From positions 122,399 to 186,398 of the IMG/VR virus record IMGVR_UViG_3300003690_000002: 64,000 nucleotides of DNA. One strand, given 5' to 3'. The translations under genes and the position numbers were made by a program. Below, in pieces: positions 1 through 64,000 of this stretch. The DNA comes from a virus. The notes below the pieces were generated by a model, which was not told the origin of the DNA, did not search any database, and was given only the letters and a program-made list of their open reading frames with translations. Every line of letters starts with the position of its first letter. Position 1 is the stretch's first letter.

Positions 1-285
1 AACAAAACATATATATATACCAATCTTACTAATCGAAGTATGGCGATACTTCCACAGCAAATAGACTCCTACCCCAACAATAAAAGTTTTGAATATGACA
101 AAGGGGATATCCCCAATGCTCATCATATACTTTGTTATAGGGTTTAGCTCGTCTAATACAGCTGCGTGCTGTATAAACCAGATTGATAACACGGCATCGA
201 TAGCGTTCATTACCAATATCATACCGAGCATTATTTTCATTAAGTATTCTACATTGGTATATTGCTGTTCTCTGCTTAATTTCAT
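1..285 (-). CDS. Partial small membrane protein, DUF5658-like
   Basis: Read from an ATG at 283-285; 95 codons stay open to the window edge, so the 3' end is missing. The product starts MKLSREQQYTNVEYLMK and has two hydrophobic helices (about residues 16-38 and 58-78) on either side of LDELNPITKYMM. A helix containing N-x-x-D followed by an E-L-N-P turn is typical of DUF5658-type two-helix membrane proteins of unknown function. An alternative frame opens at 287-289 but gives a Cys/Arg-rich product without helices, so I prefer this one. Expected location is the host inner membrane. Confidence 0.6.
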   Translation of the reverse strand, partial: MKLSREQQYTNVEYLMKIMLGMILVMNAIDAVLSIWFIQHAAVLDELNPITKYMMSIGDIPFVIFKTFIVGVGVYLLWKYRHTSISKIGIYICFV

Positions 286-376
286 TCATATATAACTATA
301 AATGAACAGCTGTTTTTTTTAAAATTTTATTTTTGTGATTTTTTTAGATAGTCTGTTTCTCTTGTTTTTGCTTCCT

Positions 377-631
377 CTACGTCGTACGCCGTAGATCTAC
401 GTCGTATTCTTCAAATTTAGCGATCCAACGTAATGCGGATTCCAACTTTTCCGAAGGCTTATTACCTGGTAAACTAGACGTTGCAAGAAAATCCCACAAT
501 TCGTAATAAGCCTCGCTATGTTGCGTTTGCTCCTCATCTGAAAAAGGCTCTGCTGCAAGATCTTCCTCGTTAACATATTTTTGTACTTCTTCTTTAATAA
601 TATGTCTTAAATTTAATTTAGTTAACTTCAT
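377..631 (-). CDS. Tagged small protein (KLKQIIKEEL-type N-terminus)
   Basis: 84 residues. The open frame extends upstream, but the start at 631 is chosen because it begins the recurrent tag as MKLTKLNLRHIIKEEVQKY and overlaps the previous stop by one base (TAATG). The rest is acidic and helical with no recognised domain. The tag recurs in the next gene and in the 19-21.6 kb cluster on unrelated bodies, which suggests a targeting role rather than an enzymatic one. Function unknown. Confidence 0.7.
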   Translation of the reverse strand: MKLTKLNLRHIIKEEVQKYVNEEDLAAEPFSDEEQTQHSEAYYELWDFLATSSLPGNKPSEKLESALRWIAKFEEYDVDLRRTT

Positions 632-900
632 TAGATTTCCTCTACAGAAGTTCCGGAAAGATCTTCCTCTTCCGGATATCCGGCTTGTTCTTTTTTCCAC
701 TCCTTAACATACATTTCGAAATTTTCTGTTAAAAATCGTTTACCTACGGGTGGCATTACCTTATACAGTTTATCCGCGCTCGTCATCACTTGTCTCATCT
801 CAGTAATCCACCATTGCTCACCCCTTGGCTTATCGGGATCAATGGCTTCTTCCAAAGTTTCTTTAATGAGTTGTTTAAGTCTAGATTTGGTTAGTTTCAT
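631..900 (-). CDS. Tagged small protein (KLKQIIKEEL-type N-terminus)
   Basis: 89 residues beginning MKLTKSRLKQLIKETLEEA, followed by a soluble body with EQWWITEMRQ and an acidic C-terminus. It forms a two-gene unit with the tagged gene ending at 377 (1-nt stop/start overlap). I do not recognise the body. The tag is the only transferable information; see the finding on N-terminal tags. Confidence 0.7.
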   Translation of the reverse strand: MKLTKSRLKQLIKETLEEAIDPDKPRGEQWWITEMRQVMTSADKLYKVMPPVGKRFLTENFEMYVKEWKKEQAGYPEEEDLSGTSVEEI

Positions 901-991
901 ATAGGAATCCTAGCTTTGTTTAGTATTAATAAATAGTTACAATCATTGAGAATGCCTTAAAATCTCATATTTTTTCAGCGGTATCACGAAC

Positions 992-1016
992 GTACTTAGT
1001 CAGCTCTCCTAAGTAC
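992..1016. repeat. Perfect 8-bp inverted repeat (hairpin)
   Basis: GTACTTAG at 992-999 pairs with CTAAGTAC at 1009-1016 around a 9-nt loop, between the genes ending at 1103 and starting at 900. It has no T-run on either side, so it is not a standard intrinsic terminator. A shorter hairpin with AAGTAC/GTACTT lies near 2088-2110. Confidence 0.6.
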
Positions 1017-1047
1017 CTGTATTCATTGGGACATAGATTCCGGTAGA

Positions 1048-1074
1048 GGGGGGGAGGGGCCCGGGGGGTACCCC
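1048..1074. other. G-run tract next to a GGGGTACCCC palindrome
   Basis: On the plus strand seven G, A, four G, CCC, six G, then TACCCC. This is exceptional in an otherwise A/T-rich sequence and lies in the 3' untranslated stretch between two minus-strand genes. It could form a quadruplex on the plus strand or a GC hairpin, or be an assembly or cloning artefact. Confidence 0.5.
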
Positions 1075-1102
1075 ACAAAGCGTAGCTTGTTAGCGCTTGT
1101 TC

Positions 1103-1294
1103 TTATCTATACTTAAGGAAACCTTTTAACTCTTCTAGTGTACATACTGAATCACCTTTGACTGTACTAACCTTGCAGCTATTACAGTGTCTCCATGAGC
1201 GCGTTACTACTCCCATACGTAATGTATTCGTAGTGTACTGTACCTTACCTTTACTACACTTAGCACATGTACCTATCTCTTTTGTTAACAACAT
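1103..1294 (-). CDS. Small zinc-ribbon protein
   Basis: 63 residues with two CxxC pairs (CAKC near residue 10, CNSC near 38), the spacing of a four-Cys zinc ribbon. It is a paralogue of the protein at 2194-2391, sharing the order CAxCxKG ... W..C.SC ... KG. Likely a nucleic-acid or protein-binding zinc module; no catalytic residues are visible. Function unknown. Confidence 0.65.
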   Translation of the reverse strand: MLLTKEIGTCAKCSKGKVQYTTNTLRMGVVTRSWRHCNSCKVSTVKGDSVCTLEELKGFLKYR

Positions 1295-1341
1295 TTATTT
1301 TTTATATCCTCGCCCCTTTTTCTTACGGGGCTGGTCATATG

Positions 1342-1509
1342 CTATTGGGATCGTTTGGATGGGAAGGGGCGGTCGATGCTGCCGGTGGTGGCATTCTCTT
1401 TAGTACACTTGCCGGTGTTCCACCAGTTCTTGCGCGTTTGCTCTTGAAGGGCATCTAGCGCGTCTTTGTAATCTTCTGGTTGCGTTGTATCTTTTGTTGC
1501 TGTTGCCAT
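1342..1509 (-). CDS. Small hydrophilic protein
   Basis: 55 residues starting MATATKDTTQPEDYKDALD; the start is set by a strong GGAGG ribosome-binding site upstream of 1509. It contains NWWNTGKC and a basic C-terminus. It follows the gene at 1511-1684 by one base in the same operon. No family recognised. Confidence 0.6.
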   Translation of the reverse strand: MATATKDTTQPEDYKDALDALQEQTRKNWWNTGKCTKENATTGSIDRPFPSKRSQ

Positions 1510-1510
1510 A

Positions 1511-1684
1511 TTAATTAGCCTCCGTACATGCATTGATAAAGAGTTGTGCATTAAAACGCGGGTTAGTTTTTGCTAGTTCATTAGCAAAGCTAACCACTAT
1601 GTCTTGGACGACGCAACGATTCATTGGCGAAGTGCCATGAGCCTTGAGTACGTCTGCGATAAGTTGGAAGTCTTTCTTGGTCAT
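1511..1684 (-). CDS. Conserved small phage protein
   Basis: 57 residues beginning MTKKDFQLIADVLKAHG and ending FANELAKTNPRFNAQLFINAC. The pattern KKDF-x-LIA ... LAxTNPRFxxxxFxxAC is common in small proteins of many tailed phages, with no known role. First gene after the promoter at 1719-1747; the 5' leader carries GTGGAGAAAAAAGG. Confidence 0.65.
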   Translation of the reverse strand: MTKKDFQLIADVLKAHGTSPMNRCVVQDIVVSFANELAKTNPRFNAQLFINACTEAN

Positions 1685-1718
1685 AGCTTTATACCTTTTT
1701 TCTCCACTGTACATGTAT

Positions 1719-1747
1719 ATTATCTCACATGTTCAATGGTTTGTCAA
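1719..1747 (-). promoter_or_regulatory. Sigma70-type promoter (TTGACA / TGAGATAAT)
   Basis: On the minus strand TTGACA (1742-1747), a 17-nt spacer, and GATAAT (1719-1724) preceded by TG-A, an extended -10. Drives the gene starting at 1684. The initial transcribed sequence TACAGTGGAGAAA is shared with the non-coding RNA promoter at 6067-6095. Confidence 0.8.
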
Positions 1748-1784
1748 GTACTTTATTTTTTGTTTTTACTCTCGCCAGTATATC

Positions 1785-2039
1785 TTATTGCTTGTAGACT
1801 CTCTTGGGTTCTAGGCGCAACATTTCATTCAGATAGACTATCAGCGCTCCTAGCTTGTAGCTAGCTGCATACTCTATCGCGCTAGCTTCAGACCAACACA
1901 GCCCGGTATACGGGCTAAAAGGTCCAATCTCTTTCACTTTCTCAAATTCAGATTGCAATGCATCTTCAAGCTGTTGCTCGTAGTCTTGCTGACGTTTCAA
2001 TGCTTCGTCGTATTTACTAATTTTGCTGTCCTCACTCAT
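1785..2039 (-). CDS. Hypothetical protein, coiled-coil N-terminus
   Basis: 84 residues. The first 40 residues (KYDEALKRQQDYEQQLEDA) look coiled-coil; the C-terminal half has a short hydrophobic helix. A GAGGAGAT ribosome-binding site precedes the ATG at 2039. I do not recognise the family. Confidence 0.6.
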   Translation of the reverse strand: MSEDSKISKYDEALKRQQDYEQQLEDALQSEFEKVKEIGPFSPYTGLCWSEASAIEYAASYKLGALIVYLNEMLRLEPKRVYKQ

Positions 2040-2087
2040 AATAATTATCTCCTCAAATAGAAAATGCTTGACAATTAGCGGAAGTAC

Positions 2088-2192
2088 CTATGTACTTAGT
2101 ATTCCCCATATCATCCCACTTTGCCCCACCCTATTCAACTTACTTTCATTTATAAAAGCTTTATGTAAGCTTTCTGTACCACCACTACCCAT
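2088..2192 (-). CDS. Possible 34-residue microprotein
   Basis: ATG at 2190-2192 lies just after the TAA of the zinc-ribbon gene (TAAAATG), with a GGAAG-like site in that gene's end. The product is Gly/Ser-rich and ends GMIWGILST. Support is limited to tight spacing and the upstream site; the stretch could instead be untranslated. Confidence 0.35.
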   Translation of the reverse strand: MGSGGTESLHKAFINESKLNRVGQSGMIWGILST

Positions 2193-2193
2193 T

Positions 2194-2391
2194 TTACTTC
2201 CACAGCGCTGATTCACGGGTTGTGAACACTGCCATGCCTTTGGATGAGTGAAGGTCGCAAGAATCGCACCATCGCACCGCAGACATGTCAAAGGATTTAT
2301 AGTAAATATTTCCCTTTTTGCATTGAGCACATTTGCCTAATTTCTTTTTCTTTGGCTTCGAAGTACTTTTCTTTCCAAGATTAAAAATCAT
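2194..2391 (-). CDS. Small zinc-ribbon protein (paralogue of 1103-1294)
   Basis: 65 residues with a lysine-rich start, then CAQC and CDSC pairs. The start at 2391 gives a 1-nt overlap (TAATG) with the stop of the membrane microprotein upstream. Similar in length and Cys spacing to the gene at 1103-1294, so the two probably arose by duplication within this region. Function unknown. Confidence 0.65.
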   Translation of the reverse strand: MIFNLGKKSTSKPKKKKLGKCAQCKKGNIYYKSFDMSAVRWCDSCDLHSSKGMAVFTTRESALWK

Positions 2392-2528
2392 TAGAAAATT
2401 GCCATAGCAAAAGTAAAAATACCTACATGTGCTGCAACAATCAGATACACCCAACCTTTGTTGGTTAGTTCTCCTGATGCGTCTCGAAGGGTTGTTGTGT
2501 CGAATTGATTTAGTACTTTCTTAAACAT
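2391..2528 (-). CDS. 45-residue single-pass membrane protein
   Basis: Starts MFKKVLNQFDTTTLRDASGE; the last 20 residues (VYLIVAAHVGIFTFAMAIF) form one transmembrane helix at the extreme C-terminus. The ATG overlaps the end of the SH3-like gene at 2521 by 8 nt and the stop overlaps the zinc-ribbon start by 1 nt, typical of translationally coupled phage operons. Confidence 0.65.
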   Translation of the reverse strand: MFKKVLNQFDTTTLRDASGELTNKGWVYLIVAAHVGIFTFAMAIF

Positions 2529-2769
2529 TGTTTTTCTTCCTTTCTTTTTTCTTATAAATTTCTAAAAACTGTAACATGGTCGCATTAAGCGTGGTGATAT
2601 GATCCTGACCAATGATATGAACCAAGTGGTTTGTGACTTCATGTCCGTTGCGGGAATAAATGATTTTATCTTTACCTAGATATAAACCAATCTTACCACT
2701 GAGATCATAACAATGTGTGACTTCTCCAAACTGTACCAGATCACCGATTTGTACTTGTTTTAAGTCCAT
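2521..2769 (-). CDS. SH3-like VGDLV-family protein
   Basis: 82 residues with the family signature VQIGDLVQFG near the N-terminus, then KIGLYLGKD and alternating beta-prone segments, as expected for a small SH3-like barrel. It carries a longer C-terminal tail (LEIYKKKERKK) than other members. First of about 25 such genes in this window; function unknown. Confidence 0.65.
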   Translation of the reverse strand: MDLKQVQIGDLVQFGEVTHCYDLSGKIGLYLGKDKIIYSRNGHEVTNHLVHIIGQDHITTLNATMLQFLEIYKKKERKKNNV

Positions 2770-2779
2770 GCGAATTTGA

Positions 2780-2929
2780 CTATTTCTTCTTTTTCTTTAT
2801 TACCTTCTTTTTAGACTTTCGCCATGCGCTGAATACTGTTTCTGGACCTCTTGCATCTGGTGGTAATTGTATTACACCATTGTCTTTGATATACATTTTA
2901 AGTTGTTTTAATTCTTCTTCTCTCGTCAT
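2780..2929 (-). CDS. 49-residue basic protein
   Basis: Starts MTREEELKQLKMYIKDN and contains PPDARGPETVFSAWRK before a Lys-rich tail (KKKVIKKKKK). ATG at 2927-2929, stop at 2780-2782. The basic tail suggests nucleic-acid binding, but no domain is recognised. Lies between two VGDLV-family genes. Confidence 0.6.
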   Translation of the reverse strand: MTREEELKQLKMYIKDNGVIQLPPDARGPETVFSAWRKSKKKVIKKKKK

Positions 2930-2945
2930 TATTTTTTACTCTCTC

Positions 2946-3203
2946 TTATTTGGTACATCGTGCTTTTGTCAAACTAAACACGCTGTACTGATTATGAATG
3001 TTTATTGGCGAATATCCGTACTGACGATTATAATCGTATGGTGCGGGTCCCGACCACTCTACAAACACTCGTCCACTACCAATTCCATATGGATTGGTTT
3101 CAATTTTATAAATGAGTCCTATATGTGCTTTGTCTCTAGTGGCAAATTTCGCTGTTATCAAGTCTCCAACTTGTGGCCATCTATTATTGTCGCTCACTGA
3201 CAA
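2946..3203 (-). CDS. SH3-like VGDLV-family protein
   Basis: 85 residues with an N-terminal extension MSVSDNNRW before PQVGDLITAKF, then HIGLIYKIE and FVEWSG, the strand pattern of the family. The N-terminus overlaps the end of the next gene by 20 nt, longer than the usual 14. Confidence 0.65.
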   Translation of the reverse strand: MSVSDNNRWPQVGDLITAKFATRDKAHIGLIYKIETNPYGIGSGRVFVEWSGPAPYDYNRQYGYSPINIHNQYSVFSLTKARCTK

Positions 3204-3381
3204 CCTCCACGTCTCGTGGGCTTTCCCAAGTCATCGTTTTTCCAATGTGCGCTGGCTTTGCAGGCCAACTGATTTTATAACGATAAACACCAGTGGAAAC
3301 CTGTTCTTTTGTATGTATTAAGCCTGTACCTTCATAAGTGCTGGCATGAGGTTTGTAAATAACTAAATCACCGACTTGCAT
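3184..3381 (-). CDS. SH3-like VGDLV-family protein
   Basis: 65 residues starting MQVGDLVIYK, with YKISWPAK and the terminal RDVEVVSERQ. Its start shares 14 nt with the stop region of the gene at 3368-3553. Confidence 0.7.
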   Translation of the reverse strand: MQVGDLVIYKPHASTYEGTGLIHTKEQVSTGVYRYKISWPAKPAHIGKTMTWESPRDVEVVSERQ

Positions 3382-3553
3382 TTAGTACCTCAAGCAGTTC
3401 TCCACGACAATACAGTGTGGAGTCGCGACCATCCTTTGTCCACAAAACTTTGTAATCACCGTTGTTCGTTTGTTCTGGTGTTTGGAGCACTAAACCATGC
3501 GCGGCATATGGCTGGTGATGCACTTTATACTTTACTAAATCACCGACTTGCAT
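3368..3553 (-). CDS. SH3-like VGDLV-family protein
   Basis: 61 residues, MQVGDLVKYKV ... YKVLWTKDG ... LLEVLNASR. The C-terminal NASR-stop is encoded by the same 14 nt that start the downstream gene; its own start is embedded likewise in the upstream gene's end. Confidence 0.7.
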   Translation of the reverse strand: MQVGDLVKYKVHHQPYAAHGLVLQTPEQTNNGDYKVLWTKDGRDSTLYCRGELLEVLNASR

Positions 3554-3710
3554 TGATAACCTCTATTTCACTGCTCCAGTGAGAACCTTGTGATCCGTCA
3601 TTCCATCGAATATGATGTAAAACTCCATCGCCGAGCGCCATTTTTGTAGTTTTATAAACTATTCCAATATATTTTCCCGAATTATGTTTCACTAAGTCAC
3701 CGGTTTGCAT
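3540..3710 (-). CDS. SH3-like VGDLV-family protein
   Basis: 56 residues, MQTGDLVKHN ... YIGIVYKT ... HHIRWNDGSQG ... EIEVINASR. The longer open frame upstream was rejected because the ATG at 3710 starts the conserved signature and gives the 14-nt overlap seen in neighbouring pairs. Confidence 0.7.
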   Translation of the reverse strand: MQTGDLVKHNSGKYIGIVYKTTKMALGDGVLHHIRWNDGSQGSHWSSEIEVINASR

Positions 3711-3864
3711 TAATAACTTCCAATTCGTCAACCCAACGATTGCCGACATGTCCATCCATCCACGAGATTGTGTACATTTTGTCTCCAAGATGATCCATCG
3801 CCAATTTCACGACTAAGCCAAGCATACCATTATTTTTGAACTTTACTAAATCACCGACTTGCAT
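3697..3864 (-). CDS. SH3-like VGDLV-family protein
   Basis: 55 residues, MQVGDLVKFKNN ... LGLVVKL ... YTISWMDGHVG ... LEVINANR. Closely similar to the product of 3540-3710 (same W-x-DG and EVIN ending), so these two look like a recent duplication. Confidence 0.7.
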   Translation of the reverse strand: MQVGDLVKFKNNGMLGLVVKLAMDHLGDKMYTISWMDGHVGNRWVDELEVINANR

Positions 3865-4036
3865 TGATAACTTCCAAAGCACGTTCGTCAAGAAGACGTG
3901 CACGTCCATCCAAGAGGACGCGGACAATGTGGTCGCCGGTTGTACCCAGTCGGTCCCGTCCTATCACAACGCCAACTTTATGCCAAAGGGCACTAATCGT
4001 TCGCTTGTTGACTTTTACTAGATCACCGACTTTCAT
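3851..4036 (-). CDS. SH3-like VGDLV-family protein
   Basis: 61 residues, MKVGDLVKVNKR ... VGVVIGRD ... IVRVLLDGRARLL ... LEVINASR. Overlaps both neighbours by exactly 14 nt. Confidence 0.7.
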   Translation of the reverse strand: MKVGDLVKVNKRTISALWHKVGVVIGRDRLGTTGDHIVRVLLDGRARLLDERALEVINASR

Positions 4037-4223
4037 TTACAACCTCTAAGTCTCGTTCCAATCGTCGAATCACGCGATTCTTACTATTACAAAGTTGAAT
4101 TTCGTGATACAAAATATCGTACTCGTTGGGTCGTGGCTCAACAGTTTTAAGAATCAATCCAACCATATCTGTTGGGACGCCGATACCGGCTCTCGTAATC
4201 TTAACTAAATTACCGGGCTTCAT
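4023..4223 (-). CDS. SH3-like VGDLV-family protein
   Basis: 66 residues, variant signature MKPGNLVKITR, with MVGLILKTVE and the terminal DLEVVNESR. First (most upstream) member of the seven-gene overlapping array; the SWIM-like gene ends just before it at 4220, overlapping by 4 nt (ATGA). Confidence 0.7.
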   Translation of the reverse strand: MKPGNLVKITRAGIGVPTDMVGLILKTVEPRPNEYDILYHEIQLCNSKNRVIRRLERDLEVVNESR

Positions 4224-4543
4224 ATAGCTACCTTTATTTTGATGTTCTCAATGTGCTTGCATTTTCTTCGAAAACCAAACCCAACGCAAGTACAACTCCA
4301 TGTGTCGCTAGCAGAGCGTTTAACGGTGTACTTATTCTTTTTTGATCCCTCAACCTCGAATGTTTCTTTCCGTGCGTTAGGGGTGCCTTTCTCGGGTTTA
4401 TAAGAAAGAATCCAGCGTACGTCATTGAGTGTTGTTCCTTTTGGAACTTCAATCCACGGCTGGTTGCCTGCGACGACGTACGTTTTACCCGAAGTCAGGC
4501 TATCAAAAATGGCTGGGTTTAATGTGCTTTTGACGCTAATCAT
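4220..4543 (-). CDS. SWIM-type zinc-finger-like protein
   Basis: 107 residues from an ATG at 4543 that overlaps the previous stop (ATGA). The C-terminal third reads YTVKRSASDTWSCTCVGF then RKCKHIENI, a C-x-C ... C-x-H arrangement as in SWIM zinc fingers, which bind DNA or proteins. The N-terminal 60 residues contain GKTYVVAGNQPWIEVPKG, unassigned. A role in nucleic-acid binding is inferred from the finger only. Confidence 0.6.
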   Translation of the reverse strand: MISVKSTLNPAIFDSLTSGKTYVVAGNQPWIEVPKGTTLNDVRWILSYKPEKGTPNARKETFEVEGSKKNKYTVKRSASDTWSCTCVGFGFRRKCKHIENIKIKVAI

Positions 4544-4839
4544 TTGATTGACTTTCCTGATACTTTGCCCCAAACAGATGCGTTATAAAGCAAATGGTCC
4601 TCGACGCTGAAAAACTCGGTTTCTCCGGTAATCTCGCTCCAATTGTTTAGCAAGTCCTCGTCGTTGACGTCTTTGTAAGAATCGTCTTCCCAATCCTCAA
4701 GTGCGCCACGCGCCCATGCAGCAAGTTGCTTTCGCGCACCGTCTTCGGTTGTGTGGATGGAAATGTCTTGACCGTGTTTGTGGTCCCATTGAGCGACATA
4801 CACGGTTTCAGATGTTTTTGATTTTGGAATTACTGGCAT
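4540..4839 (-). CDS. Hypothetical protein
   Basis: 99 residues starting MPVIPKSKTSETVYVAQWD; the start is fixed by a GGAGGATAATTAAC ribosome-binding region. Contains HGQDISIHTTEDGARKQLA and an acidic middle (DWEDDSYKDVNDED). Resembles small phage proteins with an N-terminal beta-hairpin and helical middle, but I cannot name a family. Confidence 0.6.
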   Translation of the reverse strand: MPVIPKSKTSETVYVAQWDHKHGQDISIHTTEDGARKQLAAWARGALEDWEDDSYKDVNDEDLLNNWSEITGETEFFSVEDHLLYNASVWGKVSGKSIK

Positions 4840-4840
4840 G

Positions 4841-5281
4841 TTAATTATCCTCCGCGCAACCATTGGCGCATTGTTGTAAGACCAAAGTAGGATAGCCCAT
4901 GCCATCGGAAGCATAGTGATTGCGTACCGAAGCACCAATCAATCCACAGGCGTCACATACACCAATGCCATGCTCTGGGGGGCAATCCTCTGCCATAAAA
5001 TGCTGGAAACGCTCAGACCTAAGCTTATTCGCAGCTTCACGGTTGTCATACGATGACGCTAACTCGTAACAGCCTTCCGCAACAGCAACAGCAATCGAGG
5101 GCATGCCATTGGCAATTGCCTGAGTGGTGTTATAGGCAACACGCATCGTTGGCGTAACTTCGCGCCCATCCTGCAAGACTACGCGAGCTTCTTTCATCCA
5201 AGAACGTGCTGCACTGATGCGACGACCAGAACGAGCTTCAGCAACGACGGTTGCAGAGGGAGCGGGGAAAGCGGTTGTCAT
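4841..5281 (-). CDS. Hypothetical protein with C-terminal CxxC/CxxxC cysteines
   Basis: 146 residues. Start chosen at 5281 because AAAAGGA lies 8-10 nt upstream; an in-frame ATG at 5302 is also possible. Contains Ala-rich helices and a C-terminal region CDACGLIGASVRNHY ... LQQCANGCAED that could bind a metal. First gene after the promoter at 5316-5344. Family not recognised. Confidence 0.6.
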   Translation of the reverse strand: MTTAFPAPSATVVAEARSGRRISAARSWMKEARVVLQDGREVTPTMRVAYNTTQAIANGMPSIAVAVAEGCYELASSYDNREAANKLRSERFQHFMAEDCPPEHGIGVCDACGLIGASVRNHYASDGMGYPTLVLQQCANGCAEDN

Positions 5282-5315
5282 GTGATTAAGTCCTTTTGCC
5301 ATTGTTTCTATATAC

Positions 5316-5344
5316 ATTATCTCATAAAAACAAGGATTTGTCAA
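5316..5344 (-). promoter_or_regulatory. Sigma70-type promoter (TTGACA / TGAGATAAT)
   Basis: TTGACA at 5339-5344, 17-nt spacer, GATAAT at 5316-5321 with TG-A before it (minus strand). Downstream sequence GTATATAGAAACAA resembles the starts at the 9234 and 9980 promoters. Drives 4841-5281 and probably the SH3-like array beyond. Confidence 0.8.
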
Positions 5345-5383
5345 GGATAAAGTGAAAAATTTTTTCGATTCGTGATTTCGATA

Positions 5384-5605
5384 TTAACTACATGCGGTGG
5401 GGTGCGACCAGTTTTCGTATTGCCAGTCGGAAATGAGTTCGTCTTTGCAAAGAGAATCGGTCCAGTTATTCCACGCTTCGCTACGGGCTGGAATGTCTTT
5501 GATACCGTCTTGTTCAAACTCTTTTTGAACTTGCGGAAGAATATTCTCGTTGAATTGTTCGACTGCTTCTTTCCAAGTAATTACGCTATAAAGATTGTTT
5601 GCCAT
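5384..5605 (-). CDS. Conserved small phage protein
   Basis: 73 residues starting MANNLYSVITWKEAVEQFN; AAGAAGGGTTAAAATAT precedes the ATG at 5605. Contains PARSEAWNNWTDSLC and ISDWQYENW, a Trp-rich pattern seen in small uncharacterised proteins of many phages. The terminator of the non-coding RNA lies directly upstream, so either read-through or a promoter not seen here must drive it. Confidence 0.65.
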   Translation of the reverse strand: MANNLYSVITWKEAVEQFNENILPQVQKEFEQDGIKDIPARSEAWNNWTDSLCKDELISDWQYENWSHPTACS

Positions 5606-5626
5606 ATATTTTAACCCTTCTTCTTC

Positions 5627-5661
5627 AAAAAAAATGTGCGAGGTTCCCAACTTCCTCGCAC
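5627..5661 (-). terminator. Intrinsic terminator of the non-coding RNA
   Basis: Minus-strand stem GTGCGAGG / CCTCGCAC (5654-5661 and 5636-5643) with a 10-nt loop, followed by A and eight T (5627-5634). Good rho-independent terminator. Confidence 0.8.
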
Positions 5662-5795
5662 TAAACACGACCTAAACGCTTACGCAACGACCTGACTAGT
5701 CGCAACCGGCATGCCACCCATTCGCTCCAACAGGACGCGCATTACAAGGTGCCCGGTGATTTAGACTAGCCAATCTCGCTCGTGTCTCCCACGAA

Positions 5796-5827
5796 AAGAA
5801 AATCCGCATGGTCGGCATGAGCCTTTC
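5796..5827 (-). repeat. 32-nt direct repeat, copy 1, within the non-coding RNA
   Basis: Nearly identical to 5851-5882 (differences only in the CCGCAT/CCGCGA part); the last 18 nt GGTCGGCATGAGCCTTTC are identical. In the RNA each copy can form a small GGC-UCAU-GCC hairpin. Confidence 0.7.
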
Positions 5828-5850
5828 GAACAACGACCTTGCGAATTTTT

Positions 5851-5882
5851 AAGAAAACCCGCGAGGTCGGCATGAGCCTTTC
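5851..5882 (-). repeat. 32-nt direct repeat, copy 2, within the non-coding RNA
   Basis: Second copy of the repeat at 5796-5827; 23 nt separate the copies. Its flank can also pair with 5835-5843 (GACCTTGCG with CGCGAGGTC, one mismatch). Confidence 0.7.
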
Positions 5883-6066
5883 ATCCGTAATGGGAGTTGC
5901 ACCCATGCAGCAGGATACCACTCCCGCCGATTCTGCTCTGACTAAATAACGAGGTATCAGCCCGGTTTAGTCCTACGGCATATATTCTGAACATGCCAGT
6001 TTGGTACTCGCGGATTTTCAAAGAGCGAATCAAGAAATCGTTGATTTCTTTCTCCACTGTATATAT

Positions 6067-6095
6067 ATTATCTCATAAATTTAAGAATTTGTCAA
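6067..6095 (-). promoter_or_regulatory. Sigma70-type promoter of the non-coding RNA
   Basis: TTGACA (6090-6095), 17-nt spacer, GATAAT (6067-6072) with extended TG-A. A start near 6060 is expected. Its initial transcribed region ATATATACAGTGGAGAAA matches that of the 1719 promoter. Confidence 0.8.
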
Positions 6096-6112
6096 TACTT
6101 TTTATTCTTTTT

Positions 6113-6205
6113 TTAATTCTTAAAAACAAGGAGTAAAAGAGCGAAGAAATACAGCAAACCCGATATTGCGCTAGCATACAAAATATCTTTTGTGAACCTG
6201 TTCAT
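6113..6205 (-). CDS. 30-residue single-pass membrane microprotein
   Basis: ATG at 6203-6205: MNRFTKDILYASAISG followed by a hydrophobic stretch LLYFFALLLLVFKN. One transmembrane helix with a short basic N-terminus. The ribosome-binding site is weak (AAAGAA). It lies 17 nt after the gene ending at 6223. Function unknown. Confidence 0.5.
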   Translation of the reverse strand: MNRFTKDILYASAISGLLYFFALLLLVFKN

Positions 6206-6222
6206 TTCTTTTGGGCTCTCTT

Positions 6223-6453
6223 TTATGACTTGCTTCCAACGCAAACAATTTCTGAATCTGTTTCAATCCAGACTCTTGCACCACAAGATAATGGTTTATC
6301 TGGTGAGTATATTACCTTACATGGTCCCATAATGATCGCTTCGTGGCAATAATCATTTGACTTATAAGTTTTGACCGCTATTACAGGCTCTCGTTCCCCA
6401 GTCTTATGATTGCGTCGAATTATATGTTGATTTATATGAACTTTCTTTTTCAA
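6223..6453 (-). CDS. Small hypothetical protein
   Basis: 76 residues, MKKKVHINQHIIRRNHKTGER, then beta-prone segments (PVIAVKTYKS, CKVIYSP, GARVWIETDSEIVCVG). Compact all-beta appearance. Lies just downstream of tRNA-Leu on the same strand, so it may be co-transcribed and released by tRNA processing. Confidence 0.6.
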   Translation of the reverse strand: MKKKVHINQHIIRRNHKTGEREPVIAVKTYKSNDYCHEAIIMGPCKVIYSPDKPLSCGARVWIETDSEIVCVGSKS

Positions 6454-6463
6454 AACTGTCTCC

Positions 6464-6550
6464 TGGTGCCATCGGAGGGACTCGAACCCTCACATCCATA
6501 CGGATAACGGATTTTAAGTCCGTTGTGTCTGCCAATTCCACCACGATAGC
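6464..6550 (-). tRNA. tRNA-Leu (anticodon UAA)
   Basis: 87-nt tRNA with acceptor stem GCTATCG/CGATGGC, anticodon stem CGGA(C)/TCCG with loop CTTAAAA, a long variable arm of the class II type, T arm GAGGG-TTCGAGT-CCCTC, and an encoded CCA end. Reads UUA (and UUG), codons favoured by this A/T-rich genome. Confidence 0.95.
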
Positions 6551-6559
6551 AAAAAACCT

Positions 6560-6784
6560 CTACCATTCGTCTTCATTCTTTATTACAGAAAATGTATCAA
6601 AGACATCAACGTTTTTCACAGAATCTTTTTCGTGTTGAGTGATTGCCTCGGTAAGTTTTGTGGTAAGTTCGTTGATTACATAAATTCGATTTGGCACAAG
6701 CCTCAAATCGAGGTGCGCACCATTGTCACTGCGCCAACTAAGCACTTCCTCAATGATTTGTCTAATTTTCTTTTGATTAACCAT
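6560..6784 (-). CDS. Small protein with a tag-like N-terminus
   Basis: 74 residues starting MVNQKKIRQIIEEVLSW, which resembles the KLKQIIKEEL tag. Body: HLDLRLVPNRIYVINELTTKL and an acidic C-terminus. The start at 6784 gives an 8-nt overlap with the stop of the VWA gene; an ATG at 6793 is possible. Function unknown. Confidence 0.6.
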   Translation of the reverse strand: MVNQKKIRQIIEEVLSWRSDNGAHLDLRLVPNRIYVINELTTKLTEAITQHEKDSVKNVDVFDTFSVIKNEDEW

Positions 6785-8015
6785 CAATAGCAATAATCCT
6801 TTCGCTAGTTTGGAAATAAGGGCGATGAGCGTAATATTTTGTTGTCATCCACATTCGTTGACATTTAGAAGCTTTAGGCTTTGGAGCCATCAAGTCTGTC
6901 AAAATAATGTGACCATCAAAACCATGCTTGTTCACATATTCGGTAGGAGCATCGAAGCATGTTCCACCATGCATGACACGTTCAGTTTTGTGATTCTGCC
7001 CCTTTTTCCACTCGTAAATAAGCGATTCCTCAACTCGGGTATCGAAAGGAACAACAGTAAACGAAGCGAGTTTAGAAAGCTTGCTCAACTCGCTAAAAAA
7101 CGATGCGAGCATATCATCCCCTACAGAACCACTTTGGTCAATGCTGATTGCAATACGGGCAACACGCTTAACCTTCTTACCAGGATGAATGTAACGATAT
7201 CGTTTATTGATTCGCTTTACTGTGCTAGATTTGTTCGAGCGCGTAGAAGTTTTTACAAAGTATCGAAGTACTTTGCGCCAATCAATATGGGTTTGAATTC
7301 GTTCAAGAATCTCTCTTCGACACGAAGCAGGCACGGTACCCCAATTAGATGCGTTTTGAGCCTCTTGTGCTGCCTTTTTTACAAAGTCCTTAATACGTTC
7401 CTTAGCAATCTCGCCCGTTGTAGAATCGACTTTGCCCCAACCTTCGTGAGAGTCGAACTGTTCACTGGAATCGTTATTGCTACTGCTGCTAGATCCGTTT
7501 TCACCGTCACCACTGTCACCAGATTTATTTTCTTCTCCATCGTTACGTTTTTGTCCTTTGTTCTTCTTTTCGAACTGTTCATCTTTTTTCAAACGCTTAA
7601 GATAAGCTTCTGCGCTTAGACCGACTGGGTATTCCTCAAATCGATCAACACCTGGCACAAGACAACCATCAGGCAATTCGCCAATCAAATGCGAATTAAT
7701 AGCAAGGTCTGTTGCAAAGTTCCAAATTGTATGATTGACTGCATCTGGTTTTCGAGAAGTGACATGTTCAAAAATCAAATGATAAAACTCATGTTTGAGT
7801 ACCCCAAGACGTTGAACATCAGAAAGTTTTTCAAAAAACTCTGGATTGTACAACATTTCAAAATGTGCTGTCTCGGGATTAACTCGTACTCCCGCAGTTG
7901 GAATTGTAGTAGTAGCACGCTTGTTAATACGACGAGACAATGAAGCAAAAAACGGCTCTTGCATAAGCAATCGCGCCGTGTGTATGTTCAAATCGAAATT
8001 ACTAGTTTTACTCAT
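6777..8015 (-). CDS. VWA-like protein with HExxH metallopeptidase-like domain (DUF2201 type)
   Basis: 412 residues. The N-terminal domain has HEFYHLIFEH (75-84), an HExxH zinc motif as in DUF2201 proteins; a low-complexity Ser/Asn/Asp linker follows (about 165-205); the C-terminal domain has the MIDAS-type DQSGSVG near residue 290 and HGGTCFD. Such proteins are usual partners of MoxR-type AAA ATPases, and the next gene upstream (8110-9198) is exactly that. Together they may act as a metal-dependent chaperone or assembly machine, as inferred for MoxR-VWA pairs; the substrate is unknown. Confidence 0.8.
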   Translation of the reverse strand: MSKTSNFDLNIHTARLLMQEPFFASLSRRINKRATTTIPTAGVRVNPETAHFEMLYNPEFFEKLSDVQRLGVLKHEFYHLIFEHVTSRKPDAVNHTIWNFATDLAINSHLIGELPDGCLVPGVDRFEEYPVGLSAEAYLKRLKKDEQFEKKNKGQKRNDGEENKSGDSGDGENGSSSSSNNDSSEQFDSHEGWGKVDSTTGEIAKERIKDFVKKAAQEAQNASNWGTVPASCRREILERIQTHIDWRKVLRYFVKTSTRSNKSSTVKRINKRYRYIHPGKKVKRVARIAISIDQSGSVGDDMLASFFSELSKLSKLASFTVVPFDTRVEESLIYEWKKGQNHKTERVMHGGTCFDAPTEYVNKHGFDGHIILTDLMAPKPKASKCQRMWMTTKYYAHRPYFQTSERIIAIDG

Positions 8016-8021
8016 GTCTTA

Positions 8022-8050
8022 ATTATCTCAAATTTAGGCGAGTTTGTCAA
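8022..8050 (-). promoter_or_regulatory. Sigma70-type promoter of the VWA gene, predicted leaderless
   Basis: TTGACA (8045-8050), 17-nt spacer, GATAAT (8022-8027). Only six bases separate the -10 from the ATG at 8015, so transcription would begin at or next to the start codon. Confidence 0.8.
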
Positions 8051-8069
8051 GTATATTTTAAACTATAAT

Positions 8070-8100
8070 TAAAAAAGAGAGGGGATCTCTCCCCTCTCTT
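8070..8100 (-). terminator. Intrinsic terminator after the MoxR gene
   Basis: Minus-strand 11-bp stem AAGAGAGGGGA/TCCCCTCTCTT with a GAGA loop, followed by TTTTTT. It separates the MoxR gene from the VWA gene, which has its own promoter. Confidence 0.85.
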
Positions 8101-8109
8101 GCGAAGCTG

Positions 8110-9198
8110 TTATTCCTCGTCTTCAGAGGAATTTCCGGTTAGAATTTGAACTAGGTAGTCAGATACTCGAATTCCATCCGTTGCTTTTGCTTGGTGGAGT
8201 GAAGTGGTATTCTCAAGATCCCCAGCACCCAAAACCGTCCACAGTTTCATAGCAACTTCAGAAGGAAGTGTTACAAAATAATTTGATAGATTTTGAATTT
8301 GCTCATCAGACAATTTTTCTTTAAAAATTTCTTTGGCTTCCATTTTTTCAACTAACGCACTATGCGCATTGATATCAAAATCAGATGTTTTTTCAAGCTT
8401 TCCTTCGTCAATGACTTCTTCAACAGTAACTTGATGCTCATAATTAGCGACAAAATCGTTAAATGCCACTGCTGCTTCAAAACCGACATAAGCAGTTGAA
8501 AGATTGAAAAGCGTGGACGAAGCTTCAGCTAGCAAATCAGCCCTTGCAAGACAGTCATTGAGCCGTTTCCAAGAACGTCGCGAAGGATATACTTTGTTTG
8601 GCTCATAATCGCCATCGTGCTCCAAATGATTACGATTTTGATTAATGAAATCCCAAATCAAAGAATCAACATTTTCTTTACCCCAAGACAACCAATCTTC
8701 AATTGATGGCTCAACATCAAATACAACATAGCGGTCAAGTTCCGCAGGGTCCATTTCGTTAACTTGATATTGATCACCATGCTCGCCGCCATTAATGGCA
8801 GCAAAAAGGATCGTATCAGGATGAAGATAGTGACCATTCAATTTGCGAGAATCAGTAAGTTCAAAGATACCTTGTCGAACTTCTGTTGTTGCTCGGTCGA
8901 CTTCGTCTAGAAAAAGAACAACCGGTTCCGTACATGCTGTTACAAACCAATCCGGGGGATTAAATGCAGTAGCTTGCGTACCATTAATATCAACGCCTTC
9001 AGGGCGAGGTAGACCAACTAGATCACCTTCTGTCATTTGACTGGCACGGCGTTCGACAACAGGGATTTGTGCCTCGTTGGCGAATTGATATACAACCTCA
9101 GATTTACCAACCCCGTGACGACCGCGAATCATTACTGGTTTACGATCATCAACAACAAAGGAGACACACTCAAGAAACGTTTTGAAATCAATTGCCAT
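8110..9198 (-). CDS. MoxR-type AAA+ ATPase
   Basis: 362 residues. Walker A GRHGVGKS (26-33), Walker B LFLDEVDR (95-102), then NGGEHGDQYQVNEMDPAELDR, the sensor and arginine-finger region of MoxR ATPases. These ATPases remodel or load partner proteins, commonly VWA proteins; the neighbouring 6777-8015 product fits. The C-terminal 150 residues are helical and acidic. Own promoter at 9234-9262 and own terminator at 8070-8100, so the two genes are expressed as separate units. Confidence 0.85.
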   Translation of the reverse strand: MAIDFKTFLECVSFVVDDRKPVMIRGRHGVGKSEVVYQFANEAQIPVVERRASQMTEGDLVGLPRPEGVDINGTQATAFNPPDWFVTACTEPVVLFLDEVDRATTEVRQGIFELTDSRKLNGHYLHPDTILFAAINGGEHGDQYQVNEMDPAELDRYVVFDVEPSIEDWLSWGKENVDSLIWDFINQNRNHLEHDGDYEPNKVYPSRRSWKRLNDCLARADLLAEASSTLFNLSTAYVGFEAAVAFNDFVANYEHQVTVEEVIDEGKLEKTSDFDINAHSALVEKMEAKEIFKEKLSDEQIQNLSNYFVTLPSEVAMKLWTVLGAGDLENTTSLHQAKATDGIRVSDYLVQILTGNSSEDEE

Positions 9199-9233
9199 GT
9201 TTCTATTATCCTTTTTTACTTGTTTCTATATGT

Positions 9234-9262
9234 ATTATCTCATGTATTGATAAGAATGTCAA
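9234..9262 (-). promoter_or_regulatory. Sigma70-type promoter of the MoxR gene
   Basis: TTGACA (9257-9262), 17-nt spacer, GATAAT (9234-9239) with TG-A upstream. A leader of about 30 nt contains AAAAAAGGATAATAG before the ATG at 9198. Confidence 0.8.
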
Positions 9263-9280
9263 CAACTTTTTTATCTTTTT

Positions 9281-9949
9281 TTACCAGGGAAGTGCTTCAG
9301 TTTTAAGAATGTAGCGACGAATGTAGCTCATGTTATTCGACTTCAACTCTGCGTCAATTTCGCTCAGTGTTGCTTCGTCCGTGCTCTCCAACCAACCGCA
9401 AGGGACTTGCGCGGTGACGAGACGACACGGGATAGTACCGCGAATTTCTACGCGACGTGGGTTGACGGTACTGCGTTCCTTTGAACCGTCCACATTTGCA
9501 ACACGGAGACATGATGCGTTAGGAACACCAACACCGTTTTCATCAACGATAACGCGCTGTGCATTGATAACGGTCCAGTTCACACTTTCTACCAGTCCCA
9601 AACCTTTACCATTGTAATAAGTTTCATACTCAACGAGCGCGCCGACACCGATACCGCAACTTTTCAACCAGGTAAGGGCTTTTTCTCGTGCGGTTCGATT
9701 TTTCTGCATAAATACGCCTTGGTCTTGTTTCGCTTCGGAACACGTTTTGCGGTTGTGGCCTTCATTCTCGCAATATCCACAAGTGCGCTTGCTTCGCCGC
9801 TGTTTCTTCTCGAAATAGTTTGTAGCGCGATAATCATCTGGATTCTCATCCAATCGTTTTTGCATTTCTGCTTTAAGTTTAGGACAGCCGCTGCGATTGT
9901 GACCTTTGTCGTAACAATTTGAACATCTAACCGTTCCATTCCAACTCAT
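9281..9949 (-). CDS. Double zinc-knuckle protein
   Basis: 222 residues. Two CCHC zinc knuckles: CSNCYDKGHNRSGC (Cys9, Cys12, His17, Cys22) and CGYCENEGHNRKTC (Cys57, Cys60, His65, Cys70), separated by a charged linker. Such knuckles bind single-stranded RNA or DNA. The C-terminal 120 residues (GVGALVEYETYYNGKGLGLVE) look beta-rich and may form another SH3-like fold. Likely an RNA-binding protein expressed from the adjacent promoter. No named homologue. Confidence 0.75.
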   Translation of the reverse strand: MSWNGTVRCSNCYDKGHNRSGCPKLKAEMQKRLDENPDDYRATNYFEKKQRRSKRTCGYCENEGHNRKTCSEAKQDQGVFMQKNRTAREKALTWLKSCGIGVGALVEYETYYNGKGLGLVESVNWTVINAQRVIVDENGVGVPNASCLRVANVDGSKERSTVNPRRVEIRGTIPCRLVTAQVPCGWLESTDEATLSEIDAELKSNNMSYIRRYILKTEALPW

Positions 9950-9979
9950 ATTTTCTCCGTGCTTCGAGTTTCTATGTGT

Positions 9980-10008
9980 ATTATCTCATAGATTTGAGGG
10001 TTTGTCAA
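9980..10008 (-). promoter_or_regulatory. Sigma70-type promoter of the zinc-knuckle gene
   Basis: TTGACA (10003-10008), 17-nt spacer, GATAAT (9980-9985) with TG-A; the leader ACACATAGAAACTCG ends with a GGAG site before the ATG at 9949. Confidence 0.8.
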
Positions 10009-10024
10009 GAAGTTTTTTATCTTT

Positions 10025-10210
10025 TCATGCTTTCGAAAGAACTTTTACATTAGTGCGACGGAGCCAAGAAAAGCCAATCAAACGACTATCATATCTAAAA
10101 GACTTCATCCAGTGAACCTTTATATCAATGCCACGACTTTCTTGAACAATTCCAATTTCTCCACGCCAATTTACAAGGTCGCCAATTCCTGGCTTAGAAG
10201 GGGACGTCAT
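10025..10210 (-). CDS. SH3-like VGDLV-family protein
   Basis: 61 residues from the ATG at 10210: GIGDLVNWRGEIGIVQE, then IKVHWMKSFRY, the family's strand pattern. It overlaps the end of the 10194 gene by 17 nt. Isolated from the arrays, with no 14-nt junction. Confidence 0.6.
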   Translation of the reverse strand: MTSPSKPGIGDLVNWRGEIGIVQESRGIDIKVHWMKSFRYDSRLIGFSWLRRTNVKVLSKA

Positions 10211-10832
10211 TGGAAATCTCTTTTTTCTTTGGCTTTTTGTATGCTTTAAGGTGGCGTTCTTCACATTCAAATGGTTTTGCCAAACCGTAAGGCAAAACTT
10301 TGTATGGCTTCGCGCCCTTAGCTGCACTCTTAATAGTTCCGCCGGTTGAAATAACGACACAGGGTTTGTTACCAACAGTCACTCGATGAGTCCAATCAGC
10401 AGTGGCACGGAACATGACAGTAGAGCCAATTATATATTTTGGCGGAGCGTCATAAACAGCTAATACTTTCTTAGCATATTTATTTTCGCACATTTTTCGC
10501 CATGCTTTTTCAGAGGGAATAAATTGCACGTCTTCCACGATAGAAGATGCTAGTCTAGTAAAGTATCCGCTTTTCAAATAATATTCTGCACATATGTGAG
10601 CAATTCGACGCTTTTCGTCGTCGTACCTGTCTATCCATTGCTGGTGTGTGTCTTGCGCTTCTGACGAAAGCTTTTGTGTCTCGATTCTCGTAAGAATATT
10701 AATTTGCTTCGACGAAAGCTTTCCTCGCCTATTAAATTGTGTCTGTAGGCTCTCTAAGAATCCGCGTTCCCAATCAGAAAGAAGCTCGGGTTTCGCAATT
10801 GCGTTTGTCAATCTTTCGGACGTGTTGCTCAT
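10194..10832 (-). CDS. Conserved phage protein
   Basis: 212 residues. The N-terminal half is helical (LLSDWERGFLESLQTQF, LSSKQINILTRIETQ); the C-terminal half contains YIIGSTVMFRATADW ... CVVISTGGTIKSAAKGAKPYKVLP. Similar two-part proteins occur in many phages without assigned function. Own promoter at 10859-10887 and a GGTGGAG ribosome-binding site. Confidence 0.65.
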   Translation of the reverse strand: MSNTSERLTNAIAKPELLSDWERGFLESLQTQFNRRGKLSSKQINILTRIETQKLSSEAQDTHQQWIDRYDDEKRRIAHICAEYYLKSGYFTRLASSIVEDVQFIPSEKAWRKMCENKYAKKVLAVYDAPPKYIIGSTVMFRATADWTHRVTVGNKPCVVISTGGTIKSAAKGAKPYKVLPYGLAKPFECEERHLKAYKKPKKKEISNDVPF

Positions 10833-10858
10833 GGAATCTCCACCCTTTGTTCACTATA

Positions 10859-10887
10859 ATTATCTCACAGATAAAAGAAAATGTCAA
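10859..10887 (-). promoter_or_regulatory. Sigma70-type promoter
   Basis: TTGACA (10882-10887), 17-nt spacer, GATAAT (10859-10864) with TG-A. It overlaps the very end of the preceding transcription unit (gene ending at 10894). Confidence 0.8.
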
Positions 10888-10893
10888 GCTTTT

Positions 10894-11049
10894 TTAAAGT
10901 TTTTTTAATGTGGTGGTGACTCTTTCTTTAAGAGTGCCATCATTTAATAAGATTGTTGCAATTTGATATGGAAATTGTAATGTTGGTTCACTAAGTTTTA
11001 TTATTACTGCTGTGTGACCTAAATAACTAACCAAGTTACCGACTTTCAT
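10894..11049 (-). CDS. SH3-like VGDLV-family protein
   Basis: 51 residues, MKVGNLVSYLGHTAVII ... IATILLNDGTLKERV. ATG at 11047-11049 overlaps the previous stop by 14 nt. Last gene of the array, lacking the usual NESR ending because no cassette follows it. Confidence 0.65.
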   Translation of the reverse strand: MKVGNLVSYLGHTAVIIKLSEPTLQFPYQIATILLNDGTLKERVTTTLKKL

Positions 11050-11260
11050 TTATTACCTCAAGGTCGGAGCGACACGAAGAGCTTGTGCGACCAACATGAA
11101 ACCAGTAGACGTAGTACGTTGTGCACCCGTCGTCGAAGAAGCAACTGCCCGCTTTGCCTAGACGAGTGATCACCCCGGTTCGTTCGCCTACAACATCATC
11201 GTCGTGGTCGCCAATTACGTCTTCTTTATTACGTGATTGTACTAAATCACCAACTTTCAT
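11036..11260 (-). CDS. SH3-like VGDLV-family protein
   Basis: 74 residues, MKVGDLVQSRNKED with an acidic insert DHDDDV, then GVITRLGKAGSCFFDDG, YYVYWFHVG and the terminal DLEVINESR. The 3' end forms a 14-nt junction with the next cassette. Confidence 0.7.
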   Translation of the reverse strand: MKVGDLVQSRNKEDVIGDHDDDVVGERTGVITRLGKAGSCFFDDGCTTYYVYWFHVGRTSSSCRSDLEVINESR

Positions 11261-11482
11261 TTATACTTTCTTTCCTTTCTTTTTCTTCTTTGTTTTTCTT
11301 TTTGGAGCCTTAATTCCCAAAAAAGAAGTAGCTTTTTCCCAATCTAGGATTGCAAACTTATCAAATCCATCTTTTTTTATTTCCTCTATAAGATGATCCT
11401 TTACAATGCCATCCCAGTTTTTTTGCGGGTCTTTATAAATGACTATAAAAGGAAATTTCATATGTCGTAATATCACGCTCAT
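11261..11482 (-). CDS. Hypothetical protein inserted in the SH3-like array
   Basis: 73 residues, MSVILRHMKFPFIVIYKD ... DHLIEEIKKDGFDKFAILDWEKATSFLG and a very basic tail (KRKTKKKKKGKKV). Not a VGDLV protein; it begins within the debris of a cassette junction (see finding). The ATG at 11461 is an alternative start. Function unknown. Confidence 0.6.
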   Translation of the reverse strand: MSVILRHMKFPFIVIYKDPQKNWDGIVKDHLIEEIKKDGFDKFAILDWEKATSFLGIKAPKRKTKKKKKGKKV

Positions 11483-11485
11483 TTA

Positions 11486-11662
11486 TCACCGACTTTCACT
11501 GATAACCTCACACTTCTCTTCAATGTACTGTTTAGTAAACCACTGAATTCTTTGGTTAGGACATAAAACACCATACGGTGTACGACGTCTACGGTCTTTA
11601 ATCTTTACTATCAAACCCACTTCAGGGAACTCAGATTCTTTAATTAAATCACCGATTTTCAC
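11486..11662 (-). CDS. SH3-like VGDLV-family protein, GTG start
   Basis: 58 residues from GTG at 11660-11662: VKIGDLIKESE ... VGLIVKIKDRRRR ... CPNQRIQWF ... CEVISESR. The GTG lies in the 14-nt overlap with the upstream gene, exactly where ATG lies in sister pairs, which supports the unusual start codon. Confidence 0.65.
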   Translation of the reverse strand: MKIGDLIKESEFPEVGLIVKIKDRRRRTPYGVLCPNQRIQWFTKQYIEEKCEVISESR

Positions 11663-11837
11663 TAATCACCTCCAAAAAATTACCGCACATCCAGTTAATT
11701 TCACCGTCTAAGAAACAAACTTGGAACGGATAATCACGTCCTTTTGCGCGCTGTTCATAATCCACTTTGAGCACAATCCCCATTTCTGGTTTACGATTCA
11801 TTCGTGTCTTTTCCCTAACCAAGTCACCGACTTTCAT
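11649..11837 (-). CDS. SH3-like VGDLV-family protein
   Basis: 62 residues, MKVGDLVREKTRMN ... MGIVLKVDYEQR ... FQVCFLDGEINW ... LEVISENR. Overlaps both neighbours by 14 nt. Confidence 0.7.
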   Translation of the reverse strand: MKVGDLVREKTRMNRKPEMGIVLKVDYEQRAKGRDYPFQVCFLDGEINWMCGNFLEVISENR

Positions 11838-12105
11838 TGATTATCTCGACAAGTTCTCTGGGCCATTTGCGAGTTTCACCTTCGGTGTGCACCTGGATCC
11901 AATCCCGGTATCCAGATTCAATAACGAGTCCTATTTTATTGTTGCCACTGTTTTTGACTAGATCACCGGCTCTGAAAATATCATTGCCTCTTTCTTCTTC
12001 ATCATCGCGGCGATGTGCTTCTTCAACTTCGCGTTGTGAAGTTGCGTACCGCTCGTTTGCTTGGAGTTCCTTACAATTAGGACCCCAGCCTGGTGGTGCT
12101 CCCAT
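11824..12105 (-). CDS. SH3-like VGDLV-family protein with N-terminal extension
   Basis: 93 residues. From the ATG at 12105 a 40-residue charged extension (MGAPPGWGPNCKELQANERY ... RRDDEEERGND) precedes FRAGDLVKNSGNNKIGLVIE and the terminal LVEIINESR. A GGAGAAAAATA site supports the start. The MGAPPGWGPNC segment suggests a fusion of a separate short module to the barrel. Confidence 0.65.
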   Translation of the reverse strand: MGAPPGWGPNCKELQANERYATSQREVEEAHRRDDEEERGNDIFRAGDLVKNSGNNKIGLVIESGYRDWIQVHTEGETRKWPRELVEIINESR

Positions 12106-12115
12106 TATTTTTCTC

Positions 12116-12289
12116 CTATTCGCACCTACTGATAAGGTCCGCTTCATTCCACCACACAGTGCCACGTTTACCATTGTCGACCCAAATCACATCAAAGCAT
12201 GAATCATCAACCTGTGATGCCTCCCAAATTTGTATAACAATGCCTAGTGTGCCATGTTTTTTAAATTTTATCAAATCACCGACTTTCAT
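12116..12289 (-). CDS. SH3-like VGDLV-family protein
   Basis: 57 residues, MKVGDLIKFKKHG ... LGIVIQIWEASQ ... VIWVDNGKRGTVWW ... DLISRCE. The start at 12287-12289 is in a 14-nt overlap with the upstream gene. The 3' end differs from the family, and the next gene starts after a short gap. Confidence 0.65.
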   Translation of the reverse strand: MKVGDLIKFKKHGTLGIVIQIWEASQVDDSCFDVIWVDNGKRGTVWWNEADLISRCE

Positions 12290-12482
12290 TGGCTTCTCTC
12301 AGCACCTTGAGTCTAAATTTTTGGATAAAATATCGCTCGCCTCGGTGTAATATCCATATGTCACTCGAAGTCCCGCCCTCGGCTACAATTAAGACCGGTG
12401 CGCGTGTCTGATATAATTCGCGCACCCAACTTGGCGCGCCCGTTGAAAGATTGCGAACTATCGCTAAGTCACCGGGCTTCAT
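12276..12482 (-). CDS. SH3-like PGDLA-variant protein
   Basis: 68 residues, MKPGDLAIVRNLSTG ... APVLIVAEGGTSSDIWIL ... LKVLREANESR. This PGDLA subtype, with longer strands and APVLIV, recurs at 15573-15800 (KPVLIL), so two subfamilies of cassette exist. 14-nt junctions on both sides. Confidence 0.7.
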   Translation of the reverse strand: MKPGDLAIVRNLSTGAPSWVRELYQTRAPVLIVAEGGTSSDIWILHRGERYFIQKFRLKVLREANESR

Positions 12483-12780
12483 TAACTGCCTCAATGCATG
12501 GTATACCAGCAGGCAATTCGCCTGAAACGACTCCACCATGCTTGGCGCAAACTAATGAAATTCTTTCCACGGGGACATATCCATAAACTGTGTTGGTTGG
12601 CTCATCTTCGTCCTCTGCCCATTTCAACAGCAAAGGTTCGAAGTGTGACGGAAATCCGACCTCGACCATGGTATATCTAGGGGCATTGTCAACTCGTGGG
12701 CTACAGTATGCGCCATGATTTGCCTGTACGCTCATTGCAAATCCATCCTTACAGATAATTTGTTCGTTTATTAGTTTCAT
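12469..12780 (-). CDS. Hypothetical protein sharing the cassette C-terminus
   Basis: 103 residues, MKLINEQIICKDGF ... ISLVCAKHGGVVSG ... IEAVNEAR. Not a recognisable VGDLV protein, yet its NEAR-stop forms the same 14-nt junction with the next start. It overlaps the previous gene by ATGA. The C-x-x-H pair (CAKH) is not enough to call metal binding. Confidence 0.6.
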   Translation of the reverse strand: MKLINEQIICKDGFAMSVQANHGAYCSPRVDNAPRYTMVEVGFPSHFEPLLLKWAEDEDEPTNTVYGYVPVERISLVCAKHGGVVSGELPAGIPCIEAVNEAR

Positions 12781-12962
12781 TCGCTTATGATCTCGACACA
12801 CGTTCTCTTTATCGCCACGGACGAGAAAAGATTATCAACAGAAGCCACCATTACATATTCATATTGTTTTGGGTGGCACACTATGGAATCATTACATAAA
12901 CCTGTAATAATAAATAATTTCTTTCTCGCTGGTTTTATCTTTACTAAATTTCCGATTTTCAC
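12777..12962 (-). CDS. SH3-like VGDLV-family protein
   Basis: 61 residues, MKIGNLVKIKPARKK ... FIITGLCND ... YVMVASVDNLFS ... CVEIISE. Lacks the NxSR ending and joins its neighbour by an ATGA overlap instead. Confidence 0.65.
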   Translation of the reverse strand: MKIGNLVKIKPARKKLFIITGLCNDSIVCHPKQYEYVMVASVDNLFSSVAIKRTCVEIISE

Positions 12963-13178
12963 TTATTTTGTCACGCTATTAACTATTTCTAAATCGTCAA
13001 TATGTTCGTTGTGGATTACGTTGTCTGACCATTTTACTCTAATCCATTTGCGACCGCAAATTTTAATCACCAAACCCGTCATATCTTGAAGCCCATGATC
13101 TGCGCCACATTGGGACGTATCCCATTTAATAATATGTGATACTAAATCGCCAACTTTTATTCTATTTTGCAATCGCAT
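12963..13178 (-). CDS. SH3-like VGDLV-family protein
   Basis: 71 residues, MRLQNRIKVGDLVSH with a six-residue extension, then TGLVIKICGRKWIRVKWSD and DLEIVNSVTK. The start lies 22 nt inside the end of the upstream gene; most upstream cassette of this array. Confidence 0.65.
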   Translation of the reverse strand: MRLQNRIKVGDLVSHIIKWDTSQCGADHGLQDMTGLVIKICGRKWIRVKWSDNVIHNEHIDDLEIVNSVTK

Positions 13179-13327
13179 AAACCTTCTTCAATTAGATATT
13201 TGGCAGTGCGTCCATAATGACCTTGCAATTGCCACGCTAAACCAGAATTAATCAATTCTTGAAAGAATTGAATTGTTTCGTCTTCATTCATTGTGCCATT
13301 TTCGTAACGAATAATCTTATCAACCAT
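13157..13327 (-). CDS. Conserved small phage protein (GLAWQLQGHYGRTA)
   Basis: 56 residues from the ATG at 13327, chosen because AAAGGATATAA lies upstream; the ATG at 13348 would sit at the transcription start. Contains DETIQFFQELINSGLAWQLQ and GRTAKYLIEEGLC, a very widespread phage protein pattern of unknown function. First gene of the operon 13327 to 10894. Confidence 0.7.
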   Translation of the reverse strand: MVDKIIRYENGTMNEDETIQFFQELINSGLAWQLQGHYGRTAKYLIEEGLCDCKIE

Positions 13328-13357
13328 ATTTATATCCTTTGAATCCATAGTGCTTAT

Positions 13358-13386
13358 ATCATAACATATAAGAACTAGTCTGTCAA
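13358..13386 (-). promoter_or_regulatory. Sigma70-type promoter (TTGACA / TATGAT)
   Basis: TTGACA (13381-13386), 17-nt spacer, TATGAT (13358-13363), minus strand. Drives the 13327-10894 operon. Lacks the TGAGATAAT form of the other early promoters. Confidence 0.7.
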
Positions 13387-13860
13387 GCCTTTCGTAATAA
13401 AGACTGACCATGTTGGGTAAGTATTTGCCGCGCCAGAAGAAAAGAAATCATCCAGCTTGCATTCGCGCAGCGCACCATTCTTCAAATTAAGAAAGATAAA
13501 CTTGAATTTATCTTTTAATGTCTCCGCATTATGTTTCTCTGAGCCTGTCAAAGTGAATCCTAATCCAGACCAGTTCTCCTTGACAAGCGACTTCCTTTTC
13601 CTACCAGCAGTTTTCAGTTCAAAAAGTGTAATGTTTTCAACTGCTTCTACCAATTGGTCTGGATTGTTAATTGTCTCTGCGTCAGATTCTTTAATCAAAT
13701 CAAAGCCTTTCACTCGTATTTCTTTTCCTACTTGCGCGTAGGCTTCGACAAGATTCTTTCTTTGTTGTGGGGTGGGACGAACAAAACCATGTTGGCGCAT
13801 TGTTGACCATGAGTCTCTCTCGCTCTGTTTTCCCATGTTGTAGCTTTTAGCGTTGTTCAT
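13375..13860 (-). CDS. Hypothetical protein, possible nuclease-like fold
   Basis: 161 residues from the ATG at 13860 with an AAAGGAATAGC site. Contains GKQSERDSWSTMRQHGF, then LFELKTAGRKRKS and FTLTGSEKHNAETLKDKFKFIFLN. The segment ELKTA after an acidic strand is reminiscent of (D/E)xK nuclease cores, but no full motif is certain. Function unknown. Confidence 0.6.
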   Translation of the reverse strand: MNNAKSYNMGKQSERDSWSTMRQHGFVRPTPQQRKNLVEAYAQVGKEIRVKGFDLIKESDAETINNPDQLVEAVENITLFELKTAGRKRKSLVKENWSGLGFTLTGSEKHNAETLKDKFKFIFLNLKNGALRECKLDDFFSSGAANTYPTWSVFITKGLTD

Positions 13861-13886
13861 TGCTATTCCTTTAAAGTTGTAGATTA

Positions 13887-14032
13887 TCAATGTTGAAGGA
13901 AAGTGCCGCGATTCTCGGTGCGTCACATCCCCAGGTTCCTTTTAATTAGCGAATGCTCTTCTTCAAGAGAACCATTGAAGTTTTACCCTTATAATCCCTA
14001 TGTAATGTTATTTTACTTTCCTTCAACATTGA
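13887..14032. repeat. Perfect 18-bp inverted repeat with 110-nt spacer
   Basis: TCAATGTTGAAGGAAAGT at 13887-13904 is the exact reverse complement of 14015-14032. The repeat fills the intergenic stretch between the genes ending at 14035 and starting at 13860, so the whole leader of the latter could fold into one long stem. The loop contains a smaller CTCTT-CTTC-AAGAG hairpin. Confidence 0.75.
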
Positions 14033-14034
14033 CG

Positions 14035-14535
14035 CTATTTTGCAAGACTTGCTAAAATCTTGTCTGAATGCCATTTAATTGTACCAGGTTTACATGTAAT
14101 TTTTTGCAATTTATTATTTACAAACACCGTTAACTCATTGCGACCAACAGCCGTAACAATAGCGTGCTTTTTATTAACTATAATCAAACTTCCAACTGGT
14201 GGCAAGCCTTTTTCTGTTAAGGAGCCGGGATCTTCAATTTGGAAAAAAGGACGTTTCTGCCCTGGAACCATGTAAAGTCCCCTTTTTTCATCTAGCACTA
14301 ATTTAGTGGTTTTAGGCTTACCATTCAGAGAAGAATATTGTTCGCCCTCAACATGCCATTGATTACCTTTCTTTATTGCTTTGGAAACCTTAAATACAAT
14401 TGTTCTGTATTTTGGATATGTACGATAAACTTCAAGCTCGCCTTGAGTATTCATCACCGCTTCTTCACGAGCCTTAGTTTTGCCACGTCCTAAACCAAAA
14501 CACCACTTTTTTAAAAGAAAGTCATTGGGTTTCAT
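14035..14535 (-). CDS. Hypothetical protein, beta-rich C-terminus
   Basis: 166 residues. The basic N-terminus includes FGLGRGKTKAREEA; the middle is beta-rich (YRTIVFKVSKA, QWHVEGEQYSSLNGK); the C-terminal domain PPVGSLIIVNKKHAIVTAVG ... VFVNNKLQKI is again SH3/KOW-like. Single gene with its own promoter at 14573-14601. Function unknown. Confidence 0.6.
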   Translation of the reverse strand: MKPNDFLLKKWCFGLGRGKTKAREEAVMNTQGELEVYRTYPKYRTIVFKVSKAIKKGNQWHVEGEQYSSLNGKPKTTKLVLDEKRGLYMVPGQKRPFFQIEDPGSLTEKGLPPVGSLIIVNKKHAIVTAVGRNELTVFVNNKLQKITCKPGTIKWHSDKILASLAK

Positions 14536-14572
14536 AATATTTTCCTTTGTAAGAATTTTAAAGAATTAATTA

Positions 14573-14601
14573 ATGATAGCATTCTTTTTTTAGAATGTCA
14601 A
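14573..14601 (-). promoter_or_regulatory. Sigma70-type promoter (TTGACA / TATCAT)
   Basis: TTGACA (14596-14601), 17-nt spacer, TATCAT (14573-14578) with an extended TG-C, minus strand, upstream of the gene starting at 14535. Confidence 0.7.
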
Positions 14602-14608
14602 GCGTTTT

Positions 14609-15103
14609 CTAGAAATAATACATAAATGATATATTGGGAATTGGAAGCACATAAAATCCTTTATTGCCAACTACGAATGAAATTGGAAATTCCATAGAAG
14701 CGCCCAAACCATTTCCAAATTTCCACATAACACCAATGCCGGGACCAAAAATAAAGTATTTTTCACTCTTTTTGAATGGTCCTGGGGAATAATATAAAAT
14801 ACTAGTCCCTGCTGTAACGTATGCTTCAGCCCATCTCTTTTCGTGAATAGTGATAAAAAAAGTTGTACCTCCGACAAAAAGCGCTTTATCTCCATCATAA
14901 TATGGCATAGCGCTTGCTTGAATCCCAAATGTTTGGGAAAATTTATATTTAAATGTTAAGCCTGCACCATGAGTTGGTCCAACAGCAATACCAATGCCAA
15001 ACCTATCTGGACAGTAATTTGGGGCACATTGATCATATGCGTATACATGTGCGGTCGATGCAAAAAATATAATTGCTATCAAAATATATATGTTTACTTT
15101 CAT
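14609..15103 (-). CDS. Predicted outer-membrane beta-barrel protein
   Basis: 164 residues. Signal peptide MKVNIYILIAIIFFASTAH ending VYA (cleavage near residue 22), then Gly/aromatic-rich amphipathic strands (FGIGIAVGPTHGAGLTFKYK, FGIQASAMPYY, YFIFGPGIGVMWKF) and a terminal aromatic (ISFMYYF), the BAM recognition feature of outer-membrane proteins. Small barrels of 8 strands fit this length. A phage gene for such a protein could block receptors or further infection; that role is inferred. Confidence 0.7.
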   Translation of the reverse strand: MKVNIYILIAIIFFASTAHVYAYDQCAPNYCPDRFGIGIAVGPTHGAGLTFKYKFSQTFGIQASAMPYYDGDKALFVGGTTFFITIHEKRWAEAYVTAGTSILYYSPGPFKKSEKYFIFGPGIGVMWKFGNGLGASMEFPISFVVGNKGFYVLPIPNISFMYYF

Positions 15104-15125
15104 TTTTCTTCTTTCTTGGAATTAA

Positions 15126-15245
15126 TTATTTAGTTGCGACTTTAACGGCGATAGCATTGTATGCCGCTTTTGAAGCGCCAATAACAATATCACCAAAGAA
15201 ATGTCCTAAAAGAAATATTGCAATAATTACAATAAAATTTTTCAT
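15126..15245 (-). CDS. 39-residue membrane microprotein
   Basis: ATG at 15243-15245: MKNFIVIIAIFLLGHFFGD then IVIGASKAAYNAIAVKVATK. One N-terminal transmembrane or signal-like helix with a small basic tail. Follows the neighbouring genes at close spacing. Function unknown. Confidence 0.55.
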   Translation of the reverse strand: MKNFIVIIAIFLLGHFFGDIVIGASKAAYNAIAVKVATK

Positions 15246-15273
15246 TTTAATAACCTCAAACCTTTTTATTTTT

Positions 15274-15501
15274 TTAATATTCTGAAAGCACTTCGCATTC
15301 AGATTCTAATAGTAAAAACTGTTTATTTTTATGTGTAGCTGGTTTTTGTGTAATTATAACATATTCTTTTATGTCAGAGCCTTTTTTTAACCTGCGCCAC
15401 ATTGGTATGTCCCATATTTCAATAATTATGCCCCTACCTTCGGGCGGAATCGACTTTAACTTCTTGTTTATTTTCCACTTTATTAAATCACCAATTTTCA
15501 T
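15274..15501 (-). CDS. SH3-like VGDLV-family protein
   Basis: 75 residues, MKIGDLIKWKINKK ... GRGIIIEIWDI ... KEYVIITQK ... ECEVLSEY. Own promoter at 15508-15536 with the -10 only six bases from the ATG. Confidence 0.65.
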   Translation of the reverse strand: MKIGDLIKWKINKKLKSIPPEGRGIIIEIWDIPMWRRLKKGSDIKEYVIITQKPATHKNKQFLLLESECEVLSEY

Positions 15502-15507
15502 ATATTC

Positions 15508-15536
15508 ATCATAACAAAAATTTAATAAAAAGTCAA
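15508..15536 (-). promoter_or_regulatory. Promoter, predicted leaderless start
   Basis: TTGACT (15531-15536), 17-nt spacer, TATGAT (15508-15513), minus strand. The expected start is at the ATG of the gene at 15501. Confidence 0.7.
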
Positions 15537-15572
15537 GAATTTATATGACATTAATTATAAAAATATTTATTA

Positions 15573-15800
15573 TTAAACATTATCATGTTCAATAACCTCT
15601 AAATCTCGCTCAAGAAGCCATGTGGTTTTTTTACCAAGTTGAATTAAAACTGTTTTTTCGCGCTTGCCACCTGGATATTCAATGTGGCTTTCTTTGAGAA
15701 TTAAAACTGGCTTACCATAAGTCCAGATATCTATAATCAATTGGCTATCGCCAAAATCAAACGAAGGCTGTATAATTATTGCTAAATCACCGGGCTTCAC
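15573..15800 (-). CDS. SH3-like PGDLA-variant protein, GTG start
   Basis: 75 residues, GTG start inside the 14-nt overlap, then KPGDLAIIIQPSF ... LIIDIWTYGKPVLILKES ... TWLLERDLEVIEHDNV. Closest to the product of 12276-12482 (PGDLA subtype). Confidence 0.65.
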   Translation of the reverse strand: MKPGDLAIIIQPSFDFGDSQLIIDIWTYGKPVLILKESHIEYPGGKREKTVLIQLGKKTTWLLERDLEVIEHDNV

Positions 15801-15993
15801 TGATAACTTTAATCCATTTTTTGTTCATTGGCGCTGGTGGACTTGGATTATCTAGACACACCAACATATAACAGTCCTTGAGCGCATAGTAATTGCCAGG
15901 GTGTGGAGCATGTGGATTGTGCGCCTTTAAACTTGTTACGATGTATAGCCCAATAAAAGAAGGACCAACTTTTACTAAATTACCGATTTTCAT
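15787..15993 (-). CDS. SH3-like VGDLV-family protein
   Basis: 68 residues, MKIGNLVKVGPSFIGLYIV ... YYALKDCYMLVCLD ... WIKVISEAR. SEAR-stop forms the 14-nt junction with the downstream GTG; starts right after the stop of the 21-residue microprotein. Confidence 0.65.
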   Translation of the reverse strand: MKIGNLVKVGPSFIGLYIVTSLKAHNPHAPHPGNYYALKDCYMLVCLDNPSPPAPMNKKWIKVISEAR

Positions 15994-16059
15994 TTATTTC
16001 TCTGCCCACCAAATGCCCCATACAATTAATGCAATTCCTGTAATTGTCAACCATGCCAT
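15994..16059 (-). CDS. 21-residue membrane microprotein
   Basis: MAWLTITGIALIVWGIWWAE plus K; one short Trp-rich transmembrane helix. The stop TAA abuts the next ATG (TAAATG). Support is from spacing and hydrophobicity alone. Confidence 0.45.
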   Translation of the reverse strand: MAWLTITGIALIVWGIWWAEK

Positions 16060-16060
16060 G

Positions 16061-16297
16061 TTAATCCCCTTTTTTGCTGATAACTTGTATTTCATTTTCT
16101 TGCACCCACCACAATATGCCATCGCGAAAAAGAAAATGTACTTTATACATTGTTGATTTTGCTATTGGATTTTGAGATTCATTAATATCCAAAATAAGAC
16201 CTAATGTATCTGTTGATATATTTTCTATTCCATACGGAAAATTACTTTCCGCTCCTATAAGAACTTGTGTTGGTGTTACAAGATCGCCTATCTTCAT
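16061..16297 (-). CDS. SH3-like VGDLV-family protein
   Basis: 78 residues, MKIGDLVTPTQVLIG ... LGLILDINESQNP ... YKVHFLFRDGILWWVQENE ... IQVISKKGD. First of its small operon. Upstream only a weak TATAAA is seen, no clear -35. Confidence 0.65.
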   Translation of the reverse strand: MKIGDLVTPTQVLIGAESNFPYGIENISTDTLGLILDINESQNPIAKSTMYKVHFLFRDGILWWVQENEIQVISKKGD

Positions 16298-16325
16298 AAT
16301 AAGGTTTTAATATTTTATAGTAAGA

Positions 16326-16550
16326 TTAACTTTTTTTAGTTAATCGCCAATTGCCAACGTCAATATAATCACCAAAATGCTCTGCAATCACGGTCTTACT
16401 TTTTCCATAAGATACACGTACAAATTGCTTATTTCCTATGCAATTTTGTATGCCAATAACTTTCCCTGTTTTATTAATAAATGGCTTAAATCTTATATCG
16501 TTTTTTGAGAAACGCTTAAGTTTTACTTTATCTCCAATATTATAATACAC
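16326..16550 (-). CDS. SH3/KOW-like small protein
   Basis: 74 residues from GTG at 16548-16550 (shares one base with the preceding TAG stop): MYYNIGDKVKLKRFS ... TGKVIGIQNCIGNKQFVRVSYG. The IGDKVKL ... GKVIGI pattern is a KOW/SH3-like barrel, more divergent than the VGDLV genes. Confidence 0.6.
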   Translation of the reverse strand: MYYNIGDKVKLKRFSKNDIRFKPFINKTGKVIGIQNCIGNKQFVRVSYGKSKTVIAEHFGDYIDVGNWRLTKKS

Positions 16551-17149
16551 TATGAACTCCCTTCTAAAGAATTTGCCAATTCTATTATGTCCTCATCACT
16601 ATCAACCCAAATTGCTTCGGGTATATTTGTTTTAACTTCGTAATTCATTTCTCCCATCTCTTTTGCTGCTCTTTCGATTCTTTCAGGCGTACCTCTTTCT
16701 TGGTGCCTTGTGATTAATTCTTGGCTAGATGGCGGTACACAGTAAACAAGAATTAAATTTTTTCCATTATGTTCAGCAATTTTTTTTAAATCATCATATC
16801 CACGACTTCCATTAACGTTTGTAAAGTCCGTTAACATGACAGATTTTTTTGCATTTTTAAAATCTTTAAATCTGGTTCCGTAATAATTTTCTTCATAATA
16901 GTTTGTGTTTATCAACAAGCCATCTTCTTTCATCTTTTGCCATTCGCCTTTTTGTAAAAAACTATATTCAATGTCTTCTTTACCACGAGGTTGTCGCGTT
17001 GAAGTAGAAACGATTTCTTTCCATCCCATTTTTTTTAAAGTATTTTTATGCCAGGATTTTCCACAACCTGATGGACCAAAAATAGCAATAATTGTACCAC
17101 CAGCGGATTCTTTTAAGTATTTTCTCCAGGCTTCAAGCAAAGGCTGCAT
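16550..17149 (-). CDS. gmk: Guanylate kinase-like protein with LLExWRKYLKE N-terminal tag
   Basis: 199 residues. After the tag MQPLLEAWRKYLKE comes a guanylate kinase domain: P-loop GPSGCGKS (25-32), STSTRQPRGKEDIEYSF (GMP-binding region), INTNYYEENYYGT. It would phosphorylate (d)GMP to (d)GDP, feeding dGTP synthesis beside the IMPDH/GMPR-like and NrdJ genes in this window. The tag is absent from cellular guanylate kinases and is shared with 22114-24882, 24879-25496 and 25493-25723, so it likely directs the protein somewhere; see finding. Confidence 0.8.
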   Translation of the reverse strand: MQPLLEAWRKYLKESAGGTIIAIFGPSGCGKSWHKNTLKKMGWKEIVSTSTRQPRGKEDIEYSFLQKGEWQKMKEDGLLINTNYYEENYYGTRFKDFKNAKKSVMLTDFTNVNGSRGYDDLKKIAEHNGKNLILVYCVPPSSQELITRHQERGTPERIERAAKEMGEMNYEVKTNIPEAIWVDSDEDIIELANSLEGSS

Positions 17150-17152
17150 ATT

Positions 17153-17338
17153 TTAACTAGTCTCTTTTCTAAAAGATTCTAACCATGTTAGCTTATAAAG
17201 TTTATGAAATCCGTCCCTCCAAAGAACTTTGGCATGCAAATCATTAGAAGAGCCAAAGCGAAATATTTCAGTGACAAGACCAGCCTTTCGTGGACCTTCT
17301 TTCTGATTTACCATATCTCCGATTTCAATTCTTTGCAC
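17153..17338 (-). CDS. SH3-like VGDLV-family protein
   Basis: 61 residues, MQRIEIGDMVNQKEGPR ... AGLVTEIFRFG ... AKVLWRDGFHKLY. Stands outside the arrays, just upstream of the guanylate kinase gene, with its own promoter at 17359-17387. Confidence 0.6.
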   Translation of the reverse strand: MQRIEIGDMVNQKEGPRKAGLVTEIFRFGSSNDLHAKVLWRDGFHKLYKLTWLESFRKETS

Positions 17339-17358
17339 TTTTTAAACCTTCACGCCCC

Positions 17359-17387
17359 ATATTAGCATAGTTTATAGAATAAGTCAA
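17359..17387 (-). promoter_or_regulatory. Promoter (TTGACT / TAATAT)
   Basis: TTGACT (17382-17387), 17-nt spacer, TAATAT (17359-17364) with extended TG-C, overlapping the end of the 17384 gene. Upstream of 17153-17338. Confidence 0.6.
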
Positions 17388-18004
17388 TTGTTTTTTTGTT
17401 TTTTAATAACTTTCTCATATGATGTAATCTTTACCATCTCGGATAAGCTTATTGTGTATTGTTTCACCAAATCAGATCGATTTCTTTTTTCTGCATCTTT
17501 AATGCTTTCATATAAAATTAGCACCGCAAGTTCTGCATTTATTAAGTATTCAACAGCTTGGGTAATAACTTTTATTGCTGCCAAAATCATTGATGTTGAG
17601 CTTGATTTAAAATAAAAAATCTTTTCCCTAGAACTTTTCAAAGCTAACCGAATTTCAACTGGGGCGTCTGATTTTCTTCTATAACTACTCTCTTTAAACT
17701 TGACTTGCATTGAAAAATCTTCAAACCGAATATTTTTAAGAGAAATAAATTTATTATTGAGTTTATTAATAATTGAAGCAAATAGTGCATCTACTGCACC
17801 TTTGCCTTTTCCTTCAATTTGAAATGAGCCATCTTTGTAGTTTTCTAATTCTAATGTATATGACACAGATGTATAATTTTGTTCGATATTTTCTTTTAAA
17901 GAAAATTTCTTAATATACACGTTAATGTAATCTTTTTGTAAAGTATTTCTTACGATTTTTTCGCATTTTTTTTGGGCAATCTCTTCTGGAAATTCAAAGT
18001 GCAT
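17384..18004 (-). CDS. LeuA regulatory-domain-like protein
   Basis: 206 residues. The core resembles the C-terminal allosteric domain of 2-isopropylmalate synthase: GKGKGAVDALFASI (65-78; compare EGNGPVDALxxAL in LeuA), ISLKNIRFEDFSMQVKF, then APVEIRLALKSSREKIF and SSSTSMILAAIKVITQAVEYL (compare the STDIxxASxxAL segment). The LeuA catalytic barrel is absent. It could bind a small molecule or a host LeuA-type enzyme, but this rests on pattern similarity alone. C-terminal helices are unassigned. Confidence 0.55.
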   Translation of the reverse strand: MHFEFPEEIAQKKCEKIVRNTLQKDYINVYIKKFSLKENIEQNYTSVSYTLELENYKDGSFQIEGKGKGAVDALFASIINKLNNKFISLKNIRFEDFSMQVKFKESSYRRKSDAPVEIRLALKSSREKIFYFKSSSTSMILAAIKVITQAVEYLINAELAVLILYESIKDAEKRNRSDLVKQYTISLSEMVKITSYEKVIKKQKNN

Positions 18005-18010
18005 TCTATA

Positions 18011-18631
18011 TTAAATAGTTTCACGTAGTCGCCCATAGATGATTTTCTTGCCAATAAAATAACAAACAATTGCCAATATTATTCCAGAAGCAACATCAAT
18101 GATATAGTGTTGCTTCAAGAGAAGAGTTGAAATTGAAATTAACAATGCCCATGCAAAATATATGCTTTTTATCCATTTATTATTTTTTGCAAAAGATGAG
18201 TCCATAATAAAAAATCCCAGTAGCCATGAAAAAGTGACATGTCCAGACGGAAATGTGTTATGTGGACCATCGATTGCTCTTGTTATTTCTAATAGCCATG
18301 CTGACATTGATGATTGATCGAATAAAGATCTTGGATAAAAAGAAGGAAATAAAATATAAAATAAACTGAGGACAATTGTTGCTATTATAAATCCCATAAA
18401 TGCGGACAGAAATACTTCTTTTTTATGAAGAAGGATTAATAGTGTAATTGTGAGTACGGGAATTAGTGTGTGATACACCCATATGAATTCTGGAACAAAA
18501 GGAATCGCTATGTCTATACTGGTTAATAAATCGTAATTTCCAGTTGTTATAAAATATTGTATTGAAAAGTAAGTTATTAAATTTAAAAACAAAAACATTA
18601 ACACATATTTTGCTTTTGTCCTTAGCGGCAC
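18011..18631 (-). CDS. PAP2-family membrane phosphatase
   Basis: 206 residues from a GTG start with GGAGGG upstream. Several transmembrane helices and two of the PAP2 motifs: NTFPSGHVTFSW (PSGH at 128-131) and LLLKQHYIIDVASG (His175, Asp179). The first, KxxxxxxRP, is not clear; only FYPRS near residue 99. The family removes phosphate from lipid phosphates such as undecaprenyl pyrophosphate or phosphatidic acid at the membrane. In a phage it may alter host lipids; cf. the fatty acid hydroxylase-like and Mpo1-like genes. Confidence 0.75.
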   Translation of the reverse strand: MPLRTKAKYVLMFLFLNLITYFSIQYFITTGNYDLLTSIDIAIPFVPEFIWVYHTLIPVLTITLLILLHKKEVFLSAFMGFIIATIVLSLFYILFPSFYPRSLFDQSSMSAWLLEITRAIDGPHNTFPSGHVTFSWLLGFFIMDSSFAKNNKWIKSIYFAWALLISISTLLLKQHYIIDVASGIILAIVCYFIGKKIIYGRLRETI

Positions 18632-18699
18632 TACACCGGTCCCTCCATTTATTTTTTCTTAAAAATCTCAAAGAAAGCCACATGCTTGAAAATGGGATT

Positions 18700-18721
18700 G
18701 GTGTGAAAAACTTTTCACACC
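18700..18721. repeat. Perfect 10-bp inverted repeat
   Basis: GGTGTGAAAA (18700-18709) and TTTTCACACC (18712-18721), two bases apart, in the gap between genes 18790 and 18631. Could be a hairpin or an operator-type palindrome; no T-run follows on the minus strand. Confidence 0.6.
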
Positions 18722-18789
18722 CGTTAATACATATGTTCTTTTTTTTAAAAAGAATAGAAATTCATTAATTTTTTAAATAAATACGAACT

Positions 18790-19059
18790 TTACTTAAAAA
18801 CTGGGTTGCGGTGGGTTTCAAACATTTCTCTTAAGAAAGATTTTTTTAGACTTAATAGGCGTTCAAATTTTACTCTCTCTCTTGTATTGTGATACAACAC
18901 AGTGGGTTTTCTTATTTCTCCGTTGATAAAGTGTTCGCTGAAATCGTAAAACTTGGATCGAACTTTTGGCGGTTTTGCGTTTGCTAGTTCAACACCAATA
19001 ATTATTAATAAAATTAAAGCAAGAAAAAAAGTTAGAATTCTTATGATTGTTACATTCAA
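18790..19059 (-). CDS. Exported or membrane-anchored small protein
   Basis: 89 residues. N-terminal hydrophobic segment ILTFFLALILLIIIGVELA ends in ANA-K, a possible signal-peptidase site. The mature part is basic (RERVKFERLLSLKKSFLREM). Overlaps the previous gene by ATGA. Similar basic KFxRLxxLKxxFxxE proteins occur in marine phages; function unknown. Confidence 0.6.
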   Translation of the reverse strand: MNVTIIRILTFFLALILLIIIGVELANAKPPKVRSKFYDFSEHFINGEIRKPTVLYHNTRERVKFERLLSLKKSFLREMFETHRNPVFK

Positions 19060-19382
19060 CTTTTCGATTCTTCTTCATCATCGTCGCGTTTTGCAGAATG
19101 CTCTTTGTGATCCTCTGCAAGACTTGCTTCTAAAATATAAAGATCTTTAACAGGTATTGTACGAATATCATTATTCCCGAAATCTACATCATATCGAGTT
19201 ACTTCTTGTAATTTTTTATTCCAACTGTGATCAATTACAATACCTTTTTTTCCAGTTTGGCGCTCAGCAACATGGTGAGCGCAATAATGATTTGGGGCGA
19301 AAACACGATTATTTTCTTCATTTAATATATTTTGTAATTCTTCTTTAATAATTTGCCTTAACTTTGATTTTGTTAAGTTCAT
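19056..19382 (-). CDS. Tagged small protein (KLKQIIKEEL type)
   Basis: 108 residues, MNLTKSKLRQIIKEELQNI, then a body with HHVAERQTGKKGIVIDHSW and LQEVTRYDVDFGNNDIRTIPV that looks like a small beta barrel, and an acidic tail. One of eight tags in 19-21.7 kb. Confidence 0.7.
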   Translation of the reverse strand: MNLTKSKLRQIIKEELQNILNEENNRVFAPNHYCAHHVAERQTGKKGIVIDHSWNKKLQEVTRYDVDFGNNDIRTIPVKDLYILEASLAEDHKEHSAKRDDDEEESKS

Positions 19383-20233
19383 TTCTTTTCCCTCTTTTTG
19401 ACCACCGTAAGCGAACCAACAATTGTTTCACGATTTTCGCCTTTTCTGTCCCATTTAACGACGGCTCGTCGATCTCCACCTTTACCACTTCGAAGCGCTG
19501 CAACCATTCCTTGACCATATTCTTTATGTTTTACAATATCGCCTATTTTTACTTCCATTAAATCTGGTTGCCAAGGTAATCCTTCGGGTTCGGGCTCACT
19601 ATCACCTGTTTTTCTTTGTAAGCTTCGAGCCACCGGTAAAAGAAGATCCATGAGAGGCTCTTCGATGTCAAGTTCTATGTTCTCCATTGTATCTTTGATG
19701 ACAGTGGGGCTGAGCGGACGTCCTGTTGGTCCTTTATACTGTTTTAGAAACTCCCAAGCAGCACTCTTAATAGCATCGCTAGCGGCAGAAACTAATTTGT
19801 CATTTAGCTGATATTCGGGGGCATTGAACCGCTCAAAGTCGTCTAATTCTTCTTTGATGATCCGTTTAAGTTTTGATTCTGTTAATTTCATTTCTCCTTG
19901 AGTGGTTGGAAGATCGCTCTTTTTTACAATCAAGTACCTTCCTTCACCAGTGGGATTATCAGGATCATCATGATTCTGCCAACGACCAACGAGGTTTAAA
20001 ATATATGAGCGAAGCTTGTTCACTTCTTCTTCTGACATTTCTCCAAGAGATAAAAGGCTATCAATGCAAGCTTCTCCGCCATGATGCCACCCGAGGGGAT
20101 CTTTTCGACCAGGACCCATCTTCAAACATCTACGATACAATTCTGCAGCTTTGGCTTCATTTGCATCTGGCCAATTAGCATTTTCTATCTCTTCTCTGAT
20201 GGTTTGTTTAAGTTTTGATTTTGTTAGTTTCAT
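19379..20233 (-). CDS. Triple-fusion protein: two tagged modules plus a VGDLV-type barrel
   Basis: 284 residues. Module 1 starts MKLTKSKLKQTIREEIE and contains ADEAKAA-like helices and LGWHHGGEACIDSLLSLGEM; residue 115 begins a complete second tag MKLTESKLKRIIKEELDD with AAGGAGA five bases before its ATG (19891), so it can also be translated alone; module 3 from residue 226 (MEVKIGDIVKHKEYGQGMV ... RAVVKWD) is an SH3-like VGD barrel. Module 1's common phage pattern (LGWHHGGEACIDSLL) is known from marine phages. Looks like loss of stop codons between formerly separate genes. Confidence 0.75.
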   Translation of the reverse strand: MKLTKSKLKQTIREEIENANWPDANEAKAAELYRRCLKMGPGRKDPLGWHHGGEACIDSLLSLGEMSEEEVNKLRSYILNLVGRWQNHDDPDNPTGEGRYLIVKKSDLPTTQGEMKLTESKLKRIIKEELDDFERFNAPEYQLNDKLVSAASDAIKSAAWEFLKQYKGPTGRPLSPTVIKDTMENIELDIEEPLMDLLLPVARSLQRKTGDSEPEPEGLPWQPDLMEVKIGDIVKHKEYGQGMVAALRSGKGGDRRAVVKWDRKGENRETIVGSLTVVKKREKK

Positions 20234-20235
20234 TT

Positions 20236-20529
20236 TTACCCCTCTCTGCGAGTCATATTAGTAAATACGGCAGCTGCTATCTCATGAAAATTTATGGTGG
20301 GCGTTCCCTTGGGCACATATTGTTTTTTAAGCGCTATCAACGTTTCTTGTGCCGCATCACCATACTCGCCTCCCGTGTTGGTCGCATCGGCTAATTTAGT
20401 TAATTCAGCTTTAATTTCTGGTGTTCCGGGATCGAGACTTAAAATTTTATCCATCAGGCTGTTCCCTTCAACTATTTTTTGAAGTTCTTCTTTGATGATT
20501 TGCTTTAGTTTTGTTTTTGTTAGTTTCAT
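20236..20529 (-). CDS. Tagged small protein (KLKQIIKEEL type)
   Basis: 97 residues, MKLTKTKLKQIIKEELQKI, then a helical body (PEIKAELTKLADATN, GDAAQETLIALKKQY). Two bases separate it from the downstream fusion gene. Function unknown. Confidence 0.7.
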   Translation of the reverse strand: MKLTKTKLKQIIKEELQKIVEGNSLMDKILSLDPGTPEIKAELTKLADATNTGGEYGDAAQETLIALKKQYVPKGTPTINFHEIAAAVFTNMTRREG

Positions 20530-20542
20530 TTATTGTCTCCTA

Positions 20543-20839
20543 TTAGCCCGATTTAGAAACTTGTATAATTTTAGCCAAGAATTTTTCAGATGTATAAAAA
20601 CCATGAGTCGGGGTCCACTGTCTGTCATCGGTGGGATCGGTGATCGTCTCTATACTCTTATCATGTCTGTCATCAGATATTTCTACGACAACGAAATCTC
20701 CAGCGGTATATTCGCTTTGAGATTCCGGATCTTCTAGTTCGACATCGGGCGAATCCATGAAATTTTCATGGATTACCACGCCGAGCGTCTTTAATTCTTC
20801 TTTGATGATTTGCTTTAGTTTTGTTTTTGTTAATTTCAC
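20543..20839 (-). CDS. Tagged small protein, GTG start
   Basis: 98 residues beginning with GTG (20837-20839) and KLTKTKLKQIIKEELKTL; the tag DNA is nearly identical to that at 20495-20529. Body: YTAGDFVVVEISDD ... HGFYTSEKFLAKIIQV, a small beta-rich domain that may be another SH3-like variant. Confidence 0.7.
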   Translation of the reverse strand: MKLTKTKLKQIIKEELKTLGVVIHENFMDSPDVELEDPESQSEYTAGDFVVVEISDDRHDKSIETITDPTDDRQWTPTHGFYTSEKFLAKIIQVSKSG

Positions 20840-21144
20840 CTTTTTTCTCCTTTAACTTTTTTTACGCAACTTTCATATTTTTCTTTATCTTTTCTTCCAA
20901 CAGAAGCTGTGCAGATAGCCCACGGGTTGTTTTTTTCTTCTTTCTCTTCTAATACATTTTTATTAAACCATTCTTTAAGAAGATTCAAAAAAGCATAAGA
21001 ATCCTTATCGTTCATTTGTTTTGACATATTACGAATATTCTCAATAGCCACTTTGTGAGCATCCCATACTTTATCGCTCATTTGAGGACGTTCATTTAAC
21101 ACTTCTTTAATAATTTGTTTGAGTTTTAATTTGGTGCTTTTCAT
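20836..21144 (-). CDS. Tagged protein with NPWAICTASVGR motif
   Basis: 102 residues from the ATG at 21144: MKSTKLKLKQIIKEVLNE, a helical linker, then NNPWAICTASVGRKDKEKYE and a CVKKVK ending. The NPWA-CTASVGR-KYE-C module is a recurring short domain in marine phage proteins, with two cysteines; function unknown. Confidence 0.7.
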   Translation of the reverse strand: MKSTKLKLKQIIKEVLNERPQMSDKVWDAHKVAIENIRNMSKQMNDKDSYAFLNLLKEWFNKNVLEEKEEKNNPWAICTASVGRKDKEKYESCVKKVKGEKR

Positions 21145-21380
21145 GGCGATGTCCTCATTGGTCCTGTCAACAAGTTTTGCAGTTGTGTTATAAGATTTTG
21201 AACATCTTTTTGTGTAGAGAAGGTCATGCCAACATTCCATTTATGTTCGTTTTCATTCCAAACGTGCATTTCCATAGTCAGCCCATCTTGGGTCCAATCA
21301 AATCTAACACCTGGGCTAGCAATTATAGAATTTAACTCTTCTTTAATGATCTGCTTAAGTTTTGATTTAGTTAGTTTCAT
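21141..21380 (-). CDS. Tagged small protein (KLKQIIKEEL type)
   Basis: 79 residues, MKLTKSKLKQIIKEELNSI; body WTQDGLTMEMHVWNENEHKW and a C-terminal helix (KDVQNLITQLQNLL). Overlaps its neighbour by ATGA. Function unknown. Confidence 0.7.
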   Translation of the reverse strand: MKLTKSKLKQIIKEELNSIIASPGVRFDWTQDGLTMEMHVWNENEHKWNVGMTFSTQKDVQNLITQLQNLLTGPMRTSP

Positions 21381-21385
21381 ATTAT

Positions 21386-21649
21386 TTAAGTACCTTTTTT
21401 GTTTACTACGCTAACATGCATACCACCTTCTTTTACTTTCTTTGCGTATTCTTTAGCGGCGTCTTTAGATACAAAAGTTTTAGCGTCTTCAAGTGTACCA
21501 AAATTCGGATCATCAGGTTTACCACCGGTAACAAATTTTTCGTTAAAGGTAACACCAGACCTTTCTAAAACATATGTTTCTTTTTCTTCTAGAATAAGCT
21601 TAAGCTCTTCTTTAATAATTTGTTTAAGTTTGGTCTTCGAGATCTTCAT
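21386..21649 (-). CDS. Tagged small protein (KLKQIIKEEL type)
   Basis: 87 residues, MKISKTKLKQIIKEELKLI; body with GTLEDAKTFVSKDAAKEYAK and a terminal VSVVNKKGT. First tagged gene of the 21.6-19.0 kb run. Function unknown. Confidence 0.7.
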   Translation of the reverse strand: MKISKTKLKQIIKEELKLILEEKETYVLERSGVTFNEKFVTGGKPDDPNFGTLEDAKTFVSKDAAKEYAKKVKEGGMHVSVVNKKGT

Positions 21650-21652
21650 TGT

Positions 21653-22120
21653 TTATTCCTTAGCTCTTGTTTTAAAAAGCCTGTCACACCAATCTCTAGT
21701 TATGCACCAATTTTTCTCTTGATCTTGACCCATATGATGGTTATAGTGCCAAGGTGCATGTTTTTTTGCCCATTGAATATTCATGTGGGATTTCTTATGT
21801 ACCCTGTAATAATTCCATGTACAATATACCAATATTAAATAAAATAATGGTATTATACTAAATAGTGGTAAATGTGCTAAAAGTAATAAAGATAATGATA
21901 GCTTTTCTTTCAAGATTGAACCACGAAATGGACTATTATATGATGGATCAAGTCCTTTGTGTTTTCTAACAAGCTTGTGGTGATCGTGCCAGTGGAATGC
22001 CCAAAATGAATTTTTATTTTTACCTAGCTTGTGTAAAATGTATTTATGTGAAAACCATTCTACAAAATTACAGTAAAAAAAAGCAATCGGAATTGTTAAT
22101 AAGTGAAGCGTAATTAGCAT
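21653..22120 (-). CDS. Fatty acid hydroxylase-superfamily-like membrane protein
   Basis: 155 residues. Hydrophobic helices and the His clusters of the fatty acid hydroxylase/sterol desaturase/carotene hydroxylase superfamily: HKYILH (25, 30), HWHDHH (43, 45, 47, 48), HKKSH (108, 112) and HAPWHYNHH (121, 125, 128, 129), which would hold a di-iron centre. Substrate unknown; candidates are membrane fatty acids or carotenoids. Overlaps the next gene by 7 nt. With the PAP2 and Mpo1-like genes it suggests lipid modification in infected cells. Confidence 0.75.
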   Translation of the reverse strand: MLITLHLLTIPIAFFYCNFVEWFSHKYILHKLGKNKNSFWAFHWHDHHKLVRKHKGLDPSYNSPFRGSILKEKLSLSLLLLAHLPLFSIIPLFYLILVYCTWNYYRVHKKSHMNIQWAKKHAPWHYNHHMGQDQEKNWCITRDWCDRLFKTRAKE

Positions 22121-24882
22121 ATGTTTTTTTCTTTTTTTCTTTCCTCTATTAATCTTAAAGCTTTGTAAATCATTGTGCGAACCTTTTTTTCAAGTGTAAG
22201 TTGTTTGTCTGGAATTTCTCCTTCGACTCGACCGAGATTCTTAAATCTTCTATAAATGCCTACTATTTTTGGTAATAGTTCTTGTAATGCTTTTACTTTC
22301 TTTTTGTTTAATTTTGAATAATCATTATTTAATATTGCGCTTTTGACATCAATGGAAGTCATTAATGTTTCAAGTTGATTGACTAAACTATCTGGGACCT
22401 CACCTACTGTTTTGCCTCGCAGGTCTTCGATTTCAACTTTTTGCATAACATCTATCATTTTAAAAATTGCATCAATTTTTGTTTGCTGTCCTGCGCGACC
22501 TTCTACATATTTTTTTGAGTATGCCACATCTGCAACTCGTATCATGTCAGAAGCTTTCTCAACAAATTTTTCAAGATTTTTATCTATATGTTGGAGAAAA
22601 TTTATTGCTGCATGCATTGTTGCAGGATCAATTTGTTCATCAAAGAAAAATTTAATATCTTGAATCTGAGCATGTCGAGGTGCTTTTGTTGCCATTGGTC
22701 CATGTTTGTGTGGAATCCGTGGAAGAGGGCTGCCAACATCGATGTCCCTAAGTGATGGTGGAATTAGGTGAATTCGAATATTGTCTGTTATATAGTCTTT
22801 AAGGTAGTCTGGAGTTACAGGATCGACATGAAGAGGTAGTTCTATTTGCTTTTCTCCCTTGCCAAACAGCTCAAGCTGTCTATTGGCTGCATCTACAGAT
22901 GCTTTAAGTTCTTTTTGAAATTGGTTTATAAGGTCATTTGTAAACTGCGTTGATTGAATAAAGCGATTATTAATAATTTGACCGTCTTCATACATGTTTT
23001 GAACCATTTTAAAAAATTCATCTTGTTCTGTATTTTTAACCGGACCAAGCCCATACTTGGATAGATAACGTTCAGTACCTAATGAAATTTTAACATCACC
23101 CTCTGTTTTATCAATTTCTGTAAAATGTTTTAATTCTAGTCCGTCGTCTTCAAGCCTTATTACTAAGACGTCTGTGGCTGTGGGCTCAGCATATCCAAGG
23201 CTTGCAAACACTGATTTAATTTTTCTTCTAATGTTAGAATAGTCTGCCTCTACTTTTTCGATATCTTCTACAAAACTTTCGAAACCTTCTGGGGAAGAAT
23301 CGTAGTAGTCCTGCGCGTATGGGTCAAATTGTATTGTTATATCCACTGTGTCGCCAAGAGTATTTATTGCTGTATCCTCGACCTGAAGATCTCCAAATTC
23401 ATCTTCTAGTGCCTCATCAATGTCATGATATAATACTTTTTTTTCCTCGTAAGATGCTGGTATCTCCTCAATGAAAAGATCTTTACTAAATATAATGTTA
23501 ACTCCACCATGGAAACTTACGTATGGATATCCTTCATCTCCTTCTTCTACATCGTAATTAACCCAGCAATGTTCAAGATCTGCTCTTCTTTCAACCTCTG
23601 CAGCCCCTTCCGTATATTCGTTCCATAGCTCTTCGTGTTGATCCGGTCCTTCATCGTCTGAGTCTTCTGTTACATCGCCTGTGAAAAGTGGCTGGAACTT
23701 CATAAAAAACTTATTAAATAGTTTTGATGCTTGGCTGTCTGAGTATGAGCCCCCGGTGCGCGTGAACTTTCGCATATACTCTGGGTCAATTGCTCCTTCA
23801 TCATTGACTGCCTCTTTAAATTGTGGCTGATTTTCAAGAGCCCACGATCTTAATTTTGTATAAAATCCCGGAATATCTACACCATAAGTTCTTATTTCGG
23901 GTATTGCTAAGTCGTATTTATGGTCACTTTTATGGAATCTTCGAAGTCTAATTCTAGAAATTGGTTCAATTCCTTCAATATCTCTCGCATCATCTTCAAA
24001 TATTTCCTCGTCATCAAGATTAACACCTTCTAAGTCTTTTGTTGCAACCACATAAGCTATTGGACCATGCCCTCTTGCCTCCCCCATGGCACAATGAAAA
24101 TAATCTGAACCTTCCGAATGACAAGAGTGAATTACTGCGAAGTCTGACATTCGCACAACATCGATTGGATGGCGAGAAATAATAATTGAGTATTCTATGC
24201 CCGCCGAGTCGGGATTTTCACGGTAAAATTGAGACTTTTTGTTCCAGAAATCTATCATTGAATTAAGTTGATGAAGCCCGGTGGATTTGCGCATTGAAGG
24301 AAAAGTCTTTTGTAAGGTTTGTTCTGTTGTATCTTCTTTGTCTTGTAAATCACGATATTCTTTAGACTTAATTATTTTATCCCTTGTTTCCTGATCTCCA
24401 AAAGGAATCGGAGCTATGTGTTCTTGATGAAATTTATATCGTTTGTTGTAAGCTTCCTGCGTTCGTTGACCCAAACGAAGTGCCTTGGCTAGTAATTTAC
24501 CAATCTTTTGTTTTTCTGTTCTGGGTTGACCAGCGCCAACTCCGGTAACACGTCGGACCGGAGCCGGGATGTTTAGATCCGGCGCTGATGCTTCCCTTGT
24601 AGCTAGTCCGGTTCCAATATCCGCTTTCCAGCCATTATCATCAAGGTATCTAATAATTTTGCCAACTCCTGATGTTGGGCTTATTGCGCTGCCTAAAGAT
24701 ATACTAGTACGCATTTTTCCATTAAATAACTTATTAAATGGCAGCGCCTCGTCGCCCTGATCTGCTAGCCAGTCTTTTATTCTACTATAGTTTTCATCAG
24801 AAATCTCATTTAAAACTTCTTCATAAAGGGTTTGTTTTTCGGCTTGGTTTTGAAATTTTCGCCAATTTTCAAAATATTTCAT
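22114..24882 (-). CDS. Very large tagged protein of unknown function
   Basis: 922 residues from the ATG at 24882, which starts the tag MKYFENWRKFQNQAEKQ; the open frame extends further upstream without the tag. Segments typical of marine phage proteins: LPFNKLFNGKMRTSI near residue 65, VVRMSDFAVIHSCHSEG and FHCAMGEARGHGPIAYVV near 250-280. Then acidic, beta-rich middle and a helical C-terminal third. No catalytic motif recognised. By length and tag it is a candidate internal virion protein. Confidence 0.7.
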   Translation of the reverse strand: MKYFENWRKFQNQAEKQTLYEEVLNEISDENYSRIKDWLADQGDEALPFNKLFNGKMRTSISLGSAISPTSGVGKIIRYLDDNGWKADIGTGLATREASAPDLNIPAPVRRVTGVGAGQPRTEKQKIGKLLAKALRLGQRTQEAYNKRYKFHQEHIAPIPFGDQETRDKIIKSKEYRDLQDKEDTTEQTLQKTFPSMRKSTGLHQLNSMIDFWNKKSQFYRENPDSAGIEYSIIISRHPIDVVRMSDFAVIHSCHSEGSDYFHCAMGEARGHGPIAYVVATKDLEGVNLDDEEIFEDDARDIEGIEPISRIRLRRFHKSDHKYDLAIPEIRTYGVDIPGFYTKLRSWALENQPQFKEAVNDEGAIDPEYMRKFTRTGGSYSDSQASKLFNKFFMKFQPLFTGDVTEDSDDEGPDQHEELWNEYTEGAAEVERRADLEHCWVNYDVEEGDEGYPYVSFHGGVNIIFSKDLFIEEIPASYEEKKVLYHDIDEALEDEFGDLQVEDTAINTLGDTVDITIQFDPYAQDYYDSSPEGFESFVEDIEKVEADYSNIRRKIKSVFASLGYAEPTATDVLVIRLEDDGLELKHFTEIDKTEGDVKISLGTERYLSKYGLGPVKNTEQDEFFKMVQNMYEDGQIINNRFIQSTQFTNDLINQFQKELKASVDAANRQLELFGKGEKQIELPLHVDPVTPDYLKDYITDNIRIHLIPPSLRDIDVGSPLPRIPHKHGPMATKAPRHAQIQDIKFFFDEQIDPATMHAAINFLQHIDKNLEKFVEKASDMIRVADVAYSKKYVEGRAGQQTKIDAIFKMIDVMQKVEIEDLRGKTVGEVPDSLVNQLETLMTSIDVKSAILNNDYSKLNKKKVKALQELLPKIVGIYRRFKNLGRVEGEIPDKQLTLEKKVRTMIYKALRLIEERKKEKNIC

Positions 24883-25496
24883 ATGTGGGGGCTCCCTATC
24901 ATAATTTTCATATCTGCATGTATGCCACCAATTTTTCTGATGTACCATCCATCATATCCTGGATATATCCCTTCGGGGTGTTTTCCTATCCATTCTACTT
25001 TTTTTCCTAAAACTTTTTCAACATCTTTTTGATTATCAATATAAGGTACACCATGTTTTGTTAACATTATGTGTGCTATCTTTTTTGATGCTTCCCCATA
25101 ATATCCAGATGTATTAAATAGCTTACTAAACTCGTCAAGAGCGATCATCTTGCTTGTTCTTTCTCCATCGTGTCCTACAACTGCTAGTTTGGTTCCTGCG
25201 CTTTTATATTTTCCTCCGACAAGAGCATCAGGGTCTGGATCCTCATCGACATCGATAGCTTTCCAATAAGTATAATCAGATGGAACGTCTTCTGAAGATT
25301 GGAAATCAAAATGTCCTTCCGGTTCGTGAGAAAAAGCAGTGGCAATTAAATCATAAAGTTGTTTTGTTAAATCTATATTTTCCTTATTTTTTAAATCTGT
25401 AGCAGATATGTCAACCCATTCACCTTTTTTTGGTTCGTAATCTTCAAACTTTTTCTCATTTATATATTTTCGCCAATTTTCAAGTAGGAGTTTCAT
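24879..25496 (-). CDS. Tagged conserved phage protein
   Basis: 205 residues, MKLLLENWRKYINEKK tag, then a globular domain: IDLTKQLYDLIATAF, VPSDYTYWKAIDVDEDPDPD, KLAVVGHDGE, EASKKIAHIMLTKHGVPYID and HPEGIYPGYDGWYIRKIGG. This order recurs in many marine phages, often annotated as unknown; a GNAT-like fold has crossed my mind but the motifs do not prove it. Confidence 0.7.
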   Translation of the reverse strand: MKLLLENWRKYINEKKFEDYEPKKGEWVDISATDLKNKENIDLTKQLYDLIATAFSHEPEGHFDFQSSEDVPSDYTYWKAIDVDEDPDPDALVGGKYKSAGTKLAVVGHDGERTSKMIALDEFSKLFNTSGYYGEASKKIAHIMLTKHGVPYIDNQKDVEKVLGKKVEWIGKHPEGIYPGYDGWYIRKIGGIHADMKIMIGSPHI

Positions 25497-25723
25497 TTAT
25501 TTTCTTTACCCCGTTTTTTTAAAGCCCCATAAACTTTAGAAAGTTCTTCCCCGGTCAGATCATCCAAATGAGACTTACCCGTAAGTTCCTTAGTCCAATT
25601 CATAAATTGAGCATCGTCGTCCCATGGGATATCTAACTCCTTTGCACGTTTGTGTATATCTTCTACGGATATCTTTTCTTCTTTTAAATATTTTCGCCAA
25701 TTTTCAAGTAGGAGTTTCATCAT
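25493..25723 (-). CDS. Tagged small protein (LLENWRKYLKE type)
   Basis: 76 residues with the tag MMKLLLENWRKYLKEEK and a small helical body DDDAQFMNWTKELTGKSHLD ... LTGEELSKVYGALKK. Two adjacent ATGs, 25723 and 25720. First of a three-gene run sharing the tag (25723 to 22114). Confidence 0.7.
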   Translation of the reverse strand: MMKLLLENWRKYLKEEKISVEDIHKRAKELDIPWDDDAQFMNWTKELTGKSHLDDLTGEELSKVYGALKKRGKENK

Positions 25724-25762
25724 AATAAGTCCATTAGTAATTAGTTAATACGCTTTTAAAAT

Positions 25763-25798
25763 AAAAAAAGGCGAGCAAATTGCAATTTGCTCGCCTTT
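25763..25798 (-). terminator. Intrinsic terminator after hsp20
   Basis: A perfect 32-nt palindrome (25767-25798, containing GGCGAGCAAATT/AATTTGCTCGCC), followed on the minus strand by seven T. Ends the Hsp20 unit; downstream tagged genes would need their own start or read-through. Confidence 0.85.
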
Positions 25799-25830
25799 AA
25801 TTAGTTTTAAGCCGTGTTAAGTTCCTTTAT

Positions 25831-26262
25831 TTACTTAACTTTGATAGAAGATACAATTGGTTCTTCTACTTTTTGTTTGGCAACAAAAACATTTAACACT
25901 CCAGATTTATATTCGGCAGAAATATCTGAGGTTTGTGTCCCTTCGGGAACTACCCATGAGCGCTTAAGTTGTGAATGTGCAAAGCTATTATCGCTTTTAT
26001 CAGACACATCATACGAAACTGTTAATACATCACTTTTAAGCTCAACATTGAAATCTTTCTTTTCAAGCCCTGGAGCAGCCACTGAAATTTTGTGAGATGC
26101 TTCAGTTTCCGTTACGCTTATGCCGCGTTCGGAAGCATGTGTATTATCAAGAATTCGCCAACTAGTAGAAAACAGTGGGGAATTAAAAAAATCATCAAAA
26201 ATGCTTTTTTGGCTGTGCCGACTAAGGCTGGGCATGTGATACCGACGAGATAGACTATTCAT
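25831..26262 (-). CDS. Small heat-shock protein, Hsp20/alpha-crystallin
   Basis: 143 residues from the ATG at 26262 with an AAGGA site. Alpha-crystallin domain: GISVTETEASHKISVAAPGL (beta2-3), VPEGTQTSDISAEYKSGVLNV (the conserved GVL). Binds unfolding proteins without ATP, typically as a phage or cyanophage chaperone. Own promoter (26338-26365) and terminator. A 14-nt segment of the 5' leader is complementary to codons about 11-15, so the mRNA start may be folded; see finding. Confidence 0.85.
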   Translation of the reverse strand: MNSLSRRYHMPSLSRHSQKSIFDDFFNSPLFSTSWRILDNTHASERGISVTETEASHKISVAAPGLEKKDFNVELKSDVLTVSYDVSDKSDNSFAHSQLKRSWVVPEGTQTSDISAEYKSGVLNVFVAKQKVEEPIVSSIKVK

Positions 26263-26322
26263 AATAATTATTTTCCTTTTTTTGTTTGTTTTAGTCACTT
26301 TCGTTCGACAGCCTTAGTCGGC
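26217..26322 (-). promoter_or_regulatory. Leader/coding complementarity of hsp20 mRNA
   Basis: GCCGACTAAGGCTG on the plus strand at 26217-26230 (inside the coding region) and CAGCCTTAGTCGGC at 26309-26322 (leader) are perfect reverse complements. A 78-nt loop between them holds the ribosome-binding site and ATG (26262). Confidence 0.6.
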
Positions 26323-26337
26323 TGCCACTCTTATAAA

Positions 26338-26365
26338 AATATAGGAAAGTTTTCAAACATGTCAA
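26338..26365 (-). promoter_or_regulatory. Promoter of hsp20 (TTGACA / TATATT)
   Basis: TTGACA (26360-26365), 16-nt spacer, TATATT (26338-26343), minus strand. The leader that follows contains CAGCC-GACTAA-GGCTG and the long-range complement noted above. Confidence 0.6.
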
Positions 26366-26373
26366 GTCTTTTT

Positions 26374-26772
26374 TTAATTTTTATTTATGGAAATATTATA
26401 ACCTAATAATTCTTTTTTACAATTAGCCAAAGAAGCAAGGTAAACAGAAACTCTTACCATCTCTTCATCTGATATATAATATATATTTTGTTCTTCTTTA
26501 CTCTCATCAATAGTCATTTCAACTTTATTTAATATCTTAAGCATTAAACTTGTCGTCGCATATGCTTCACACAATAGTGATAATATTTCATGATTATGAA
26601 TATTAAAACTTACATGGTGAGAGATTAAAGACCTTAAAGCCACTTCGCAGCTGCTGGCAATTTTATAAAATCCCTTAAAAGATAATTCTGAAAGCTCAAG
26701 GTAAATTATTTTATTTTGCTTGTTCGTTTTTTTCTCACTGTGATGCTCTTTATGTTGGTGCCTACACCCCAA
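26374..26772 (-). CDS. Hypothetical protein
   Basis: 132 residues in the longest frame, starting MGCRHQHKEHHSEKK; a later start is possible since the first 67 nt overlap the upstream gene. Helical body LELSELSFKGFYKIASSCEV ... HEILSLLCEAYATT and acidic ESKEEQN. Not recognised. Confidence 0.55.
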   Translation of the reverse strand: MGCRHQHKEHHSEKKTNKQNKIIYLELSELSFKGFYKIASSCEVALRSLISHHVSFNIHNHEILSLLCEAYATTSLMLKILNKVEMTIDESKEEQNIYYISDEEMVRVSVYLASLANCKKELLGYNISINKN

Positions 26773-27137
26773 AACTGCTTATTCTTACGTAAATTTGCCA
26801 ACAACAATAGCTGAATATATATTTCTCCGTCTTCGCTCTTTTTAATTGAATATTTATATGGCTTGCTTTCAAATAAGCCATAAAGTGGTTTTCTCTTTCT
26901 TTTAGGTGGAGTATTTAAATATTCAATGCATCCTTCTACAATTTCATCATTTGTTTTTCCATCTTTTATATGACACGTATAATCAAGTTCAATATTAACC
27001 CCCACGATCCAACATCTTTTTTCACGCTTTTTAATTGGATAAGAGGAAGTTAAATAGATCCCGTATTTAATTCTTTTATTGCTAGTCGTGATCAAAGAGC
27101 CATGCTTTTTAAGTGGTTTAAATCTACATTTAATCAT
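26706..27137 (-). CDS. Hypothetical beta-rich basic protein
   Basis: 143 residues, MIKCRFKPLKKHGSLIT ... KRCWIVGVNIELDYTCHIK ... YIQLLLLANLRKNKQ. Alternating strands and many Lys. Starts 8 nt inside the previous gene. Function unknown. Confidence 0.6.
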   Translation of the reverse strand: MIKCRFKPLKKHGSLITTSNKRIKYGIYLTSSYPIKKREKRCWIVGVNIELDYTCHIKDGKTNDEIVEGCIEYLNTPPKRKRKPLYGLFESKPYKYSIKKSEDGEIYIQLLLLANLRKNKQFWGVGTNIKSITVRKKRTSKIK

Positions 27138-27633
27138 CGAATTCTTTACCTTCTAGTGTGTAGCCGTCTTGATCGAAAAGATCTTCTAATCTTTCGTCAA
27201 CATCCTCAGCTTTTTCTTTTACCCAGTCATTTTCTAAAACTTCTTCTTGACTAGAGCTTTCTTTAGTTTTTGGGATGGTGGTAATTGAGCCATATTTTTT
27301 TAAATTAAACTGGGTTTCTATATATTTTTTTAATTCCGGGAGCTTGCCCAATATAAAATTATCTAATGTTTTGTTTTTTTGATTCTCATTATTATTATAG
27401 TGCAAGACAATAGGTATTTCATTAAATTTAAATAATTTTTTTATTTTTTCAAGCTCTTTTGGTGCAAAGTCCATAATCGTAATTAAAAAACTACATTTTT
27501 TCTCTATTAAATAAGAAATTATTTCATCACTCTCTGCGCATTCGCTAAATACATATACATGAAAAAACTCATCCCTTGATGACACTTTTGCTTTCCCCTT
27601 TATATAATTTACTTTGAACAACTTTTGGGGCAC
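27130..27633 (-). CDS. Degenerate thioredoxin/glutaredoxin-like protein
   Basis: 167 residues from a GTG start. FHVYVFSECAESDEIISYLI then KKCSFLITIMDF and EIPIVLHYN follow a thioredoxin-fold order: beta strand, Cys at a helix start (C-A-E-S instead of CxxC), and a Pro before a strand as in the cis-Pro loop. The second catalytic Cys is missing, so redox activity is doubtful. C-terminal 60 residues are acidic and disordered (EDVDERLEDLFDQDG). Confidence 0.4.
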   Translation of the reverse strand: MPQKLFKVNYIKGKAKVSSRDEFFHVYVFSECAESDEIISYLIEKKCSFLITIMDFAPKELEKIKKLFKFNEIPIVLHYNNNENQKNKTLDNFILGKLPELKKYIETQFNLKKYGSITTIPKTKESSSQEEVLENDWVKEKAEDVDERLEDLFDQDGYTLEGKEFDD

Positions 27634-27895
27634 CCACTACCACCAAATCAAACCCTGATTGACCCCTGCTTAAGCCAAGGCGAGTAAATTCTTGTCTTTT
27701 GTCCAACCCTTCGGGTAGATCTCCGCCTACAAATTTTTGCAAAAAGTCCTCCGCTTCCTTAAGATAAACTACATATTCTGGATTAATATATATCTCTCTT
27801 AATTTAAAACTTGGTTTTGGATTGCGCTTATTTGCAACATCTTCTATACTTGAATAACTTAATCCAGTACCATAAATTTCAACAAATTTAATCAT
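27569..27895 (-). CDS. Conserved phage protein (RQEFTRLxLSRGQSG)
   Basis: 108 residues from the ATG at 27895. Contains KLREIYINPEYVVYLKE, LPEGLDKRQEFTRLGLSRGQ and DLVVVGAPKVVQSKLY, a conserved marine phage family with no assigned role. Overlaps the downstream gene by 65 nt and the upstream gene by 8 nt. Confidence 0.65.
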   Translation of the reverse strand: MIKFVEIYGTGLSYSSIEDVANKRNPKPSFKLREIYINPEYVVYLKEAEDFLQKFVGGDLPEGLDKRQEFTRLGLSRGQSGFDLVVVGAPKVVQSKLYKGESKSVIKG

Positions 27896-28115
27896 AACAT
27901 TTCCTTGTTTCTTTTTCATGGACAAACCATGATTCGCCATTATGCAAAATTTTTAAAAACTTTCCGTCAACTTTTTCATCATCTACCACTAAAGCGTTTA
28001 TGGGTTCAGAAGTACGTAAATACCCATTTGGAGTAGCGTAGGCTGTCTTCGATTTACTAAATTTATAAAGCACCGTTTCAGCTGGTATATATATAAGATT
28101 TCCTTTATTATTCAT
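27888..28115 (-). CDS. Small SH3-like protein
   Basis: 75 residues, KGNLIYIPAETVLYK ... INALVVDDEKVDG ... FLKILHNGESWFVHEKE, a five-strand barrel-like pattern as in bacterial SH3-type modules. More divergent than the VGDLV genes. Function unknown. Confidence 0.5.
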   Translation of the reverse strand: MNNKGNLIYIPAETVLYKFSKSKTAYATPNGYLRTSEPINALVVDDEKVDGKFLKILHNGESWFVHEKETRKCYD

Positions 28116-28470
28116 TGTCTTCTGTAGGCGCTATTTTATTAAAATCTTGGGCTGTAACATTATTTGTTTCGTGAGGAAGAACGCCAGGAGGTGAGTCCAA
28201 CATAGATGAATCTATTAAGGCTTTTTGATATCCTAGTAAGATATTTGTGCATTCTGATAAGCGCGTATCAATGTCAGCTAACTTTTCTCGTACATTGTCA
28301 ATTTTTTTGACAGACGCATTTACATTGTTATTTTGTTGTATTTCTTTATGGGCACAACTAAGGTCTTTAACCGCTTTGTTAGAAAGTTCCTCTATAGCTT
28401 CGCTGATTAACCCTGCGATTTTTTCAGGTAAATCATCGAAATTGACTGAATACGAAATTGTTGCTCTCAC
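28108..28470 (-). CDS. Conserved phage protein, helical
   Basis: 120 residues from GTG at 28468-28470 with an AAAGGTG site: RATISYSVNFDDLPEKIAGL, then long helices (ISEAIEELSNKAVKDL, VREKLADIDTRLSECT). First gene of the operon running to about 26374, behind the promoter at 28498-28526. Likely a coiled-coil assembly protein; function unknown. Confidence 0.6.
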   Translation of the reverse strand: MRATISYSVNFDDLPEKIAGLISEAIEELSNKAVKDLSCAHKEIQQNNNVNASVKKIDNVREKLADIDTRLSECTNILLGYQKALIDSSMLDSPPGVLPHETNNVTAQDFNKIAPTEDNE

Positions 28471-28497
28471 AAATCACCTTTACAATTATACTCTTTA

Positions 28498-28526
28498 AGT
28501 ATAGCAACTTCTAATAAAATTGTCAA
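28498..28526 (-). promoter_or_regulatory. Promoter (TTGACA / TATACT, extended -10)
   Basis: TTGACA (28521-28526), 17-nt spacer, TATACT (28498-28503) preceded by TG-C, minus strand. Drives the 28470-26374 genes. Confidence 0.7.
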
Positions 28527-28535
28527 GAAAAATAT

Positions 28536-28805
28536 TTATATTATATTCATATATTTAAAAACTAGTGCGGTGCCCATGCCAATTATACTTGTGGTTATAA
28601 GCCAAATTAGCCTAGTCATTGAAGTTTTCCAACTCTCTAATTCTCTGATTCGAGCATAAATACCTTGGTCTGGGTGGTAAACTGCTTCTTTAATCTTAGC
28701 AATGTCTTCTGCCATTTCATCTTGCTTATCTTTTACGGTGTTAATATTTTGCATGATTTGCTCAAATTTTCCATTTAGTTCTACATAAGCAACAGAAGAC
28801 TCCAT
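28536..28805 (-). CDS. Coiled coil plus C-terminal transmembrane helix (XhlA-like)
   Basis: 89 residues from the ATG at 28805, AAGGAG upstream. Coiled coil (KFEQIMQNINTVKDKQDEM), then ARIRELESWKTSMTR and one transmembrane helix (LIWLITTSIIGMGTALVF). The order coiled coil, LESW, TM resembles haemolysin XhlA-type proteins associated with phage holins. Lysis role is a guess; the lysis enzymes are far away at 37 and 44 kb. Confidence 0.55.
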   Translation of the reverse strand: MESSVAYVELNGKFEQIMQNINTVKDKQDEMAEDIAKIKEAVYHPDQGIYARIRELESWKTSMTRLIWLITTSIIGMGTALVFKYMNII

Positions 28806-28855
28806 GATGACTAACACTCCTTTTGTTATTTTATTATCTTACTTATTAAATAGTG

Positions 28856-30424
28856 TTAAATTTCGACAATTGCATGATCTGTTGTGATTAATATAGAAAT
28901 AGTTGAAGCCGCATTTTGAAGAGCACATCTTACAACTTTTGCCGGATCGACAATTCCAGCATTAAGCATGTTAACAGCCTTTCCTGTTGAGAAATCCCAT
29001 CCGTTCTCCGGGCGCATACGAAGCACTTTGGCTAATATTAAATCTGGAGAGTCACCAGCGTTACGAGCCATTTGTCGTATTGGTTCTTTGACAGCTTCCA
29101 GCACGATATTAACTCCTAGTTGTTGATCATCATTATTTGTTTTAATTTTCAAACCCTTGGAAGCTCTTAAAATGGCAACACCACCTCCGGCGACAATTCC
29201 CTCTTCTTGGGCGGATTTCACAGCCCCTAAAGCATCTTCAATTCTATGCTTTTTCTCTATCATTTCAATTTCTGTTGCTGCACCGACGCGAATAATTGCA
29301 ATCCCACTAGCTAATCTTGTAATTCTTTCTTGAATTCTTTCACACTCATATAGTGACTCTGTTTGCTCCAACTCGTTTTTCAATAATTCAATTTGTTTTT
29401 CAACCCCTTCAAGATCACCCTTTCCGTCAACAATCGTAGTGGTATTTTTTAATATTTCAATTTTTTTAGCAACACCTAGATGCTGTAACTCTACATCTTT
29501 TAATTTAAGTTCCGATTCTATTGTTACGTATGTTGCCCCAACTGACACTGCCAAATCTTTAAGAATGTTTCTCCGCTCTCTTCCATAATAAGGAGCTTTT
29601 ATAGCCGCAACTTTTAAAGTACCACGCACCGCATTCATAATTAATGCGGCTAGTGCTTGACCTTCAATGTCTTCTGCTACGATAACAAAAGGTCTTCCCT
29701 CCCTTGAAATAATCTCTAATAATGGCATTATCTCATCAATAGATTCGATTTTTCCATCAGTAATAAGAAATAGCGGATTTTCATATATAACTGCATTACG
29801 TTTTTCATCATTGATAAATGCACCGGCTAAATATCCTGAATTGAGCCTAAATCCTTCAACTACGTCTAGGCTTGTTTCGGCGGAACGAGCCTCTTCTATC
29901 GTAATCGCCCCATCTTTTCCTGCCAAGTCAATCGCTTTTGCAATTAGTTTTCCAATTGTTTTATCTCCGTTTGCAGAAATTGTAGCTATATGCTCAATAT
30001 CTTCTTTCGAGGCAATTGGTATCGCTTGTTTTTTTAATTCTTCAACAATCGTAATCACAGCTTTATCAATACCTCTTTTAATATCAATAGGTGGAACTCC
30101 TGCTGCCAAATATTTTTGCGCTTCTTGTAATATTGCTCTTGATAAAACAGTTGATGTGGTTGTTCCATCTCCAGCATCCATATTTGTTTGAGTTGCAGCT
30201 TGTTTAACTATTTGTGCACCAACATTCTCAAATGGGTCTTCTAATTCAATAAATTTTGCCACTGTAACTCCATCTTTTGTTATCACTGGATTGCTATTTT
30301 TTAAATGTAATATTACATTTCTTCCTTTTGGTCCTAAAGTTGAAGCCACATTGTCTGCTAAAAGATTAACACCAGTAAATATTTTTTGTTGTAGTGTTTT
30401 TTTAGATTCGAATTTTTTTGCCAA
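28856..30424 (-). CDS. groEL: Chaperonin GroEL
   Basis: 522 residues, TTG start (30422-30424) after AGAGGTG. Clear group I chaperonin: VASTLGPKGRNVIL, ITKDGVTVAKFIELEDP, AGDGTTTSTVLSRAIL (ATP site), GGGVAIL near the C-terminus. The usual Gly-Gly-Met tail is absent; it ends TTDHAIVEI. Forms a ring for folding proteins; phages use it for capsid proteins. No standard groES lies beside it, but a GroES-like gene is at 45206-45487. A TG-T-TATAAT extended -10 lies at 30444-30449 without a clear -35. Confidence 0.95.
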   Translation of the reverse strand: MAKKFESKKTLQQKIFTGVNLLADNVASTLGPKGRNVILHLKNSNPVITKDGVTVAKFIELEDPFENVGAQIVKQAATQTNMDAGDGTTTSTVLSRAILQEAQKYLAAGVPPIDIKRGIDKAVITIVEELKKQAIPIASKEDIEHIATISANGDKTIGKLIAKAIDLAGKDGAITIEEARSAETSLDVVEGFRLNSGYLAGAFINDEKRNAVIYENPLFLITDGKIESIDEIMPLLEIISREGRPFVIVAEDIEGQALAALIMNAVRGTLKVAAIKAPYYGRERRNILKDLAVSVGATYVTIESELKLKDVELQHLGVAKKIEILKNTTTIVDGKGDLEGVEKQIELLKNELEQTESLYECERIQERITRLASGIAIIRVGAATEIEMIEKKHRIEDALGAVKSAQEEGIVAGGGVAILRASKGLKIKTNNDDQQLGVNIVLEAVKEPIRQMARNAGDSPDLILAKVLRMRPENGWDFSTGKAVNMLNAGIVDPAKVVRCALQNAASTISILITTDHAIVEI

Positions 30425-30462
30425 TTTTCACCTCTTAAGATATATTATAACAATTTAAATAT

Positions 30463-30789
30463 TTAATTTATATATTCTTTATCTTTTTTTAAAGTTGGAT
30501 TTTTTAAAAGACCCTGAGTTTTCAATATATTTTTAGTTAAAATATAATAAGGATCTAATATAATTTGACTGTTAATTTTTTCTTTTACAGAGGCGCTAGT
30601 TAAATTTAGGGATTGTTCTATATTTTTCAAACACTCATCTAATTGCTCTAAGTCTGAATTAATAAGTTTAAAATTTGTATCAGTTAAATATGCATCACTT
30701 TCTATTAATCTATCATAAGTTTCTTCTTTCATGTCAACTATCAATAATAGATTATAATATATTTTTATTAAGTTTTCTTCATTTATCAT
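30463..30789 (-). CDS. Hypothetical helical protein
   Basis: 108 residues from the ATG at 30789: MINEENLIKIYYNLLLIVD, LEQLDECLKNIEQSLN, then ILDPYYILTKNILKTQG. Helical, soluble. Not recognised. Confidence 0.55.
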   Translation of the reverse strand: MINEENLIKIYYNLLLIVDMKEETYDRLIESDAYLTDTNFKLINSDLEQLDECLKNIEQSLNLTSASVKEKINSQIILDPYYILTKNILKTQGLLKNPTLKKDKEYIN

Positions 30790-30844
30790 GGCTGTATCTT
30801 CTTGATGCTTCATTCTATAATTAGTCTTCTAATTCTTTTTGCCA

Positions 30845-31774
30845 CTACTCTCCTCTTTTGTGAGGGTACAGTAAATTAGCTTTATTAGGGTTTAGTTTAG
30901 TGAATAATTTTCGTAATTCTTTTGTCTCTTTTTTAGTTCTACCAAGGATGTAAGTATATTTATGTTTTGCCGTGGCAGGTCTTTTTTGACATCTTAATTT
31001 ATGTCTAGCCCTCTCCTGTTTTAATTGTTTTGCTATTTCTTCTGGAATAATATTCCAATTTACTTTTCGAATGTTTTTCTTTTTTCCAACCATTCTATAC
31101 CATTCCTTCTGCCATTCGATTCCAAGTTTTTTTGCATAGCGAACAATCATGCTTCTATCTGCGAATCCACTATCCCCAAACCAACCTCTATTTAAGTTAT
31201 CAGGATCAAGATATTGATTGCCTGAGCCAAATTGTTGTCCCAAGTAATAAAAATTGCATGCTTGATAAATTGTGCCAAGCTCTTTTGCCTCTGGATCGCT
31301 ATAGGCTGTAAATGACCTAAAAGAAGTGTTTTGAACCATCCAGTGAATAGATTTCATAATAAGCCAAGATCCAAGATTCTTTGGCGACCAGCTTATACAA
31401 GCACCTCTCGATATTAATTTTTCCAAATCTTTATTTTCTTTTCCAAGAAGATGAGAAAAAGAATTAGGCGTTGCCATAATAATAACCCCAGCAAGTTGTC
31501 CTGTGCTTTTAAGTTTCGCTACAAACCTGTGTGTAACCCATATTGGCATTTTTCCTAACCATTCGTGACGTTCAATGAATTGTTTTATATTTCTGCATCG
31601 CTCTTTATCTGTTTTGGGCACAAATTCAAAATCAAAATCTGGAATGCGGAGAGATTTAACTGCTTGTAAATCAAGTCCTGCCTCTAACATGTCTTTCGCT
31701 ATATTTAAACGGCGAATTTCGTGTTGCCAGCAATGAGATTTATTAAAATCTTTAAAACGTTCGTGTGTATACAT
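30845..31774 (-). CDS. Mom-like GNAT-fold protein
   Basis: 309 residues. Central block HRFVAKLKSTGQLAGVIIMATP, ISRGACISWSPKNLGSWLIM and FRSFTAYSDPEAKELGTIYQ resembles the GNAT-type fold of phage Mom proteins and related putative acetyltransferases (YSDPE...GTIYQACNF...YLG). Phage Mu Mom modifies adenine so the DNA resists restriction. Here it may be a modification enzyme, but Mom-family residues could not be checked. C-terminal 100 residues are strongly basic, fitting DNA binding. Confidence 0.6.
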   Translation of the reverse strand: MYTHERFKDFNKSHCWQHEIRRLNIAKDMLEAGLDLQAVKSLRIPDFDFEFVPKTDKERCRNIKQFIERHEWLGKMPIWVTHRFVAKLKSTGQLAGVIIMATPNSFSHLLGKENKDLEKLISRGACISWSPKNLGSWLIMKSIHWMVQNTSFRSFTAYSDPEAKELGTIYQACNFYYLGQQFGSGNQYLDPDNLNRGWFGDSGFADRSMIVRYAKKLGIEWQKEWYRMVGKKKNIRKVNWNIIPEEIAKQLKQERARHKLRCQKRPATAKHKYTYILGRTKKETKELRKLFTKLNPNKANLLYPHKRGE

Positions 31775-31794
31775 TGGTTATTTAAGATGAAATA

Positions 31795-32853
31795 TTAATC
31801 TTCACTAGCTAGTATAGGACATGTGCCGTCGCTTTTACACGTTTTTCTTTTAATAGTGAACGTTGTCCAAGATACTCCCAAACCTGAATCAACATACATT
31901 CTCTCCCCCGGTTTATAATGACTACGGTTAGATGTGGAATAGGTAGTACGAGTTTTTGTCATTGGGCGTAACCTAAACGTTATGTTGATATTTGGGTCGT
32001 TCATGTAATTATTTATTGCTGTTCCGATAGATACAGTTTTTGATAAATGTGTAGATAGTTCTTCAACACTAGTTATAGTTGTTGGTATTGTTGTCACTAG
32101 TACAGCAGTTGCTGGATATGGATTGTCAGAGCCTCCAGCCACAACTAGTCTTAAAAAAGTTTTATATTTTCCTTCTAATATTTCAGATAAATCTAGGTAT
32201 TCGTTTTTAATATTAAATTTACTTTTAAAAGTTAATCCCCCACTTCTTTTGGGAGTACCTAGAATAAACTTACCATTACTTTGTTCTACAACTTTTTGCA
32301 TATCCTCTGTAGAGATTTTATTTGGAAACTGATACGAGGGGTTAATTCCTTTCATCAGATCAATGAACATTGTTTTTTCCGCTTCTATTATGCTCGCTTG
32401 ATCTTGTGTTACTTCTGCCATTTTTTGTTTTATGTTGTCAACAATTATCTGCGCTTCATGTGGCTCTAAAGTGGTGTCTGTTAATCTTTTAAATAACTTT
32501 GCCTCATCCATTCTATTATCGAGAAAATCAAAATTTTCCTTTTTCATGCTGACACCGATTTCTTCACCGTTATCGGTAGTAAGCACGACATCGGCTTTTG
32601 GCTCTAAGGGTCCGCCTCCAAGCTTTGTTGCATCTTTGATTCGCTGAATGCCAAAATCGCCTAAGTTTACTTCTATGGGTGATCCGCCATTGGCGGCGAT
32701 TAATTCATTAACTGCTTTAACAAGATTTCTTTCGTTGTCTTGACCACTAACTCCTATTGTCATAGAAGTTACTTGCTCTTCAATTATTTTAATAAAGTTT
32801 TTAAAACTTAATTTTGGTCTAAAAAAGTTTTCTATTAATTGATCTAGGCTCAT
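31795..32853 (-). CDS. Possible nuclease-fold protein, conserved in marine phages
   Basis: 352 residues. N-terminus FRPKLSFKNFIKIIEEQVTS resembles the tags; then ERNLVKAVNELIAANGGSPI, KADVVLTTDNGEEIGVSMKKEN. The D ... (E)-x-S-x-K arrangement (Asp of ADVVL, Lys of VSMKK) fits a PD-(D/E)xK-like core. C-terminal half contains a Ser/Thr-rich region and a Cys pair (KTCKSDGTC). Nuclease function is inferred and unproven. Confidence 0.5.
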   Translation of the reverse strand: MSLDQLIENFFRPKLSFKNFIKIIEEQVTSMTIGVSGQDNERNLVKAVNELIAANGGSPIEVNLGDFGIQRIKDATKLGGGPLEPKADVVLTTDNGEEIGVSMKKENFDFLDNRMDEAKLFKRLTDTTLEPHEAQIIVDNIKQKMAEVTQDQASIIEAEKTMFIDLMKGINPSYQFPNKISTEDMQKVVEQSNGKFILGTPKRSGGLTFKSKFNIKNEYLDLSEILEGKYKTFLRLVVAGGSDNPYPATAVLVTTIPTTITSVEELSTHLSKTVSIGTAINNYMNDPNINITFRLRPMTKTRTTYSTSNRSHYKPGERMYVDSGLGVSWTTFTIKRKTCKSDGTCPILASED

Positions 32854-32856
32854 ATT

Positions 32857-33093
32857 TTAATTAGTTTTCTTTGCTTTAATCTTCTTCATAAATTTGCGTC
32901 TTTTTAAAACAAGTGTCTTGTATGTAACAAAATTACAGACTCCAGTGATTTTTAAATGGTGCTTTTTTTGAAACTTTTTAATTTTTTTTATCAGATTATT
33001 ATCGAACTTGGTGGCACCAAACCATTCAGGTTCCCATTTCAGCCTACGTGCATTCCTTTTATTGCGCCATCTTATGTACCATCTTTTGAACAT
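32857..33093 (-). CDS. Peptidoglycan-binding-domain-like small protein
   Basis: 78 residues, very basic. WFGATKFDNNLIKKIKKFQK then HHLKITGVCNFVTYKTL matches the helical PG_binding_1 repeat (F-D-x-x-x ... FQ ... G-x-x-x-x-x-T). No catalytic domain attached. Could be a small cell-wall-binding or virion component. Confidence 0.6.
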   Translation of the reverse strand: MFKRWYIRWRNKRNARRLKWEPEWFGATKFDNNLIKKIKKFQKKHHLKITGVCNFVTYKTLVLKRRKFMKKIKAKKTN

Positions 33094-33096
33094 TTT

Positions 33097-33732
33097 TCAT
33101 ATTATAATATCTGCAATCCCACGTTTGACTGCTTGCTCTGCATTGAGATATATATTAACTTTTTTATCTAGCATCCTTTTTAGTTGTTTTTTTGTAATGT
33201 TGGTCTCATCTACAAGTGCATCAATGTGTTGTTCTTGAATCCATCTTATTTCTTCCATTTCGTTTTCCAAATTATAAATCGTTCCATGAGGTCCGCCAGC
33301 AACACTATGCATCATTACTCGACAGTTTTTACCAATTTTTCGTTTTCCTTTTGTACCGGCAGCCAGCAATAATACTCCCCCAGACATCACTTTACCCACT
33401 CCATAAGTGTGAATTTCGCACTCACAACGAACCATTCTCATGATATCATAAATAGCAAACATACTTAGTGCATCACCTCCCCAAGTAGAAATATAAAAAT
33501 CGATTGGCGAGGATTGAGTTTGTGTTATGTTGGAATCATCTGTAGCAGGGATATTTTTATAAAATTCTTTTAATGTTAATAAAGATAAGATAACATCTTC
33601 GGCTCTTTCTTCGTTAATATCTCCGCAAAGGCTAATTATTTTTATTTTTAGCTCTTCAATGAGATTATCATCAAGCCTAGATTGAGGTATCGTTTCTGTT
33701 GGTTCTTTTATTGGTTTAGACTTTTCTGTCAT
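33097..33732 (-). CDS. ClpP-family serine protease (copy 1)
   Basis: 211 residues. Catalytic pattern: Ser117 in GKVMSGGVLLLAAG, His142 in VMMHSVAGG, Asp late in KRMLDKKVNIYLNAEQAVKRG. Insert and acidic N-terminus before the core. Overlaps the previous gene by ATGA. Phage ClpP-like proteins act as head maturation proteases or as regulated proteases; location away from head genes favours the latter or a protein-turnover role. A second, diverged copy is at 49559-50170. Confidence 0.8.
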   Translation of the reverse strand: MTEKSKPIKEPTETIPQSRLDDNLIEELKIKIISLCGDINEERAEDVILSLLTLKEFYKNIPATDDSNITQTQSSPIDFYISTWGGDALSMFAIYDIMRMVRCECEIHTYGVGKVMSGGVLLLAAGTKGKRKIGKNCRVMMHSVAGGPHGTIYNLENEMEEIRWIQEQHIDALVDETNITKKQLKRMLDKKVNIYLNAEQAVKRGIADIII

Positions 33733-34058
33733 TTATTTTTGTTTTTTACCACTTTTCTTTTGGCATTGGTGCCCAACTTTAAAGGCTTTGGTTTTCCATT
33801 TCGATTTAACTCTTGTAAACCAAAAGGAAATCGTTTTGCCCATTCAAGCCATCCTTCTTTGGTTTTAAAACATTTTGTAAACATTAAAAAAGTTTCTTTA
33901 GGATTATTTCGATTATATCCCTCCGCTGTCATACTCCAATCACTGGTGCTTCTAAGAATTTCATTCTTTTTTCTTTTATTAATATTTCCGTCGACTTGAA
34001 GATGATAAACAAACTCATCTTTATTGTCTGTGGGAATTCTCCAAGCTTGTATTAGCAT
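33729..34058 (-). CDS. Conserved phage protein
   Basis: 109 residues, MLIQAWRIPTDNKDEFVYHL then EILRSTSDWSMTAEGYNRN, LEWAKRFPFGLQEL and a Lys-rich end. A common phage arrangement with no role known. Confidence 0.6.
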   Translation of the reverse strand: MLIQAWRIPTDNKDEFVYHLQVDGNINKRKKNEILRSTSDWSMTAEGYNRNNPKETFLMFTKCFKTKEGWLEWAKRFPFGLQELNRNGKPKPLKLGTNAKRKVVKNKNK

Positions 34059-34347
34059 TCTTTTTTATCTCCCTTTTTTTAGCTGAAGTCTCAAATATAT
34101 GTATTTTAATTATATCATCTTCCCAGAAAAGGTCAACTTTTTTTTCTAAAAAAAGTTTTACAGCTTTCATGTAATTTTCAATTTGGTCCGGTAATAAATT
34201 TTTTCCTTCCTTCTGTTGGATACACCATTGAATTACAGAATTTGCAAAAAATGCTCTTTCTGCATGATAAATATTATTTTCTTTAGTTATGGCTCCTTCA
34301 TCTTTAAGCCATACCAGAATAGTATTTTTAACAGAGATACCTTTCAT
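34021..34347 (-). CDS. Hypothetical protein
   Basis: 108 residues, VKNTILVWLKDEGAITKENN then AERAFFANSVIQWC and FLEKKVDLFWEDD. Helical and basic at the C-terminus; overlaps its downstream neighbour by 38 nt. Not recognised. Confidence 0.55.
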   Translation of the reverse strand: MKGISVKNTILVWLKDEGAITKENNIYHAERAFFANSVIQWCIQQKEGKNLLPDQIENYMKAVKLFLEKKVDLFWEDDIIKIHIFETSAKKREIKKNANTSLENSHRQ

Positions 34348-34367
34348 TATAAAATATATAGTTAATT

Positions 34368-34748
34368 TTATAATGATCTAGATTGTTTTTTATAATATTT
34401 ATTTAAAAAATTCATGGCTTCACGCCAATTTTTAAATTTTATTAACGATCTAAACTTTTTTGGAAAATTTTCTATGAGCTTGCGAATTGCCGTTTCTTTC
34501 CACAAACTAAGGGCTTGTTCATCGATTTCTTGAGCTTGCTTGACTTGCTCGGAAGTTGCCAAGGCTTTTTTCATTGTTTTATACTTTAATGTACGTATAA
34601 ACGCAACATCTTCTACTACTGTTCCTAAAAGCTGAAGACAATCAATTTGAACTTCCTGCAAAAGAAGAATCACTTTTCCAATATTAAGCATTTTTGCAAG
34701 AAGTTTATATGTCAATGCGCCAAGAAGAAACCACATTAATTCGTGCAT
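34368..34748 (-). CDS. Membrane-anchored helical protein
   Basis: 126 residues. N-terminal hydrophobic stretch MWFLLGALTYKLLAKML anchors a helical body (VQIDCLQLLGTVVEDVAFIR) ending in FKNWREAMNFLNKYY. Resembles inner-membrane accessory proteins of marine phages; function unknown. Confidence 0.55.
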   Translation of the reverse strand: MHELMWFLLGALTYKLLAKMLNIGKVILLLQEVQIDCLQLLGTVVEDVAFIRTLKYKTMKKALATSEQVKQAQEIDEQALSLWKETAIRKLIENFPKKFRSLIKFKNWREAMNFLNKYYKKQSRSL

Positions 34749-34750
34749 AT

Positions 34751-35365
34751 TTAACCTTTGGGTCTTGCTCTCTTACTTACAACTTTGGGTCTTGCTCTCT
34801 TACTTACAAGGCGGCTGGCAACACGTTTTGCAATTTCATTAACTAATTCCTCGTTGTTGTGAAATCGTCCTTTTTCCAAATATAGTTCTTTTTCGAACTC
34901 GTTTTCTTCTAACTCTTCTTCTTCTTCTTCTGGAAATTCTGCCTCTTCACCAGGTTCGCCTAGCTCTTCTTCGCCGGGAGCCGGAGCTTCTAGCTCTTCT
35001 TCGCCTCCTTCTGCGCCTTCCACATCTACTGAAACGCCAGTTTCTGATTCGATTGCATCAGCGATTGCATTTACCAACCCAACCACGTCTACACCCCCTT
35101 CAGCGGGTGCTTCTGCTTCTAGGTCTTCTTCGCCAGGAAGCGCCTCTTCTTCACCAGGGGGTGCCAATCCACCACCTCCACCGGGGGGTCCCAACTCTTC
35201 CTCGTCATCATCTCGCTGGTACACACCTTCTTCCAAATCTTCTTCTTCCTCTTCTTCAAGCTTTTTCTTGCTATCAAAAAAACTTTCTGAAAGTGGCTCA
35301 ATCGATGCTAGCCTCATAAATCGGCGTACTGTGTGTTCTTTCAGCAATGTTTTATTATCTTTCAT
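34751..35365 (-). CDS. Acidic low-complexity protein with duplicated basic C-terminus
   Basis: 204 residues from the ATG at 35365 (AAGGAG site). N-terminus HTVRRFMRLASIEPLSESFF is a conserved marine phage motif; then long Glu/Pro/Gly-rich acidic stretches; then IAKRVASRLVSKRARPKVVSKR. The C-terminus carries a tandem duplication of a 27-nt unit. Possibly a virion protein or scaffold-like component; function unknown. Confidence 0.65.
   Translation of the reverse strand: MKDNKTLLKEHTVRRFMRLASIEPLSESFFDSKKKLEEEEEEDLEEGVYQRDDDEEELGPPGGGGGLAPPGEEEALPGEEDLEAEAPAEGGVDVVGLVNAIADAIESETGVSVDVEGAEGGEEELEAPAPGEEELGEPGEEAEFPEEEEEELEENEFEKELYLEKGRFHNNEELVNEIAKRVASRLVSKRARPKVVSKRARPKG
34756..34809 (-). repeat. 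Tandem 27-nt direct repeat in a coding end
   Basis: Two exact 27-nt copies (34756-34782 and 34783-34809) give two VSKRARPK-type motifs. In-frame duplication of the basic tail of the acidic protein. Confidence 0.8.
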
Positions 35366-35423
35366 TGAGTGTCTCCTTTGTAACACGCTGCAAAATATCT
35401 ACTATAAATAGTGTTTTTGTTAT

Positions 35424-35666
35424 TTAAATGACCTTTAAGTGCTTACTTTTTTTCTGTAATCTTTTTAAAGCTTTATCTTGTATTTGTTTAATTCTCACAA
35501 TACTTAACTTGAGCCTTTTTGCAACTTCTTGTAGGGTCATTTCTGGTCTTTTGTTGACTGCAATTAAAGTGCAATTTAAATCGCTTTTATAATCAATCCA
35601 ATATCTACAATCTTTAGCTGGACAATTAACATTATATTCTATGCAACATCTACTACATTTCTTCAT
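35424..35666 (-). CDS. Sigma-70 region 4-like small protein
   Basis: 80 residues. N-terminal Cys cluster CSRCC ... CPAKDCRYW, then a helix-turn-helix EMTLQEVAKRLKLSIVRIKQ and IQDKALKRL, as in sigma region 4 (helix, turn, recognition helix). Could bind promoter -35 boxes or RNA polymerase to switch transcription to late genes; this is an inference from the HTH only. Zinc or redox sensing by the Cys residues is possible. Confidence 0.6.
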   Translation of the reverse strand: MKKCSRCCIEYNVNCPAKDCRYWIDYKSDLNCTLIAVNKRPEMTLQEVAKRLKLSIVRIKQIQDKALKRLQKKSKHLKVI

Positions 35667-35995
35667 AAATCTGGATGCTCCTTTTCTAAAATATCAAAAA
35701 TATTTTCAATATCGTTTTTATTTATACCAAATTGATCAATGATTTTCTTTTCTTCTTGCTGTGCTTTTATTATTTTTTTTCTTTTGATTTTTGATATCTG
35801 TTTTTTCTCTTTAAGTTCTTCAATAAATGCTAAAACATATTTATTTTTATTAATATATCCCGCCACCATTTCATTAAAAAAATCACAAACCTTAATTTCA
35901 TCATAATTCAAACGAATTTTTAGCTCAGCATGAAGTTTATCTGTGCTTTGAAAGCATATCTTTTTAGCTGTATTTCCGTATTTAGTTTCTATCAT
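35663..35995 (-). CDS. Conserved phage protein, possible ribbon-helix-helix
   Basis: 110 residues from the ATG at 35995 that overlaps the previous stop by ATGA. LHAELKIRLNYDEIKVCDFF then NEMVAGYINKNKYVLAFIEE followed by a very basic coiled tail (KKQISKIKRKKIIKAQQEE). A strand then two helices is RHH-like; DNA binding is inferred. Confidence 0.55.
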   Translation of the reverse strand: MIETKYGNTAKKICFQSTDKLHAELKIRLNYDEIKVCDFFNEMVAGYINKNKYVLAFIEELKEKKQISKIKRKKIIKAQQEEKKIIDQFGINKNDIENIFDILEKEHPDL

Positions 35996-37029
35996 TCGCT
36001 TTTTCTCAAAATATGAGTCCAACCCTCTGCGTTCCCTGCTGGAGTTTGATAAATAAATTCTGATTTATTTTGTAATTCTTTAATATTTCTTGCACCTGTG
36101 TAAGACAGTCCCGACTTTATGCCATTATTTAAATCTGCTAGTATGTATTTTACACCGCCTCTATATGGAACAGTTGCAGAGATACCTTCATTAGAGGAAT
36201 ATTCCCCTCTCCATTCAAATTGCGCCTCTTTGCTAGCCATTCCTCTATAAACTTTTCTTTTTATATTTGATGCTCTCGTGATTACGTCTCCTGGGGATTC
36301 GTCAGTACCGGCTAGCATTGATCCAAGCATTACAAAACTGGCTCCAGCAGCCAATGCTTTAACGGCGTCTCCGCTACTTCTAATCCCTCCATCCGCGATA
36401 ATCGGTATATTATGGTGCGTTTCAGAACAATCAAGTATTGTTTGTAGACCAGGTACTCCGTGTCCTGTTTGAATTCTTGTTGAGCAAATAGACCCGCCGC
36501 CGATATTGCAGCGCACACTATCTGCGCCCCATTTCACAAGATCATTAAACCCCTCTAAGGTGGCTATATTTCCTGCCATTATATGAATCTCGTTTTTAAT
36601 TGTATCTTTAATTGTTTTTAAGGCTCTCTCCATTAAAATATGATGACCATGTGCAATGTCTATACATAAAATATCTACCCCTCTCGTCGCTAGTGCAATT
36701 GCACGTTCCAAATAATCTCCTGTTACACCGATGGCAGCACCAATATGTTCTCCGTCTTCTAATGTTTCATATGCTTCTTCGACAATTTTAGTTTGTTGTT
36801 TAATATTATTATATCGATGTACTAATCCAAGACCACCTTGTTTCGCCATAGCAATTAACATATCTTTTCCAGTAACAGTATCCATAGGAGAGGATATGAT
36901 AGGAATTGATAAACTAATTTTATCATCTAGTTGGCTCTCTAGCGTTATCTTTGAGCGACTTTCTATATCGCTGTATTGAGGTACCAAAAGAACATCATCG
37001 TATGCTAATGTTTTAATTGCTGATATCAT
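35992..37029 (-). CDS. IMP dehydrogenase / GMP reductase family protein
   Basis: 345 residues, TIM barrel without the CBS pair of cellular IMPDH. Motifs: LTYDD-like [54 protein letters not shown] (Cys loop), [10 protein letters not shown] and GMASKEAQ. It would oxidise IMP to XMP or reduce GMP to IMP; the sequence alone cannot decide. Supports purine supply together with guanylate kinase, NrdJ and dUTPase. Confidence 0.85.
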
Positions 37030-37032
37030 TTT

Positions 37033-37338
37033 TTATTCGTTTTCACAATCATTATATGTATTTTTATGCTCTAAATGTTGCTCAAATTCTTCTAGAATAT
37101 TAATTGCGAGTTTCCAACATTCGGGACAGTAAAGGTGCACACTCTTTTCTTGCTCTTTTACAATAACATACCAGGACTTTACCATATCTTTATCCAGTTT
37201 ATCATATGGCTGCCCACAAGTCAAACATTTTTCTGGAAGTTTATCAAATAAGCCAACCTTTGTGGAGATTTCTTTATTTAAATCTTTTTTCTTTTTATTT
37301 GTTTTATTTCTACTCAGTTTTCTTTCTAATGAACTCAA
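37033..37338 (-). CDS. Small zinc-binding-like phage protein
   Basis: 101 residues. A basic coiled N-terminus (LERKLSRNKTNKKKKDLN) then CLTCGQPYDKLDKDMVK ... HLYCPECW, two Cys pairs of a zinc ribbon. Function unknown. Confidence 0.6.
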   Translation of the reverse strand: MSSLERKLSRNKTNKKKKDLNKEISTKVGLFDKLPEKCLTCGQPYDKLDKDMVKSWYVIVKEQEKSVHLYCPECWKLAINILEEFEQHLEHKNTYNDCENE

Positions 37339-37347
37339 GGTCTTCTC

Positions 37348-38208
37348 CTATTTTATCGTTAAGTTTTTTAGTTGGTCGCCTGCCATCCAATTTAAATCTA
37401 CGCGACCTTTAAGACCAGGGCATTCGCCCCACCCGCTATATTGCCACACACCCCACTCCTTCCAATTGCGCAGTTGGGCTTCGGGACCAACAAGCGGCTT
37501 TTTACGAATATAATTTGCCCACCATACAGGATATTCAGCAAATTTGACATGATCCTCAGCCTTCGCATTGCGTATATAGAGGTTCCATGCCCAGCGGGCT
37601 GTATAAACAATCGCCTTTACGCCCCATTCGGCTTCAGCCAAGGAGAGCCATTCTAAATACCAATCGGCATTATATTGGTCATCTGTTTTCATACCTGCCT
37701 CAAGGTCGATGGCTGGAACTAGATTACCACACTTGATGCCTCCAACCGCTTGGAGCGTATCGCGAAAATGTTTAAACTCTGCGCGTGCGTCTGCTTCAGG
37801 GTTATCATATTTATTAAAATCTGGGCGCGCAAAATGATACGCGCCCACAATAACATTATTACTAACTGCACCTTTATAGCGATCAACCCAATTACGATTC
37901 ACATGATTCTGCCCTTCAGTAGCCTTTACCCACGCAAACTTTACACCGGCATTGACGGCTTTCGCCCAATCAACAGTGCCATTATGTGAACTAACATCGA
38001 TGCCAGCATGAACGGAAATGTTTAAAGCCCCTAGCGTTTGTTTGCCAGCAAGTCCATCAACTGTCAAATCATGAATAGATTGATAATCACTAACTGCTTT
38101 TTTTGTTTTTGGTCCAAAAACGCTATCTGCGCTGATATTAAGGCGTCCTTGTAGCCTTTTTACCTCTTGTCCTTTGTCTCCTTCTCGGAGAGTATAATAA
38201 AAACTCAT
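37348..38208 (-). CDS. Endolysin: peptidoglycan-binding domain plus GH25 lysozyme
   Basis: 286 residues. N-terminal PG-binding repeat (residues 1-65: GDKGQEVKRLQGRLNISADS, FGPKTKKAVSDYQ) and a GH25 muramidase domain from about 69: GIDVSSHNGTVDWAKAVNAG, WVKATEG, IVGAYHFARPD, PAIDLEAG (catalytic acidic pair) and YTARWAW. Cleaves the N-acetylmuramic acid linkage in host peptidoglycan; no signal peptide, so a holin is needed. Partner candidates: the transglycosylase at 43935-44486 and the TM protein at 28536. Confidence 0.9.
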   Translation of the reverse strand: MSFYYTLREGDKGQEVKRLQGRLNISADSVFGPKTKKAVSDYQSIHDLTVDGLAGKQTLGALNISVHAGIDVSSHNGTVDWAKAVNAGVKFAWVKATEGQNHVNRNWVDRYKGAVSNNVIVGAYHFARPDFNKYDNPEADARAEFKHFRDTLQAVGGIKCGNLVPAIDLEAGMKTDDQYNADWYLEWLSLAEAEWGVKAIVYTARWAWNLYIRNAKAEDHVKFAEYPVWWANYIRKKPLVGPEAQLRNWKEWGVWQYSGWGECPGLKGRVDLNWMAGDQLKNLTIK

Positions 38209-38232
38209 AATATATTTCCTTTTAATTAATCT

Positions 38233-38700
38233 TTAACGATTACCCGTTGATCCAAAACCGCGAGCGCCGCGCTCCGAGCGATAATTTAAAAATTTATCTG
38301 TCTCTACTTCTTCGACTCCACAGTGAATAATGGGAATCATTACTGCTTGCGCAATTTTTTCTCCTGGTTCAATAACTTGTGTTTTGTGTCCAACATTGTG
38401 TAAATTTATGTATAATTCTCCAGCATAACCAGGATCCACAACACAAGCCCCGACCAAAAGTTGTCGTTTGTGAGCCACACCCGATTTGTTTTTAATTTCC
38501 AACATATATCCATATGGTATCTCCATTTTTATTCCAGTTGATAATAGGCGTGATTCTTTAGGTGGAATATGAAAACTTTTTTCATCATATAGTTTTTTAT
38601 TACTATTGGAGCAATAATATATATCCAACCCAGCATCCATTTGATGTGCTCGTGACGGCAATATTGCATCTGGTCTAATTTTGTAAATTTTTAATTTCAT
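38233..38700 (-). CDS. dut: dUTPase
   Basis: 155 residues with the five trimeric dUTPase motifs: DAGLDIYY, NKSGVA, ACVVDPGYAGEL, AQAVMIPI and SERGARGFGSTG. Converts dUTP to dUMP and pyrophosphate, keeping uracil out of DNA and feeding thymidylate synthesis. 13 nt separate it from the DnaE gene. Confidence 0.93.
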   Translation of the reverse strand: MKLKIYKIRPDAILPSRAHQMDAGLDIYYCSNSNKKLYDEKSFHIPPKESRLLSTGIKMEIPYGYMLEIKNKSGVAHKRQLLVGACVVDPGYAGELYINLHNVGHKTQVIEPGEKIAQAVMIPIIHCGVEEVETDKFLNYRSERGARGFGSTGNR

Positions 38701-38713
38701 TTTTACAATCCTT

Positions 38714-41700
38714 TTATCCTAATAATCTAAAACTTTTATAAAATCCACGTGCACTATAACCCCATTGTTCACTATAATCCAGCTTTGCCATATAAGGACG
38801 ATTAATAAATACTTTGTCTTTATTCGGATTCACACCCCAGCATTTAATGTGGGTTGTAGTTGAGGTATTGTCAATAACTTTTAAAATCCAATATTCTTTT
38901 CCATTTTGTGTTATCTTACTTATAACCTCTCTTGGTATAAACCATGCAACTTGTAAATCTTTATCCCACTTTCCCAAAGGGGGCACGCAATGATAATTTA
39001 ATCGCTCATTAACGTCTTTACTTAAAACTAATTCCATCGGGAAAACACCAGTTAATGATACCAAATATTCAATTATTTCTTCATCTGAAAAATCTTTTTC
39101 TGGCTTATAAAGCTTAATATTCTCATGAAGTTTTTTAGGGCTTTTTGGTCTATCGACAGCGACACAAGACCAAAAATGTTTTCGACCGGTAAACCTATCA
39201 TCCATTAAGCTGTCTAATGCTTGGCTTCTTATGAGCACATCTAATGCTTTTTTATTTAACTTGCTATAAATAATATCTTCATTAAATATTAACTCTTCAA
39301 CTGTTTTAAATGGGCGACTATTAATAATCTGTAATATTGCAGCGTCTCCTAGTCCTTTTATAGAAGTTAATGGTTGAATTAATGTATTTGCATTTGTTCC
39401 AATTTCCCAGACAACTCCGGACTCATTTATATCTATTGGTTGAATTTCAAAACCGTGGCTTCTGGCGATGTTAATTGCTTTCTCTTTCCGGACTTCAGGC
39501 TCTTTATCAAGGAATGCGGCTAACCACTCAGAAGGATAATAATTAAATAACCAGGCGCATTGATAGGAAATAATAGAATAAGATACGGCATGTGATTTGT
39601 TAAAACCATATCCTGAAAAATATTCAAACTTTTTCCATAATGCGATAGCTGCTATTTCAGTCATTCCTTTTTCCAGGCATCCCACAATAAATTTAACCTT
39701 TATTTTATTTTTTTGCTCTATACCAGAACCTGTACCTTTTTTTGTGAGAAGCTTGCGAAGTTTATTTGCTTCGTCTAAGCTTATATTTTTTCCAAGCCTG
39801 TGTGCTAGAAGTGCAATTTGTTCTTGAAAGATTAAAAAACCATATGTTTCCTGTGTAACTTCTTTAACAATATCATTCTCATACTTTATTTTTCCAGGGT
39901 TTTCTTTTGCTTCGACATAGAGTTGATCAACATCAGCCCCTAATGGTCCTGGTCTATAAATAGCTGTAATCGATGCAATATTAATTATGTTTTTAGGTTT
40001 TGCCTTTTTACAAAATAATTGGGCTCCAGGCTCTGTGAATTGAAATATCCCAGCCCACTTGCCTTTGTGGAAAATATTGGTGTATACTTGATTATCTGCG
40101 AAATCGATTTTATCCGGATGGAGTTTGTCATTGTAATACTGCTGTATCTCTTCGAATGTCGGGCTCTTAATCCCGTGGTGTCGTTTTAAAATATGTCCAA
40201 TCGCACCTTCAATCATCTTTAATGTCGACAAACCAAGCACATCGAATTTAATGAACCCCATCGGTTCAAGGTGCCTAACGTTTTGACCTTCTGACCAGGG
40301 AGTTTGTCTGATTCCGCCACTATTAATTAAGGGCATGTGTTTATCTAAATCTTCCCCCACGACGATCCCCCCTGCGTGCCTAGATACTGATCGCAGTTGA
40401 CCATATAAAACATTAATATGATTTGCAATGTGCGGATATTTAGATAAAAATCCCTGTAATGAGCTAGAATACTCCATTACCTCTTCAAAAGTAGGAGTAT
40501 ATACACCTGCTTTAACTCCATGTTTTCTTTTGGCTAACGGTGTCGCTTCTTTTAACATCCTTGAAGTGACTAAATTAACTTCTGTAAAAGGAATTTCATA
40601 AAACTTTGAGATGTCCTTAATTAAAGAACGAAGCTGTAAAGTGTTAAAATTAGAGATTGGCACCACCGTATCGGCACCCCACTCTTCAATTAGTAATTCT
40701 TTCAGCTCCATTGGATCCGAAACATCATAATCAATATCAGGATATTCTTTTGTGTCTCTCCGAAGAAATCTTGAGAAGAGAAGATTATATTTAATTGGGT
40801 CGACTTGTGTAATCCCGAGAACATACGCAACAAGTGACCCAGCGGCAGATCCGCGCCCAGGTCCTGTAAGTTGTACTGAATTTGCTTTATTTGCAATTGC
40901 ATTCATGGTAAGAAAATACTTATTAAACCCCCTATCGTCAATAATATGTAATTCTTCGCGCAATCTATCTATATATTTCTTATTCGCATGTAGGTTTAAT
41001 ACTCTCAGCCCATCCAAACAAAGTTGAGAAAGTGCTTGGGAAGCCGTAAATCCGGCTGGAACAACAAAGTCGGGAAGACGCACTGTATTGTTTGGCAAAA
41101 ATGATTCTATGTACTCGTGAGCAATTTTATAGGTTTCTGTAATTGATGCCATAATTAACTTATCATCATATTTTACTCCGCACTCTTTAGAATAATTCTT
41201 ATAAGATTCCCACATCTGATCGCCATTTTTTGGATAAAGCTCATACCCGATTTCTTCAATGTCAATTGGAAGTTCCGATGTCATCCACTTTGGTGAGCCA
41301 CCCTTTCCTAACCAACCCAGCCTTTTGTAAAGTTCCCTGTCTTTCCAAGCAGTGGGAGATGGATAGTGGCTATCAGCAGTAGAAATTAAGCCAAAACCGT
41401 ATTTTTCTGATATTTGAATAATATATTTATTTAACTCGTGTTGTTCTGGTATGTTATTCCACTGAAGCTCTCCATACCATCGATCTTTAAAGATTGACAT
41501 CATTTTACGAGTGGTCTCTTCCATTGCCGCATAAACAGCCTCTTTACTCTTTTCTTTATTTTCCCAATAATTTCCGGCATATATGCCACCCAAACAGGCA
41601 CTTGTAGCGATTACTCCTTCACTATACTTTTGCAATGTTTTATAATCCATTCTAGGAAATCGATAGAAACCTTCTTTTGAATAAGACTTTGAAACCATCT

Positions 41701-42142
41701 TAAAAATGTTATTAAGACCGGTTTGATTCTGAGCTAAGAGAATTAAATGTCGCCGTCGATTTAAAACACTTTTGACTGCTTTTTTAGATGCGCCTTCATC
41801 TTCAATAGTGGTTGCTGATCTTGAGTCATCCAATCCTCTTTTTTCTTTCTTGTTAGCTTTTGCTTTTTCATATTCTCCGCGCCATTCTGAAAGACTTGGG
41901 AGGAAATAGGCTTCAACTCCAAATATTGGTTTAAAGCTTTTACCTTCTTTTTGCATTTCTTTTGCATGAAGTACTTGATATGCTAAACCATTCATGTTTC
42001 CATGGTCAGTGAGTGCTAGCGCATCGGAGCCATTTTTATATGCAAACTCCATATGTTCTTTAGGGTATCCTAATCCATCAAAAGGACTCCCTATCCCACT
42101 ATGCGCATGTAACCCAACAAACGGGATATCACTCTTCTTCAT
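38714..42142 (-). CDS. dnaE: DNA polymerase III alpha subunit (DnaE family)
   Basis: 1142 residues. N-terminal PHP domain (HAHSGIGSP near residue 13, ALTDHGNMNG near 43), then a C-family polymerase: PGRGSAAGSLVAYVLG, PDIDYDVSD near 470 (catalytic Asp pair), KFDVLGLSTL (third Asp), RPGPLGADVDQLY, and the finger region LTKKGTGSGIEQKNK / GYGFNKSHAVSYS. The C-terminal 200 residues include OB-like strands. Main replicative polymerase of this phage, in place of the T4-type family B gp43. A Pol A-type protein is also encoded at 57586-58785. Confidence 0.93.
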   Translation of the reverse strand: MKKSDIPFVGLHAHSGIGSPFDGLGYPKEHMEFAYKNGSDALALTDHGNMNGLAYQVLHAKEMQKEGKSFKPIFGVEAYFLPSLSEWRGEYEKAKANKKEKRGLDDSRSATTIEDEGASKKAVKSVLNRRRHLILLAQNQTGLNNIFKMVSKSYSKEGFYRFPRMDYKTLQKYSEGVIATSACLGGIYAGNYWENKEKSKEAVYAAMEETTRKMMSIFKDRWYGELQWNNIPEQHELNKYIIQISEKYGFGLISTADSHYPSPTAWKDRELYKRLGWLGKGGSPKWMTSELPIDIEEIGYELYPKNGDQMWESYKNYSKECGVKYDDKLIMASITETYKIAHEYIESFLPNNTVRLPDFVVPAGFTASQALSQLCLDGLRVLNLHANKKYIDRLREELHIIDDRGFNKYFLTMNAIANKANSVQLTGPGRGSAAGSLVAYVLGITQVDPIKYNLLFSRFLRRDTKEYPDIDYDVSDPMELKELLIEEWGADTVVPISNFNTLQLRSLIKDISKFYEIPFTEVNLVTSRMLKEATPLAKRKHGVKAGVYTPTFEEVMEYSSSLQGFLSKYPHIANHINVLYGQLRSVSRHAGGIVVGEDLDKHMPLINSGGIRQTPWSEGQNVRHLEPMGFIKFDVLGLSTLKMIEGAIGHILKRHHGIKSPTFEEIQQYYNDKLHPDKIDFADNQVYTNIFHKGKWAGIFQFTEPGAQLFCKKAKPKNIINIASITAIYRPGPLGADVDQLYVEAKENPGKIKYENDIVKEVTQETYGFLIFQEQIALLAHRLGKNISLDEANKLRKLLTKKGTGSGIEQKNKIKVKFIVGCLEKGMTEIAAIALWKKFEYFSGYGFNKSHAVSYSIISYQCAWLFNYYPSEWLAAFLDKEPEVRKEKAINIARSHGFEIQPIDINESGVVWEIGTNANTLIQPLTSIKGLGDAAILQIINSRPFKTVEELIFNEDIIYSKLNKKALDVLIRSQALDSLMDDRFTGRKHFWSCVAVDRPKSPKKLHENIKLYKPEKDFSDEEIIEYLVSLTGVFPMELVLSKDVNERLNYHCVPPLGKWDKDLQVAWFIPREVISKITQNGKEYWILKVIDNTSTTTHIKCWGVNPNKDKVFINRPYMAKLDYSEQWGYSARGFYKSFRLLG

Positions 42143-43037
42143 TATTTACTCCAATCGGATTCCATTCATGGTATCCTAGTAATTTTTTATGAGGTCTTTT
42201 AATCTTTCCACTCTCTTCTGCGGCAAGGAAAGCACGGAGATTGTCCCAATTATCAATATTATAATACCATGAAAGTTCTAATAAGTTTACATCTTCTATT
42301 TTAACAGGATTAAAAATTTTATCAAGTGAAAAAAATCTTGCAGACCATCTTTCTTCTTTTGATAATCTTTTTGCATTGGGATTTTTTGGTTTATATCCAT
42401 CATACTCTCCCGTACCCTCCTCTCTAATTACCTTATAACATGCTTTAAAATCATCGGCATCAAAAGTAAATCCTAAATATTCTCCATTTTTGACTGTTTT
42501 ATTGTTATACGAAAGAAAAAAAGCTTTTTTACTTGAAATTTTTCTTCTTGATGCTTTTAATATCTCTGGCTGGTATACTCCATAAGGAAAAGCCACATAA
42601 AACTTATCTGGTATTGTCCATATACTAATTGTTTTGCTTAACCAGTAAGAGGTCAGCGCGCCATACAAAACGCTCCAACCTAAACAATCTCTTTTATCTC
42701 TATCTTTTGGGTGTATAGGGACATAATATATCGGGATCTCTCTTTGTTTGGCTGTGGGGATTTGAAGGTTGCTATTGAAATAATTAATTGGATCATGCAC
42801 GTAACTTCCTAGCCTATATTTTATCAGTGGCTGCATTTCGTCATGACAAACAACCCAAATTGTCTCGCACCCGGCATATGCACATTCCCATACTGCCCGC
42901 TCTACGGCAAGGTAGTCTCTTGCGATAGGTTGCATACAATCATGCCATGGAAAATCAAAGTTTAAAGGTTGACCCGCCACTGGCACTATTCCTGCCAAGT
43001 GAAAAGAACTACTATTTTGTTTGCCTTTTTCGATCAT
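42129..43037 (-). CDS. Nucleotidyltransferase-like conserved phage protein
   Basis: 302 residues. LAGIVPVAGQPLNFDFPWHD and LAVERAVWECAYAGCETIWV resemble GT-A nucleotidyltransferase starts (sugar-nucleotide enzymes). Further: IPIYYVPIHPKDRDKRD, KFYVAFPYGVYQPEILK. A close arrangement is known in marine T4-like phages next to polymerase or replication genes; function unknown. Ends 14 nt inside the DnaE start. Confidence 0.6.
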   Translation of the reverse strand: MIEKGKQNSSSFHLAGIVPVAGQPLNFDFPWHDCMQPIARDYLAVERAVWECAYAGCETIWVVCHDEMQPLIKYRLGSYVHDPINYFNSNLQIPTAKQREIPIYYVPIHPKDRDKRDCLGWSVLYGALTSYWLSKTISIWTIPDKFYVAFPYGVYQPEILKASRRKISSKKAFFLSYNNKTVKNGEYLGFTFDADDFKACYKVIREEGTGEYDGYKPKNPNAKRLSKEERWSARFFSLDKIFNPVKIEDVNLLELSWYYNIDNWDNLRAFLAAEESGKIKRPHKKLLGYHEWNPIGVNNEEE

Positions 43038-43947
43038 TCTCTTTTAAATATGCATTCAACTTTATACCATAGTGGTTTAAAGTAACATTGTTATTTTTTA
43101 TTATATCTTCTTCGCTATCATAATTAAATTTAATATGATCACTATTTTTATAAAAATTCATTTTTACTTTTCTAACCTCTCTTCTTTCAACCTCTAACTT
43201 TAACTTATAATGTATCGGCTTTCCATCGGCACGATAACCATTTTTACTCCCAGTTATTCCAGCATTGTTCAACATTTTTAATGTTTTAAATTTAGCATAT
43301 GCGTCTGAATACTGATAATTCTCTAGCTGAGCCGTTGTTAAATATGAAACAGCAACGAGATCTTTTATTTCTTCGTGATAGCCGTGCAGACGCTTCGTTG
43401 GATAGAAAAATATATTTTTAACAAAACTATCTGTTGTTTCAAAAAAATTATAAGAATGTTTACTACACGGACGTGGTATCATCCAGTCTAAAACTTCTTT
43501 TTCATCATATTTTATAATCGGTAGTGGCAATCCATGTACGTTTTCATCATCAAAAATGAGAAGTTTATTAAAATTAATTTGTATAAGTCGAGCTTTCTTT
43601 ATCGTAATTAAAAGTTGTTTAGCTTTGATTCTTGTGGTTGTTGCTTTATCAATCAATATTAAACCAGATAATGATAATATAAAAAATAATCTATACCATA
43701 ATTCTAATTTAGAATTTCCTACTTTTTTTATTTTTTCTAAGCTTTTTAATTCCTTTGTAAGGTTATTAATGTTTAAACTATCTAAATTTATATCTGCACT
43801 AAAATATTCAAATAAATTAGGCACAAGAGGTGAATTAATAATTACTGGAATTCCATAAAGGTATGAATAGACTAAAGCGCCAAGGTTGCCCCCAATAATA
43901 ATTTGATCGTATTTATATATGTGCTCTCTTCGCTTTAACAATCGCAA
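43012..43947 (-). CDS. Conserved marine-phage protein
   Basis: 311 residues, TTG start inside the end of the lytic transglycosylase (13-nt overlap). YDQIIIGGNLGALVYSYLYG resembles a nucleotide or FAD-binding start; KLELWYRLFFILSLSGLI is hydrophobic; FYPTKRLHGYHEEIKDLVAV and AYAKFKTLKMLNNAGITGSK recur in marine T4-like phages next to the preceding gene type. Function unknown. Confidence 0.6.
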   Translation of the reverse strand: MRLLKRREHIYKYDQIIIGGNLGALVYSYLYGIPVIINSPLVPNLFEYFSADINLDSLNINNLTKELKSLEKIKKVGNSKLELWYRLFFILSLSGLILIDKATTTRIKAKQLLITIKKARLIQINFNKLLIFDDENVHGLPLPIIKYDEKEVLDWMIPRPCSKHSYNFFETTDSFVKNIFFYPTKRLHGYHEEIKDLVAVSYLTTAQLENYQYSDAYAKFKTLKMLNNAGITGSKNGYRADGKPIHYKLKLEVERREVRKVKMNFYKNSDHIKFNYDSEEDIIKNNNVTLNHYGIKLNAYLKENDRKRQTK

Positions 43948-44486
43948 CCAAATTCTATATCAACTTCTATTTCTCTTTCATGCTTATATATACGCTCGCA
44001 TTCTTGTAGTCGATCTATTTCGTTTCTAATTTTATTTGCCAATCTGCGTATTTTCCGAGAATAGCGCATTCCTGCCGCCGATGGGATCTTTCCCGTGCAT
44101 CGATATCCTGCAAAATATGAACAAACGGCAGTTTTTTCATTTCCTTTCGTGCGCTTATATTTATGTAGCCAATAGGAAAGAACTTTCGTTCCTGAGCGAA
44201 TATTAGTCGTAGGATCGAGCAATTGTTTACAAGTTGACTTTTTATTACCCACGCGCTTTTTGCCAGTAAATTTTGGAATTACTTGCATCAATCCACATGC
44301 TCCCGCGTGACTAATCGCGGTTGGTGTCCATCTGCTTTCATAATATATCATAGAAACAATAAGTTCTGGGCGAATTCCTTCTGCTTCAGCTTCATCAACA
44401 AGCACCTCCATGTTGTCGCATGCAATTTGTGCGTTTGGAAGCCCAAGGTTCATGACAGCCACGCATAATATATCTACTAATGTCAT
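43935..44486 (-). CDS. Lytic transglycosylase (SLT-like)
   Basis: 183 residues. LIVSMIYYESRWTPTAISHAG then GLMQVIPKFTG is the lysozyme-like SLT motif with Glu50 as catalyst. Further: NIRSGTKVLSYWLHKY and CSYFAGYRC. A Cys-containing C-terminal tail ends EFGCDC. No clear signal peptide beyond a weakly hydrophobic N-terminus (VDILCVAVMNLG). Could be a tail-associated or lysis muralytic enzyme. Confidence 0.8.
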   Translation of the reverse strand: MTLVDILCVAVMNLGLPNAQIACDNMEVLVDEAEAEGIRPELIVSMIYYESRWTPTAISHAGACGLMQVIPKFTGKKRVGNKKSTCKQLLDPTTNIRSGTKVLSYWLHKYKRTKGNEKTAVCSYFAGYRCTGKIPSAAGMRYSRKIRRLANKIRNEIDRLQECERIYKHEREIEVDIEFGCDC

Positions 44487-44504
44487 AATAATAAAATTCC
44501 TACT

Positions 44505-45203
44505 TTACCACGTTTGCCCTGATCGACTTTTTTTCATGGCTTCAATCCAAGACTTGGGCTGACCAGTTTTAGATTTTTCTATTTCTTTTAATTGAAAATG
44601 TTTTCCCTTCACTCTGGACCAAAATGGCTCATCATCTTGTACCGTTTCTACAGACCTCCAAGGTCCAGCCCAATCTTCATTAATTTCAGAACCATTGCTT
44701 GAATAAGCACGAATATCCTTAAAGGTTTTTCCAGAAGTCGATGTAGCAGTTTCTCCAAAAATAAATGCTTCTTGTCCATATTTTTGAGCCATTTCTGCCA
44801 TCATATCAAATAGAGCTTTGCTCGGGCTTTCTTCTTCCCTTTGAACATCAGGTCTACTATGAGAAGTAACTAAAATTGTATTTTCTGTTACAAAAATAGG
44901 CTCTTTTAGCCGCACCTCTTTCTCTTCGCCCGTCTCTGGGTCGACAACTGTTTCAGTCGTCTCTTTATATCCCCCTTTCACTTCAGTAAAGGGAAATCCT
45001 GCATTTTTTAAATTATTTTTCAGTTCTCTATACCTTTGCAAATTTTCTTTATTTGAATATTCATGTCTATCTGCCGTAATCATAGAAAAAGCCTGACCTC
45101 CTTGAATATGCTGTCTAATTCTATTATATGATGTTTCATATAATATATTTTTATTAGATTTTCGAACTAAGTTTTTTACTTGTTCTTTTGACAAACGAGC
45201 CAT
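44505..45203 (-). CDS. DUF3293-like protein
   Basis: 232 residues from the ATG at 45203. N-terminus RLSKEQVKNLVRKSNKNILY is tag-like but distinct. QAFSMITADRHEYSNKENLQ and RELKNNLKNAGFPFTEVKGG match the phage/bacterial DUF3293 layout. A central acidic hinge (DPETGEEKEVRL) and IFGETATSTSG follow. Role unknown. Confidence 0.6.
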   Translation of the reverse strand: MARLSKEQVKNLVRKSNKNILYETSYNRIRQHIQGGQAFSMITADRHEYSNKENLQRYRELKNNLKNAGFPFTEVKGGYKETTETVVDPETGEEKEVRLKEPIFVTENTILVTSHSRPDVQREEESPSKALFDMMAEMAQKYGQEAFIFGETATSTSGKTFKDIRAYSSNGSEINEDWAGPWRSVETVQDDEPFWSRVKGKHFQLKEIEKSKTGQPKSWIEAMKKSRSGQTW

Positions 45204-45205
45204 TA

Positions 45206-45487
45206 TTATTCTCCCTTGCAAGTACCTAGCACATGATTTTCTAATAATAAATAGAACTTTAAATTATTAATATTAATTTCTTGGACCATCGAATTATCAA
45301 CCACAACTAGACAATTTAATTCAATTTCTAGCTTACAATCTGGTGCAGCTGCACATACTCTATATATATCATGTAGTGATTTTATTTTATAATCTTCTGG
45401 AACTAAAATTGTTGTTTTTTCTTTATCTTCTTTTTTGTTACTAATTAGCTCAAGTAACAAATGTCTATTTAGTGGGCATAAATCCAT
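45206..45487 (-). CDS. GroES/gp31-like co-chaperonin
   Basis: 93 residues from the ATG at 45487 (AAGGAG site, next to the stop of NrdJ). PLNRHLLLELISNKKEDKE then ILVPEDYK, and FYLLLENHVLG at the end, follow the GroES-type fold of phage co-chaperonins (T4 gp31: starts with PLxxxxL, mobile loop, ends ENHVLG-like). Would cap the GroEL ring. The phage GroEL gene (28856) lies 15 kb away. Confidence 0.6.
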   Translation of the reverse strand: MDLCPLNRHLLLELISNKKEDKEKTTILVPEDYKIKSLHDIYRVCAAAPDCKLEIELNCLVVVDNSMVQEININNLKFYLLLENHVLGTCKGE

Positions 45488-45498
45488 TTCTTCTCCTT

Positions 45499-47934
45499 TT
45501 AGCCACATTTTGCATAACCGCAACTTGTGCAAGTTACGCAACCATCTTGGTAAATTAATCCTTCTGAATCACACTCTGGACAGGCTTTATCAGAATGTGC
45601 TTCTTCGCCGTCTCGAATATAATTTTTAAGAATCCTAGCTAGGCAACGAGCGAAGCTAAACATATCATGATCTTTATCTTTTAACAATTGCTCCACCAAC
45701 AATCTTGGTGGTGCGCCATGGCGTAAACCCAAAGAGATCATCCTTGTAAATGCTGAATGGTTTGAGTTATCAAATACTCTTACAATGTCCCTTATAATCA
45801 CTTCGTCACCATTGTTACCAAACTTCAAATCGTATCGATTTGTTTTTGTTTTATAATGATGTTTTGTAAGTATGCCCTCTGTGTAGCTTTTTGGAATCTC
45901 AATAAGGTTTGACAAGCCGCCCAGGACTTCATAAGGTTTATCATCAAAAGAGCCTATAAGAATTGTCCATTTTTCGCCTTTGATTGTAGTGTGGTGAATA
46001 TCACAAAGCAACTCTCTTGGTCGCGAAGGGGCGCCATTTTGTGGAAATTCTATTTTTTTATCTTCTCTTTTTGTTATTAAAACACCACTTCGAGAACCAT
46101 CGACATAAACAGTAATCCCTTTAAGACCGAGTTGCCAACCTTTTAAATATAACTCTCCAATGACCTCTGGGGGCGTATCTTTTGGCAAATTAATAGTTGA
46201 ACTAATGGCATGATCAATGTGTTTTTGTATCACAGATTGAATTTTAATTCTTTTTTGCCAATTAATCTTATCACTGGTTGTAAAAAAGTCTGGCACTTCT
46301 TCGCGACTATTGAGACTAAGCCATTCTTGTACATTACAATGATAGACTTCATATTCTAGCCATTTATCTCCTAGTTCATCAATGAAGTCTGGTTTTATGT
46401 TCTGTTCATTGTGGCTTAATTTTCTTCTTCTTGTGTATGAATTTCTAAACACGGGCTCTAAGCCAGAACTCGTTCGAGACATTATAGAAACCGAACCGGT
46501 TGGTGCGTTGGTCAATATTGATATGTTGCGTCGTCCAAATTTAGCAATTTTTTCTTGCAAAAATTTTGGGAGGCTCTTAATAAAAAGATTATTTTTCTCT
46601 TTAACCCAATCAAAAACTAAAAATGACCCTCTCTCTTTAGCCAGTTCAATACTTTGTTCATACGCTGAAATTTTCAATACTTTGTAAATTTTATCAATTA
46701 TTTTTAGTGCCTGATCAGAATCGTAAGCAATATTTAAGTTAGCAATAGCGTCCGCTAGGCCGTGTGTTCCTAAACCGGTGCGGCGACCGTTTATGCAAGC
46801 TTTTTTTAGTTTTTTCCATAATTCTTTTTCATCATCAGAATCACATACTTTAATAATGTTTTCAAGTTTTTCAATTTCAAGCTCAACTAGGTCATCAGAC
46901 AGGCGCATTGCCGAATTTACAACTTTACTAAAATGTTTATAATCAAAATAAGCATTTTCAGTGAATCGCTCTTTGACAAAATTTTTCAAATTAATAGAAA
47001 TTAACCGACAGCTGTCATAAGCGGATAAAGGAATTTCAGAGCATGGGTTTGTGCAAATGGTTTGAAACCCTTCCTTTCGATAAGATTCTGCTGGTAAATA
47101 TTTTATTATATTATCCCACATTAAAATACCAGGTTCTGCTGTCTTAGTCGCAGAATCTATAATTTTCTTCCACAACTCGCGAGCTTTAATTTCTTTAGCA
47201 ATTTTATAATCAGTGGGAGGACAATCAACGGGGAATCTTAAAGCGTAGCTATTATCGCTTTCAACTGCTCGCATAAAATCATCTGTAATCTTAATAGAAA
47301 CATTTGCACCCGTAACTTTTGATAAATCATGTTTCATTTTAACAAATTTTTCAATATCAGGGTGGCGTACATCCATCGTAATCATCAATGCGCCGCGCCG
47401 ACCGTTTTGTCCAATCATCCTACACACATAAGAATAAAAATCCGCAAAAGACCAAGCTCCGGTGGTAGTACCAGCAGAATTGTTTACAGGGGTATCTTCG
47501 GGACGCAAATTAGAAATATCCAGACCTACACCGCAACGTCTTTTGAAAAGATTTGCCAATTCTTTTCCGGCATCTATTATAGAAGAGATGTTATCTTTAG
47601 GCGAATCAATAACAACACAATTAGATAATGAAATATTTACAAAATTATTTCCAATGCCCATCATTGGAGACCCTTGAGGGACAACATACTTAAAGTCTTT
47701 TAAAAGACTATAAATCTCTTCTTCTAAGAGCTTTTTTTCGCCGCCAAATTTTTCTTCAATTCTAGCAAACTCTTTTGCAAGACGCTTGTGCATGTCATTA
47801 GGTGTTTTTTCAACAAACTCGCCATTCTTATTTTTGAGAGCGTATTTTGTCATAAAAACATTTGTTGCCAACCTATCATTATTAAAATATTTTAATGTTT
47901 TTTGTTCTACATTGGATGTTTCATACGTCATCAT
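45499..47934 (-). CDS. nrdJ: Adenosylcobalamin-dependent (class II) ribonucleotide reductase
   Basis: 811 residues. Class II motifs: NISLSNCVVIDSP, RRCGVGLDISNLRP, NGRRGALMI, TNPCSEIPLSAYDSCRL (catalytic loop Cys and Glu), LTNAPTGSVSIMSRTSSGLEP. C-terminal zinc-ribbon-like CPECDSEGLIYQ ... CTSCGYAKCG regenerates or binds. Reduces ribonucleotides to deoxyribonucleotides without oxygen and needs B12, so the host must make or import cobalamin. Starts at the upstream end of the GroES-like/DUF3293 operon. Confidence 0.93.
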   Translation of the reverse strand: MMTYETSNVEQKTLKYFNNDRLATNVFMTKYALKNKNGEFVEKTPNDMHKRLAKEFARIEEKFGGEKKLLEEEIYSLLKDFKYVVPQGSPMMGIGNNFVNISLSNCVVIDSPKDNISSIIDAGKELANLFKRRCGVGLDISNLRPEDTPVNNSAGTTTGAWSFADFYSYVCRMIGQNGRRGALMITMDVRHPDIEKFVKMKHDLSKVTGANVSIKITDDFMRAVESDNSYALRFPVDCPPTDYKIAKEIKARELWKKIIDSATKTAEPGILMWDNIIKYLPAESYRKEGFQTICTNPCSEIPLSAYDSCRLISINLKNFVKERFTENAYFDYKHFSKVVNSAMRLSDDLVELEIEKLENIIKVCDSDDEKELWKKLKKACINGRRTGLGTHGLADAIANLNIAYDSDQALKIIDKIYKVLKISAYEQSIELAKERGSFLVFDWVKEKNNLFIKSLPKFLQEKIAKFGRRNISILTNAPTGSVSIMSRTSSGLEPVFRNSYTRRRKLSHNEQNIKPDFIDELGDKWLEYEVYHCNVQEWLSLNSREEVPDFFTTSDKINWQKRIKIQSVIQKHIDHAISSTINLPKDTPPEVIGELYLKGWQLGLKGITVYVDGSRSGVLITKREDKKIEFPQNGAPSRPRELLCDIHHTTIKGEKWTILIGSFDDKPYEVLGGLSNLIEIPKSYTEGILTKHHYKTKTNRYDLKFGNNGDEVIIRDIVRVFDNSNHSAFTRMISLGLRHGAPPRLLVEQLLKDKDHDMFSFARCLARILKNYIRDGEEAHSDKACPECDSEGLIYQDGCVTCTSCGYAKCG

Positions 47935-47939
47935 GCCTT

Positions 47940-49319
47940 CTATTCACTTTTCTGTTTTTGATTCTGTCTAAATATTTTATACTTATCTCGAAGCACTTCT
48001 TCTTGTCTTTTCGTTTGTTTTTCTGTAATATCAGAAATAGTTTCTCCCGTAGCTGGTAAGACTTTAATTTTTACATTCCTTGTGTCCATAAATATTGGAA
48101 ATACTAGTCCGTCCGGACCATTTCTATTTTTTGCAATAAAAATGCGACCTCCATTCGTGTTTTTATCATCGTTAGTTCTAGTAATTGTAAAAATAAAATC
48201 TGCAACAAAGCATTTATTAAATGCTTCTGAAATTGCCTCCATTGTAATCACCGCAGCGTTTAATCCAGATCTATTTGTTTGAGAAGCCGTCCAAACGGGG
48301 ACTTCATATTCTTGTGCAATCGAGCGAAGCTCCTCATAAATAGCTTCCAGTTCGTGTCTTTTCTCATTATTTTTTGACTTAATTGACAATAGATCTCCAT
48401 AGTCAATTATAATCATATCTACAGGTATATTTTGCCGATAGAGCCTTTCCAGGTGTGTTCTTATCGTACTTGGTGATGCTAATCTAGTTGGATATTCTTT
48501 GATAATAAGGCGACCTGGGACTTTTTTAATTATTTCTAAAACTTCATCTTTGTGTGAAAACAGATTTGACAATGGTATTTCAGTAAGACAGCTATCGTAT
48601 CTAGTCCCAACCACCACATCGGCAAGCTCTAAAGTATAATGAATAACAGTTTTTCCTTGTTTTAATGCGCTAGCGCCAATGTGAACAAGTGCCATTGACT
48701 TTCCTGCTCCCGTTGGTGCAATTACTACGCCAAGCTCTTTGCAGCCTAAACCTCCTCCGATTAAATTGTCAATTATTTTCCACCCTGTTGGAGCAGGATT
48801 TCGAGCTTGTATTTCAAATCTTTTTTCAAAATCTTCTATATAATCATACCCACAATCGTTATCAGATCCGAGTTTCATTGCATCATTAAAAAGCGTTTGA
48901 ATTTCCTCGAAAGAAGAATTTTTAAGCAAAGGAATTGATTTGATAATAACTGTCTTGAGGACTTGTTTTTTGCAAAAATCAATTGTAGTATCTTTGATAT
49001 ATTCAGAATCTTGTACTTCTGTTTTAAGCATTCTGGCAAAAAAATCTCGAACTTGTTTTTGAATTAATTCATTTTCATTTCCTAGTTGAGTTCTTACAAT
49101 GGTCGTCATTGCGTCCGTTGAGGGGTGCCTATTATATTTTAGTTTATAATCAAATATTCTTTTGACAAAAACTTGTAAATATTTAAATTCTAAAAAATCA
49201 ATATTTAGCACTTCTCTTGTTTGATCTGCAAATGCACGGTCGAATAAGATAAGTTGGCACATATTTTCTTGGAAAGTTTTTCCAAAATGAGAAAGATCAG
49301 ATCTTTCATTTAAATTCAT
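47940..49319 (-). CDS. Replicative DNA helicase (DnaB/gp41-like)
   Basis: 459 residues. The N-terminal domain is helical (about 1-170). RecA-like domain: Walker A APTGAGKS near 200, Walker B MIIIDYGD, DnaB-like WTASQTNRSGLN and FIFTITRTNDDK, KNRNGPDG. Unwinds DNA at the fork; would couple to DnaE and SSB. C-terminal tail basic/Gln-rich. Overlaps the microprotein's stop upstream by ATGA. Confidence 0.9.
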   Translation of the reverse strand: MNLNERSDLSHFGKTFQENMCQLILFDRAFADQTREVLNIDFLEFKYLQVFVKRIFDYKLKYNRHPSTDAMTTIVRTQLGNENELIQKQVRDFFARMLKTEVQDSEYIKDTTIDFCKKQVLKTVIIKSIPLLKNSSFEEIQTLFNDAMKLGSDNDCGYDYIEDFEKRFEIQARNPAPTGWKIIDNLIGGGLGCKELGVVIAPTGAGKSMALVHIGASALKQGKTVIHYTLELADVVVGTRYDSCLTEIPLSNLFSHKDEVLEIIKKVPGRLIIKEYPTRLASPSTIRTHLERLYRQNIPVDMIIIDYGDLLSIKSKNNEKRHELEAIYEELRSIAQEYEVPVWTASQTNRSGLNAAVITMEAISEAFNKCFVADFIFTITRTNDDKNTNGGRIFIAKNRNGPDGLVFPIFMDTRNVKIKVLPATGETISDITEKQTKRQEEVLRDKYKIFRQNQKQKSE

Positions 49320-49483
49320 GAATTATCTCTTTTTGATTTTTGAAGCCAATTCCAACCCACGTTAGCCAAAGCGAAACCAAACAATAGTTGTAAAGACCAG
49401 TCTAAAAAGGAGAGCGCAAACAAAGTTCCTACAATACAGACTCCTATAACATAACCTTTACAAAATTTATATATAAAATTCAC
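49316..49483 (-). CDS. 55-residue membrane microprotein
   Basis: GTG at 49481-49483 after AAGGAG: MNFIYKFCKGYVIGVCIVGT then LFALSFLDWSLQLLFGFALA, two hydrophobic helices, and a basic end (WLQKSKRDNS). Stop overlaps the helicase ATG (ATGA). Upstream is tRNA-Ile. Function unknown. Confidence 0.6.
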   Translation of the reverse strand: MNFIYKFCKGYVIGVCIVGTLFALSFLDWSLQLLFGFALANVGWNWLQKSKRDNS

Positions 49484-49502
49484 TTTATTCTCCTTTGTTA
49501 AG

Positions 49503-49576
49503 TACGCCCGCCTGGACTTGAACCAGGGACATCCACCTTATAAGAGTGGCACTCTAACCTACTGAGTTACGGGCTC
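49503..49576 (-). tRNA. tRNA-Ile (anticodon UAU)
   Basis: 74-nt cloverleaf: D arm ACTC...GAGT, anticodon stem CCACT/GGTGG with loop CTTATAA (anticodon TAT), T arm CCTGG-TTCAAGT-CCAGG, acceptor GAGCCCG/CGGGCGT with a G-U and one A-G mismatch at the end. No CCA encoded. Reads the AUA codon, common here. Overlaps the last 18 nt of the ClpP gene. Confidence 0.85.
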
Positions 49577-50170
49577 TACAAGCCCATATTCTAAACAGGC
49601 TTTTGCATCAAACCACAAATCATGCTTTAAAATTTCATTAAGTTTCTTTTTTGGAATTTTTGTATGCTCTGTATAAATATTTTTTATAGTTTTCATTAAA
49701 AGATCGTTATTTTTCATGTCATCTTTCATTTCTTCATATTTTCCCCAAAGAGCAGAAGATAGTTGGTGAATTAACATAAATGAATGTTCGTGTATGAAGC
49801 GCTCTTTCGCCACGATACTCATGAGAGTTGCGGCGCTGGCGGCACAGCCGTCAATAAAACTATGAATTGGGACTTCTGATTTTTTAATGTGATCTACAGC
49901 GGCGAGCCCGGCAAATACGCTACCTCCGTAACTATTAATGTGTAAATATATACTTGCAGGTTCGTTATTTAAATTGCGAGCATTGTTAATTAATTTTAAA
50001 TTTAAATGTTTAATCTGTTTATTCAGTGCTAAAACGCTTGTTCGCTCAATTTCAGAATAAAAATAAATTCTATTATTTAATCTTTCTACTTTGTTTTTAG
50101 AATCCTCATCTGACTCAGAGTCAGAACCGGATGCGACTTGTTGACCATTAATCCATTGGTATTTTTTCAT
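49559..50170 (-). CDS. ClpP-family serine protease (copy 2)
   Basis: 203 residues from the ATG at 50170 (alternative ATG at 50176). Ser112 in IDGCAASAATLMSIVA, His135 in FMLIHQLSS, Asp late near LWFDAKACLEYGL; IYLHINSYGGSVFAGLAA is the ClpP oxyanion strand. N-terminus WINGQQVASGSDSESDEDSK is acidic and low-complexity. It ends inside tRNA-Ile. Two ClpP-like genes of different ages (copy 1 at 33097) suggest distinct tasks. Confidence 0.8.
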   Translation of the reverse strand: MKKYQWINGQQVASGSDSESDEDSKNKVERLNNRIYFYSEIERTSVLALNKQIKHLNLKLINNARNLNNEPASIYLHINSYGGSVFAGLAAVDHIKKSEVPIHSFIDGCAASAATLMSIVAKERFIHEHSFMLIHQLSSALWGKYEEMKDDMKNNDLLMKTIKNIYTEHTKIPKKKLNEILKHDLWFDAKACLEYGLVEPVTQ

Positions 50171-50291
50171 AACCATTATTCCTTCACTAATATTAAATAA
50201 CTGTGATTGTAAACACATTTACTGTAATAATATAACCTATTTTTACTTAAAATTTCATGAAATTTCTCTTATTTTTTAAAAACTAAATTTT

Positions 50292-50588
50292 CTACCACTT
50301 CAATTTTCCAATCAATATGTCTTTTAACATCACCCAATCACACGCTTTTGCCCAAATTGGCTTTGAAAATGTTGCTGGTGTATTCTTTTCAAAAAAGAAG
50401 TGACCACTCCAGGCAAATGGATAAACAACAAAAGGAATTAAAGGTATTAAAAACCAATGCAAATTATATATAACATAGAATGCAAAAATGATTGTAAATA
50501 TTTGTCCTGTAACATGTAATCTTCTGCAGGTTTTATTTTGATGCAGTGTTAAATAATGTTGATAATATTCCTTAAAAGTCATTTCCAA
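50292..50588 (-). CDS. Mpo1-like (DUF962) membrane protein
   Basis: 98 residues. FKEYYQHYLTLHQNKTCRRL with two His (16, 25), then hydrophobic segments (FTIIFAFYVIYNLHWFLIPL) and WSGHFFFEKNTPATFSKPIW, the DUF962 (Mpo1-like) motif. Yeast Mpo1 is an Fe(II)-dependent dioxygenase that shortens 2-hydroxy fatty acids by alpha-oxidation. In this phage it could act in the same lipid pathway as the fatty acid hydroxylase-like gene at 21653. Confidence 0.75.
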   Translation of the reverse strand: MEMTFKEYYQHYLTLHQNKTCRRLHVTGQIFTIIFAFYVIYNLHWFLIPLIPFVVYPFAWSGHFFFEKNTPATFSKPIWAKACDWVMLKDILIGKLKW

Positions 50589-50648
50589 TTAATCTCCCAA
50601 TCTTTAAACTGTTAAATCTTATTTTTTGTAATATTGTGGCTACACACA

Positions 50649-50723
50649 TGGCACCCCCGCCAGGATTCGAACCTGGAATAAAGGTTTAGAAGACCTCTGT
50701 GATATCCCTTTCACCACGGAGGT
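50649..50723 (-). tRNA. tRNA-Arg (anticodon UCU)
   Basis: 75 nt with encoded CCA: acceptor ACCTCCG/CGGGGGT, D arm GTGA...TCAC, anticodon stem GAGGT/ACCTT with loop CTTCTAA (anticodon TCT), T arm CCAGG-TTCGAAT-CCTGG. Decodes AGA and AGG. Confidence 0.93.
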
Positions 50724-50731
50724 TTAATCAA

Positions 50732-51001
50732 TCAATAACAAGTTTTGTGGTTCATGGTCCAGGTACAATTGCTAAAACACCACATTTCATGGCACATTTC
50801 AGTCATAGAATCATCCGGTACTTCATAGACCACAAATTCACAACATTTTTCACTACAATGTGGTTCGTAAATTAATTCACTTTTTGAATAAGGAACCAAA
50901 TCTCCAGGATCGCAAGCATCTACTACATACTGGCATCCGCTTATGAGAATTACAATAATTAAAATTGCAATAATTGTTAGTTTAAAAATAACAACTTTCA
51001 T
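50732..51001 (-). CDS. Cys-rich lipoprotein
   Basis: 89 residues. Hydrophobic signal and lipobox LISGC (lipid Cys at 23), then nine or more Cys in the mature part (CDPGD, CSEKCCEF, MCHEMWCFSNC), suggesting disulphide-linked or folded periplasmic domain. Second of three consecutive lipoprotein genes. Unknown function; expected at the host envelope. Confidence 0.65.
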   Translation of the reverse strand: MKVVIFKLTIIAILIIVILISGCQYVVDACDPGDLVPYSKSELIYEPHCSEKCCEFVVYEVPDDSMTEMCHEMWCFSNCTWTMNHKTCY

Positions 51002-51290
51002 CTGTCATATACCAATCACAATAAAATGTGTCATAATACCATGTCTCTTCACAAGTCGAACCATCGAAATACCAAGATTCCCAAACACAATAGTTTTCAC
51101 CAGTAAATGGACCTGCGCCGCAAAATAATGCATCTTCAACTAAATATGGTGTATAGCTATATTCATAACATGTATCATAAGGATTATCAGGTGAGACCCC
51201 TATAACTCCAGGTTTGTGATAAGGTGCTGGTCCATAAATTTCGCAGCCGCCAATAAAAAATATACACGCTAAAAATAATAATTTTTTCAT
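50982..51290 (-). CDS. Cys/aromatic-rich lipoprotein
   Basis: 102 residues. Signal with lipobox FIGGC (Cys16), then Tyr/Trp/Cys-rich mature sequence (YDTCYEYSYTP, CVWESWYFDGSTCEETWYYD). The W..DGSTC pattern resembles its neighbour's and Cys-rich envelope proteins of marine bacteria. Possible role at the surface: receptor masking or superinfection exclusion. Confidence 0.65.
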   Translation of the reverse strand: MKKLLFLACIFFIGGCEIYGPAPYHKPGVIGVSPDNPYDTCYEYSYTPYLVEDALFCGAGPFTGENYCVWESWYFDGSTCEETWYYDTFYCDWYMTDESCYF

Positions 51291-51306
51291 CTTAAACCCT
51301 ATTCAC

Positions 51307-51486
51307 CTATCTTGATCGAACCCATCGACAGGTTCTCGTTTTTTCGCCTTTTTTGTTTACTTTCGTCGTGCAAACTTCTTCGTAACGCTCATAGGGTTGT
51401 AATGACCTGCGACCCGATGAAGGGTATGGAATGTGACATCCCGCACAAAAAGCCATGGCTACTGCTAATATAATAATTTTTTTCAT
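51307..51486 (-). CDS. Small lipoprotein
   Basis: 59 residues from the ATG at 51486: MKKIIILAVAMAFCAGCH with lipobox CAGC (Cys17), then a short basic mature part (RSLQPYERYEEV, CTTKVNKKGEKTRTC). Third of the lipoprotein trio, transcribed with the other two. Confidence 0.55.
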   Translation of the reverse strand: MKKIIILAVAMAFCAGCHIPYPSSGRRSLQPYERYEEVCTTKVNKKGEKTRTCRWVRSR

Positions 51487-51508
51487 TTTTTATCCTTTAT
51501 AATATTAT

Positions 51509-53386
51509 CTAATCAACAACTTCTGCGTCTACGACATTATCTTCATTTTCTTCACTATCAAGAGGTTGCTCTTTCGATGTTTCATTTAAGATATCTTTAT
51601 ATAACATTTCTGCTAATTTGTGTGAAATAGCTGTTAATTTACTTTGAGCGTCTTTAATTGCCTCTAAATCATCGCTCTTCAGCGTTGCTTTTGCAAAAGC
51701 TACAGTGGATGTAAGCTCCTCTTTTTCGTTATCTGATAGTTTCGATTCAACGTTGATAAGAGCTTTTTCTGTTTGATAAATTAATGTGTCAAGCTGGTTT
51801 TGCTCTTGAATTAATTCTTTTTTAGCTCTATCTTCTGCTTCATTCTCTTTTGCATCATTAACCATTTGATCAATTTCGTTTTCAGAAAGACCACTAGAGT
51901 TTGTAATCCGAATAGATTGTTCTTTTCCAGAAGCCATATCTTTTGCAGATACCTTTAATATACCATCTGCATCGATATCAAAACTAACCTCGATCTGTGG
52001 AACTCCTCTTGGTGCTGGCGGAACGCCCTCTAAATGAAACTTACCAAGGGATCTATTATGCACAGCCATGTCCCGCTCTCCTTGTAAGGCGTGAATTTCC
52101 ACTGATGTCTGATTATCAACTGCAGTAGAAAAAATCTCAAACTTGCGACAAGGAATTGTAGTATTGCGTTCAATCAATACAGTTCGGACGCCGCCCAGCG
52201 TTTCAATTCCAAGAGTTAAAGGGATTACATCTAGCAATAAAATATCTTTTACATCGCCAGACAATACCCCTCCTTGGATTGCGGCGCCTAAAGCCACAAC
52301 CTCATCAGGGTTCACGCCACGATGAGGCTCTTTGCCGAAAAACTTCTTAACAGTATTGGCAACTAGAGGAATTCTCGTAGATCCACCAACTAATACTATT
52401 TCATCAATATCTGCCACTTTCTTTTTTGCATCTTTTAATGCTGCACGGCAAGATTTAAATGTTTTTTCAACAATCTTTTTTATCAATTGTTCAAATTTTG
52501 CTCGCGAAAACTGTATATCCATATGCTTTGGTCCAGCTGCATCTGCTGTTAAAAATGGCAGATTAATACTTGTTTGCATCGTGGAGCTTAATTCAATTTT
52601 TGCTTTCTCAGCAGCTTCGCGAAATCTTTGAAGAACCATTTTGTCTTCTGAAACATCTATTCCAGAATCTTTTTTGAATTCAGAGATAAAATAGTCAATA
52701 ATTTCTTCATCTATGTTATCTCCGCCTAGCTGAGTATCGCCGTTTGTGGCTACAACTTCAACCACATTATCTCCAACTTCTAGAATAGATATATCAAAAG
52801 TACCGCCACCGAAGTCATAGACAGCGATTAATTGGTCTTCTTTCTTGTCCAATCCATAAGCTAAGGCAGCTGCAGTCGGTTCATTAATAATCCTTTTTAC
52901 ATCTAACCCAGCAATCTTTCCAGCGTCTTTTGTCGCTTGACGTTGAGTATCGTTAAAGTATGCAGGAACTGTAATTACTGCAGATGTTACTTCTTCACCA
53001 AGATAATTTTCTGCTGCGCGTTTGAGTTTTTGCAAAATACGGGCACTAATTTCTGGTGGTGAGTATGACTTGTTTCCAACATCAAATTTTACGCTGCCAT
53101 TGTTTGCTTTTGATACTTTGTATGGCATGCGCATTATTTCTTCTTTTACGCTGTTAAAGTTTTGCCCTATGAATCTTTTTGCAGAAAAAATAGTATTTTT
53201 GGTATTTGTTACCGACTGCCTTCTTGCGATTTGACCCACAAGAGCAGCTTCATCTTCGTTGAACGCAACAACCGATGGTGTAGTTCGTGCCCCCTCTTCG
53301 TTATTAATAACTTTTGGTGCGCCAGCTTCTAATACAGCAACCACCGAATTGGTTGTGCCAAGATCAATGCCAATGATTTTTCCCAT
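51509..53386 (-). CDS. dnaK: Chaperone DnaK (Hsp70)
   Basis: 625 residues. ATPase domain [55 protein letters not shown]; substrate domain [19 protein letters not shown] and [21 protein letters not shown]; acidic C-terminus [10 protein letters not shown] much like bacterial DnaK. ATP-driven folding; needs host DnaJ and GrpE, not found in the window. Own promoter at 53408-53436. Confidence 0.95.
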
Positions 53387-53407
53387 TATTTTCTCCTTAT
53401 AGTACTA

Positions 53408-53436
53408 AGAATATACTATATTAACCTAATTGTCAA
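53408..53436 (-). promoter_or_regulatory. Promoter of dnaK (TTGACA / TATTCT)
   Basis: TTGACA (53431-53436), 17-nt spacer, TATTCT (53408-53413), minus strand. The region downstream, TAGTACTATAAGGAG, resembles sequence before the RecA start. Confidence 0.6.
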
Positions 53437-54413
53437 GAGCTTTTTATAATTTTATTTTCAAAAACCATTCTCTTGCTGGCTACAAAAAGATCATCCCAAT
53501 TATAATTTCCAAACCCATCTTCAATCATCATAGTTCGAATTGCTGTTTGATTAAATGCAAATTTAAATTCTTTAAATATATTATTTATTTTTTGTTTTGT
53601 CTGTATACTAATCAGTGGAGAATATAGTTGCATTATTTTATAATTATTTTTTATAATTTCTTCACTTTCTATAATATTTTTATGCGCTTTTAAAGGATTT
53701 TCAACTTTTTTGCAGGCTTTAATCAAATCATTTATTGTATATGTTTTATTTTCACTTAAAAACTTAAATCTTTTTGCTACGGTTGGTAAACCAACTCCTG
53801 AGACGCCTTTTAAATTATCAGATTTATCTCCACAAACAGCCCGAGCCAATGCAAAATTTGTGGGATGAATCCCGTGTCGTTCAATGATTTTATTGGAATT
53901 TAATACCTCTTGTTGAACCGGTCGATATATAATAACTTCATTATTGCATAGCTGATAAAAATCTTTATCTGAGCTTACAATAACTTTTTGGTGTCCTTTT
54001 AAAGTTGATAAATTTGCAACGTGTGCAATTAAATCATCGGCTTCAATTCCCGGCTCTAGAAGTTGAATAATTGGTAGTTGATTGAGATATTCAATAAGTC
54101 TTACTTGTTGCCAAACCTTGTTTCGTAATTCTTCATCTTCTGTTAGATTTTTTATATCGCGATTTAATCGAATTGGCTTTCGCCCATCTTTATAGTTTTT
54201 ATTTGCTATTTTTCTTTTTTGCGAACCTCCAGGTCCGTCCCATGCAATTACAACTTGATTTGGTTTAATTTCGCGAATAAGTTTTTGTAAAATTTTTAAA
54301 AAACCCCTCAGTCCGCCGATGGGCTCCCCATTCGTTGACAAGCTTGGATCAACTATATAGGCTCTATAATACATATTAAGAGCATCAACAATAAGAAGTC
54401 GACTTGGTTTCAT
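53433..54413 (-). CDS. 5'-3' exonuclease (flap/RNase H-like)
   Basis: 326 residues from the ATG at 54413; the longer frame upstream runs over the small basic gene. Core motifs: LLIVDALNMYYRAY, VVIAWDGPGGS, PGIEADDLIAHVA, IVSSDKDFYQL, CGDKSDNLKGVSGVGLPTVA (H3TH and acidic metal ligands). Removes 5' flaps and RNA primers, replacing the Pol I N-terminal domain or T4 RNase H. A companion Pol A-type gene at 57586 lacks this domain. Confidence 0.9.
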   Translation of the reverse strand: MKPSRLLIVDALNMYYRAYIVDPSLSTNGEPIGGLRGFLKILQKLIREIKPNQVVIAWDGPGGSQKRKIANKNYKDGRKPIRLNRDIKNLTEDEELRNKVWQQVRLIEYLNQLPIIQLLEPGIEADDLIAHVANLSTLKGHQKVIVSSDKDFYQLCNNEVIIYRPVQQEVLNSNKIIERHGIHPTNFALARAVCGDKSDNLKGVSGVGLPTVAKRFKFLSENKTYTINDLIKACKKVENPLKAHKNIIESEEIIKNNYKIMQLYSPLISIQTKQKINNIFKEFKFAFNQTAIRTMMIEDGFGNYNWDDLFVASKRMVFENKIIKSS

Positions 54414-54435
54414 AGTAATTCTTGCAGAAGCTCGA

Positions 54436-54600
54436 TCAATGCCTCTTTCCTTGTCCTCGGTATCGTTTTTTATATAACTTGCTCGTAGATGAGCCATTTG
54501 ATCCTCCGCCCTTATTATGGTGTTTTGTAAAAGTTGAATTTCCAATACTTGTCTTCTTATTTTTGGTTTCTGCCTTTCTCTTAGCCTTTTTTTGTGCCAT
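54436..54600 (-). CDS. Small basic protein (KKYRGQGK type)
   Basis: 54 residues, ATG at 54598-54600 with GGAGG. MAQKKAKRKAETKNKK, a Gly/Ser/His middle, then YKKRYRGQGKRH. This tail and composition recur in small basic proteins of marine phages, between recA and exonuclease here. Probable nucleic-acid binding; function unknown. Confidence 0.6.
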   Translation of the reverse strand: MAQKKAKRKAETKNKKTSIGNSTFTKHHNKGGGSNGSSTSKLYKKRYRGQGKRH

Positions 54601-54646
54601 TAATACATCCTCCGTTATTTTTAATGTTACACCATATATTAATCAA

Positions 54647-55756
54647 TTATTCCTCTTCGTAAAAACTAGCTGCATCGCCAATTCTCTCATCAAACTTCAT
54701 AATAATTTCTTCGTCCATAATTTCTAAAACTCTTTGTTTGAATTTAGATTCTTCAAGTTTCTCTTTCCAGCCCGAACTTTGAAATTTGTCGGACGTGCCA
54801 TCACCGTAATCAAGCGTAAACCATGCGCCACTGTTAGATAAATATTGCGAACTTTTGATCGCATCCAACCAGCTTTCTTCATCTTGTACACCTACTTCAT
54901 CTCCCCATAAAATCTTAAAATTACATTGTCGACCTTGAGTGCCAAAACGACTTTTCTCAAGCTTCACTTTAACTTCAGAGCCGATCCTAAATCCTTTATC
55001 ATCTGTGACAAAAGAAGCTTTGGCTTTTCTTCCTGTGAGCCATATACGTAATGAATATGCGTATATCATTGCTTTGCCGCCGGGAGTCATATAAGGTGTT
55101 GTCATTGCTTCGGAAGGCGATCTTGTAATGTTTGTTTTAAGCTGATTTAATACTAAAAATGTTGATTGACTATTTGCAATGGGGACTGTTAGCTTTGACA
55201 TTCCTTTCGCAAGAATTCGTGCCTTAACTGCCATCGAGGAAAGAGGATTAAAATCTCCTTCAATGTCTGAAATTGCTGGTGTTAATGCCAGCGAATCCCA
55301 AATGAAAAGCATTCGATTTTCATTTGAGCCGAGTAATTCTTCAATTGTTTCCAGTACAAATTCTACAGATGTTGCTTGAACATATAAAAGGTTATCAACA
55401 TTACAACCAGCTTTTTCTAAAAAGTCTGGATCAATTGCAGACTCTGAATCGAAATAAACAACATCTATTCCTCGTTCTTGTGCGCTTGCTGCTACTTGAG
55501 CGCCTAAAAATGATTTACCTGTAGATTCGAGACCAGCAATTTCCACAATCTTTCCCATAGGGATTCCTGCTAGTTTTCCTCGGCAAATAATCGAATCGAG
55601 CCATCGTGATCCAGTTGGAATCCAATCTTTTACAATCGTTGGACTGCCATTATTTAAATTATGTGCAACATTCATGCCCGCTTTTTTATTAATTAAGCTG
55701 CGCATATCTGCTATCGAAAGCTTACCTGCGCCTGTTTTTGATTTAACTTTCGCCAT
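54647..55756 (-). CDS. RecA/UvsX-like recombinase
   Basis: 369 residues. Walker A GLESTGKS (75-82), MLFIWDSLALTPA (Walker B), ITRSPSEAMTTPYMTPGGKA and LRIWLTGRKAK fit the RecA core with a C-terminal acidic tail. Promotes strand exchange in recombination-dependent replication and repair, with the gp32-like SSB one gene upstream. The upstream region has a TATTCTTAGTAT -10-like element. Confidence 0.9.
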   Translation of the reverse strand: MAKVKSKTGAGKLSIADMRSLINKKAGMNVAHNLNNGSPTIVKDWIPTGSRWLDSIICRGKLAGIPMGKIVEIAGLESTGKSFLGAQVAASAQERGIDVVYFDSESAIDPDFLEKAGCNVDNLLYVQATSVEFVLETIEELLGSNENRMLFIWDSLALTPAISDIEGDFNPLSSMAVKARILAKGMSKLTVPIANSQSTFLVLNQLKTNITRSPSEAMTTPYMTPGGKAMIYAYSLRIWLTGRKAKASFVTDDKGFRIGSEVKVKLEKSRFGTQGRQCNFKILWGDEVGVQDEESWLDAIKSSQYLSNSGAWFTLDYGDGTSDKFQSSGWKEKLEESKFKQRVLEIMDEEIIMKFDERIGDAASFYEEE

Positions 55757-55840
55757 AGTTTTCCCCTAAAAAGTACATCTTAGAACTATACTAAGAATAG
55801 TATAAAATATTTTGCATTCCATTTTTTTCCTTTATTTAGG

Positions 55841-55872
55841 ACAAGGAGAGCGGGATACCCCGCTCTCCTTGT
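55841..55872. repeat. 14-bp GC-rich hairpin downstream of SSB
   Basis: ACAAGGAGAGCGGG (55841-55854) and CCCGCTCTCCTTGT (55859-55872) with a 4-nt loop. On the minus strand it follows the SSB stop but has no T-run (CCTAAATAAAGG), so termination is unsure. Could protect the 3' end of the SSB mRNA. Confidence 0.7.
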
Positions 55873-55877
55873 TGCCT

Positions 55878-56642
55878 TTAATTTCCTAGTAAATCAGAAA
55901 AAGCTTCATCTACTTTTTTTGTAGCGCTAGCTTCGCCAAGACTGCTATACTTATTAGATTCAGAAGAGGCTTCTTCTGCATCCGTATCATTGAGAAGATA
56001 ATTATCAAGCAATGTTTGCACTTCCTGCGGAGTCTTTCGACTAGTTGCAAATACTTCATCGAAATCTGGAATTTCCTCTAACAGTTTGCGACATTTTTCT
56101 GGATCGTCAGAACAAAGCATGGAACTTTGTCGGCGGGGGGTGATATTTGTTACGGGAAAAGCTGCTCCTGCTGGCTTTCCATAAGTAAGTACCAAATCTG
56201 TTCCAGCATCTGGGTCTGTAATGTCGCCATATTCTGGGTTAAGAACAAGGTTAAGCAATTTTTCATATGTTTGCTTTCCAAAACCCCAAACTCGAACGCC
56301 CTGGTCTTCTTCTCCCCGGACGAGTACGGGGGCAAAAAATCGCTGGCGTGCGGAAAGCTTCTTTGCTAAACGCTTACTTTCTTCAGTTTTCTCATTCCAA
56401 AGACCTCGAACAAAATTATCCAAGGGACAATCTTCACCAAAGTTTCTTTTCGGACTTAAAAAGCCGGGGTTATCACCTAAATTGTAATGAAACCAATAAT
56501 CCTTAAATGGGTCCCCGTCGTCAGTAGGAACAATTCGAATCGTTGATTCGCCGTCTGGAGGTCGCCAGAAATGACTTCTATTGTTATTTCCCCCTTTTAA
56601 AGCGCTCAGCCGATCTTTCATCCTATTTAAATCTAATGGCAT
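55878..56642 (-). CDS. Single-stranded DNA-binding protein, gp32-like
   Basis: 254 residues, MPLDLNRMKDRLSALKGGNN start, then SHFWRPPDGESTIRIVPTDD and FKDYWFHYNLGDN; CPLDNFVRGLW and LVLNPEYGDITDPDAG are typical of marine T4-like gp32 homologues. Acidic C-terminal tail ends EAFSDLLGN, the protein-interaction end of SSBs. Coats ssDNA at forks and in recombination. Leader has a hairpin at 56666-56689; promoter at 56709-56736. Confidence 0.85.
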   Translation of the reverse strand: MPLDLNRMKDRLSALKGGNNNRSHFWRPPDGESTIRIVPTDDGDPFKDYWFHYNLGDNPGFLSPKRNFGEDCPLDNFVRGLWNEKTEESKRLAKKLSARQRFFAPVLVRGEEDQGVRVWGFGKQTYEKLLNLVLNPEYGDITDPDAGTDLVLTYGKPAGAAFPVTNITPRRQSSMLCSDDPEKCRKLLEEIPDFDEVFATSRKTPQEVQTLLDNYLLNDTDAEEASSESNKYSSLGEASATKKVDEAFSDLLGN

Positions 56643-56665
56643 AGTTTTTTTCTCCTTTTTAAAGT

Positions 56666-56689
56666 CAAGATAGCAAATATCCTATCTTG
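56666..56689 (-). promoter_or_regulatory. Hairpin in the SSB mRNA leader
   Basis: CAAGATAG/CTATCTTG, 8 bp (56666-56673 and 56682-56689), 16 nt upstream of the ribosome-binding site (AAAAAGGAGA). T4 gp32 represses its own mRNA through a leader pseudoknot, so an analogous role is possible. Confidence 0.5.
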
Positions 56690-56708
56690 CTATTATTTAT
56701 GTAATACT

Positions 56709-56736
56709 ATTATAGCATTCTTATCAAGATTGTAAA
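56709..56736 (-). promoter_or_regulatory. Promoter of the SSB gene (TTTACA / TATAAT)
   Basis: TTTACA (56731-56736), 16-nt spacer, TATAAT (56709-56714) preceded by TG-C (extended -10), minus strand. It overlaps the 3' end of the 56724 gene. Confidence 0.75.
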
Positions 56737-57578
56737 GTATTTTTTTCGTTTTTTTGAATAAATCTACTGTTAGTTGTGCAATAGACATAAGGATCTTCAT
56801 ATGTCGTCGAAAATATTCCGTAGCTTACTTTCATTTTATCTTGCTCGATCCCATGCTTAACTTGCTCTGTAATTTTCTTCATGAGCGCTGCATCTGAGTG
56901 GAGTTTGTTTTCTGGAATTGCATAATAATATCTTTTTTCATAGGCATCTTTTAAAGTAAAAAATAATCTTTCTTCACCTGTTTCAAAATTAACTAGCCCA
57001 AAAGTTGAAATTCTCATTGTATTAGATAAATCAAAAAATGTGCTCATCTCTGGGGTAGTATGGTTATAAATATTTATCATATGCATAGTAGACACGATTA
57101 AACTGTTTAAGTGGTCATAATATTTTCTTATAGGTACGTTGCCTATAATATCCGCTATTTTTAAATTATCAACGATATATATTCTTTCAAAGACTGCTGA
57201 ACGAGCATACTCTTGGAATACGTTAAAAATAGCATTTTCTTGCAAAGTCTTAACTACGCCTAGAAGCTTTATATCTGGTTTAATATAAAGAATACTTATA
57301 GTACCTTTATTTTTCAACTGCTCTAATATGCGTAAACTAGCACCAGAAATTATTCCACAACTTGTTATAAACAAAATGTCGCCCTTTATATTTTTAAAAA
57401 AAGACTTTAAATTTGGACATTTTTCTTCATATTTTTCAGGATAGTTTTGTCGTCTTATCGAATGACAATTTTTTCCTTTAATATTGGTATCTATTTTATA
57501 AATTTCGTATTCGGGATACTTTGCAAACTGATCTGCAATGTTACATCCAGCTTGACCAAGCCCTATTATTGTCTTCAT
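56724..57578 (-). CDS. Tubulin/FtsZ-like GTPase-related protein
   Basis: 284 residues. N-terminus IIGLGQAGCNIADQFAKYP matches the first FtsZ/tubulin nucleotide loop (GxGxxGxNxxD); FITSCGIISGASLRILEQL occupies the place of the tubulin GGGTGSG signature but is altered; VNFETGEERLFFTLKDAYEK and YYYAIPENKLHSDAALMKKI follow. Similar proteins are widespread in marine T4-like phages. Polymer formation is conceivable, as with PhuZ, but the altered signature may mean loss of GTPase activity. Confidence 0.65.
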   Translation of the reverse strand: MKTIIGLGQAGCNIADQFAKYPEYEIYKIDTNIKGKNCHSIRRQNYPEKYEEKCPNLKSFFKNIKGDILFITSCGIISGASLRILEQLKNKGTISILYIKPDIKLLGVVKTLQENAIFNVFQEYARSAVFERIYIVDNLKIADIIGNVPIRKYYDHLNSLIVSTMHMINIYNHTTPEMSTFFDLSNTMRISTFGLVNFETGEERLFFTLKDAYEKRYYYAIPENKLHSDAALMKKITEQVKHGIEQDKMKVSYGIFSTTYEDPYVYCTTNSRFIQKNEKNTLQS

Positions 57579-57585
57579 ATAATTT

Positions 57586-58785
57586 TCAAATATGTAATTT
57601 TTTCATTTCCCCGAAATTTTTACCTGCTTTGGTGGTTGCAACAAACTTTCCTAAATCTGTTTCCTCAAAAATATTTTTAATTTCCATAATCCTATCTTTA
57701 TCTTCATCGGAAAAATCAATGATTAATGAATCATGCAAACAAAATGCAATATAAGACTTTCCACCCTCTAATAATTTTCGTACCTTAATCATCTGTTGAA
57801 AAAATAAATCGGCAGCTGTTGACTGGATAATGTAGTTTAAAGCATGGTGCTTGTCTGCTTCGATTTCTCTATTAAAATATGTATTTATGTGAGTTCCATT
57901 CCAATATTTTGTTAAAAGTTCTTCTCGATTATATTCTTGATTTGATAAACAATCTTTTGACTCTGGGTTATATAGCCACGCAAATATTCTCTTTTTCGCT
58001 TCATCTCTTGTACCTGCTCCTCTATATACATTTTTCAAATTCCATTCATGAAGATCTTCTTGTGGTTGTTCTTTTCCTAACAATCCAAGCATAACTCTTA
58101 ATTCTGCAGCATTATAATCAAACTCCAAAAACCAATCATTGTTCGGTTTAAGAATTTTACGATAAGATTTATCCATTGTTAAAATAGGAAATGAATTTGC
58201 GCGAGAAACTAATCGTCCAGTTTTTGTTTTATATAAATTATAATCGACATAAGGTTTAATCATTTTTATATTTTTAATAAATTTTCTGGTTTTGCTTTTA
58301 TAAAGTTCTTTATTTAGTGCTGAAAAATCTATGTCTAGTTTTTTGCTCTTCATCTCAGCTAAAATTTTTGTTAATTCGACTAAAGAAGCATAGTTCTTGG
58401 GCTTTTCATAAACATCAAAGATATAATTACAAATTTTATTCTTAATTTTACAAAAATCTATTAAAACAGCTTCCGGCACTAATTCGTAAAAACAATGATC
58501 ATCTAATGATAATTTAGCCTCTCGCATCGCTCGGTGAAAGGCTTTTAATTTTCCGTATATTTGCTCCCATTCCTGCCTTAATAACATCGGACACACTTCG
58601 TCTAAAGATTTTCCATGGCAGTAAATTTTTGCATATTCAATATCTTTGTCCTGAAAGTGATCGGCATAGTCCCAAGTTTTACTTAATTTCTTACTTATTT
58701 TTTTTGGTATCTTGCCAAAAAAAATCTTATCGCCAACATATACGCCTACACAGTTTTCTTTTTTATCTAAAGCCTGAAATAACAT
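57586..58785 (-). CDS. Family A DNA polymerase, polymerase domain only
   Basis: 399 residues without 5' nuclease or an obvious exonuclease domain. Motif A FDYNAAELRVMLGLLG (near 225), motif B-like RDEAKKRIFAWLYN with Arg/Lys, IIQSTAADLF and motif C CLHDSLIIDF (HD-S instead of HDE). The motif C Asp is retained, so activity is plausible. Likely a gap-filling or repair polymerase working with the separate 5'-3' exonuclease; DnaE would be the main replicase. Confidence 0.8.
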   Translation of the reverse strand: MLFQALDKKENCVGVYVGDKIFFGKIPKKISKKLSKTWDYADHFQDKDIEYAKIYCHGKSLDEVCPMLLRQEWEQIYGKLKAFHRAMREAKLSLDDHCFYELVPEAVLIDFCKIKNKICNYIFDVYEKPKNYASLVELTKILAEMKSKKLDIDFSALNKELYKSKTRKFIKNIKMIKPYVDYNLYKTKTGRLVSRANSFPILTMDKSYRKILKPNNDWFLEFDYNAAELRVMLGLLGKEQPQEDLHEWNLKNVYRGAGTRDEAKKRIFAWLYNPESKDCLSNQEYNREELLTKYWNGTHINTYFNREIEADKHHALNYIIQSTAADLFFQQMIKVRKLLEGGKSYIAFCLHDSLIIDFSDEDKDRIMEIKNIFEETDLGKFVATTKAGKNFGEMKKLHI

Positions 58786-58794
58786 TAAAACCTC

Positions 58795-60198
58795 TTAATA
58801 ATTTGTATCGCCGATGGCTTGTCCGGATGTGGACCCTTGTGATAAATTTTTAAAAATATTTGTTGTAAGTTCATTTATTGTTTCACTTGCTTTTGCAATT
58901 GGAATGTTTTTTAAAATTGAAAATTTTTCAAATCCTACTCCTGTTGCTGTAGAGCCACCTCTCTTTATATTTTTAATTCTGTCATTAAGAAGGCTTATAG
59001 CAACATTAATGTTCATCTGATTATATATTATAACACTTTCTTTAAAAATTTTATTAAATTTTGCTTTATTTAGATTAATTTTTTCTTCATTTAGGCGAAT
59101 TTCTAAATATAATCTAATCCAAAATGACATAGAATATTTTCGGTAAAACTGTTCTCTTGAAATTGGTATGCGAATTTTTTCACATGCTTGTGTCGTAGAT
59201 GATGTACCCTTTGTCGATAGTTTTATTGTTTTTGGGTACACAACTATAAAAGATGCATAAAAACGATATACCATACTCATTAATATTCCAAGATCTTCTA
59301 AATGAGAAAAATTATAATAAGTATTATATACTCTTTGTGGGGCAACCGGGGTAGGATTCCATTGTTCTAGGGGGGTATCATTCGGTCTTCTTGTGCTTGG
59401 GAAATAATTATTACAATGTTTTCTTAATTCTGCAGAATTCAAATCTGCTATTAAACGCCATGGTGCGTTTTTATCAACTAAAAATCCAAATTGTTTTGCA
59501 ACATTCACATAGGATCTAAAGTTTTTATCTTTAATGAAATAATTATATTTTACTGAATCGTTGGAATGGTCTCCTGCAAATACTTCTATAATTAAACCAG
59601 TTGATAAGGGGTTAAAATATCTACTTTTGATAAAACCTGTTTTTGTAATTGGAACTGTTTTTGCTAAAGGTTTAATCCAGTTAATAAAATAAAATAAAAA
59701 ACTTTTAATATCAATAATTTTTTTATCAAGAAATTTTTGCCGACCTACGTAGTTTTCAAAAAAACTATTATATAATATTTCAATTAAACTATTATAAATT
59801 AAACCGGCTGTAAGGTGTGATTCTAGGGCGCGGCGGGGTTTAATATCGTATAAATAATTATTATCTGGATTTAGCTTATTATTAGTGTATTTATCTACAA
59901 ACCCATGAAAGGCATCGGTAACAAAATTTAAAGCAACAATATGTTGCGAGGCGTAATGTAACGGCTTTAAAATATTTGGTTTTGCAGGATTTATTGTTAT
60001 TGTATTTCCATTTGAATCAATCCGACCATATAAAGGACTATTGCCATATAAAAAGTCAGCAGGCTTATAAACATTTTCTGGATATGCATATTTCTTATAA
60101 TAGCTTCTTTCAAGGTGTGTTTCCATCGAAGGTAATTCATTTGTTCCGAGCGGAATTGTAGCAATCTCATGATCTGTTAACTGTTTATCTATCGACAT
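58795..60198 (-). CDS. Hypothetical, probable virion protein
   Basis: 467 residues. LPSMETHLERSYYKKYAYPE and KPADFLYGNSPLYGRID at the N-terminus, then WIKPLAKTVPITKTGFIKSR, IIEVFAGDHSNDS, PWRLIADLNSAELRKHCNNY. No enzyme motif. Position just before the structural genes (60-64 kb) and similar proteins in marine phages suggest a head or tail component. Confidence 0.55.
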   Translation of the reverse strand: MSIDKQLTDHEIATIPLGTNELPSMETHLERSYYKKYAYPENVYKPADFLYGNSPLYGRIDSNGNTITINPAKPNILKPLHYASQHIVALNFVTDAFHGFVDKYTNNKLNPDNNYLYDIKPRRALESHLTAGLIYNSLIEILYNSFFENYVGRQKFLDKKIIDIKSFLFYFINWIKPLAKTVPITKTGFIKSRYFNPLSTGLIIEVFAGDHSNDSVKYNYFIKDKNFRSYVNVAKQFGFLVDKNAPWRLIADLNSAELRKHCNNYFPSTRRPNDTPLEQWNPTPVAPQRVYNTYYNFSHLEDLGILMSMVYRFYASFIVVYPKTIKLSTKGTSSTTQACEKIRIPISREQFYRKYSMSFWIRLYLEIRLNEEKINLNKAKFNKIFKESVIIYNQMNINVAISLLNDRIKNIKRGGSTATGVGFEKFSILKNIPIAKASETINELTTNIFKNLSQGSTSGQAIGDTNY

Positions 60199-60225
60199 TT
60201 AATATATTCTCCTTTGAAATGCCCA

Positions 60226-63165
60226 TTAGATTCCCCTGTTAAATCGCCCCGCCTGGGTTGGGTTGCTGCGGAGAAAGATCGCAGTCATTTCAGCTTCACG
60301 ACCGGCGGATTGGCGCTCTGATGGTGTCATATTCTCGAATTCTTCTTGACGTTTCTTCCCGGCGGTGGCGGCGGTGGCGCCTTCAGTCTGACGGCAGCCT
60401 CTGGATGGGATGTTTAACTCAGACATTCCCGGTGTAAGTATACCAAAATCTTGCCATATACAATCAAGTGTTGTTTTATAATCCCCAGGGGACAAATCGT
60501 GTTTTACTTTAACTACAAAATAATACCCACCAAGACCTAACTTAAAAGCTGTGCTTCCAGCCATTGAAGGATTTCCAAATGGCGATGGGTTTATAAAAAC
60601 ATACTGTCCAGGCAAGAATAAGGGATTCCCAAACATAGACACATCTGCATCATAAATTTCACGAAATATTTCTGTATCACTGCCCCTGTAAGAAACGACA
60701 CGGTGTGATCGCAACATAGGCTGATCGGTTCTCTTAAAATCAACACTTCTTAATAAACCATTAGGTGAACCAATATTAAAATGATATATTCCATTATCAA
60801 AATCTTCAGATTTATCGCCTCTTAAAAATGTGGGTGCCATTGTATGACCATAAATATATAAAATACTTTTTTGTTGGTTATCTCGTCTCCTATATGCCTT
60901 TGGTTTAAATGTTATAGTATCCGCACAATATCTGCGCCCTGATTTAAATTTTAATTGTGCATCATTATAGTCAGGAATTATAAGTTCTGATATTCCAATT
61001 GTTACTGGGAAAACTTGCTCCGCACCTCCCTCATAGCACTGTTTTCCCATTGCTGGCACTACTAAATCTTTTATTATATCTCGAAGAAAATCATCAAGCG
61101 AATACGATTCTCGCAAAGGTTCGATAACGTTTTTAATGTACCATACATTAAATAAATCCATCGAAATTGGAATTTCAGTTATATTAATTGTCTTATACTC
61201 TGCAGTAATTGGATCTAAATATCGAAACGGCCCTACTAAAACGCCTAAATTACCGGCATCAGCGACCCATTCTGAATCAGAATCGTCACATCGGTTAGAT
61301 GTTCTTTCTTGCATTGTGTCAAAGACTGCATCTAATATGTCTCCTAAAAACATATAATAAAATTTTGTAAAACCTGCTTGAGAGGGGCGATTTAACGTTT
61401 CTGAGTCTATCTTAAGAGTAGCAGCATTAGAGGCGTCTCTCCGGTTTGCAACCTGGGTTGCGTTTTCCGTGAGGTGGTGCTTATTAACTTCTTTATTATA
61501 ACTTGCTGCCGAGGCGACTGCAGTTCCCTTTCCGGCAGTGGATGCTTCTATAACTCCGCCAAGTTTTTCTGCTGTGGCGTTTTCTTTGGTGGTTCCACCT
61601 GTAGCCGATGCGAACTTCATTTGTCCAAATCTATAAGCTTTAACTCCTTGCGTTCCTTGTGTGCGTAGCATGGCTTTTTCGTGTTTTGCAATCGCCTTGA
61701 TTGCTTCCTCGCTCTCTGCCTTATTCTTAGACTTTTTTCTCCTCTCCCAGTGTGCTCTCGTTCCTTCACTCCACTGCGCAGCTCGTCGTTGCGCTGTGAT
61801 GTCTTCGGTGGATTCCTGCGATGCACCTTTGCCGCCAAAGCCACCGATTGTCAAAGTACCCAGTTCGGATTCTGGCACCTCCACAAAAAATACGGAGTTT
61901 CTGCTTATCATCGCATCCAAAAGAGCCTGATATTTTCTGCCTCTTTCTACTTGCCTAATTCTCAACAAAGACAATTGAAGACTATCTTTGTGCAGCTTGT
62001 GTCCTAAAGTGTCGCTATCTTCAGATGGAATTGCTGGAGATTTTCCTCCGCCGGGCTCAGAATTGGTCGTCTTATCATGCTGGCGAGCACGGGAAGCCTG
62101 TTCCTCTCTTTTTCGCTGCTCTAACCTACTTTCTATATCAAATTCCCTTTGTGTTTTTTGTAAGTTAAATATGTCTGATCTTGCTCCTCTAAAACTACCC
62201 TCAATCCATCCACTATAAGATGCTTTTAATTCCAACATCCCATTTTCTTTAAATGAAAGCTCATGCTTCATTAATTCTAACCCAAGAATTAGTTTTGTAG
62301 TATATATTGCTTCTTTTAAATCTTCTGAAAAATCATCTAAAGCTTCAGGTACAACCCAACCAATTTCAGCCCTAATTCGATAAAATTTACCACTGTGAAA
62401 ACTATCCCATTTAAGCTTAGAGGGTGGAACAATTAAATCACCATATGAATATTCAAGATTATTCGGTCCGCTTCTTTGCGCCAAAAATGTTTCTGCACTG
62501 TCGAATAAAAAAGTTATATCTGCAGTGAGGGTTTTTGCCACAGGTTTCGATTGACCCTCATTTGTAAAACTAATATTTTTAATACCTGCACTATCGCCTC
62601 GAATGGCTTGGCTAGTTAATATATCTGCAGAGGTGGGGAGTTTCATAAATTTTCCGAACTTAAATTCAACTGGAATACTGTCTTTTTTTGCCGGATCCGG
62701 ATATACATGCTTAAATATTCGTATCATGGGAATTAAAGAAGAAAGTTGGTCTGGTGTTATGTTAATAAACTGCTTCATGGCGTCTGTCATGGTTAATTTA
62801 TTAAATAAAAGAGAGGGATCCCCCTCAACTGTAGAAAGATTTGACCATTTTTTCATTTTGCCAAAACCGCATTCACCAACATCTTTCATTTCGAGATAAA
62901 ATTTAGATAATTCATCGATAACACCAAATAAAATACATTGTTGTTGAACTCGACGAACTTTTGCCTGTTCTTCTATAGATACTTGCAGTTTTTCTCTATC
63001 AGCAGCTATTTCTGCCTCTGATGCTTCTGATTGACCTTCTACCCGTTCTTTTTTGCTCACATTGATATGCTGCGTCGATGCCGGATCGTCAGTGTAGCCG
63101 TAAGTTACTACCTTATATAGTGCAACAGCCGGAGAAAAAAGCGAGGGAATAAAGTCCAATCCCAT
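60226..63165 (-). CDS. Large virion structural protein (baseplate-like)
   Basis: 979 residues, MGLDFIPSLFSPAVALYKVV start. IRIFKHVYPDPAKKDSIPVE, TLTADITFLFDSAETFLAQR, SGPNNLEYSYGDLIVPPSKL and FNPSPFGNPSMAGSTAF-like segments indicate a long beta-rich structural protein, with an Ala/Lys-rich middle near 460-540. Its neighbours are gp53/LysM-like and a tail protein. Exact identity not claimed. Confidence 0.65.
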   Translation of the reverse strand: MGLDFIPSLFSPAVALYKVVTYGYTDDPASTQHINVSKKERVEGQSEASEAEIAADREKLQVSIEEQAKVRRVQQQCILFGVIDELSKFYLEMKDVGECGFGKMKKWSNLSTVEGDPSLLFNKLTMTDAMKQFINITPDQLSSLIPMIRIFKHVYPDPAKKDSIPVEFKFGKFMKLPTSADILTSQAIRGDSAGIKNISFTNEGQSKPVAKTLTADITFLFDSAETFLAQRSGPNNLEYSYGDLIVPPSKLKWDSFHSGKFYRIRAEIGWVVPEALDDFSEDLKEAIYTTKLILGLELMKHELSFKENGMLELKASYSGWIEGSFRGARSDIFNLQKTQREFDIESRLEQRKREEQASRARQHDKTTNSEPGGGKSPAIPSEDSDTLGHKLHKDSLQLSLLRIRQVERGRKYQALLDAMISRNSVFFVEVPESELGTLTIGGFGGKGASQESTEDITAQRRAAQWSEGTRAHWERRKKSKNKAESEEAIKAIAKHEKAMLRTQGTQGVKAYRFGQMKFASATGGTTKENATAEKLGGVIEASTAGKGTAVASAASYNKEVNKHHLTENATQVANRRDASNAATLKIDSETLNRPSQAGFTKFYYMFLGDILDAVFDTMQERTSNRCDDSDSEWVADAGNLGVLVGPFRYLDPITAEYKTINITEIPISMDLFNVWYIKNVIEPLRESYSLDDFLRDIIKDLVVPAMGKQCYEGGAEQVFPVTIGISELIIPDYNDAQLKFKSGRRYCADTITFKPKAYRRRDNQQKSILYIYGHTMAPTFLRGDKSEDFDNGIYHFNIGSPNGLLRSVDFKRTDQPMLRSHRVVSYRGSDTEIFREIYDADVSMFGNPLFLPGQYVFINPSPFGNPSMAGSTAFKLGLGGYYFVVKVKHDLSPGDYKTTLDCIWQDFGILTPGMSELNIPSRGCRQTEGATAATAGKKRQEEFENMTPSERQSAGREAEMTAIFLRSNPTQAGRFNRGI

Positions 63166-63223
63166 TTACTCTGTCCTCCAAGTCAACATTGATATTGTCC
63201 GCTGTAATACTTTTATAATGATT

Positions 63224-63565
63224 TTATACATCTAACATCTCCAATATATCATCTAGCGGTAGTGGTATGCTCACTATATCTCCAAGTGCAAGATGCGCTT
63301 CCGTTGGAGTACGATTAAACCATGCTATAACCCACCACAGTTTTGACATACCATAGTGCTTATGTGCTAATTTATAAAATCTATCTCCAATCGTCCAAAT
63401 ATGACCAATGACTGTTAAACGCGATACTTCTATGGCTGATGGGTATGGCATCACTGGTGTGCCAAAGTGAGTTATATATTGTCGATTTCTATCTGCCAAG
63501 ATTTCTGAGTAAGCTGGTAGTGAATTATTAATTATCCTTCTGCCATCATATCTGCTAATTGCCAT
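63224..63565 (-). CDS. Baseplate-wedge-like protein with LysM-type domain (gp53-like)
   Basis: 113 residues. IWTIGDRFYKLAHKHYGMSKLW-like core: a short beta strand, ...G.RFYKLAHKHYG, WWVIAWFN, LALGDIVSIPLP, which is the LysM arrangement of T4 gp53-type baseplate proteins. Fits with the next virion gene. Confidence 0.75.
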   Translation of the reverse strand: MAISRYDGRRIINNSLPAYSEILADRNRQYITHFGTPVMPYPSAIEVSRLTVIGHIWTIGDRFYKLAHKHYGMSKLWWVIAWFNRTPTEAHLALGDIVSIPLPLDDILEMLDV

Positions 63566-63589
63566 TATTATATTCTCCTATAGGTTCAA

Positions 63590-64000
63590 CTATTGTCCAA
63601 GCTTGTCGACAAGCGACGGGGCGAACGGGCTCGACGGAACCTCGCCTGCTATCCTCAGAGTGCCAGCCTCAGCCAATGTTTCGTTTTTTCGGCTGGATGG
63701 AGTCCCATTGTTCTTGCCCGACCCGGCTGGCGAAGCGGTTGTTACAGCCTTATCTACAACCGTATCTTCGCTCCTTTGACTAGATCGCATAATAGATGTT
63801 CCATATGGATATCTACCAAAGCCAAATGGTTGAGGGGCGCCTTGTTGGGTCCATCCAAGTTGATGAGTGTGTATAACACTAATCTCTGTGCTTAAAGCTA
63901 TTTCTTGAGGATACATACTACCATCAATTATAAATGCGCCATAATCAAAGTTTGGTGTAAAAGTTAAACCGCTTAAGGCACCAAGAAGACCTGAAACTGC
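63590..64000 (-). CDS. Virion protein, partial at the window edge
   Basis: Reading frame stays open to 64000 (136 codons plus stop). Upstream residues GALSGLTFTPNFDYGAF then MYPQEIALSTEISVIHTHQL and GFGRYPYG; the IHTHxLGW pattern is known from phage baseplate or tail proteins. Ser/Thr-rich C-terminus. The 5' end lies beyond the window. Confidence 0.6.
   Translation of the reverse strand, partial: AVSGLLGALSGLTFTPNFDYGAFIIDGSMYPQEIALSTEISVIHTHQLGWTQQGAPQPFGFGRYPYGTSIMRSSQRSEDTVVDKAVTTASPAGSGKNNGTPSSRKNETLAEAGTLRIAGEVPSSPFAPSLVDKLGQ

What the first reader, a model, noticed from the sequence alone, without database searches (positions are those of the whole stretch)
5627..6060. Large structured non-coding RNA with own promoter and terminator
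A 430-nt region flanked by a near-perfect promoter and a T-tailed terminator contains a compact four-way junction resembling a cloverleaf (arms of 7, 5 and 5 bp with linkers of 1-2 nt), a T-loop-like arm, a possible loop-loop contact GGUAUC/GAUACC, a 5' hairpin and a distal stem domain. No known RNA class fits from inspection.
Basis: partly seen in the sequence, partly recalled or inferred. Interest (0 to 1): 0.8.

Follow-up and report, generated by a model that had tools for sequence, protein, structure and literature searches.

The report
New two-part RNA in large phages
A large phage carries an RNA gene made of two folded RNAs joined end to end; one belongs to a previously unlisted RNA family that turns up in about forty other large uncultured phages, often wedged between their tRNA genes, so it is probably a stable working RNA used during infection, although what it does is unknown.

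Summary
On the minus strand, a strong promoter (6095-6067) and a U-tailed terminator hairpin (5661-5627) bracket about 430 nt that folds better than shuffled sequence (z -3.9) and matches no Rfam family. It is not one fold but two RNAs in tandem. Domain B (5792-5635) belongs to a new family: 45 covariance-model matches, 40 distinct rows. 23 of 25 pairs show two-sided changes, 96.2% of cells pair, and no shuffle reaches this. In 15 members not used to build the model, the closing helix pairs in 119 of 120 cells. B is single-copy and patchy among related phages, carries exchangeable arm modules, and is often directly beside tRNA genes. Domain A (about 6058-5851) has one relative (L009), with three compensatory pair changes and a T-loop-like arm. 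A and B each occur alone, behind their own promoter, in other phages. A's leader resembles an rRNA-type boxB-boxA antitermination signal. The likeness to the phage RNAs GOLLD and ROOL is one of habit, not homology. Function is unproven; the most likely reading is a stable trans-acting phage RNA tied to translation or tRNA handling.

The parts
6067..6095 (-). Promoter TTGACA-N17-GATAAT preceded by TG
   Evidence: sister promoters in the same genome
6024..6058 (-). 5' hairpin (boxB-like): outer helix AGUGGA/UUCGCU, inner AAGAAAUC/GAUUUCUU; in L009 a hairpin of the same plan is kept with different letters
6018..6027 (-). boxA-like element CGCUCUUUGA (compare E. coli rrnB UGCUCUUUAACAA)
5851..6025 (-). 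Domain A core: multibranch RNA closed by P1 (6018-6007 with 5865-5854); P2 5997-5977, P3 5972-5940, D-loop-like P4 5927-5910, T-loop arm P5 5906-5890, P6 up to P1
   Evidence: 12 of 14 substitutions against L009 fall in pairs, three pairs compensatory, one broken; R2 hits only this record and L009's
5796..5882 (-). 32-nt direct repeat (5882-5851 and 5827-5796, 29 of 32 identical) duplicating the 3' end of domain A, with a linker between; the first copy can alternatively form a local hairpin GACCUCGCGGGUUUU/AAAAAUUCGCAAGGUC
5635..5792 (-). Domain B: member of a new phage RNA family: 5' GUGGG, P1 (5787-5780 with 5670-5663), P2 arm (5779-5687), core UGCGUAAGCG (5686-5677), 3' hairpin P4 (5661-5636) with conserved loop AAGNUGGGAA
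5701..5760 (-). Exchangeable P2-arm module M1 (AUCACCGGGCA...UGGCAUGCCGGUUGCG), also in L136, L147, L183, L200, L232
5627..5661 (-). P4 hairpin plus eight U: intrinsic terminator
   Evidence: the stem covaries while the loop is conserved in the family
6464..6550 (-). tRNA-Leu(UAA), about 370 nt upstream of the promoter on the same strand (context)

Best explanation
The locus is an untranslated phage RNA gene that joins two independently occurring structured RNAs, A (5') and B (3'), behind one strong host-type promoter. Shown by sequence: both domains are conserved folds; B is a family present once per genome in part of a large group of phages, often abutting tRNA genes; each domain occurs alone behind its own promoter elsewhere. 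Inferred: the RNA is stable and trans-acting. Its leader, a hairpin plus boxA, lets host Nus factors shield the untranslated transcript from Rho. The constant parts of B (5' GUGGG, UGCGUAAGCG, P4 loop AAGNUGGGAA) contact a conserved partner, most likely in translation or tRNA handling. The P2 and P3 arms are exchangeable periphery, and domain A is one of several clade-specific 5' additions.
For: Covariation: 23-sequence alignment, 21 of 25 pairs with two-sided changes, P1 100% paired, 0 of 500 shuffles; 40 distinct rows, 96.2% paired (that alignment is fitted to the model, so it leans towards it); 15 members not used to build the model, P1 119 of 120 against a shuffled maximum of 114. Separate genes: A alone in L009, B alone behind promoters in L012 and L025. 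Trans-acting habit: single copy per record, patchy (3 of 14 vWA-relatives of at least 150 kb), neighbours differ, sandwiched by tRNAs in L135 (gaps of a few nt) and L143 (gaps of a few nt), tRNA-Lys 3-4 nt downstream in L201 and L203. boxA-like element within 60 nt upstream in 4 of 23 B members against 0.02 expected, and in A. A different structured block precedes B in L201 and L208, as A does here.
Against: No transcript data. No binding partner or complementarity was found: the conserved core and P4-loop segments of B match E. coli rRNA on neither strand (one species only). boxA-like elements are absent from the 15 further members, and the one other hit is a duplicate of L122; the motif was defined after seeing it. 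Domain A rests on two sequences. Whether A and B stay one molecule, or are terminated or processed apart, is unknown. Part of the core's invariance comes from using it as a search pattern.
Confidence: 0.6

Rival explanations
1. Cis-acting leader: A+B is a long regulatory 5' region (riboswitch, put-like antiterminator or attenuator) of the gene that follows, acting by opening or forming the P4 terminator.
For: The RNA sits between a promoter and a gene start (5602 downwards); P4 is a terminator here; boxA-like leader.
Against: Downstream genes differ between members; several members are followed within a few nt by a tRNA; in L125 and L128 a separate terminator follows P4; P4's loop is conserved although the stem changes.
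Confidence: 0.15
2. Domain A is a short gene: the frame GTG GAG AAA ... GGA TGA (58 codons, about 6057-5881) encodes a small protein.
For: The frame is open in both homologues; 7 of 12 differences between them lie at third codon positions (sequence reading; translations).
Against: A 2-nt length difference breaks the 5' end, so the homologous GTG in L009 gives only VEMEV before a stop; no shared start with a ribosome-binding site is visible; 12 of 14 core substitutions lie in base pairs, with three pairs compensatory.
Confidence: 0.05
3. A decoy or counter-defence RNA: co-expressed with phage tRNAs, B (or the tRNA-elbow-like P4/P5 of A) occupies host nucleases or sensors that attack phage or tRNA.
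For: tRNA-array habit; T-loop and D-loop-like hairpins in A; patchy presence with exchangeable arms, as expected of an arms race.
Against: No direct evidence; the core of B is very constant, which argues for one fixed partner; no tRNA-like fold in B.
Confidence: 0.2
4. Decayed remnant: the A-B fusion with its duplicated junction is a broken relic of two RNA genes in this genome.
For: 32-nt duplication at the junction and loss of B's own promoter.
Against: B keeps all eight P1 pairs, P2a, core and P4; A's pairs are kept; promoter and terminator are intact.
Confidence: 0.08

Closest known systems
GOLLD RNA
   Same: Phage-encoded structured RNA of unknown function, often near tRNA islands; conserved 3' region with a variable 5' region (PMC12286853), as B with A or other 5' blocks.
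   Different: Many GOLLD RNAs exceed 800 nt; this RNA is about 430 nt and B alone about 90-190 nt; no Rfam match even at E up to 10.
ROOL RNA
   Same: Phage and prophage RNA near tRNA islands with no known function (PMC12286853).
   Different: No Rfam match; much shorter.
rRNA operon antitermination leader (boxB-boxA-boxC)
   Same: Hairpin then CGCUCUUUGA right after the start site in A; in L132 hairpin, boxA-like element, then GUGGGG, in the order of E. coli rrnB.
   Different: Only 4 of 38 B members have a clear boxA upstream; no rRNA follows; function untested.
Phage T4 stable RNAs C and D of the tRNA cluster (from memory, a lead only)
   Same: Non-tRNA stable RNAs inside a phage tRNA cluster, function unknown.
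   Different: Sequence and fold were not compared here.

Membership tests
GOLLD / ROOL (Rfam) | Match to the family's covariance model | tested here: not met
   No match on the window or on several B loci, including sensitive scans
GOLLD / ROOL (Rfam) | Carried by phages, often near tRNA genes | tested here: met
   B beside tRNAs in L127/L156, L135, L143, L193, L201, L203; the window's tRNA-Leu is about 370 nt upstream of the promoter
GOLLD / ROOL (Rfam) | Closed multi-subunit RNA cage | not testable with these tools
   Needs cryo-EM or native gels
rRNA-type boxB-boxA antitermination leader | Hairpin plus boxA shortly after the transcription start | tested here: met
   By sequence likeness: present in A of the window and L009, and before B in L132; 4 of 23 B members have boxA-like elements, 0.02 expected; absent in the 15 further members
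rRNA-type boxB-boxA antitermination leader | Nus-factor binding and Rho resistance | not testable with these tools
   Needs a terminator read-through assay
New family 'B' (defined here) | P1, P2a and P4 with covariation, core UGCGUAAGCG, loop AAGNUGGGAA | tested here: met
   Window copy 50.8 bits, E 9.7e-9 (the model aligned an alternative 5' strand because of the long arm insert; the window is also one of the sequences the model was built from); all eight P1 pairs form with the true 5' strand
tRNA, tmRNA, group I intron, RNase P RNA, riboswitches | Match to the Rfam model | tested here: not met
   Only three ordinary tRNAs in the window; no such match at the locus

The most novel reading that the evidence does not exclude
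B defines a widespread class of stable phage RNA with a fixed core and swappable arms that is made with the phage tRNAs and takes part in reprogramming or protecting host translation: a small RNA machine of large phages with no described counterpart.
Probability: 0.3. Interest if true: 0.85.

Novelty: new variant of a known kind. Interest (0 to 1): 0.7.

Why it matters
Structured phage RNAs beside tRNA arrays (GOLLD, ROOL) are among the most elaborate RNAs without a known function. A short, strongly covarying, independently transcribed family of the same habit, with a constant core of roughly 90-100 nt and several natural arm variants, is far easier to probe, mutate and use as bait. It makes the question of why large phages carry such RNAs next to their tRNAs testable.

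Tried and rejected
Exact pattern GAAAGGCTCATGCCGACC gave only chance matches. The cobalamin-riboswitch idea (GGUGCAAcUCC resembles its P4 arm, from memory) was dropped because Rfam gave no match. A Y RNA/Ro60 link was dropped: no TROVE protein in the record. A D-loop/T-loop pattern for more A homologues returned only L009 and two stretches that the A model does not recognise and that look like chance matches. Complementarity of B's conserved core and P4 loop to E. coli rRNA: none. Two cultured Vibrio phages with a distant vWA homologue lack B, and blastn of two B members against annotated phage genomes found nothing. R2 found no further A in 82 records. In genome contigs, L147 and L148 are true B members in MAG contigs; the few proteins tested there gave almost no family match, so a viral origin is likely but not shown; L144-L146 and L149 lack the B fold by eye.

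Full report
Observation. The RNA lies on the minus strand between a promoter at 6095-6067 and a terminator at 5661-5627. The promoter is one of seven TTGACA-N17-GATAAT sites in the window, all on that strand. The 441-nt stretch folds with z -3.9 against shuffles. Rfam 15 has nothing at gathering score and only chance-level matches in a sensitive scan. The window is 64 kb of a 186,398-base IMG/VR virus record that encodes a PolIII-like DNA polymerase, RecA, a ribonucleotide reductase large subunit, GroEL and DnaK: a large phage.

Two RNAs, not one. Relatives were found through the neighbouring vWA-domain protein. One, L009, carries only the first 210 nt, behind its own promoter and boxB/boxA-like leader. 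Others, L012 and L025, carry only the 3' part, in a version of about 105 nt, again behind their own promoters. In the window the two are joined through a junction that duplicates 32 nt of A's 3' end.

Domain A. Between the window and L009 the 175-nt core differs at 14 positions. Twelve lie in base pairs; three pairs change on both sides (C-G to U-A, G-C to A-U, A-U to G-C), several become or cease to be G-U, and one breaks. The 5' hairpin outside this core is also kept with different letters. A has a T-loop-like arm (UGCAACU) next to a hairpin with a D-loop-like GUGGUA loop. A 58-codon frame overlaps A, but its 5' end is broken by a length difference in L009, so coding is unlikely. A covariance model finds A in no other record tested. 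A therefore rests on two sequences.

Domain B. A gapped pattern from its conserved parts brought in about twenty further phages. Alignment A3 (23 sequences with the variable arm shortened) gives 95.3% paired cells, two-sided change in 21 of 25 pairs, and no shuffle that reaches these values; sliding the partners by one to three columns drops pairing to 35-43%. A further scan with a shorter core pattern, filtered with the model, gave 45 matches. Of these, 15 sequences were not used to build the model, and their closing helix is formed in 119 of 120 cells, against at most 114 of 120 when partners are shuffled between sequences. Architecture: GUGGG - P1 - P2 arm - UGCGUAAGCG - optional P3 - AGG - P1' - P4 with loop AAGNUGGGAA. 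The invariance of UGCGUAAGCG is partly built in by the search patterns; the P4 loop was free to vary in the second scan and does so in L219, L225 and L227.

Exchangeable arms. The P2 arm holds different modules in different phages: M1 (window, L136, L147, L183, L200, L232), M2 with a UNCG-capped hairpin in most (for example L124, L126, L129, L135, L140, L143, L201, L203, L227), M3 with a repeated GCAUUGUUGUCAAG-like stretch (L121, L134, L148, L219, L220), and another in L204 and L225. P3 may be absent, short, or about 50 nt long (L200, L227). This is how periphery evolves on large structured RNAs.

Distribution and context. B occurs once per record. It was found in 3 of 14 vWA-relatives of at least 150 kb (G037, G053, G075) and in other records up to 293 kb. 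The habitats of these records were not checked. In L135 and L143 B sits between two tRNAs with gaps of a few nt; in L127/L156 it directly follows tRNA-Arg(UCU); in L201 and L203 tRNA-Lys follows after 3-4 nt. There the ends of B could be produced by tRNA processing. In L123 the tRNA just upstream is split by a group I intron. In L201 and L208 another structured block stands directly before B, comparable to A in the window.

Leader. A starts with a hairpin and CGCUCUUUGA; L132 shows hairpin, boxA-like element and then the GUGGGG of B, in the order boxB-boxA-boxC of E. coli rrnB. Four of 23 B members have such an element within 60 nt, 0.02 expected. None of the 15 further members has it (the only other hit, L235, duplicates L122), so it is not a property of the family. 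The natural reading is protection of an untranslated transcript from Rho; this is inference.

Mechanism. Constant core, varying neighbours, single copy, own promoter or tRNA-processing context: together these speak for a trans-acting stable RNA rather than a leader of the next gene. The partner is unknown. The tRNA habit and the comparison with GOLLD, which binds ribosomes in pull-downs (PMC12286853), make translation or tRNA handling the first guess. I put identity of B as a conserved RNA at about 0.97, A as a structured RNA at 0.9, trans-action at 0.7, and the translation link at 0.35.

Novelty. Not in Rfam 15 and not met in the papers searched, which is not an exhaustive literature search. 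It resembles GOLLD and ROOL in habit but is not a member by the model test.

Noticed in passing
window 1719-10887, minus strand: Seven near-identical promoters TTGACA-N17-GATAAT with TG before the second hexamer, all on one strand; probably the phage's early promoter set.
   Followed up: partly
window 51509-53386 and 28856-30424: The phage encodes both a DnaK (HSP70, E 4.6e-251) and a GroEL.
   Followed up: partly
window 6777-8015 and 8110-9198: vWA/metallopeptidase-like protein next to an ATPase (phrog_1314 and phrog_1297); 297 stretches in IMG/VR encode a relative of the former, so it is a conserved protein of this phage group.
   Followed up: partly
L123:12982-13172: Group I intron (RF00028, 62.6 bits) inside a tRNA whose halves match the tRNA-Arg(UCU) of relatives, directly upstream of the B RNA; a second partial group I intron begins at 13592.
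   Followed up: partly
L201:2050-2237 and L208:2236-2419: Another conserved block directly upstream of B, with a closing helix GGUGGGGAU/AUCCCCACC showing two compensatory pairs between two sequences; possibly a third phage RNA.
   Followed up: partly
window 35992-37029: IMP dehydrogenase / GMP reductase-like protein (E 1.3e-107) in the phage genome.
   Followed up: no
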